Assembly: GCA_937915285.1 (NCBI GenBank)
Contig: CALDNG010000040.1
Location: 1-26,634, forward strand
Length of the DNA: 26,634 nucleotides
Reading direction: 5' to 3'
DNA from: an uncultured Desulfomonile sp.
Lineage (GTDB): Bacteria; Desulfobacterota; Desulfomonilia; Desulfomonilales; Desulfomonilaceae
The translations under genes and the position numbers were made by a program. The notes beneath the pieces are model-generated. The model did no database searches, was not told where the DNA came from, and saw only the letters and a list, made by a program, of their open reading frames with translations. Below, in pieces: positions 1-26,634 of the stretch. How positions within the stretch are numbered: the stretch's first letter is position 1; every line of letters starts with the position of its first letter.

Positions 1-936
1 CCCCATGGTCCTGAAGATCAGGACGCCTGCTGCGTCAGCCATATCCACGGTCTGGCGGACATCGAGTTTTTTGAAGCCTTCAGCCATAGAGATGGCCTGC
101 GCCAGGTTTACTGTCGTTTCGTAAGTATATACCCCGGCTTTTTGAACATCACCCATCACAAAAACGCGCCGTGGGCTCAATTTCTTGAGGATGCACGTAA
201 CCTCGGTGGAGATGCCCATCTTCTGGTATTCCTGTTCGAGTTCATCCTTAACCTGTTCAAGGGTTTTACCCGTTACGTGAATCTTGGGTATGAATGGCAC
301 ACAAATGTTGCCGTCAGTCGGAACTAGAAATTCCTTGAAGGGTCCATTGACATTCATGGTTTTCAGCGTCCGCTTCCGGCTCTCAGCCGTTTGATTAAAC
401 TCTTCCAGCCTGATCAATATGTGAGGCTTGGTGACATACTCCCTATACTTTTCCTTCACGCGGTTTATGGCCTGGTCAAGGGTTAGGCCACCTACCTTGA
501 CTTTTTCAACCACCGGCAGATAGATGTCTCCACTCGAATCAACACGAACATTCACATCAAATTGTGGATCAAACACATGTGAAACGTTCAGTTTATCATC
601 CGGCTTAATTTTGTAGTTCGCAGATGGGAATTCCTCAAGCACCTGATAAAGTATCTCCAGAATGTCTCCCGGATTCAAAACCGAGTTTACCTTGACGGCG
701 GTGGGAAATTTAACTTGTTCAACGCGATATCCAGAAAGGCTTGAAACCAGTTGTTTCTGTATGGCCGCCAGTTGCGGATTTCCATGCCCAGGCATGGGCG
801 GTGGAGCTACTGCGCAGGCGCTGGCTTTCTGGCCAAAGATGGAAGGCCATGGGAACGTGCAGCCTTGAAGGCTCAAAAGCGCTACCATCAAGAGCAGACA
901 CTTCAGAATATTTATCCTTCGGACAAACCACTGCAC
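1..936 (-). CDS. Wza-type polysaccharide export outer-membrane lipoprotein (partial, C-terminus beyond left edge)
   Basis: Forms the outer-membrane/periplasmic channel through which the finished polysaccharide leaves the cell (family knowledge). The frame is open from a GTG at 936 to base 1 (312 codons) with no stop, so the 3' end is outside the window. The GTG has GGAG about 9 nt upstream and gives a basic, hydrophobic lipoprotein signal ending in LQGC, with Cys26 as the lipidated residue. An ATG at 888 would remove the positively charged part. Residues about 111-180 match a Poly_export (PF02563) unit (DSSGDIYLPVVEKVKVGGLT). Residues about 197-250 look like a second, related unit (PTDGNICVPF..VTGKTLEQV). 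From about 255 an SLBB-type segment begins (RRVFVMGDVQKAGVYTY). It is the last gene of the minus-strand block and has its own promoter. The family call is firm. Whether it serves EPS or capsule is not shown. Confidence 0.9.
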   Translation of the reverse strand, partial: MQWFVRRINILKCLLLMVALLSLQGCTFPWPSIFGQKASACAVAPPPMPGHGNPQLAAIQKQLVSSLSGYRVEQVKFPTAVKVNSVLNPGDILEILYQVLEEFPSANYKIKPDDKLNVSHVFDPQFDVNVRVDSSGDIYLPVVEKVKVGGLTLDQAINRVKEKYREYVTKPHILIRLEEFNQTAESRKRTLKTMNVNGPFKEFLVPTDGNICVPFIPKIHVTGKTLEQVKDELEQEYQKMGISTEVTCILKKLSPRRVFVMGDVQKAGVYTYETTVNLAQAISMAEGFKKLDVRQTVDMADAAGVLIFRTMG

Positions 937-994
937 GGCAAAAATCTCCAGAGATTTAAAATAATCTTTTTAGTAACTAGAGAAAATCATCCGT

Positions 995-1024
995 ATAATA
1001 ACATTGTTATGTATGTTATGTCAA
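995..1024 (-). promoter_or_regulatory. Sigma70-type promoter of the Wza-type gene
   Basis: On the minus strand TTGACA (1024-1019) is followed after 18 nt by TATTAT (1000-995). The -35 box is perfect and the -10 box has one mismatch. It lies in the 106-nt gap between the glycosidase-like gene and the export gene and would give a leader of about 50 nt to the GTG at 936. It implies the export lipoprotein can be expressed apart from the genes upstream of it. Confidence 0.6.
998..1010. repeat. Perfect inverted repeat ATAACATTGTTAT inside the export-gene promoter
   Basis: ATAACA-T-TGTTAT is a perfect palindrome with 6-bp arms. It sits in the spacer and overlaps the first bases of the -10 box. A further half-site TGTTATG follows at 1014-1020, giving TGTTATG-TA-TGTTATG in the same direction up to the -35 box. 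The position fits an operator where a bound repressor would block RNA polymerase. The binding protein is unknown. Confidence 0.4.
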
Positions 1025-1042
1025 TGAAAGAATTATGTATTG

Positions 1043-2623
1043 TCAAGGGGTTGCATGAACATCCGGAAAGGGCGTCAACACTCTCGTTCCATCTCTGGTG
1101 AGCTGGACAAAGCTTATAAACTCATCACCGTCATCGTTGGAATCTATAACTATATCTATGGGGGAGCCTTTTGCAAAACCTTCCAGGGTAAACTCCACCT
1201 TGAGCCACTTAGAGGTGTTGTTTTTTTTGACTACTCCGCCTCGAGCAATTGTTTTGCCTGCAGAATACATGGGGAACCAGGTGTCGTGGCCGACATCAGC
1301 GTAAAAAACTGTGAGGGTGGGGTTTTTGCCGGTGTCAAAGTCTTGGGCTATCTTGAATAACATGTGGCGCTGATTCGTTGCGCCGTTGGTTTTTCTGCAT
1401 GGCAGACCGTTGAGTTCTTCAATAGCGGTCGTATTTGACCCCAGTTTTTGGGTGGCCCCATCAGAAAGTAAGACGTTTGCATCCTGAGTTTCGACAAGTT
1501 CCATCCCAAAATCGTAATTCTTTTTTCCTGTCCTGAGTGAATCGGCGGGAAATGTCTGTCTGAGCATGCTCCATACAGCGTCGGAGTTGTTTGGAGAGTG
1601 TCCGAGGAAATGTCGAGTAAATTCAAACACCGGAGCAAGGGACGGGTCTTCCAGCAGTGATGTGTGTATAAAAATAAATGAAGCCCGCTCACTCAGGGCA
1701 TTGAGGCACGAAAGTCTTGCGTCTACCTTATCGCTGGTCAATTCAAAATAGAGGGGGACCCTGGACCTGTATTGTCTCATGATTCCTATCGCCGAGTGTT
1801 CGTCAGGTTTGTCCATAAGTCCCCATAGGTATGAATTGTCAGGAGAAAGTCCATTGAACTGCAAGCCTATGTCGTTGGACGCGGCGTATTCGGCTACTTG
1901 CGTCATGGGAGCGGTTTGGCGGTTCCCCGGAAATTCCTGTGACATTATCATGACAATCAAAGGGGTTTTTTTGAAACTATCTCGATAAATATCAATGATT
2001 TTTCGACAGGTGTCCGTCCAGATATCATTTGAGAAACCTTTCTCCATCCACTCCCGTCCCCCCAGGAGCATCTCTCCGTAAGTTCCTACGCCCATCTGAA
2101 CGGCTGCCAGATGAGGATCCCCATCGAAATGTTCACCAATTTTTTTTACCAAGGCGCCAAGACTCTGCAGGTAGACGGGATGCCAGTAAAGTGGCACGGA
2201 GCGAAGTCGCCCATCAATATTTTCCATCACCCTGGGAACCCCGAGACGATACAGCCAAACAGGACTATGATCGGCTGTCACAATGCGCAGGATGAAACGC
2301 TTCCCCTCCTGTTGCGCCCTATTCCTGATGCGCCTTATGGGTTCTAAGTCAAAATCTCCCTGCTGACGTTCAAGGACATTCCAGTGAAGATATGCTACCA
2401 CACCATCAACATAGGGAAGATTGACAATTCTATCGTTCGACCTCCAGACAGCATACTGAAAGAGACCGGAGTCTGAACTCGCCGCAGTAGAAAAGCAAAA
2501 AACCATGGCAAGTGAAAGAAACATTAGGCGATTTGAAAGATTGCGGCCAGTAGGTTTCCGGTATTTCCTGGGGAATCCGTTTATGTCAGATAGTGGTAAC
2601 GGTTTGTCATTTCTAGGTTTCAT
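1043..2623 (-). CDS. Secreted glycosidase-like protein, probable TIM-barrel (GH clan A-like)
   Basis: 526 aa. After a hydrophilic N-terminus, residues about 33-48 form a hydrophobic signal or anchor (LMFLSLAMVFCFSTAA), so the protein is exported. The next 250 residues read like a (beta/alpha)8 glycosidase: VDGVVAYLHWNVLERQQGDF resembles the strand-2 region of GH42/GH-A enzymes. Glu184 in VGTYGEM lies where the acid/base follows strand 4, and Glu294 in LYFEL lies where the nucleophile follows strand 7. The last 130 residues look like a beta-sandwich. ATG 2623 overlaps the upstream GT4 gene by 11 nt, and no strong ribosome site is visible. An internal ATG at 2524, just before the hydrophobic stretch, is possible. 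A hydrolase inside a Wzx/Wzy-type locus often trims or releases the polymer. I do not recognise a specific family, and the catalytic assignment is inference. Confidence 0.6.
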   Translation of the reverse strand: MKPRNDKPLPLSDINGFPRKYRKPTGRNLSNRLMFLSLAMVFCFSTAASSDSGLFQYAVWRSNDRIVNLPYVDGVVAYLHWNVLERQQGDFDLEPIRRIRNRAQQEGKRFILRIVTADHSPVWLYRLGVPRVMENIDGRLRSVPLYWHPVYLQSLGALVKKIGEHFDGDPHLAAVQMGVGTYGEMLLGGREWMEKGFSNDIWTDTCRKIIDIYRDSFKKTPLIVMIMSQEFPGNRQTAPMTQVAEYAASNDIGLQFNGLSPDNSYLWGLMDKPDEHSAIGIMRQYRSRVPLYFELTSDKVDARLSCLNALSERASFIFIHTSLLEDPSLAPVFEFTRHFLGHSPNNSDAVWSMLRQTFPADSLRTGKKNYDFGMELVETQDANVLLSDGATQKLGSNTTAIEELNGLPCRKTNGATNQRHMLFKIAQDFDTGKNPTLTVFYADVGHDTWFPMYSAGKTIARGGVVKKNNTSKWLKVEFTLEGFAKGSPIDIVIDSNDDGDEFISFVQLTRDGTRVLTPFPDVHATP

Positions 2624-3800
2624 TTTTCAAAATAAGGTCATAAACGCGCTCAATGGCCCGTTGGGTTTTTAGTGGGCTGAAAATTTCAGTTACGCGCTTA
2701 CGCGCATTAGCGCCTAGTTCCATTCTAAGTAATGGCGCCTCAATCAGGCTTATGATCGCATCAGCGAGTGATTCACCGGTCATGTCTTCAACCATGAGCC
2801 CGCTCACTCCGTTTTCGATAGCCTCTGGAATCCCTCCAACCGGAAAAGCCACCACGGGTCGTGAGCATGCCATACCCTCCAAGACGGTGTTGGGGAATGG
2901 GTCGGGTTTTATCGACGGGACAACAACTATGTCACAAGTGGACATCAAAATATTTATGTCATTCCTGAATCCGGTGAAAATAAGGCTATCTGTCATGTTC
3001 GTCCGGGATACCATTGTCTTGAGTCTGGCTTCGAATTGCTTTTCTTCCTGACTCCAGGATTCTCCAACCACCAGCCAGCGAGTGTCCTGGTAGCGACGGT
3101 TCACAGAGATGGCTGCCTCAACAAACTGTTCATGGCCCTTCCATGAGGTGATTCTGCCAAATATCCCCACGACTACATTTCTGTCATCCCATCCGAAGGA
3201 TTTCCTCGTTTGGGCTGCCTCTTCAGACATGTATCGAAATATTTCGCTGGAAATTCCGTCGTAGATTGTCCAGATATTTGTCTGATCCGAGAACTGTGAT
3301 CTACATGCGTTGGAAACGGAAATTATACCTGCCAAACCTGCCTGAGCCAAAAGGTCGTAAACTTTTATCCATATCCGTGATGGAAGTATGTCTCGTATGT
3401 GCCATATTGCGGGAGTATGAGCGATTCGCCCTGCCACGTATGCGGGAACCCTGGCCAGCAATGTGTTGGCGTGGATGAGATCGACGTCATATTGACGTAC
3501 TATGCGGCTCAATTTCCATGCCACCGAACCTATTCCAGCCGCATGGCCGATAGCCAGAAAGGGATTTGGAACTGAGCGGTTGAAAAGAATTGAGCGGTTT
3601 CTTTGGTAGTCCAGGAATGAAAGTGGGAAAACTGGGGTTTCACGGAGTTCGGCTTCCTCTGCAAGGGGACCATCCGGACATGCCAGCAGAGGCTTGAATC
3701 TGGAGCGGTCCAGATCATCGAGAATGCGAAGCAGACATCGTTCCGCGCCACTGATTTTGGAAGCATGGTTTACATATAGAACCGTAGTTTCAGGCTTCAC
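2613..3800 (-). CDS. GT4 family glycosyltransferase
   Basis: 395 aa, GT-B fold retaining glycosyltransferase. It would transfer a sugar from a nucleotide donor to the lipid-linked unit at the cytoplasmic face of the inner membrane. The N-terminal acceptor domain has the usual SGAERCLLRILDDL start. The C-terminal donor domain has GRITSWKGHEQFVEA (about 215-229) and PDPFPNTVLEGMACSRPVV (299-317). In the EX7E motif the first Glu is Asp300 and the second is Glu308, a variant common in GT4. The start is GTG at 3800, supported by GAGG 8 nt upstream. It overlaps the polymerase gene by 11 nt and the downstream glycosidase-like gene by 11 nt, so it is translated within a tightly coupled operon. Donor and acceptor sugars cannot be told from sequence. 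Confidence 0.92.
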   Translation of the reverse strand: MKPETTVLYVNHASKISGAERCLLRILDDLDRSRFKPLLACPDGPLAEEAELRETPVFPLSFLDYQRNRSILFNRSVPNPFLAIGHAAGIGSVAWKLSRIVRQYDVDLIHANTLLARVPAYVAGRIAHTPAIWHIRDILPSRIWIKVYDLLAQAGLAGIISVSNACRSQFSDQTNIWTIYDGISSEIFRYMSEEAAQTRKSFGWDDRNVVVGIFGRITSWKGHEQFVEAAISVNRRYQDTRWLVVGESWSQEEKQFEARLKTMVSRTNMTDSLIFTGFRNDINILMSTCDIVVVPSIKPDPFPNTVLEGMACSRPVVAFPVGGIPEAIENGVSGLMVEDMTGESLADAIISLIEAPLLRMELGANARKRVTEIFSPLKTQRAIERVYDLILKNET

Positions 3801-5292
3801 TTGTAACGCCTCGACCGTATTGATCGTTATTTTTCAGTATATTATCCATGACTACAACGACGGCCAACTCGAATCCCATCACCGGAGTCATCTGAAAGTG
3901 CCATAGAGTCGGCTGAATCAGTCCTGTAAACGCGAAAGTCGGCAAGGTTGCCAATATTCCCAAGGCCAGTCCCCTAAAAACAGGGTTGCTATCGTTTCTG
4001 ACAATTTTTAGGGCCAGGACGGAGCCACGGTATATGATGAATATCAGAAGAAACGTGCCCAGCAACCCAAGTTTGAATAGATAGAAAAGCCAACTGCTAT
4101 GTATGTATGTAGGATCATGCTTCAGCACAGTGACCCATTTGGGGTCATTTGACCATTTCGCTCCGAGGGTATTCCCTATTATGGGACGATTTTCTATTTT
4201 TGGCCAGATAGCGTCCTTTTCCATCCGCCTTCGTTCCATCGACTGGTCCACGTCGGTCTGGGCCTTGTATATGCCTGAAAACCTTTCAAGTATTGGATCA
4301 ATGATTTTTTTCTCACCGGCTTCTGTCTGGGCCAGCGCAAAGATGGCTATGGCCAGAAAGATGACCCCTACGAACCCGGAGAACAAAATTTTAATCCTTT
4401 TAAGACCTGGGGCCATGACCAAAATAGGAATCATGCCGACAAACAAAGCTATAACCTGAGTGCGTCCCTGTATCAGGAGCAGGTTTAGCGCAAGCAAGGC
4501 GCAAAGGCAAATGAGATATATTTTATTGCGCTGGTCTTTAAGGAAGATTAAAAGTCCCATTGCCATAAAAAGCAGTGAGAGCACGAGATCGGCTGAAACA
4601 AAGGTGAATCGGGGTAGAACTGATTGTCCGGGATCGACTTGGCCCATGGTGTAATACTCGATGGCTTTTCGGCCCTGAACAAATATCAGGAATCCAAGCG
4701 CAAATGTGGCCAGATAAGCCCACAGGAAACCCTTCATAACCAGGATGAGATCTTTTTCATTTCGCACCAGGAATATGACCAGGAAAAACATCGCGGACAT
4801 GTAAAGGACCGGACGGAATTCTATAAGACTCTTTTTGACCTCATTACCCAATGAAACCCCCATAGCCAGGCTCAAGACGGACCATATCAACAGTAAAGCT
4901 ATAGGTGTTCCAATTCTGTTCGGGGTGTAATAGGAATCCTTGTCCATGGTCCACTTCCATATTGCGCAGAGCGAAAGCAGGGCAAACATAAGGTCCGTAG
5001 CGCTAATAGTCCCGCCTGTCACCGGTAATGTTAACCCTATGCGCTGGGTGCGATCGAAAATGAACAAGACGTTGATAACCAGGAAAATGCTGATTAGACC
5101 GTAAAGCGGCCGAGCCAGAACAATGGCTGCCAGCGGGAATGCGAGAATCGATCCGAAACCTGAAAGGGACTGTGTTCCGACCAGAAGTCCACCAAGCACT
5201 GAGACTACTGCAGCCAGAACCTTTGGAAACTGTGAAGTGCTCGCCCAGTTTGAGGAATAATCAGATAGTTGGCTGGTTCCGTTCATCCACAT
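3790..5292 (-). CDS. O-antigen ligase/Wzy-type polysaccharide polymerase, integral membrane
   Basis: 500 aa with about a dozen hydrophobic segments over most of its length and one large loop at about 335-415. The loop and what follows carry the Wzy_C/PF04932 pattern: ERRRMEKDAIWPKIENRP, then IIGNTLGAKW, then THSS-type YIHSSWLFYLFKLGLLG before the last membrane segments. This family polymerises undecaprenyl-linked repeat units in the periplasm (Wzy) or ligates them to lipid A core (WaaL). Next to Wzx, Wzz and a Wza-type protein, a polymerase is the likelier role. ATG 5292 is used here. A second ATG at 5286 would give an ATGA overlap with the upstream stop and has GAG 8 nt before it, so it may be the real start. 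Confidence 0.88.
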   Translation of the reverse strand: MWMNGTSQLSDYSSNWASTSQFPKVLAAVVSVLGGLLVGTQSLSGFGSILAFPLAAIVLARPLYGLISIFLVINVLFIFDRTQRIGLTLPVTGGTISATDLMFALLSLCAIWKWTMDKDSYYTPNRIGTPIALLLIWSVLSLAMGVSLGNEVKKSLIEFRPVLYMSAMFFLVIFLVRNEKDLILVMKGFLWAYLATFALGFLIFVQGRKAIEYYTMGQVDPGQSVLPRFTFVSADLVLSLLFMAMGLLIFLKDQRNKIYLICLCALLALNLLLIQGRTQVIALFVGMIPILVMAPGLKRIKILFSGFVGVIFLAIAIFALAQTEAGEKKIIDPILERFSGIYKAQTDVDQSMERRRMEKDAIWPKIENRPIIGNTLGAKWSNDPKWVTVLKHDPTYIHSSWLFYLFKLGLLGTFLLIFIIYRGSVLALKIVRNDSNPVFRGLALGILATLPTFAFTGLIQPTLWHFQMTPVMGFELAVVVVMDNILKNNDQYGRGVTSEA

Positions 5293-6416
5293 AACTCGAG
5301 ATAAAGTTCTTCATATTTCTTGACCATAGTCTCAATACTGAACTTGTCAACCGCCTTCAATCTAGCTTGTCGCCCGAGTTCACGCAACAGGGATGGGTCT
5401 CCCAAAACCCGTCCCATCGCAGATGACAACTCCTCACTATTGTCGGGTTCTACAAGAATTCCTTCCACTCCATCTGTAATCAGCTCCGTAAGACCGTCCA
5501 CCTTTGTCGCCACAATAGGCAAGGCCATGGACATTGCCTCGATCACAGCTATTCCCAACCCTTCGAAAATGGAGGGGTGAACAAACAGGTCCAGGACAGA
5601 AAGGAATTCTCGCACTTTCCTTATCGGTCCCAGGAAAGAAACTCTTTCTGTCAGTTTGAGTTCAATCACCAGTTGTTCCAGTGTAGCTCTCTCTTCCCCA
5701 TCTCCGGCGATAAGGAGTTGCGCGTCAGGATAGTCTGTGAGTAAAAGGGAAAAAGCTTTCAAGAGATTCACGTGTCCTTTTTGCCTTGTCAAACGAGCTG
5801 CGATTCCTATGACCGGAGAACCGTTTACACCGAATTCCGCGGAAAAAATTTTTTGCTGACTTTGGTCGAACACTTCGGGATTGAAGAAATTGGTGTCAAC
5901 GCCGTTATAAATTACATGTGGGGTTCTGTTTTGTGCAGCTATGGCTTTTGACACCGCCACCGTTTGGTCAAGTATTACCGGCAACAGGACACCCCAGATC
6001 CTGTCCTTTTTGCCCGGTTTGACCCCCGGTTCAGAGACATTGTGTCTGGTTCGGATTATCCGGCTGATTCCAGCCATATAGGCTGCCATTGCCCCGAAGC
6101 GGCTGGCGTGAAAGAGATGAACGTGAACAATGTCAGGCTTGAGTCTCTTGATTAGCCTGGAAAGGCGCCACATTTCCCGCAGGGTTAGTTCGCCACCTTC
6201 CACAGGGAAAATGGAACAGGGGATGCCGGCCTGTATGAATTCGGGCAACATCTGTTCTTCTCGATGGAAATAGATTATTTCAGGCCTGAATTTACTTCGG
6301 TCAAGGCCCTTGCATAGATCGAGAAGATGACGCTCGGCTCCACCAATCCGGAAACCATAAATAAGGTAAAGGATGAAAATCTTGTGACCCTGATAGGTGT
6401 AAACGGCATCGGACAT
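5283..6416 (-). CDS. GT4 family glycosyltransferase
   Basis: 377 aa GT-B enzyme. The N-terminal domain begins ILYLIYGFRIGGAERHLLDL, the standard GT4 glycine-rich loop. The donor domain has GIAARLTRQKGHVNLLKAF (204-222) and a full EX7E motif, Glu285 to Glu293, in FEGLGIAVIEAMSMALP. The start chosen is ATG 6416, which overlaps the stop of the flippase gene as TGATG and has AGGGAG 6 nt upstream. A TTG one codon earlier (6419) has no advantage. The gene overlaps the polymerase gene at its 3' end. It would act on the lipid-linked repeat unit in the cytoplasm, with unknown sugar specificity. Confidence 0.93.
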   Translation of the reverse strand: MSDAVYTYQGHKIFILYLIYGFRIGGAERHLLDLCKGLDRSKFRPEIIYFHREEQMLPEFIQAGIPCSIFPVEGGELTLREMWRLSRLIKRLKPDIVHVHLFHASRFGAMAAYMAGISRIIRTRHNVSEPGVKPGKKDRIWGVLLPVILDQTVAVSKAIAAQNRTPHVIYNGVDTNFFNPEVFDQSQQKIFSAEFGVNGSPVIGIAARLTRQKGHVNLLKAFSLLLTDYPDAQLLIAGDGEERATLEQLVIELKLTERVSFLGPIRKVREFLSVLDLFVHPSIFEGLGIAVIEAMSMALPIVATKVDGLTELITDGVEGILVEPDNSEELSSAMGRVLGDPSLLRELGRQARLKAVDKFSIETMVKKYEELYLELCG

Positions 6417-8005
6417 CAATTGCTCCCTAAAATCCTGGCCAGGGGTTTAAGAGGAGTTTTGGCCATTAATTGGGCCAAGAGTCTTCTGTCTTCACCATCC
6501 AGGATTCCAGACCACAGTATCAGAGCTGCAGATATCAAACAGTAAAGTCCGCCAGTAACCGACAAAACTATTAGCGTCTGTAAAAAGCTTCCGTTAACTG
6601 GCCATAACCAGAAAGCCGGTATAACTGGCGCTACAGCAAGCACGCTCAGTATAAGAGCCTTGGCGGAGAAAGCCCAGGGGAAAGGAGCCCCGTAGAGTGT
6701 GCGGCATATTCTCACCCCTGCAAAAGCGGCGTACGCCCTGCTTGTGACACTTGCGACAGCGGCGCCCTGGATTCCAAAGAATGGTATTAACGCGAAATTC
6801 ATCGTTACATTTGTGATTGCTGAAATAACTCCGAGCCTGGCGTTGATCTGCGGCTTTCCAGAACTCATGAACAGCACACCGGCTGGCATTGCAGCCCAGG
6901 CGAGGATGAGAACGGACAGTATTCTTGCCGGAGTGGAGGCTTCAAGGTAGTCCGGGCCGAAAAGAAACCTCACCATGTACGGCGCCATTACAAATGAAAA
7001 GACGGCAGCCGGGAATGTAACCACGCACAACAGCCGGTAGCCTCGGTCAAGAATTCGGGATTCCTGGCCCTCATGTTTCTTTTCCAGAGAAGCAGAGAGG
7101 ATTGGGAAAAGGGCAGTCTCAAGGCCGCTGAACAGATACAGGAGGGAATGAACGAGAACCACTCCGGCGCTATATATCCCCACAAATTTGAGCGGCATGT
7201 AGTATCCGAGGATGATCACGTCCGCCGAATAATAGACGGTACTGGCTAGGGTGCTGAAAAAGACCGGTATCCCGAATGACGTCATGTCCTTGAGATCGGT
7301 GAACATAGAACCGAAAATATTGGGATCATGTTTGTGCCCCTGAGTGTATTTCTCAAGTACCCAGAAGCCCGGAATGATACCGGCAAGCATCGCAGCAGAC
7401 CAACCCCAGACAATACTGTCCAGGCCCCATCCCAAATAGATTAAGGCCGGAATCAACAACACCCGCAAGATGTTGGTCACCGATTCCGTGATCGAATAAA
7501 CCTTGAAGAATTCCGCGCTTATCAGGGCAGCCGATGACACCATCCCTATGCTGGACAGGAATATATACAGAAGGAATAGCCTGAAAAAGGGGACTGCCTC
7601 AGGAATCAGATCTTCCCTGATCTTGAAGATTTTCTGGAGCAGGAAAGGCATCGGGAAAAAAGTCAGCACAAAAAGGATGGCTGACATAACTATTACCGAT
7701 AGAACACCAACTATCGTAGCGGACCTGATTCGATCCTTGCGCTCGGAGGCCATGTGAAGGGACACCACCCTTGTGGTGGAACTTGCGGCAACCCCGCCCA
7801 CAAAGAAGGTTACGAACATGATGCCGAAAGATGATAACTCAATGGCGAGCTTGAAAAGACCAAACTGATCCACGGTGATCATCCTCACCAGGATCATTTG
7901 CAAAGCCATGCCGGAGGCACGGTTCATCAGAAGGGCCACTGTGGTAAACATTGTCCCAGTGGCTATTTGCGTGGTCAGAGATTTCTTGATCTCTTTGGAC
8001 TCCAT
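6416..8005 (-). CDS. Wzx-type polysaccharide flippase (MOP superfamily)
   Basis: 529 aa, hydrophobic throughout with about 14 predicted membrane segments. The N-terminus SLTTQIATGTMFTTVALLMN followed by LVRMITVDQFGLFKLAIEL is typical of RfbX/Polysacc_synt proteins, and the middle part IPVFFSTLASTVYYSADVII and LGYYMPLKFVGIYSAGV matches the second half-repeat of the family. It would flip the undecaprenyl-linked repeat unit to the periplasmic side. It is the first gene of the minus-strand block that ends with the Wza-type gene. Its ribosome site is weak (a G-rich stretch about 10 nt before ATG 8005). Confidence 0.92.
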   Translation of the reverse strand: MESKEIKKSLTTQIATGTMFTTVALLMNRASGMALQMILVRMITVDQFGLFKLAIELSSFGIMFVTFFVGGVAASSTTRVVSLHMASERKDRIRSATIVGVLSVIVMSAILFVLTFFPMPFLLQKIFKIREDLIPEAVPFFRLFLLYIFLSSIGMVSSAALISAEFFKVYSITESVTNILRVLLIPALIYLGWGLDSIVWGWSAAMLAGIIPGFWVLEKYTQGHKHDPNIFGSMFTDLKDMTSFGIPVFFSTLASTVYYSADVIILGYYMPLKFVGIYSAGVVLVHSLLYLFSGLETALFPILSASLEKKHEGQESRILDRGYRLLCVVTFPAAVFSFVMAPYMVRFLFGPDYLEASTPARILSVLILAWAAMPAGVLFMSSGKPQINARLGVISAITNVTMNFALIPFFGIQGAAVASVTSRAYAAFAGVRICRTLYGAPFPWAFSAKALILSVLAVAPVIPAFWLWPVNGSFLQTLIVLSVTGGLYCLISAALILWSGILDGEDRRLLAQLMAKTPLKPLARILGSN

Positions 8006-8035
8006 CTTGGAGAGCCCCGATCTCGGATGAATCGT

Positions 8036-8063
8036 TTAATAATCTTTTATAATTATCTCACAA
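8036..8063 (-). promoter_or_regulatory. Weak promoter candidate for the flippase operon
   Basis: On the minus strand TTGTGA (8063-8058), 16-nt spacer, TATTAA (8041-8036), 31 nt before ATG 8005. Matches are partial and the region is AT-rich, so other registers (for example TATAAA nearby) are possible. Confidence 0.3.
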
Positions 8064-8159
8064 TGTCCATTTATAACAAAGACAAATAAAATCTGAGTCC
8101 GGAACCGAATGTCTTTCCATCAGTGAAGAAATCCGCTGGAGTGTAAAATCCAATCGTAC

Positions 8160-8189
8160 TTGACATTTAGCCTTAATACAAATTATTAA
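8160..8189 (+). promoter_or_regulatory. Sigma70-type promoter of the kinase-like gene
   Basis: Perfect TTGACA at 8160-8165, then TATTAA at 8184-8189 after 18 nt (or TTATTA after 17). It points to the kinase-like gene at 8347 and leaves a leader of about 150 nt, long enough to hold regulation. Confidence 0.55.
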
Positions 8190-8346
8190 CTATATATCAG
8201 GCATTGTCTATCACTGACTGGAAGGCTGTTAACGCCAACCAGGTTGATGACAATCTGTAAGTCATGCAGGGCCTCAATTCGCATGACGGTGATCGGTAAA
8301 CTGTACCCACAATTCCAGTCCCTTCTTTTCGCCTGAAAGAATTGAC

Positions 8347-9048
8347 ATGAATATGACAGCTAAGCCCACTGAAAAGAATATTAACTTCAAGGACCGCTTC
8401 TGGGAACTATCGCGGACAGACGTCTTCCAGCGGGAAATGGACATAATATGGTCCTCCATAAGGAGCAGGATTTCCCAGGAGCAGGACAAGACCTTTCTTG
8501 TTTGTTCTTCGACCTTGCATGAGGGCAACACTACCGTAACCGTTGGCCTGGCAAATTTTGTGGCTATGCAGACGGGTAAAGACGTGTTGGTTATCGACGC
8601 CAATTGCAGGGAAGACGGCCCCCGCGACCTTTTTGCAAACGGTGGGCTGGTTCCGCTTATAGAGGAACCGCACGATCAATATGTGCTAACTTTCGACGAG
8701 TATGAAACAAGCATGCCTAACATGCGTTTTCTGACATTTCGAAATCCTGGCGCCCTGGAAACGGTGGTGGTGAACTACAGGGAGATGGAATCGTTTATGG
8801 CTATTGTAGAAAGGCGATATGATTATGTTTTTGTTGATGCCCCACCATTGCTGGATTCCAATATCGCCGCATTTCTGGCTCGTCACATGGACAAGGTCAT
8901 ATTTGTTCTGGCTGCCTCTGAGAGACCGGTCCCGGTCCTGAAGGAGGCCCTCGCCAGACTCGAGGATTCTAAGGACAGGGTTATTGGGGCCATTATCAAC
9001 AAACGTGAACACCCAATTCCGGGATACCTCTACAGGTTTTTCCGCTGA
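8347..9048 (+). CDS. CpsD/BY-kinase-like P-loop protein lacking the Walker A lysine
   Basis: 233 aa. The fold matches the cytoplasmic tyrosine autokinase domain that works with Wzz-type proteins (CpsD/CapB/Wzc C-terminus): an N-terminal VFQREMDIIWSSIRSRI interaction segment, a P-loop, Walker A' and Walker B (YDYVFVDAPPLLD, Asp164). The P-loop reads HEGNTT where kinases have GEGKST/GEGKTT, so Asn61 replaces the ATP-binding lysine. Walker A' reads VIDANCRED instead of the usual DADLR, so its second Asp is Asn86. The C-terminus has only Tyr227 and Tyr229 and no tyrosine cluster. It may be a catalytically dead partner of the Wzz-type protein at 14109-15554, which has no kinase domain of its own. 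Alternative: a MinD/ParA-like NTPase with other chemistry. It leads a two-gene plus-strand unit. Confidence 0.8.
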   Translation: MNMTAKPTEKNINFKDRFWELSRTDVFQREMDIIWSSIRSRISQEQDKTFLVCSSTLHEGNTTVTVGLANFVAMQTGKDVLVIDANCREDGPRDLFANGGLVPLIEEPHDQYVLTFDEYETSMPNMRFLTFRNPGALETVVVNYREMESFMAIVERRYDYVFVDAPPLLDSNIAAFLARHMDKVIFVLAASERPVPVLKEALARLEDSKDRVIGAIINKREHPIPGYLYRFFR

Positions 9049-9064
9049 TTTTGACAGGGACTCA

Positions 9065-9610
9065 ATGAAGCGCACACTTCTGACAGGCGCCATAATTCTG
9101 ATACTGATGATTTCGGGTAAAACGCCAGTGTTAGCTTCTGATGGGCCTTTCTATCATCACATAACCCTTAAGCGAAACAAATACGTTACTTACAAGACAC
9201 ACTACCCTGATGATGTTTACCTTTGTTATGAGGGTGATGTGGATATTCCGTTCAGTTGCTATTACACGTTCAACAGGTTTGTTCAAATGGTTGTGGAGAT
9301 TGTGCGTCCTGGTATTACCGGGTTCAGGAGAGTAGATGTCGTGCTCTACATGGGGAATGACCGAAAACTGGTCGGCATGAACCGTGAAGTGTCGAAGGTA
9401 AAGACCTTCATCGTTAATACCCCTGATGTCAGGCCATTGAGACCTTTTGAAAAAGTATTTCAGGCCCCCGAAAACCTGAATGTCCGTGTGAAAATGTATC
9501 CGGAACTGGAAGGGAAAATTCTGCGTCAGATGGATTACAGGGACGTAATAAAGGACGACAGGGTAGACAGAATACCCTGTTTAATTAAAGTCTGGTGGCA
9601 ATGCAACTAG
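9065..9610 (+). CDS. Secreted protein of unknown function (181 aa, four cysteines)
   Basis: Not recognised. ATG 9065 has AGGGA about 6 nt upstream and lies 16 nt after the kinase-like stop, so the two are probably co-transcribed. Starts further upstream inside that gene would bury the signal peptide. Residues 1-24 are a clear Sec signal (MKRTLL, hydrophobic core, VLA before Ser25). The mature part is rich in beta-type sequence (VQMVVEIVRPGITGFRRVDV) and basic residues. It has exactly four cysteines, Cys54, Cys65, Cys172 and Cys180, which could form two disulfides in the periplasm. Context suggests a periplasmic accessory of the export machine, but no function is shown. Its stop is one base from the stop of the converging GT4 gene. 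Confidence 0.75.
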   Translation: MKRTLLTGAIILILMISGKTPVLASDGPFYHHITLKRNKYVTYKTHYPDDVYLCYEGDVDIPFSCYYTFNRFVQMVVEIVRPGITGFRRVDVVLYMGNDRKLVGMNREVSKVKTFIVNTPDVRPLRPFEKVFQAPENLNVRVKMYPELEGKILRQMDYRDVIKDDRVDRIPCLIKVWWQCN

Positions 9611-9611
9611 A

Positions 9612-10706
9612 TCATCGTCCGTGCGAGACTTTTTCAAGGATGTTGTCGTAAGTTTCACAGACCGTCTGAGCAATAGAATCCCAACTCATATCCGAATGGC
9701 TTTTTCTGAAACCTGCGATTCCCATAGAAGCGGCCATGTGAGGGTTTCTCAGGAGTTTGTCTATTGCTTCGGCGAGCGCCTTTGGATCTCCGGGTTGGAC
9801 AAGCAGCCCGGTCACCCCATCCTCGACCTGTTCCGGTAAGGCGCCGACATTTGTGGCTACCACTGGTCTGGAAAATGCGTAGGCCACTGGAACTATACCT
9901 GATTGGGAAGCGTCGGTGTAAGGTGTCGCCACTACGCTGCACTCCTGACACAATTGAGCTATTTCCTCTTCTGAGAGAAACTTGTCAATCAACCGGATTC
10001 GGCCGTCCCTGGCTGCAGCTAATTCGTAGGCTCCCGCGCCCTGCCCGGCTATGACTACCTGAACGTCATCGGGGAGATATTTCAGACAATCGACAAGTGT
10101 CTCAATGCCTTTGTAAGGTCTGATCCTGCCCCAGAAAAGTACCATTCGGCCCGGTATAACTCCCTGACGCACGTATTTTTCATAGAAACTATAATCACCA
10201 TGTGGAATGACAACCAGTTTTGACGCTTCATATCCCTGGGTTTGGGCCATTTCAAAATTAAATTTATAATGGACAAATATTTTGCTGCTTGATCTTGCAA
10301 GCAAATTTGTTGCCATTTTCTTTCTCAGGCTGTCCCCTGAATGCGGGAGTGGATCATGAAGAGTCCACACCAGCCTTCGACAGTCCATGAAGGGGATCAA
10401 CGTCGTAAGCCATATGTTCTCGTTGGTGAAATGAACTATATCCGGTTGAGGTTTCAGAATTTTCCGGATCAAACCCGGTAAAGCGGCAGCGTAAAAGGGT
10501 AGCCTCAGCAGGTTGGCTCGAGAAAAATCTTCAGGAACATCCACCTCAACCAGCATGATCTTTTGATCGATGCCTTTGTAAAACCCGGGCTCTTTGCGCG
10601 GTAAGACCAGTCGTATGTCACAGCGCCGGCAGAGCGCATTTGCGAGCGCAACCGCATAATATAACATACCCCCTTTACCGTAAAAATTGACTATGGTGAC
10701 ATTCAT
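9612..10706 (-). CDS. GT4 family glycosyltransferase (QSG-type variant)
   Basis: 364 aa GT-B enzyme. The N-terminus VTIVNFYGKGGMLYYAVALA has the GT4 glycine-rich loop. The donor domain shows LFWGRIRPYKGIETLVDCL and then PYTDASQSGIVPVAYAF followed by SRPVVATNVGALPEQV. In place of the usual EX7E pair the motif is DASQSG...PVAY, which defines a known GT4 subgroup rather than a broken enzyme. ATG 10706 overlaps the upstream stop as ATGA. It is the last gene of the block starting at Wzz and converges on the 181-aa gene with a one-base gap and no terminator. Sugar specificity is unknown. Confidence 0.9.
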   Translation of the reverse strand: MNVTIVNFYGKGGMLYYAVALANALCRRCDIRLVLPRKEPGFYKGIDQKIMLVEVDVPEDFSRANLLRLPFYAAALPGLIRKILKPQPDIVHFTNENIWLTTLIPFMDCRRLVWTLHDPLPHSGDSLRKKMATNLLARSSSKIFVHYKFNFEMAQTQGYEASKLVVIPHGDYSFYEKYVRQGVIPGRMVLFWGRIRPYKGIETLVDCLKYLPDDVQVVIAGQGAGAYELAAARDGRIRLIDKFLSEEEIAQLCQECSVVATPYTDASQSGIVPVAYAFSRPVVATNVGALPEQVEDGVTGLLVQPGDPKALAEAIDKLLRNPHMAASMGIAGFRKSHSDMSWDSIAQTVCETYDNILEKVSHGR

Positions 10707-11908
10707 TTGTGGAATACACTCCTGCCAAGCCGTTCATAGATAAGGGTCATTTTTCGGGCGGCTTCAGACCAGTCGTATTTTTCTTCCACTGTCTTTCGAG
10801 CATTGGCGGATATCTCATCATAAAGTTCAGGGTTGCTGAGCAGCTTGCTTACGGACTCGGCAAAACCGGCTGTATCTTCAGCCACCATAAAGTCCTTACC
10901 TGGCTCAATCTGAAGCCCTTCGGCTCCTTTGGAGGTTGATATCACCGGTTTGCCCAATGCCATAGCCTCCAGAATCTTGAGACGACTGCCGCTTCCGGCC
11001 CGCAACGGGACTATTGCCAGCGATGCACGCTCATAGAATGGCTCCACACTCGGAACGTCCCCCCACACTTCGACCGATCCGCAAGCTAGATTCAGGATTT
11101 CCTGAGAAGGCTTTCTGCCCACAATGAGAACTCGTGTGTCCGGAAAAGAATTCCTGATAACAGGAAGAATCTCGTTGCAGATATAAATGGCAGCATCCTG
11201 ATTAGGAAGGTAATCGAGCGCTCCGACGAAAAGCAGTACCGGTTTGCGAACCGCTGGCAAGGGTTTCAGTCTCTCTGTATCAACGCCGTTCTCAACGACA
11301 CAGACTGAAGAAGGCGGTTTTTTTCGATCCAGTATCTGAGCCTTGTCTACTTCAGACATCACAACCACAGTTGAAAAGAGGTTGTCCACGCGTGGTTCGT
11401 AAAAAGACATTTTTTTCCATTCCAACCACCAGAAGGCCCTCTTTACCGGGGTGTCAGCCAGCTTATAGCTTTGAAGCGCCAGGTCGGCGTCAATGTTGTG
11501 CTTGGTCAGAATAGAAGGCATTTTCAGTTTTGACGGGAGTCGTCTGAAATATTCAGCGAGATAAGTATGTTCAATCTGTATGACATCCGGCCGGAAGTTT
11601 CTTATTTGATCCTGAAGGTACGACGTCACCACAGCGTCCTGGTATCTTGAAACATAATAAGGTCTTGTCGATGTCAGGATTGATGCGATTCTCTCTATGT
11701 TATTCAGTTCCCTGAAAAAAAAAGTCCTGACCTTTCGGCAGACCTCTAACATTTCGGGAGAACGGGTTGGTTCATCAATGTTAAGAGTAAATGCTATGAG
11801 ATTAATGTCTACACTGGATGAAAGCTTGCGCATGAGATTGTACTGACGCAACTTGTCGCCGCTTTCGGGAGGGTAGGGTAATTTGGGAGATATCCAGAGT
11901 ACTTTCAT
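10703..11908 (-). CDS. GT4 family glycosyltransferase (Glyco_trans_1_4 type)
   Basis: 401 aa. The start VLWISPKLPYPPESGDKLRQ and the donor-site text PLRAGSGSRLKILEAMALGK with PVISTSKGAEGL are characteristic of a GT4 subgroup common in EPS loci, including sugar transferases annotated near PEP-CTERM/exosortase systems. No exosortase or PEP-CTERM protein is visible here, so that link should not be assumed. An AGG lies about 9 nt before ATG 11908. It overlaps the next GT4 by 4 nt and follows the upstream GT4 after 41 nt, so it is part of the same operon. Confidence 0.92.
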   Translation of the reverse strand: MKVLWISPKLPYPPESGDKLRQYNLMRKLSSSVDINLIAFTLNIDEPTRSPEMLEVCRKVRTFFFRELNNIERIASILTSTRPYYVSRYQDAVVTSYLQDQIRNFRPDVIQIEHTYLAEYFRRLPSKLKMPSILTKHNIDADLALQSYKLADTPVKRAFWWLEWKKMSFYEPRVDNLFSTVVVMSEVDKAQILDRKKPPSSVCVVENGVDTERLKPLPAVRKPVLLFVGALDYLPNQDAAIYICNEILPVIRNSFPDTRVLIVGRKPSQEILNLACGSVEVWGDVPSVEPFYERASLAIVPLRAGSGSRLKILEAMALGKPVISTSKGAEGLQIEPGKDFMVAEDTAGFAESVSKLLSNPELYDEISANARKTVEEKYDWSEAARKMTLIYERLGRSVFHK

Positions 11909-11949
11909 GACATAATACCTGCGTGTTTCAGCTCACTTGAGGATGCCTA

Positions 11950-13128
11950 TTATCGGCTTTTATTAAAATCAGTGATTACTTCCCTGTAGAAATCTATGTA
12001 TTGATCTACAATTCTATCCCATGAATATTCGGCCAAAACATAATCCCTGGCCCTCTCTCCAACTATACGGGCTTCAGAGGGATCAGCAAGAACTTTTTCC
12101 AACACGTCTGTCAGGTCATCAACAGACCTGTTTCGAAAAATGAATCCATGTCCATTTAAGGCTTCCAGGTTCTCTGGAATGTCACTAACCACGCAGCATT
12201 TGCCATAGCTCATCGATTCCAGTAAACCCAACGGCATCCCCTCTATTTCTGATGGTAATACGAACAACCTGGCGTTTGTAATCAATTCCAGAAATTTGTC
12301 ATCAGTGACATAGCCTGGAAAGATTATGTTTGGATTGTCAGCAGCCATTTCATGTAGGCTGCGAATATATTTCTTCTCGAAAGGATCATCCCCTGCCACT
12401 ACTAGCTTGACGGTGGTATCAAGTCTCTGAAAGGCTTCTATGATGTAATGAGCCCCCTTCTCGGGAACAAACCTTGCCGCGAACAGTATGTAATCATCCC
12501 CTTCCAGCCCCATAGACCTGATAATATTCGGCGCCTTGGGCCTTGGTATTTCAACACCGTTGGGGATATATTTGACTTTCCTACACAAAACCTTTTCGAA
12601 ATGCCGCTGCATTGTTCTGGAGACGCACGTGACTGCGTTGGGAAAGTTTTTTAGAGTGAGGTCATTTAGTCTAAGGAAAATACGGGAAAATCTGCCCCAT
12701 TTGGCTCTTTTCCAGAGTAAGGCATGCATCTGGACGACTGTAGGAATACCAACCCAGCGGGGGAAAGCTGAAAACATTGAGAATTCATGTATATGAAGAA
12801 TGTCAAAAACTTCTTCGGTATCAACCGGTCCGCCAAAAAATTTCTTCCTGAGCAGACTAACCACATTACGAAAGAGAAGCGGGAACATTGATGAGCAGAA
12901 CAGGGTTATTTTGTGAAGGTGTTTTTGGAGAATGGAAGGACGTACCCTGATTTCCATGCCCTTGTGAAGACCCGAATGTGAGCCGAACTGTGCGGCGGAG
13001 AAGACTACGACCCTGTGCCCACGTTCGACAAGTTTTGCCCCGAGCCTCTCGGTCACTGACTCAATACCACCACCGTAATCAATTCCTTTGACCGTCATGA
13101 ACCCTATGGTGAGAGGTTTTTCAGGCAT
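11950..13128 (-). CDS. GT4 family glycosyltransferase
   Basis: 392 aa GT-B enzyme. The N-terminus has DYGGGIESVTERLGAKLVER, a loop shared with rhamnosyl- and mannosyl-type GT4 proteins. The donor domain has LFAARFVPEKGAHYIIEAF and a full EX7E motif in SEIEGMPLGLLESMSYGK. AGGA about 7 nt before ATG 13128 supports the start. The 124-nt gap to the glycosylphosphotransferase gene upstream holds no clear promoter, so read-through from the Wzz promoter is likely. Donor sugar not determinable. Confidence 0.92.
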   Translation of the reverse strand: MPEKPLTIGFMTVKGIDYGGGIESVTERLGAKLVERGHRVVVFSAAQFGSHSGLHKGMEIRVRPSILQKHLHKITLFCSSMFPLLFRNVVSLLRKKFFGGPVDTEEVFDILHIHEFSMFSAFPRWVGIPTVVQMHALLWKRAKWGRFSRIFLRLNDLTLKNFPNAVTCVSRTMQRHFEKVLCRKVKYIPNGVEIPRPKAPNIIRSMGLEGDDYILFAARFVPEKGAHYIIEAFQRLDTTVKLVVAGDDPFEKKYIRSLHEMAADNPNIIFPGYVTDDKFLELITNARLFVLPSEIEGMPLGLLESMSYGKCCVVSDIPENLEALNGHGFIFRNRSVDDLTDVLEKVLADPSEARIVGERARDYVLAEYSWDRIVDQYIDFYREVITDFNKSR

Positions 13129-13252
13129 ACCCGTTCCTCGTTAAGATCAAACAGTCACTCGAATTCAAATCATAACCCTCAAGGAGGTTTTGTTGGCTTG
13201 AAAGAAATAATCCAATAAAAATACTACTGGCGTGACCCAATCTACTGCTGTT

Positions 13253-14002
13253 TCAATACGCTCCTCGACCTGAAAGGACTGCCGGGATGGTTTTGAGTAG
13301 TATGACGATGTCGCCCCAGAAAGATTGGCTCTCAATGTATTGTATGTCGAGGCTCACCTGTCCCTGAAAATCTATTTCACTTCGTCCTTTGACCTGCCAC
13401 AGTCCGGTTATCCCGGGTATTACATCGAGTCTGCGTCTGTCTGAAAAGGTATATTTGGCAACCTCTCCTGGAATGGCCGGCCTGGGGCCGACCATGGACA
13501 TGTCTCCAAGCAAAACATTATATAGCTGGGGGGCCTCGTCTATGCTAAACCTTCGCAGGATCTTTCCTACTCTGGTTATTCTTGGATCATCCCGTATCTT
13601 GAAAATTATGTCTCCGGCCTCATTCTCAGACTGTAAACTCTCCTTCTGACTATCTGCCTCAATAATCATGGATCTGAATTTATACATCCTGAATATTTTT
13701 CCGCGTTTGCCAACCCTGTCCTGGATGAAAAAAACAGGCCCGCCGTCTTCAAGCTTGATAGCCAGCGCCGCCACCGCAAAAATCGGAGAAAATATCAAAA
13801 GGCCAAAAACCGAACCGATTATATCCAGGGTCCGTTTAAGAGCTAGTGCGCTTTCAAGAAAGACTATCCAGGCAACTTTTTTGCTAAGAAATTTGAAATG
13901 TTGACGCCATCCGGAAACTCTGGCTCCACCCCAGGCAAACTTCCTGTACAGTTTTTCAAGCAATTCTCCGTCTCTGTGAAACTCATTTGAGTTTTTGGAC
14001 AT
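13253..14002 (-). CDS. Polyprenyl-phosphate glycosylphosphotransferase (initiating sugar transferase, PF02397)
   Basis: 249 aa. It transfers a sugar-1-phosphate from a nucleotide sugar to undecaprenyl phosphate and so starts each repeat unit at the inner membrane. The core is complete: hydrophobic re-entrant helix with Ser72-Pro73 (residues about 59-83), KFRSM (108-112), catalytic Asp155-Glu156 in RRFSIDEAPQL, MVGPRPAIPGE (170-180) and PGITGLWQVKGRS (196-208). It lacks the four-helix/Rossmann N-terminal region of full-length WbaP/WcaJ proteins and has instead about 50 basic residues, so it is a short monotopic form. It lies between Wzz and the GT4 genes. The first sugar (galactose, glucose or other) cannot be read from the sequence. 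Confidence 0.93.
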   Translation of the reverse strand: MSKNSNEFHRDGELLEKLYRKFAWGGARVSGWRQHFKFLSKKVAWIVFLESALALKRTLDIIGSVFGLLIFSPIFAVAALAIKLEDGGPVFFIQDRVGKRGKIFRMYKFRSMIIEADSQKESLQSENEAGDIIFKIRDDPRITRVGKILRRFSIDEAPQLYNVLLGDMSMVGPRPAIPGEVAKYTFSDRRRLDVIPGITGLWQVKGRSEIDFQGQVSLDIQYIESQSFWGDIVILLKTIPAVLSGRGAY

Positions 14003-14108
14003 TTCTTACTCAGCAGGCAAAAGTAATATGCCGCCAGAAGGTTTCCAGAGCTGCGCCAAAGTACTAGAACCCAATCAGGCTCTATATTCCGTGGTGATGC
14101 GACTCAAT

Positions 14109-15554
14109 CTATTTTCTTTTGCGGTAGTTCAAAATGGACCCGAGAACCTCAAGCCCCAAGTACTCGGTAATTTGTTCGGGCCGTCTTATTGTTTGGTCGA
14201 GGTATGCGCTTATCATAATGAGCCCAACACCGATTATTACGCCCCCTATTAATCCAAGGACCAGATTTAGGACTTTGTTTGGTCTGATGGCCTTGAATGG
14301 AGGCAAAGCTTTGTCGATGACATAAATGGTGGCAGCCTTGTGAACACTCATCTCAGCCGCTATTCTTGCGCTTTCAAGTTCTTCAAGCACTTTTTTGTAA
14401 ATCGCCGACTGGTTGTCCACGTCCCTGCGTAATTTTTCATATGTGACACGGTGTTCGACTATGTCTAGTAAATCCTTTTCAATCTCTGCGACCCGCTTCT
14501 GCATGAATTCGAGTTTTTCCCGAGAAGCTATTTGATCAACGTTTCTGGATTCAAAATCCTCGCGGATCTGTCCTTTAAGAAGGTCTTCTGCATAGGAAAC
14601 CTCGTTTTGCAGCATCCCCACATCATCGAACCTCTCAGTTCTGCGCTGTTTGACATGGGCCAGTTTCAGCCTCAGGTTTTCAAGGTTATCCCTGACATGG
14701 ATCAGGGAGAGATTCTTAGAGCTACTGTCAAGAGGGACAAATCGTCCACCGGTTTCTTTTTTGAGATCCTGCAAAAGGGCCAGAGCCTTGGAGCGCTCAG
14801 CGTAATCCGAGGCATACTGGTCATAAGACCCGATGAATCTGTATGATTCCGTGAAACTGGCGGAAGTCCCCTGCTTGGTGAGTTCTATCAGCGGAATGAG
14901 TTTGGGCCCTAGTTTCAGCTCAAAATCCCTGAGTTTTGACTCACTCTCTTCCAGAAACCTCGCTACCTGGTCGGACTGGGTTTCCAGGAACCTGTAAGAC
15001 TCATGGGCGTTTTTGCTTTTCAGTTCGTAATAATACTCTATGTATCGATCGGCATAGAGATTTGCCAATTGGGCCGCCAATGAAGCCGAGCCGGCCTTAA
15101 CCTTTATCAGAATGAAGCTCGAGCCTCCCTCAAGAGCGCCAGGATCAATTTCCGCCTCAATGTTCTTTCTGAGGCTATCCACCATCTTGGTTTGCTGTTC
15201 GCTGGAGAGTTGATTCCAGGCTTTCTTTTCTGTGCCGTCAAGTGACTCGGGGGGCAGAGTTTCCAGGACTCTGGAGGCAACCGTATTGCTGAGAATAAGC
15301 TCCTGCTGATCTTTGAGGAAAGAAAAACGGGTATCCTCAACCTTGAAAGGATCGCCGGTCCGCTGTTCTTTTGCCCAAATCTTGGTCGAGGCCGAATAAA
15401 CCTTCGGGATCAGGAAGCTGACTATCAATGCTATCAGAGGAGTGACAATGACACAGATGAAGAAGATCTGTTTTCGGGTATAGAATGCCTCTACGTAGTC
15501 CTTCAGGGACAAACTGTTTCCTTCACCCCTGTCTTTAGCTTCGAAACGCGCCAC
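14109..15554 (-). CDS. Wzz/GumC-type chain-length determinant (polysaccharide copolymerase)
   Basis: 481 aa. Two membrane helices bracket a long periplasmic region: TM1 at about 30-50 and TM2 at about 430-448. The latter is preceded by the proline-rich PPFKAIRPNKVLN typical of PCP proteins. The middle (about 200-400) is strongly helical and charged, consistent with coiled coil. The cytoplasmic tail ends in YRKRK and carries no kinase domain, so a separate kinase-like partner is expected, and one lies at 8347-9048. Wzz proteins set polymer length and link the polymerase to the export channel. The start is GTG 15554 with GGGAG about 10 nt upstream, and no in-frame ATG lies near. It heads the block down to 9612 and has a promoter of its own. 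Confidence 0.9.
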   Translation of the reverse strand: MARFEAKDRGEGNSLSLKDYVEAFYTRKQIFFICVIVTPLIALIVSFLIPKVYSASTKIWAKEQRTGDPFKVEDTRFSFLKDQQELILSNTVASRVLETLPPESLDGTEKKAWNQLSSEQQTKMVDSLRKNIEAEIDPGALEGGSSFILIKVKAGSASLAAQLANLYADRYIEYYYELKSKNAHESYRFLETQSDQVARFLEESESKLRDFELKLGPKLIPLIELTKQGTSASFTESYRFIGSYDQYASDYAERSKALALLQDLKKETGGRFVPLDSSSKNLSLIHVRDNLENLRLKLAHVKQRRTERFDDVGMLQNEVSYAEDLLKGQIREDFESRNVDQIASREKLEFMQKRVAEIEKDLLDIVEHRVTYEKLRRDVDNQSAIYKKVLEELESARIAAEMSVHKAATIYVIDKALPPFKAIRPNKVLNLVLGLIGGVIIGVGLIMISAYLDQTIRRPEQITEYLGLEVLGSILNYRKRK

Positions 15555-15938
15555 GGACTAAAGGCTCCCAATCTATGATTATTATTTCCCTTTTTCTACA
15601 CTGGATATTCACAGATTGTCACGTAAAAGTCAAGAACGCTCTTTAAATCATAGAAAATGGTTCGAATTTGATCTGGCTGAGTGACAATTCATATGAAACC
15701 GTCAGGTATGCATGTTTTCAACACCCCTCACTGCGACATGTGCCCCCCACGATGCCTCACTGGTGTTCGGTTGTAGTCAGGTCGAGGGTTTGGATTCAGG
15801 GAAAAGACTTTCAATGAATTCTCTGAACATGCTAAATACGCAAGGTTTTTAGGAGATTTAATGCGTAATTTCGGCGAGGATGCCAAAGTTCTCCCAATTC
15901 AATTGGAAATCCGGTTGATATCTGGGCTTGAAGTTGCC
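15555..15938. other. 384-nt intergenic region upstream of the Wzz-type gene
   Basis: No long gene. The left part (15605-15633) holds the Wzz promoter. A perfect short palindrome CCAATT-C-AATTGG lies at 15894-15906. On the plus strand a 35-codon frame (15861-15968) starts with ATG 5 nt after AGGAG and runs antisense into the end of the neighbouring GT4 gene. Its product is not recognised. No GC-rich hairpin with a T-run was seen behind the GT4 stop. Confidence 0.5.
15605..15633 (-). promoter_or_regulatory. Promoter of the Wzz-led operon
   Basis: On the minus strand TTGACT (15633-15628), 17-nt spacer, GAATAT (15610-15605) preceded by TGT, an extended -10 element. It lies about 50 nt before the GTG at 15554. 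Confidence 0.5.
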
Positions 15939-15968
15939 CTATTTCCCGGTCGGATTGAGGACGGATGA
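15861..15968 (+). CDS. Possible small ORF (35 aa) with a strong ribosome site
   Basis: ATG 15861 follows AGGAG with a 5-nt spacer, about as good a Shine-Dalgarno site as any in the window. The frame gives 35 residues with a hydrophobic middle (IRLISGLEVALF) and ends at TGA 15966-15968, overlapping the last 30 nt of the GT4 gene on the other strand. No good promoter was found before it. It could be chance. Confidence 0.15.
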   Translation: MRNFGEDAKVLPIQLEIRLISGLEVALFPGRIEDG

Positions 15969-17063
15969 ATAGACTTGGGCTTGAAGCCGCATCATATTTT
16001 CTATCCCAAAGCTTTGAACCGCCTTCTCGCGGGCTTTTACAGAAAACTCATGCAACTGCTCAGGTCTCATGTCCAGGAACTTCTTCATGGCGCCGGCAAT
16101 TGCATCTACATCACCTGGGCTTACCAGGAATCCGTTGACTCCGTCCGTAATATTTTCAACCAGGCCCGAGTAGGAGGATGATAATAGCGGCTTTCCCATG
16201 GCCATCATTTCCCTGGCAGCAAAAGATATGGTCTCTATTGAATCACTGAGGATGAAACCCACATCGAAAAGTGAAATGTATGGAATGACGTTTCTATGAA
16301 AACCAGCGTAAATGAACCTTTCTACTCCTAATTCGGAAGCCAGTCTGCCTAACTGTTCACCAAAATCCTTGTCTCCCAGGGCAATTATGGCGAACTTGCG
16401 TTGATTCTTCAGTTGGCTGGCTGCCTTGATGATGGTGTCTACCCTCTTGTAAGGCATTGTCCCTGCGCAGGATCCGAAACAGAATGTGTCATCGTCTATT
16501 CCGAGGCTGGCTGCCAGTTCCATATTCCTGGGAATAGGTTTGTAAAGGTCTGCGTCGATGCCGTTTTCAATCACTATGCCATTAGTAAGTTTTATGCCTG
16601 AATTCAGGCATAACCGCATGGATGAATCTGAGACAAAGATGTTCTTGTCAACCGTCCCGCCGTAAATAAGCCGGTGATAAAAGCTGTTACTGATTGTTCT
16701 TACGGCGTGATGGGTTCGGACAATCCTGAATGATCGCCTGAATGGATGACTCCAGGTTACAGTGTACAAATCGCCACCATTTGTATGAACTATATCCGGT
16801 TTGAAATCCCTGGCTATCTGTCTGAAGCGCACGAGGCTTTTAAGAACGTCGGAAATATGTCTGTAGGAGATGCCCGGGAAATCGCATTCATAGAGATGCG
16901 GGTAGGAAGCCTCCGACAGGAACCGGTATATCTGGGATTCTGCCGGAGATACGACCCCCAGGACATTTCCTGAGTGATTGAAGTGTTTGATCAGCGCCAG
17001 GATGTATGGAACGTGACCACCCCCACCTTTAGGGTGAAAGTTCGTCACCAATATTCGGGTCAT
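15939..17063 (-). CDS. GT4 family glycosyltransferase
   Basis: 374 aa GT-B enzyme. The N-terminus ILVTNFHPKGGGGHVPYILA has the glycine-rich acceptor-domain loop. The donor domain contains CAGTMPYKRVDTIIKAASQL and a complete EX7E motif in SIETISFAAREMMAMGKP, followed by NGFLVSPGDVDAIA. AGGGGAG about 9 nt before ATG 17063 supports the start. It is preceded by the GT8-like gene after 134 nt and probably read from the promoter at 18223-18252. It adds one sugar to the repeat unit, identity unknown. Confidence 0.92.
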   Translation of the reverse strand: MTRILVTNFHPKGGGGHVPYILALIKHFNHSGNVLGVVSPAESQIYRFLSEASYPHLYECDFPGISYRHISDVLKSLVRFRQIARDFKPDIVHTNGGDLYTVTWSHPFRRSFRIVRTHHAVRTISNSFYHRLIYGGTVDKNIFVSDSSMRLCLNSGIKLTNGIVIENGIDADLYKPIPRNMELAASLGIDDDTFCFGSCAGTMPYKRVDTIIKAASQLKNQRKFAIIALGDKDFGEQLGRLASELGVERFIYAGFHRNVIPYISLFDVGFILSDSIETISFAAREMMAMGKPLLSSSYSGLVENITDGVNGFLVSPGDVDAIAGAMKKFLDMRPEQLHEFSVKAREKAVQSFGIENMMRLQAQVYSSVLNPTGK

Positions 17064-17197
17064 TTGGTCAGTCTCCCCTAAAAGCGAGCAAGGAAAACCT
17101 TAAAATCTCATTTGTCCATGTCAGGATTCACGATTATCGCCACTAGGTGGCTTCAGGCAGTCGGGATTTTGCGCGCCATCGAATCGACGTGAGCAGA

Positions 17198-18163
17198 TTA
17201 GTTCTTGCCGAATTTTCGGCCAATAGACCGAACACTCCGGCCGACCTGACTTCTGAAATCCTTGTAAATTCCCCTGACATGGGCTTCAGCGTATGAATAG
17301 GGCATGCGCCACTTCTTGAATGCTGAGGGAATCGGTGGGACCTTCATTCCCTGCCTTTCAACCCAGTCCAGAAGCTCGATCACCTTGGGAATGCAATACA
17401 GAAAACGTTTGTTCCATCCAATCCATGGTTTTGGTGACCCGATGAAATGGACTACATGTCCGGCGCTGAGGTCATCGAGTCGGAATTGGCTGGGTTCAGG
17501 ACAATTTTCTGAAAAGAACATAACGGCATTCAGCGCAGATTCATCTGTCATCCAGTAAGCAGGGTTTCCTCTGTCAACAGCGCTATTCACATGGGGGTTG
17601 ACTACCCTGCTGATCAGAGTCTCCCATTCTTCGACGAAGCGCATGTAGCGACTATGGAAAATGAAACAGTTGGAGGGACAGGTTGAAGTGACCCTGGGAG
17701 TTTGTCTGCCACCCACATCTTCCTTCCAGCGGTCCAGCACCCACGACGGCACATCACCTATACGGTCTCCCGGACGATAATATCTTTCAAAGACTGACGC
17801 ATTTTCTTCCGGGGAACGTAAACGGATCTGAAATTGGTGGTTTACCGGAAGAAGAAATTCGGATATCGAATCTACCACAAAGCAGTCGGCGTCAAACCAG
17901 GCCACATATTCGGTAGAATCAGCCTTAAGCAGATAGCCGGGTTTGCGATTGTTCATAGCGAATGGGCTGTTCGAGCTGTCTTCCCTTAATTCGGCCACCG
18001 GAAATTGGGAGATATACTGTTTGGCAGCCTCATCAAAGGCTACCTGAAAAACAATAAGGTTTACGGGAAGCCCCATTTTCTGGATAGAGGCGGTTAACAG
18101 GAAAACGCCCCAAAGATAATTGACATCACATGCTGTAACAATCGACAAATCGAGTTTTTTCAC
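17198..18163 (-). CDS. GT8-like glycosyltransferase (GT-A fold)
   Basis: 321 aa. Unlike its neighbours this is a GT-A enzyme: LDLSIVTACDVNYLWGVFLL at the start, a metal-binding DxD as Asp91-Ala-Asp93 in VAWFDADCFVV, TDESALNAV (206-214) and HFIGSPKPWIGW at 239-250, which matches the HxxGxxKPW-type end motif of GT8 (galactosyl/glucosyltransferase, LgtC-like) proteins. The last 50 residues are strongly basic and amphipathic, as in membrane-associating tails of this family. The start is GTG 18163 with a modest G-rich site upstream. It should transfer a hexose with retention of configuration. Exact sugar unknown. Confidence 0.75.
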   Translation of the reverse strand: MKKLDLSIVTACDVNYLWGVFLLTASIQKMGLPVNLIVFQVAFDEAAKQYISQFPVAELREDSSNSPFAMNNRKPGYLLKADSTEYVAWFDADCFVVDSISEFLLPVNHQFQIRLRSPEENASVFERYYRPGDRIGDVPSWVLDRWKEDVGGRQTPRVTSTCPSNCFIFHSRYMRFVEEWETLISRVVNPHVNSAVDRGNPAYWMTDESALNAVMFFSENCPEPSQFRLDDLSAGHVVHFIGSPKPWIGWNKRFLYCIPKVIELLDWVERQGMKVPPIPSAFKKWRMPYSYAEAHVRGIYKDFRSQVGRSVRSIGRKFGKN

Positions 18164-18222
18164 TTAACACCGTCCCATGTATGCCGAGTAATTTGACATC
18201 CCGCTCCAACTCTTCATTAGTC

Positions 18223-18252
18223 ATCCTACTTAACGGACAGATTAGCTGTCAA
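18223..18252 (-). promoter_or_regulatory. Promoter of the GT8-like gene
   Basis: On the minus strand a perfect TTGACA (18252-18247), 18-nt spacer, TAGGAT (18228-18223). It lies in the 154-nt gap after the GH9 gene, about 55 nt before GTG 18163, and separates the two glycosyltransferases from the NRPS-GH9 unit. Confidence 0.5.
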
Positions 18253-18317
18253 TGTTTATTAGCGGTTACGGAAATTGATGTTCTGTAGTCCCGGAGGTCT
18301 TTGCAAGGCCGTTTAGG

Positions 18318-21300
18318 TCAAGGTGAGAGCACGGGACTATTCATGAAGGCTGAGCCATCAGGTTTTTCAGCCAGCAAGTTGATGGCTGCGGCGCAGGCAG
18401 CCAGTTCAACTATTGTGAACTCAGACATTGGCACAAGCTGATTGGCGTCTATGTATCGTCTCAGTATGGGATATGGGTCCAGAGTCTCCTTGCTTGGTGG
18501 ATAGCTGTTTGAATCATTCTGGCTAGCCACGTAGAATGGCTGGTTGTTGGGCAGATGGGCTGTAGGCCCGAAGATCGGCAATCCTGGAAATGGCCGTTCA
18601 ATCCCATCATACATGGACGGGATGTGCAGTGGATCCTTGGGAGAGCGGTAGCCAAGTCCTGTGATAAAACTCATTGATAGTGGGTTCGCGCCAAGTTGTG
18701 TGTCCAGATTCAAAAGAGCCATTTCCTGATATTTTCTGTCACCTGATATTTTCCATGCCTGCAACAGCAGAAAGGAATACTCCGAACTCTGGGTGAAAGC
18801 CCCCCATCCTATCCAGTCCAGCACATTAAGTCGGGCGGCGTTCCGGTATGGATTCTGGTTCGTGTAGCCAATTAACCTGTCCGCCTTTTCCAGCAAACCT
18901 CGCCTGATTTCCCTGCTGATGGAGCTATCGGTATTTGGCTGGCCTGAATTAAGATAAGCCCAGTATGCGTTCCTGTAGAAATCCTGCCAGGTGTTCCATC
19001 CCCACGGATGACTCTTGTTTTTTCGCCACCAGGACTCGAAGTAATCCCTGTATTTTGGTAATCCCGTCGTCCTGTAAAGCTCACAGGCAGCCCAAAGCCG
19101 GTTATCGATGTCTTCCTTGTCCCGGTATTCACCTGTTACATTTTTCGGAGGGTTGCGAAAACCTTCTTTTGGAACAGCATCCGGGTGAGTCTCCAGAAAA
19201 GCCCAGGCCTTTTCAGCCCTTTTCAGGTACTCATTTGCCAGTTTTGAGTCATAGGGTTTCCATAGCCGGGCGCCACTGGCCATGACGGCTGCGGCAAGCG
19301 CCGTGTCATGGGTTGTCTTATCAAACAGATACCTGGGCGTGTTTTCTTCTTGAGGCATTCCATGAAACCACTTCTCAGATGTCTGTTTGTGATGGACGGA
19401 CCCATCAGCGGCCTGAATCCTGGCAATCCAGTCCAATTCCCATCGAGCCTCGTCCAGGAGGTCCGGAACTCCGTTGCCACTCTCAGGAATGTTCCACGCG
19501 CCATCCTGGAATTTTGAGGGCTGGATGTCATAACCGGTGAAAAGGTACCATAGAGCTGCTGCCGCTGTGGGCATGTATTTCCCATAGTCCCCTGCGTCAT
19601 GCCAGCCGCCCGAAGCATTGATCATTTCTCCCGGTTTTTCTCCGGCATGGAGGGGGGATTGCGGAAGGGATTCATAAAAGACCGCGTCCAGCATACGTCC
19701 TTTTGGATCAAATTCGTGATCGAGCGGACGGGTAAAATCTTTTTCAGCATAGGGTTCAACCAAAGGGGTACCGCATCGCTGGTAATAAAAAGCATGGGCT
19801 GTAGCGTAGGCAGCCTTGTTTAAAGCGTCTTCGGATACGATTATCGGGGTGGACACTCCGATCCCCGGAATATATGCGTGGTATCGCCCCGGTGTTTTGA
19901 TCGATGAAAAATCAAAACTGTAGACGTCTTCCCCTGAGAGATTCCAGTTGGCGGCTTCCAGTTTTAAGGGGACACGGAGAACTGTTTTTCCTGTCTCCAC
20001 ATCTAAGATAGTTACTTCCGGAATGGGCTCGGCCAAACGCATGGGGCCATAAGGGATAGAAAAAAGACCTGATAAATCCGGTGAACCTGGATGTTCAACA
20101 GATATCCAGCTTGCTGTCTCCGGAGAGAGTGTCAGCAATGTCCCGTTTGATCCCGCAGCCCAGAAACGGCGAGCGTTCTGGCGTGTAATCCCCCTGATTG
20201 AATGCCCGCTTGGGGCTAGTGAATTCCTGAATTCAGAGCTGTTTCCAGGTTTGTGCCAGATTGACCCATCATCACCTGCAACCCAAACACTCCCCACAGG
20301 ATCAACACTCATACACCTCAAGGTCTCCTTGAGTCCTGTTGGAACTGGAAAGGTTTTCCACTTGCCCTGGGAACGAACCAGCACAACTCCATTTTCACCT
20401 ACGACCCATAGCTGATCGGAATCACCGCCACCGATGGCATGGAGGTTAACTCTCACTCCACTACGTTCCTCAACCCACTTTTTGCCATTCCACCTGAGAA
20501 TCACCCCAGAGTCACCCACAGCCCAGGCAGAGTCCCCTGAGCCTACCCAAATCCCGTTTAATGTAACGTTGAGGCCTGTTGGAATGAGCGCCCATTTCCC
20601 CTCATTTTTTCTAAGTGTTATACCATTTGCGCCAACGGCCCATGCGTCGCCCTGGGGTCCAAACCCTATGCCATGTAGATTCTCACGTGTAGGGGACTCG
20701 ATCCTTGATAATTCGGAACCGTTCCAGTGTAGTATTTCACCTTTGTCCCCCATGAAGTAAACATCTGAATCCTTTAGGCCGGAGACGGCTCTTAAATTTA
20801 TGGCGCCTGGCGCAAGAATTTTCCGCCAGCCAGAAGAAGAGGTCCATTTGAGTAGCGTCCCCCGCTCGCCCACGGCCCACGCGCTTCCCCCGAGATCCCC
20901 AAAATAACCGCCTACATATCCCGTTTTCCTGGCTTCCGGAAGATAGCCCTCCTGGTTGACCTTTATGTTATGGTTTGAAATGGCCCTGTCCTCATAAGTG
21001 AGGAGTAATTCAGTCGCTGCTATCTGATTGCAAAATTCGTCCTCTATCCCCTTCATGTTCAGTCGGTATGTACATCCGTTTTTCATTGGAAAGGGAAGTC
21101 GAACGAAAATTGAATAGCGTATCAAGGGAATCTTGCTCGGGGTGAACCCGTGAACCCTGAACTGGATACCAAGTTCCGCAGGATGTGAGGGGGTTTTATA
21201 GGCCGGATCGGAATCGCTTGAAATTGTGTAGTTCTCAGGATTTCTGACACTTTTTTCAAGCCATCGCCTTGAAAAGGTAAGCCTGATCACATCACTGGTC

Positions 21301-21893
21301 TCTGGAAAAGGGCCCCATTCGCCATCGGTATGGATGAAAGGGAGTGTTGTCAGAGAGAGCTTGATTCTGTCTACAAGGTAAGTCCTTCGATCCCTGTCAA
21401 CATTCCATTCAATGCTTTCAACATCGCCCAAATCCCATTCGTCGGTCTTGAACTCAGAGAGAGGAATCTTAACCAGCCTCAACGTTTTGTCTATCGTATG
21501 ATCGCTGATGTAGTCCCTGATTCGGACGGTTTTTGATTTATGATTCCATGTCTTCAACTGGACTGTTGGCTCACCGGGATCAGGACTAAGGCTGCTAAAA
21601 TAGAACTCCAGTTCACTAAAGCCGGAGAAGTCTTTTCGGGAACTGTTTCCGCAATGAAATCGGATTGTGGGATTGTGCCAAGGGTCTGGGGTTAGTCGCA
21701 GGGCCGAGCCTCCGTCAATGCCCTGGCCTGGGGCCATGGATATGTATTTCAGGCAGTCACGGTTGAACTCTCCCGCAAAAAGCAGTTCTCCATGGAGACA
21801 TTTCGAGTTACCTAGCGCGTAATTATTCGAGACCTGAAAAATAAAGAGAGTGAGGAATAATACCAGGAATCTATAGAAACAATTCTTGTTCAT
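18318..21893 (-). CDS. Secreted GH9 glycoside hydrolase with a seven-repeat propeller inserted in its Ig-like domain
   Basis: 1191 aa. GH9 enzymes are inverting glycosidases, mostly beta-1,4-glucanases. Order: signal peptide (1-27); CBM-like sandwich (about 35-180); SbsA-like Ig domain (about 188-300, LTFSRRWLEKSV ... YRLNMKGIEDEFCN); first strand of a CelD_N Ig domain (about 309-328, IKVNQEGYLPEARKTGYVGG); seven WAVG repeats (333-614); rest of CelD_N (about 622-688, ending SFDFSSIKTPGRYHAYIPG); GH9 barrel (about 695-1180). Catalytic residues fit: Asp766 and Asp769 in GGWHDAGDYGKY, Glu1158 in MSEFTIVE. At the substrate site the usual H-x-R reads His1090-Ile-Pro. ATG 21893 has GGAAG 9 nt upstream, inside the NRPS gene, whereas a TTG at 21902 would touch that site. 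It overlaps the NRPS gene by 23 nt. It may trim or sense the exported polysaccharide (inference). Confidence 0.88.
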   Translation of the reverse strand: MNKNCFYRFLVLFLTLFIFQVSNNYALGNSKCLHGELLFAGEFNRDCLKYISMAPGQGIDGGSALRLTPDPWHNPTIRFHCGNSSRKDFSGFSELEFYFSSLSPDPGEPTVQLKTWNHKSKTVRIRDYISDHTIDKTLRLVKIPLSEFKTDEWDLGDVESIEWNVDRDRRTYLVDRIKLSLTTLPFIHTDGEWGPFPETSDVIRLTFSRRWLEKSVRNPENYTISSDSDPAYKTPSHPAELGIQFRVHGFTPSKIPLIRYSIFVRLPFPMKNGCTYRLNMKGIEDEFCNQIAATELLLTYEDRAISNHNIKVNQEGYLPEARKTGYVGGYFGDLGGSAWAVGERGTLLKWTSSSGWRKILAPGAINLRAVSGLKDSDVYFMGDKGEILHWNGSELSRIESPTRENLHGIGFGPQGDAWAVGANGITLRKNEGKWALIPTGLNVTLNGIWVGSGDSAWAVGDSGVILRWNGKKWVEERSGVRVNLHAIGGGDSDQLWVVGENGVVLVRSQGKWKTFPVPTGLKETLRCMSVDPVGSVWVAGDDGSIWHKPGNSSEFRNSLAPSGHSIRGITRQNARRFWAAGSNGTLLTLSPETASWISVEHPGSPDLSGLFSIPYGPMRLAEPIPEVTILDVETGKTVLRVPLKLEAANWNLSGEDVYSFDFSSIKTPGRYHAYIPGIGVSTPIIVSEDALNKAAYATAHAFYYQRCGTPLVEPYAEKDFTRPLDHEFDPKGRMLDAVFYESLPQSPLHAGEKPGEMINASGGWHDAGDYGKYMPTAAAALWYLFTGYDIQPSKFQDGAWNIPESGNGVPDLLDEARWELDWIARIQAADGSVHHKQTSEKWFHGMPQEENTPRYLFDKTTHDTALAAAVMASGARLWKPYDSKLANEYLKRAEKAWAFLETHPDAVPKEGFRNPPKNVTGEYRDKEDIDNRLWAACELYRTTGLPKYRDYFESWWRKNKSHPWGWNTWQDFYRNAYWAYLNSGQPNTDSSISREIRRGLLEKADRLIGYTNQNPYRNAARLNVLDWIGWGAFTQSSEYSFLLLQAWKISGDRKYQEMALLNLDTQLGANPLSMSFITGLGYRSPKDPLHIPSMYDGIERPFPGLPIFGPTAHLPNNQPFYVASQNDSNSYPPSKETLDPYPILRRYIDANQLVPMSEFTIVELAACAAAINLLAEKPDGSAFMNSPVLSP
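20052..20897 (-). repeat. Seven tandem WAVG-type repeats (beta-propeller) within the GH9 protein
   Basis: Protein-level repeats of 39-41 residues with the core xWAVGxxGxxLxWxGxxW and a later LxxI. The core motifs start at residues 338 (AWAVG), 378 (VYFMG), 417 (AWAVG), 456 (AWAVG), 495 (LWVVG), 536 (VWVAG) and 577 (FWAAG). Seven even repeats fit a seven-bladed propeller of the Ycf48/BNR-like kind. The block starts right after the first CelD_N strand and ends where the rest of CelD_N resumes. Confidence 0.8.
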
Positions 21894-24800
21894 CTTTATC
21901 AACTTCCTTCATGCATGTCCTGATCTGTTTTGCCAGAACACTGGCGCCGGGTTCTTTTAATATTGTCATGTGTGAACCTGGAGCCACGAAAATCTGAAGG
22001 TCTGGACTCATCATCTTCCATAGTTCATCAAGTTCCGGGACCTGTCCATCTTCGAGTGTATCCCCGGAAAACAATCTGATCGGGCACGGGACAGACCCTT
22101 TCAGACGGTAATGAACAGCAGCCTCGGTGTTAATTTTATAAGTTTTTGGCCTGTTCACCAGCACTCCAGCGTCTAATTCTTCTGCGGGATCAGAGCCGTT
22201 GTCGCCCAACAGGATTCTTTTCCAGTAACGAAGTTTACTCAGGGCAAAAAACTTCCAGGCCCTTGGCCCTAGTTTCAATATACCCTTAATTTTGGTGTAA
22301 TTGTAGAGAAAGGCCTTCTCAGTCATTTTAGGGAATGCTGTTTCTATCAATAAAAGCATGCTTACTTCAATGTCTCTTGCCAGCATCTGATAAGCCATTT
22401 CAAGAGCGACCAGTCCACCGTAACAATATCCGGCCAGGCAGTATGGTGGGGATGGTTTGAATGCTATCATCTCATCAATGTAGAAACGGGCCATGTCTTC
22501 TATGGTCATGTGGACTCTGGAAACATCCCTAAGCCCCAATGCTTCGAATCCATAGCATGGTTGGTCATTTCCAAGTCTGTGTACAAGATTGACATAGCCC
22601 AACAAATCCCCCGGTTCTGCATGCACAATGAAAATGGGCGGACGCGATCCGTTTGGCTGTAACTCGACGAGACATTCGGTGGTTCCGGAGCCACTGGACG
22701 GTCTAGTCGTGGTGATGATTCTGGATTGCGCTTCTATTGTGGGATTCTGGATAAACTCAATTGGTGATAGGTGAAGCCCTGCCTTGTTCACCCGGTCTAT
22801 GATTTGAAGGCTCAAAAGAGAATGTCCGCCAAGTTCGAAAAAATTGGTGGTAACTCCGACAGTTTTTACTCCAAAAACGTCCTGCCAAATCTCGGCCAGA
22901 AAATATTCCATTGAATTTCGTGGTGCAATTATATGATCAGAACCTCCCTGTTTGGATGATTCAAGCTCAGCAAGGGCTGAAGAATCTATTTTACCGCTTG
23001 AATTAAGAGGGAATTCACTCATGAGAGTAAATTTTGAGGGAATCATGAAGTCGGGCAATTTTTCCCCGAGTCTTTCTCTCAAGCTGGAAGTATCAATTAG
23101 AACGTCTTTTCTTGGAATTATGTAGGCAATAATCTGTACAGGATCAGGCTCCTGTTGAAAGGCCATAGTGTAGACTTCAGCTATTTCTGGTAGCTGACTT
23201 AAGACAGAATCGATTTCATTGAGTTCTACTCTGAAACCACGAATCTTCACTTGGCGATCCAGTCTTCCACAGAATTCGATTTGCCCATCCTCCAGGTATT
23301 TTGCCCGGTCACCTGTTTTGTAAAGCCTGGCTTCATCGCATGATTCGAAGGGATTGGAGATGAAGCTAAGCGCTGTTTTTTCGGGCAGGTTAAGGTATCC
23401 CGTTGCAAGGCTTCTTCCACCTAAATAGAGTTCCCCTGTAACACCATGCGGCGTCGGGTTCATGTTCGCATCCAGGATGTAGGCTCGAATGTGTTCCAAA
23501 GGCCTCCCGATCGGAACCTGAGAATTTTCTGCCGCCAGTGGCTTCCAGTAGGTCAAGTCTGCCGCCGTAGCTACGACCGTGGCCTCGGTAGGACCATAGG
23601 TGTTGATAAGTCGGACAGATGGGGCCGCTATACTGTTCCAGGCTATCACTCTGTCAGCCATCGCCTTCTCACCACCGATTATGACCATCCTAAGGGTTTG
23701 TGGAAGTTGAATAGACTCTTCTTCAAGGGCTCTGGTTAACTGATGCCAGAATGCTGTGGAAAGGTCGAGAATTGTGATTTTGAGTTTGACACATTCAGCC
23801 ATAAATGAGGTCGTGGACTGAAGTGTTTTATCCGATCTGAGCGCAAGGCTCGCGCCGTTGCATAGGGTCATGAAGATTTCTTCAACACTAGTGTCAAAAC
23901 TAGGCGACGCCAATTGTAGGACAGTGTCATCCATGCGAACATCGTAAAACGTACTGATGGAAATAACAAAGGTCGCCAAGGCGCCATGATCTATTATCAC
24001 TCCCTTGGGTCTTCCCGTTGATCCAGAAGTGTAGATGATATAGGCCGCCTGTGACGCCTCTGGCTTATTCGGAATCTCCGAATCAGGCAACCTCGCAACC
24101 TCCTCCCAGTCCCTGTCTATGCAAAAAATTTCGGGTCGATAATCGCCAGAAAAATAACCGATGGTCTTCTCCAAACGAAAGACATTTTCCCGATCCGTTA
24201 TCACGACAGACGGACGCGCGTCTTTCAGAATGAATTCTATTCGTTTTTCAGGGTACTTCGTGTCTATGGGAACGTAACAGGCTCCCGCCTTCAAGACCCC
24301 AAGTATCCCGAGAATGTTGAAACGGTTGGGCTCTAACATAAGCGCTACCCTGTCGCCAATCCCAACTCCGCGGTTCTGCAAATATCTGGCGATCAGGCCG
24401 GTTTCGCGATTCAAACGGTCGTATGTAACCTCAAGCGTTTCGCCGGATTCTTCATGAGCATCTATCAACGCGACTTTTTCCGGATATTTATCCGCCATCT
24501 GTTCAAAGAATTCGACGACACCACAATAGGGGCCATCAATAGAGTTACAGCTTCCACTCCATTTGTTTATGAGAACGTCTTTCTCTTCACTGGTTAAAAG
24601 TTGCAGTTCGGAAATCCGGACGCCGGGGTTTGCGCAGGCATCTTCAAGAAGGATATGCAGGTGTTCGTGGAGGGCTGAAACAGATGACGGATTGAAAAGA
24701 TCCCTGCTGAAATCCGTCACCAGCCTGATTTCTTCATCCAACTCACACACCGTAATAGTCAGATCAAAGTCTGATCGGAATATTCTGACTTCAATAGGTT

Positions 24801-25950
24801 CAAGCTCAATTCCTGGAACATCAACAAAATGGTCCTCCTGGTTTTCGGAGATCATCATGACCTGAAAGACCGGTGTCCTGTCGATGTGTCGGGCAGGTTT
24901 GACATTTTCGAGAACTACTTCAAATGGGATACACGAGTTAGCTAAAGCATCCGTGATTTCTTTTGTGACTAGCCTCACGAGATTACGAAAATCGGGAACC
25001 TCTTGTAAATCGGTTCTAATGGCTATCATGTTTTCGATAGAGCCGACGATTTCCCGATAGCTAGCGGCGTCTCTGTTTGGAGTCACCGTTCCAACACAAA
25101 TATCATCCTGATTGGTCAGACGACTCAGAAGCGCGGCTAACCCGGCGAATATGACCGTGAAAACCGTGGATCTCTCATCCTGCGCCATTTGCTTGATGTT
25201 TTGCGACAAAACTGAACCCAACGGTCTGGTTGTCCGAGCCAAAATATAATTCCGGGCGGAGGTCCTTGGAAAATCTGTTGGTATGCCAAGAGGCTCTGGT
25301 ATGGTCCTGAATTTATTCATCCAGAATTGTAAACAGGATTGACCCTCTTCTGACTTGATCCACCCCGATTGATCCAGAACGTAATCTTCGTATTCAAGAG
25401 GAGACTGCCCGTAAAGATGTGTGTGTTCACCAATTAGTTCTGAATAAGCTTCCATCAAGCGCCGGACGATGATCTGGGCTGACCATGAATCCGCAATGAT
25501 CTGGTGAATTGTGAATACCAGTAGATGATCTTTGTCGCTGAGCCTAAACACTTTGCATCTGAATAAGGGACCAAGACCCAAATCGAATCCTCTTTCGGAT
25601 TCCTTCAAATAAAGATTTGTGGCCTCTGAGAAACGTTCAGCCTCCGGGACAGCAGTCAGGTCAACCTGTTCGAGTGAAACTTGACCGGAGCCATTGACAA
25701 GCTTGGTCGGTTCGGGAGTATTCTGGTGAAAAGTGGTTCGCAAAGCCCGGTTTCGTGATTGGACCAGGTGAAGCGCTTTATTTAAGAGGGCAAAATCCAG
25801 GATTCCGGTTAGGCGGTATATCAGGCTGCAATTGTAGGCCGGCGTTTTTGGATCAAGCTGGTCGAAGTACCATAACCTCTTCTGAAAATCGGACAGTAGA
25901 CTTTCCGTCGGGATAATAGAGTGGTCACGGGTCAGATTTTTATCTACCAT
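21871..25950 (-). CDS. One-module nonribosomal peptide synthetase (C-A-PCP-TE)
   Basis: 1359 aa. Domains: condensation (about 12-445), adenylation (about 475-990), carrier (about 1010-1080), thioesterase (about 1095-1345). The adenylation core motifs are intact: YTSGSTGRPKG (640-650), NTYGPTE (783-789), YKTGDRAKYLEDG, Lys987 in NSSGKID. Pocket residues by alignment with GrsA are D686 T687 E690 D729 I757 G759 T784 V792 V793 K987. The carrier has Ser1044 in LGGHSLL. The condensation motif HHxxxDG reads His149-Gln150-IIA-Asp154-Ser155, so the catalytic second His is missing. The thioesterase nucleophile is Cys1176 (GYCYGG), with Glu1203 where Asp is usual and His1327. ATG 25950 is preferred: GGAG lies 9 nt upstream and a TATAAT box about 55 nt upstream. 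TTG 25983 would lie very close to the transcript start. Its 3' end overlaps GH9. Confidence 0.93.
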   Translation of the reverse strand: MVDKNLTRDHSIIPTESLLSDFQKRLWYFDQLDPKTPAYNCSLIYRLTGILDFALLNKALHLVQSRNRALRTTFHQNTPEPTKLVNGSGQVSLEQVDLTAVPEAERFSEATNLYLKESERGFDLGLGPLFRCKVFRLSDKDHLLVFTIHQIIADSWSAQIIVRRLMEAYSELIGEHTHLYGQSPLEYEDYVLDQSGWIKSEEGQSCLQFWMNKFRTIPEPLGIPTDFPRTSARNYILARTTRPLGSVLSQNIKQMAQDERSTVFTVIFAGLAALLSRLTNQDDICVGTVTPNRDAASYREIVGSIENMIAIRTDLQEVPDFRNLVRLVTKEITDALANSCIPFEVVLENVKPARHIDRTPVFQVMMISENQEDHFVDVPGIELEPIEVRIFRSDFDLTITVCELDEEIRLVTDFSRDLFNPSSVSALHEHLHILLEDACANPGVRISELQLLTSEEKDVLINKWSGSCNSIDGPYCGVVEFFEQMADKYPEKVALIDAHEESGETLEVTYDRLNRETGLIARYLQNRGVGIGDRVALMLEPNRFNILGILGVLKAGACYVPIDTKYPEKRIEFILKDARPSVVITDRENVFRLEKTIGYFSGDYRPEIFCIDRDWEEVARLPDSEIPNKPEASQAAYIIYTSGSTGRPKGVIIDHGALATFVISISTFYDVRMDDTVLQLASPSFDTSVEEIFMTLCNGASLALRSDKTLQSTTSFMAECVKLKITILDLSTAFWHQLTRALEEESIQLPQTLRMVIIGGEKAMADRVIAWNSIAAPSVRLINTYGPTEATVVATAADLTYWKPLAAENSQVPIGRPLEHIRAYILDANMNPTPHGVTGELYLGGRSLATGYLNLPEKTALSFISNPFESCDEARLYKTGDRAKYLEDGQIEFCGRLDRQVKIRGFRVELNEIDSVLSQLPEIAEVYTMAFQQEPDPVQIIAYIIPRKDVLIDTSSLRERLGEKLPDFMIPSKFTLMSEFPLNSSGKIDSSALAELESSKQGGSDHIIAPRNSMEYFLAEIWQDVFGVKTVGVTTNFFELGGHSLLSLQIIDRVNKAGLHLSPIEFIQNPTIEAQSRIITTTRPSSGSGTTECLVELQPNGSRPPIFIVHAEPGDLLGYVNLVHRLGNDQPCYGFEALGLRDVSRVHMTIEDMARFYIDEMIAFKPSPPYCLAGYCYGGLVALEMAYQMLARDIEVSMLLLIETAFPKMTEKAFLYNYTKIKGILKLGPRAWKFFALSKLRYWKRILLGDNGSDPAEELDAGVLVNRPKTYKINTEAAVHYRLKGSVPCPIRLFSGDTLEDGQVPELDELWKMMSPDLQIFVAPGSHMTILKEPGASVLAKQIRTCMKEVDKDEQELFL

Positions 25951-26123
25951 GCTGTATTTCTCCGCAGGATCCGCATCGATCAATCAAGCTTGATGAGCGC
26001 TCTGTATTATAGGTTTAAATTCTAGGGTTAAAGCGGAATGTTCAAAAAACTTTTTTATCTGTATTATCGTGACAACAGCGGTTTTCGCCCCGAAACAATG
26101 TGGCCACTTGTTAGAGGTCGAAT
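25951..26123. promoter_or_regulatory. Divergent promoter region, NRPS and phosphopantetheinyl transferase
   Basis: 173 nt. On the minus strand a perfect -10 TATAAT lies at 26011-26006 with no good -35 at the right distance, so activator dependence is possible. On the plus strand TATTAT at 26062-26067 is a weak -10 candidate. An A6-C-T6 inverted repeat (26044-26056) lies between them. The shared region suggests joint control of the NRPS and the enzyme that activates it. Confidence 0.45.
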
Positions 26124-26634
26124 ATGAACAATTCGCGTGACATGGCTTGTAATCTTGAGCCACGCATGGAATTGAACGACAACATGATTCATTTATGGCG
26201 TGTGTTTTTACCTGGACTTGAACACTGCCCGGATAAATTAAAAAAAATACTATCAACTGAAGAAAATAACTATTGCAACAAGTTAAGAAATGCTGCCCAG
26301 AGAAGTCGCTTCATTATCAGAAAGGCTATACAAAGACTGCTGATAAGCAAATATATCCCATTGATTGCCGAACAAATCAAGTATTCTTTTACGCAATTCG
26401 GTAGGCCAATTGTAGCCGGAGGGAACTTTAACGAGAACGTGGAATTCAATATTTCCCACTCCGGAGAATGGCTGTTAATGGTATTCAGCAAACAGCGCTT
26501 GATAGGTGTGGACGTGGAGTATCTGAAAAGGGACTTCCCGACGCTTGCGATCGCTGAACGTTTTTTTTCTGCAATCGAGGCCCAGGCTGTAAAAGCCTGC
26601 GCTGGACACGAAGAAATTCGGGCCTTCTTTACAA
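26124..26634 (+). CDS. Sfp-type 4'-phosphopantetheinyl transferase (partial, cut at right edge)
   Basis: At least 170 aa, open at the window end. It moves phosphopantetheine from CoA to the serine of carrier domains, here presumably Ser1044 of the adjacent NRPS. The family motifs appear in order: QRSRFIIRKAIQRLLI (59-74), YSFTQFGRPIV (87-97), FNISHSGEW (108-116), and GVDVEYLKRDF (128-138) with the Mg-binding Asp130 and Glu132. ERFFSAIEAQAV (145-156) follows, and the FFTxWxxKEA motif is just reached (AFFT) when the window ends. ATG 26124 has GAGG 6 nt upstream. It is divergent from the NRPS, a common layout for dedicated partners. Confidence 0.93.
   Translation, partial: MNNSRDMACNLEPRMELNDNMIHLWRVFLPGLEHCPDKLKKILSTEENNYCNKLRNAAQRSRFIIRKAIQRLLISKYIPLIAEQIKYSFTQFGRPIVAGGNFNENVEFNISHSGEWLLMVFSKQRLIGVDVEYLKRDFPTLAIAERFFSAIEAQAVKACAGHEEIRAFFT

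Follow-up and report, generated by a model that had tools for sequence, protein, structure and literature searches.

The window (the whole stretch of DNA analysed, 26,634 nucleotides from an uncultured Desulfomonile sp.) carries a GH9 gene on its reverse strand at 18318..21902, identified from its open reading frame and its Pfam matches to GH9 and CelD_N. The encoded protein has 1194 aa if translation begins at a TTG at 21902 or 1191 aa if it begins at an ATG at 21893; the database copy (P0001) has 1191 aa. Positions 1..18163 of the same strand hold an exopolysaccharide cluster recognized by Pfam (an export protein, Wzy-like, Wzx-like and Wzz-like proteins, a priming transferase and several glycosyltransferases), within which two ORFs at 8347-9610 lie on the opposite strand. 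On the other side of the GH9 gene lies a reverse-strand nonribosomal peptide synthetase (NRPS) module, C-A-T-TE according to Pfam (21871..25983); with the ATG at 21893 as the GH9 start, the end of the NRPS gene and the GH9 gene share 23 bases.

The fold of every domain of the GH9 protein is predicted from a structural model. An N-terminal helix (residues 6-26, 21825..21887) is likely a signal peptide, and we infer that the protein is likely exported. The helix is followed by a predicted CBM-like jelly roll (residues 35-187, 21342..21800) and by a second predicted beta-sandwich with an SbsC-like Ig fold (residues 185-309, 20976..21350). The jelly roll matches those of CBM8, CBM11 and CBM30 in the predicted structure, an assignment made by fold; residues 1-310 have no Pfam match up to E 1. 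The CelD_N domain comes in two segments: the first (residues 310-338, 20889..20975), delimited by alignment to intact CelD_N-GH9 structures, includes NIKVNQEGYLP and the entry hinge GYVGGYFGDLG, and the remainder (residues 619-690, 19833..20048) is delimited by the Pfam match at residues 629-681 and the VIA alignment. Between them lies an insert predicted to fold as a seven-bladed YCF48-like propeller (residues 339-618, 20049..20888). Next along the chain is the catalytic domain, a GH9 (alpha/alpha)6 barrel (residues 696-1180, 18363..19817), with the DAGD catalytic Asp pair at residues 769-772 (19587..19598) and with E1161 (18420..18422), whose aligned counterpart in canonical GH9 enzymes is the catalytic acid (SNE or MSE).

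Interruption of CelD_N by the insert

CelD_N scores 43.6 bits in Pfam (cutoff 24.6), and its best stretch, residues 629-681, covers positions 33-84 of the 86-position profile, the later part only. Structure alignment and the empty site in relatives indicate that the domain is not contiguous and that 280 residues interrupt it. Seven copies of a WAVG-type motif, spaced 39-41 residues apart, fall between residues 342 and 587, and a motif fitted to the seven repeats gave at most one match in any of 2000 shuffles. Structure comparison of the model gives a seven-bladed propeller as the predicted fold of the insert.

Judged from aligned sequences, relatives that do not have the propeller retain both flanks of the insertion site. 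For instance, P0073, P0074, P0075 and P0077 align to the window's protein from residues 49-71 to residues 335-343 and again from residues 647-655, with 20-36 residues of their own between. In these four, GYxGNYLG(D/S)A(G/E)xM leads directly to the second CelD_N strand; in the window, the junction reads GYVGGYFGDLGG, then the propeller, then YGPMRLAEPIPEVTILD. Two further relatives align up to residue 338 of the window's protein and then resume further on: L002 (Sphingobacteriaceae MAG) has six residues of its own before alignment returns at residue 628, and L027 (Bacteroidia MAG) has 19 before it returns at residue 635. The empty-site borders are thus 338/628 from L002 and 338/635 from L027, whereas structure alignment gives 339..618 for the insert itself. 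These two independent lines agree on the domain borders and put the insert downstream of the first CelD_N strand, bounded by residues 338 and 619.

The propeller-less sisters (P0073, P0074, P0075, P0077, L002, L004 and L027) share the N-terminal domains and the first strand with the window's protein, and the sisters with P numbers also share the GYxGNYLG loop and the catalytic C-terminal signature. Unlike the window's protein, the sisters carry no propeller, and 58 residues separate the two strands in those with P numbers compared with about 341 in the window. By regular expressions, which give rough distances, the motif-to-motif distance is 336-352 in 53 of the 75 homologues with a propeller (of the remaining 22, ten have a false motif inside the propeller, three have a longer linker and nine are unscored), 58 in six of seven sister-like homologues (one unscored), and 48 in 24 of the 26 scored others (12 of 38 unscored). 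The three canonical GH9 homologues included in the junction alignment (P0087, P0092 and P0100) lack the YLGDAG loop as well. We infer that the point of entry of the propeller was a lengthened first loop of the YLGDAG type, which the propeller-less sister group already has.

The empty site in propeller-less relatives rules out a propeller in tandem with CelD_N rather than nested in it. An artefact of assembly or gene modelling, in which two genes were fused or a tandem domain was misread as an insertion, has practically no probability: nothing was found in its favour, the reading frame is open throughout, the sisters show the empty site, and independent homologues refute it, as 75 of the 120 listed carry the insertion. 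A putative eight-blade subgroup (P0063, P0064 and P0067, with strand distances of 379-384 against about 341) was dropped, as P0064 can be read as seven blades; its extra residues (about 40 in each of the three) form a linker rich in Ser and Pro that joins the exit hinge of the propeller to the remaining CelD_N. Separately, P0030 and P0069 have a second propeller-matching stretch near the N-terminus, and some members may therefore carry two propellers.

GH9 endoglucanases with CelD_N (3x17; CelD, 1clc; J30, 5u0h; BoGH9A, 6dht) resemble the window's protein in having an Ig domain, an (alpha/alpha)6 barrel and DAGD, but they have no propeller insert. The model shares 33% identity with 3x17 over 537 aligned residues, and across the four structures 521-537 of 541-548 residues align with the model, so that an insert of 280 residues could not fit in them. 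The multi-modular xanthanase GH9 (6fhj/6fhn) has no room for the insert either (residues 310..1181 of the model align to 5..556 of its chain), and its other modules lie after the barrel.

The insert resembles the YCF48 and PSII_BNR propellers (2xbg, 5ojp) in its related repeats and in the seven-bladed fold, which is predicted for the window. Those propellers are stand-alone assembly factors and are not known to be inserted in an enzyme. The link to YCF48 comes from the sequence profile: a family profile of the propeller matched Ycf48 chains, the best four at 1.1e-12 to 2.5e-11. The window's propeller alone had no match to PF14870 (PSII_BNR) up to E 1, and a single-sequence search returned no Ycf48 chain at E 0.01. 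In the structure comparison, the propellers among the best 50 rows were designed, WD40 and virginiamycin-lyase propellers, with no Ycf48 chain among these 50.

The first-pass annotation had described a GH9 enzyme with CelD_N, now placed above the Pfam cutoffs for both domains, in which a propeller of seven 39-41-residue repeats is nested inside the Ig-like domain. This observation is confirmed by the motif count, the predicted fold, the structure alignment, the empty site and the listed homologues; the interpretation then attached to it is partly supported.

Distribution and history of the inserted form

Homologues were sought by scoring the 7993 candidates with the most words in common, of which 372 passed; the best 120 of the 372 were listed. 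Of the 120, 75 span the propeller at the same site, the database copy of the window's protein among them; none of the 75 has fewer than 265 of the 280 propeller positions aligned, and overall identity goes down to 35%. A precomputed PSII_BNR label stands beside GH9 in 29 of the 75, among the matches listed. Because of these two counts, the nested propeller is regarded as a family and not as an oddity. One locus from a named genome, L001 (Desulfomonile MAG), is 56-57% identical over nearly the whole length. Most of the names given in the source records read 'hypothetical protein' or 'photosystem II stability/assembly factor-like'; P0016 (Pseudomonadota MAG) is a 'glycoside hydrolase family 9 protein', P0069 an 'endoglucanase' and P0058 a Myxococcales hypothetical protein. 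The arrangement had also been put forward as undescribed, unless many annotated GH9 proteins shared it. Among the open-licence PubMed Central papers listed for GH9 with a propeller, Ycf48, PSII_BNR or an inserted Ig domain, none describes this arrangement; the claim of novelty holds to that extent, but it is weakened by the 75 listed homologues that share the insertion and by the 29 so labelled.

Genome searches, whose sets overlap, recovered the family in 4 of 198 genomes related to G001 (G001, G005, G008 and G014), 4 of 42 in the class of G001, 2 of 395 in the phylum of G005 (G005 and G277), 1 of 193 relatives of G277 and 1 of 148 in the class of G277. Some match was found in 53 of the 198 G001-related genomes, mostly to propeller repeats only, and G237, from the phylum of G005, has a GH9 that could not accommodate the insert. 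In G008, the contig stops inside the gene, and the match covers residues 4-396 (the first blade and a part of the next); in G014, the contig also ends inside the gene and the match covers only residues 2-295, so that the insert is not visible. Among viral contigs, 156 pattern matches included no relative.

In a tree built from GH9 domains only, a single branch (SH-aLRT 100) separates 71 proteins with the propeller from 33 without it; the tree is unrooted, was made by a quick method with no mixture model, and has several long branches flagged. The 71 come from the 75 spanning homologues, with P0001 replaced by the window's protein and with P0060, P0066, P0078 and P0080 removed for short GH9 matches. 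The 33 comprise 29 database sequences up to P0104 and loci L002, L004, L006 and L027 (P0105-P0120 and L003 were left out). At the level of GH9 sequence, one change explains the propeller on this tree, and a single gain is argued from the absence of the insert in canonical GH9 homologues. Pairwise distances in the propeller correlate with those in GH9 (r 0.81; 0.89 for the N-terminal domains against GH9; 62 rows of alignment A1), and therefore the propeller and GH9 were probably inherited together.

Catalytic barrel and gene neighbourhood

Pfam identifies GH9 at residues 696-1165 (E 1.4e-63, 216.2 bits against a cutoff of 27.7), and the predicted structure has the (alpha/alpha)6 barrel of the family. 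D769 and D772 of DAGD are present in 62 of 62 aligned sequences, and the DAGD string is missing in six of the 120 listed matches, none of which has the propeller. E1161, aligned with the canonical SNE, is E in 61 of 62 (a gap in the other), although residues 1152-1160 have a pLDDT under 50. The barrel is probably active, as judged by these conserved residues. Its C-terminal segment reads PILRRYIDANQLVPMSEF, compared with TPPALCYVDD..SYASNE in canonical GH9 homologues, and the altered acid-bearing segment is common to the propeller-less sisters P0073, P0074 and P0077. The segment therefore looks like the mark of a separate catalytic subgroup whose substrate may not be plain cellulose, and the propeller is not needed for this active-site type, since propeller-less sisters have the same C-terminus.

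In three of five other loci (G005, G014 and G008), the gene immediately upstream of GH9 is a related NRPS (46, 47 and 57% identity to the window's, respectively), with the GH9 gene visible in G014 only up to before the insert and in G008 until shortly after its start. None was found directly upstream in G277 or in G001, whose contig offers only about 1.5 kb upstream, with an opposite-strand ORF. The NRPS of G005 is longer than the window's and has two adenylation domains. Condensation domains are known to follow the rule HHxxxDG. The window's C domain has HQIIADSWS (25480-25506), compared with NHIISDGWS in G005 and SHIISDGWS in G014; it departs from the rule and may therefore be inactive. The adenylation pocket motifs FD[TA]S[VL]EE, LDL, VIIGGE and NTYGPTE[AT]TVVATA are kept in the four NRPS copies, and two acidic residues at the known pocket positions hint at a basic amino acid. 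A divergent phosphopantetheinyl transferase (26124-26634) adjoins the NRPS, as do relatives (32% identity) in G005 and G014.

Downstream of its GH9 gene, G005 carries Wzy- and Wzx-like genes, and G001 has relatives of these that are 77 and 73% identical. Exopolysaccharide genes around the GH9 gene in the window and G005, with the relatives of the G005 genes in G001, count in favour of a polysaccharide-holding propeller. In G277, none of the 22 neighbouring ORFs scanned (of 24) was an exopolysaccharide gene; an efflux pump, a hydantoinase and acyl-CoA enzymes are present. The exopolysaccharide link fails in G277, and thus the substrate may differ across the family. In the window, the ORF that follows the GH9 gene closely on its downstream side (17198-18163, 321 aa) has no Pfam match and no relative among the compared loci, and a 526-aa ORF (1043-2623), whose GH42-type match is weak (24 bits against a cutoff of 21), is possibly a second glycosidase of the cluster.

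Possible roles of the propeller

The CelD_N domain of GH9 enzymes is usually seen as a folding or stability aid whose role is not completely clear, according to PMC9820247. Among possible roles of the insert, a fixed glycan-binding platform is judged the most likely, ahead of protein docking and then of a spacer. Tentatively, and somewhat short of an even chance, the predicted YCF48-like propeller in CelD_N of this likely exported GH9 would be a fixed platform that holds a polysaccharide chain for the probably active catalytic barrel. The CBM-like module and the propeller would together hold the exopolysaccharide chain, and the enzyme would probably trim or release the exopolysaccharide of its own cluster.

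In a somewhat unlikely alternative, the propeller would dock proteins rather than hold the sugar chain, tethering the enzyme to another protein that is exported or lies in the envelope, for example the exopolysaccharide export complex. YCF48 is a protein-binding assembly factor and, by the family profile, the closest solved propeller, and the GH9 genes of the window and G005 sit in exopolysaccharide clusters; yet the insert is kept in G277, where the lack of exopolysaccharide genes among the scanned neighbours leaves no common partner visible.

Conservation bears on whether the propeller binds anything. Over 62 rows, mean entropy is lowest in the first strand with the entry hinge (0.75 bits, residues 310-341), higher in the barrel (1.26 bits), and higher again in the two N-terminal domains (1.78 and 1.81 bits) and in the propeller (1.87 bits). 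The propeller is thus less conserved than the barrel and about as variable as the N-terminal domains, which would also fit a passive, ligand-free stabilizer or spacer of the Ig domain. This role is unlikely. In its favour, the propeller is the most variable part, though hardly above the N-terminal domains; against it, a spacer might be expected to lose blades, yet all 75 propellers align almost completely, which is no more than suggestive, as these homologues were chosen for spanning the insert. The hinge motif GYxGxYLG also occurs in sisters that have no propeller and is therefore no argument for propeller function; the hinge may be conserved for contact between the Ig domain and the barrel.

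The first-pass annotation had suggested that a propeller next to the active-site face could gate the enzyme. On its side stand the whole-chain pTM of 0.87, which suggests a fixed arrangement (the domains are predicted to be held in one fairly rigid arrangement), and the packing of the GH9 Ig domain against the barrel, as stated in PMC6038386. The sequence and model analyses give no pointer to an open-closed switch, and gating appears very improbable.

A variant of the polysaccharide-holding platform is a long shot: the propeller would recognize an amino-acid or short-peptide substituent on the exopolysaccharide, made by the adjoining NRPS where one is present, and direct the barrel to cut there. 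Among the open-licence PubMed Central papers listed, none addressed an NRPS combined with exopolysaccharide and GH9 or Wzx/Wzy. If this variant were true, a peptide-tagged glycan and its dedicated cutter would be encoded in one operon. More broadly, a lineage in which CelD_N serves as the scaffold for a whole propeller provides a natural experiment on the way in which a GH9 enzyme acquires a new surface, and the three grades (no loop, short loop and propeller) allow the role of the insert to be examined by comparison with the short loop of the sisters.
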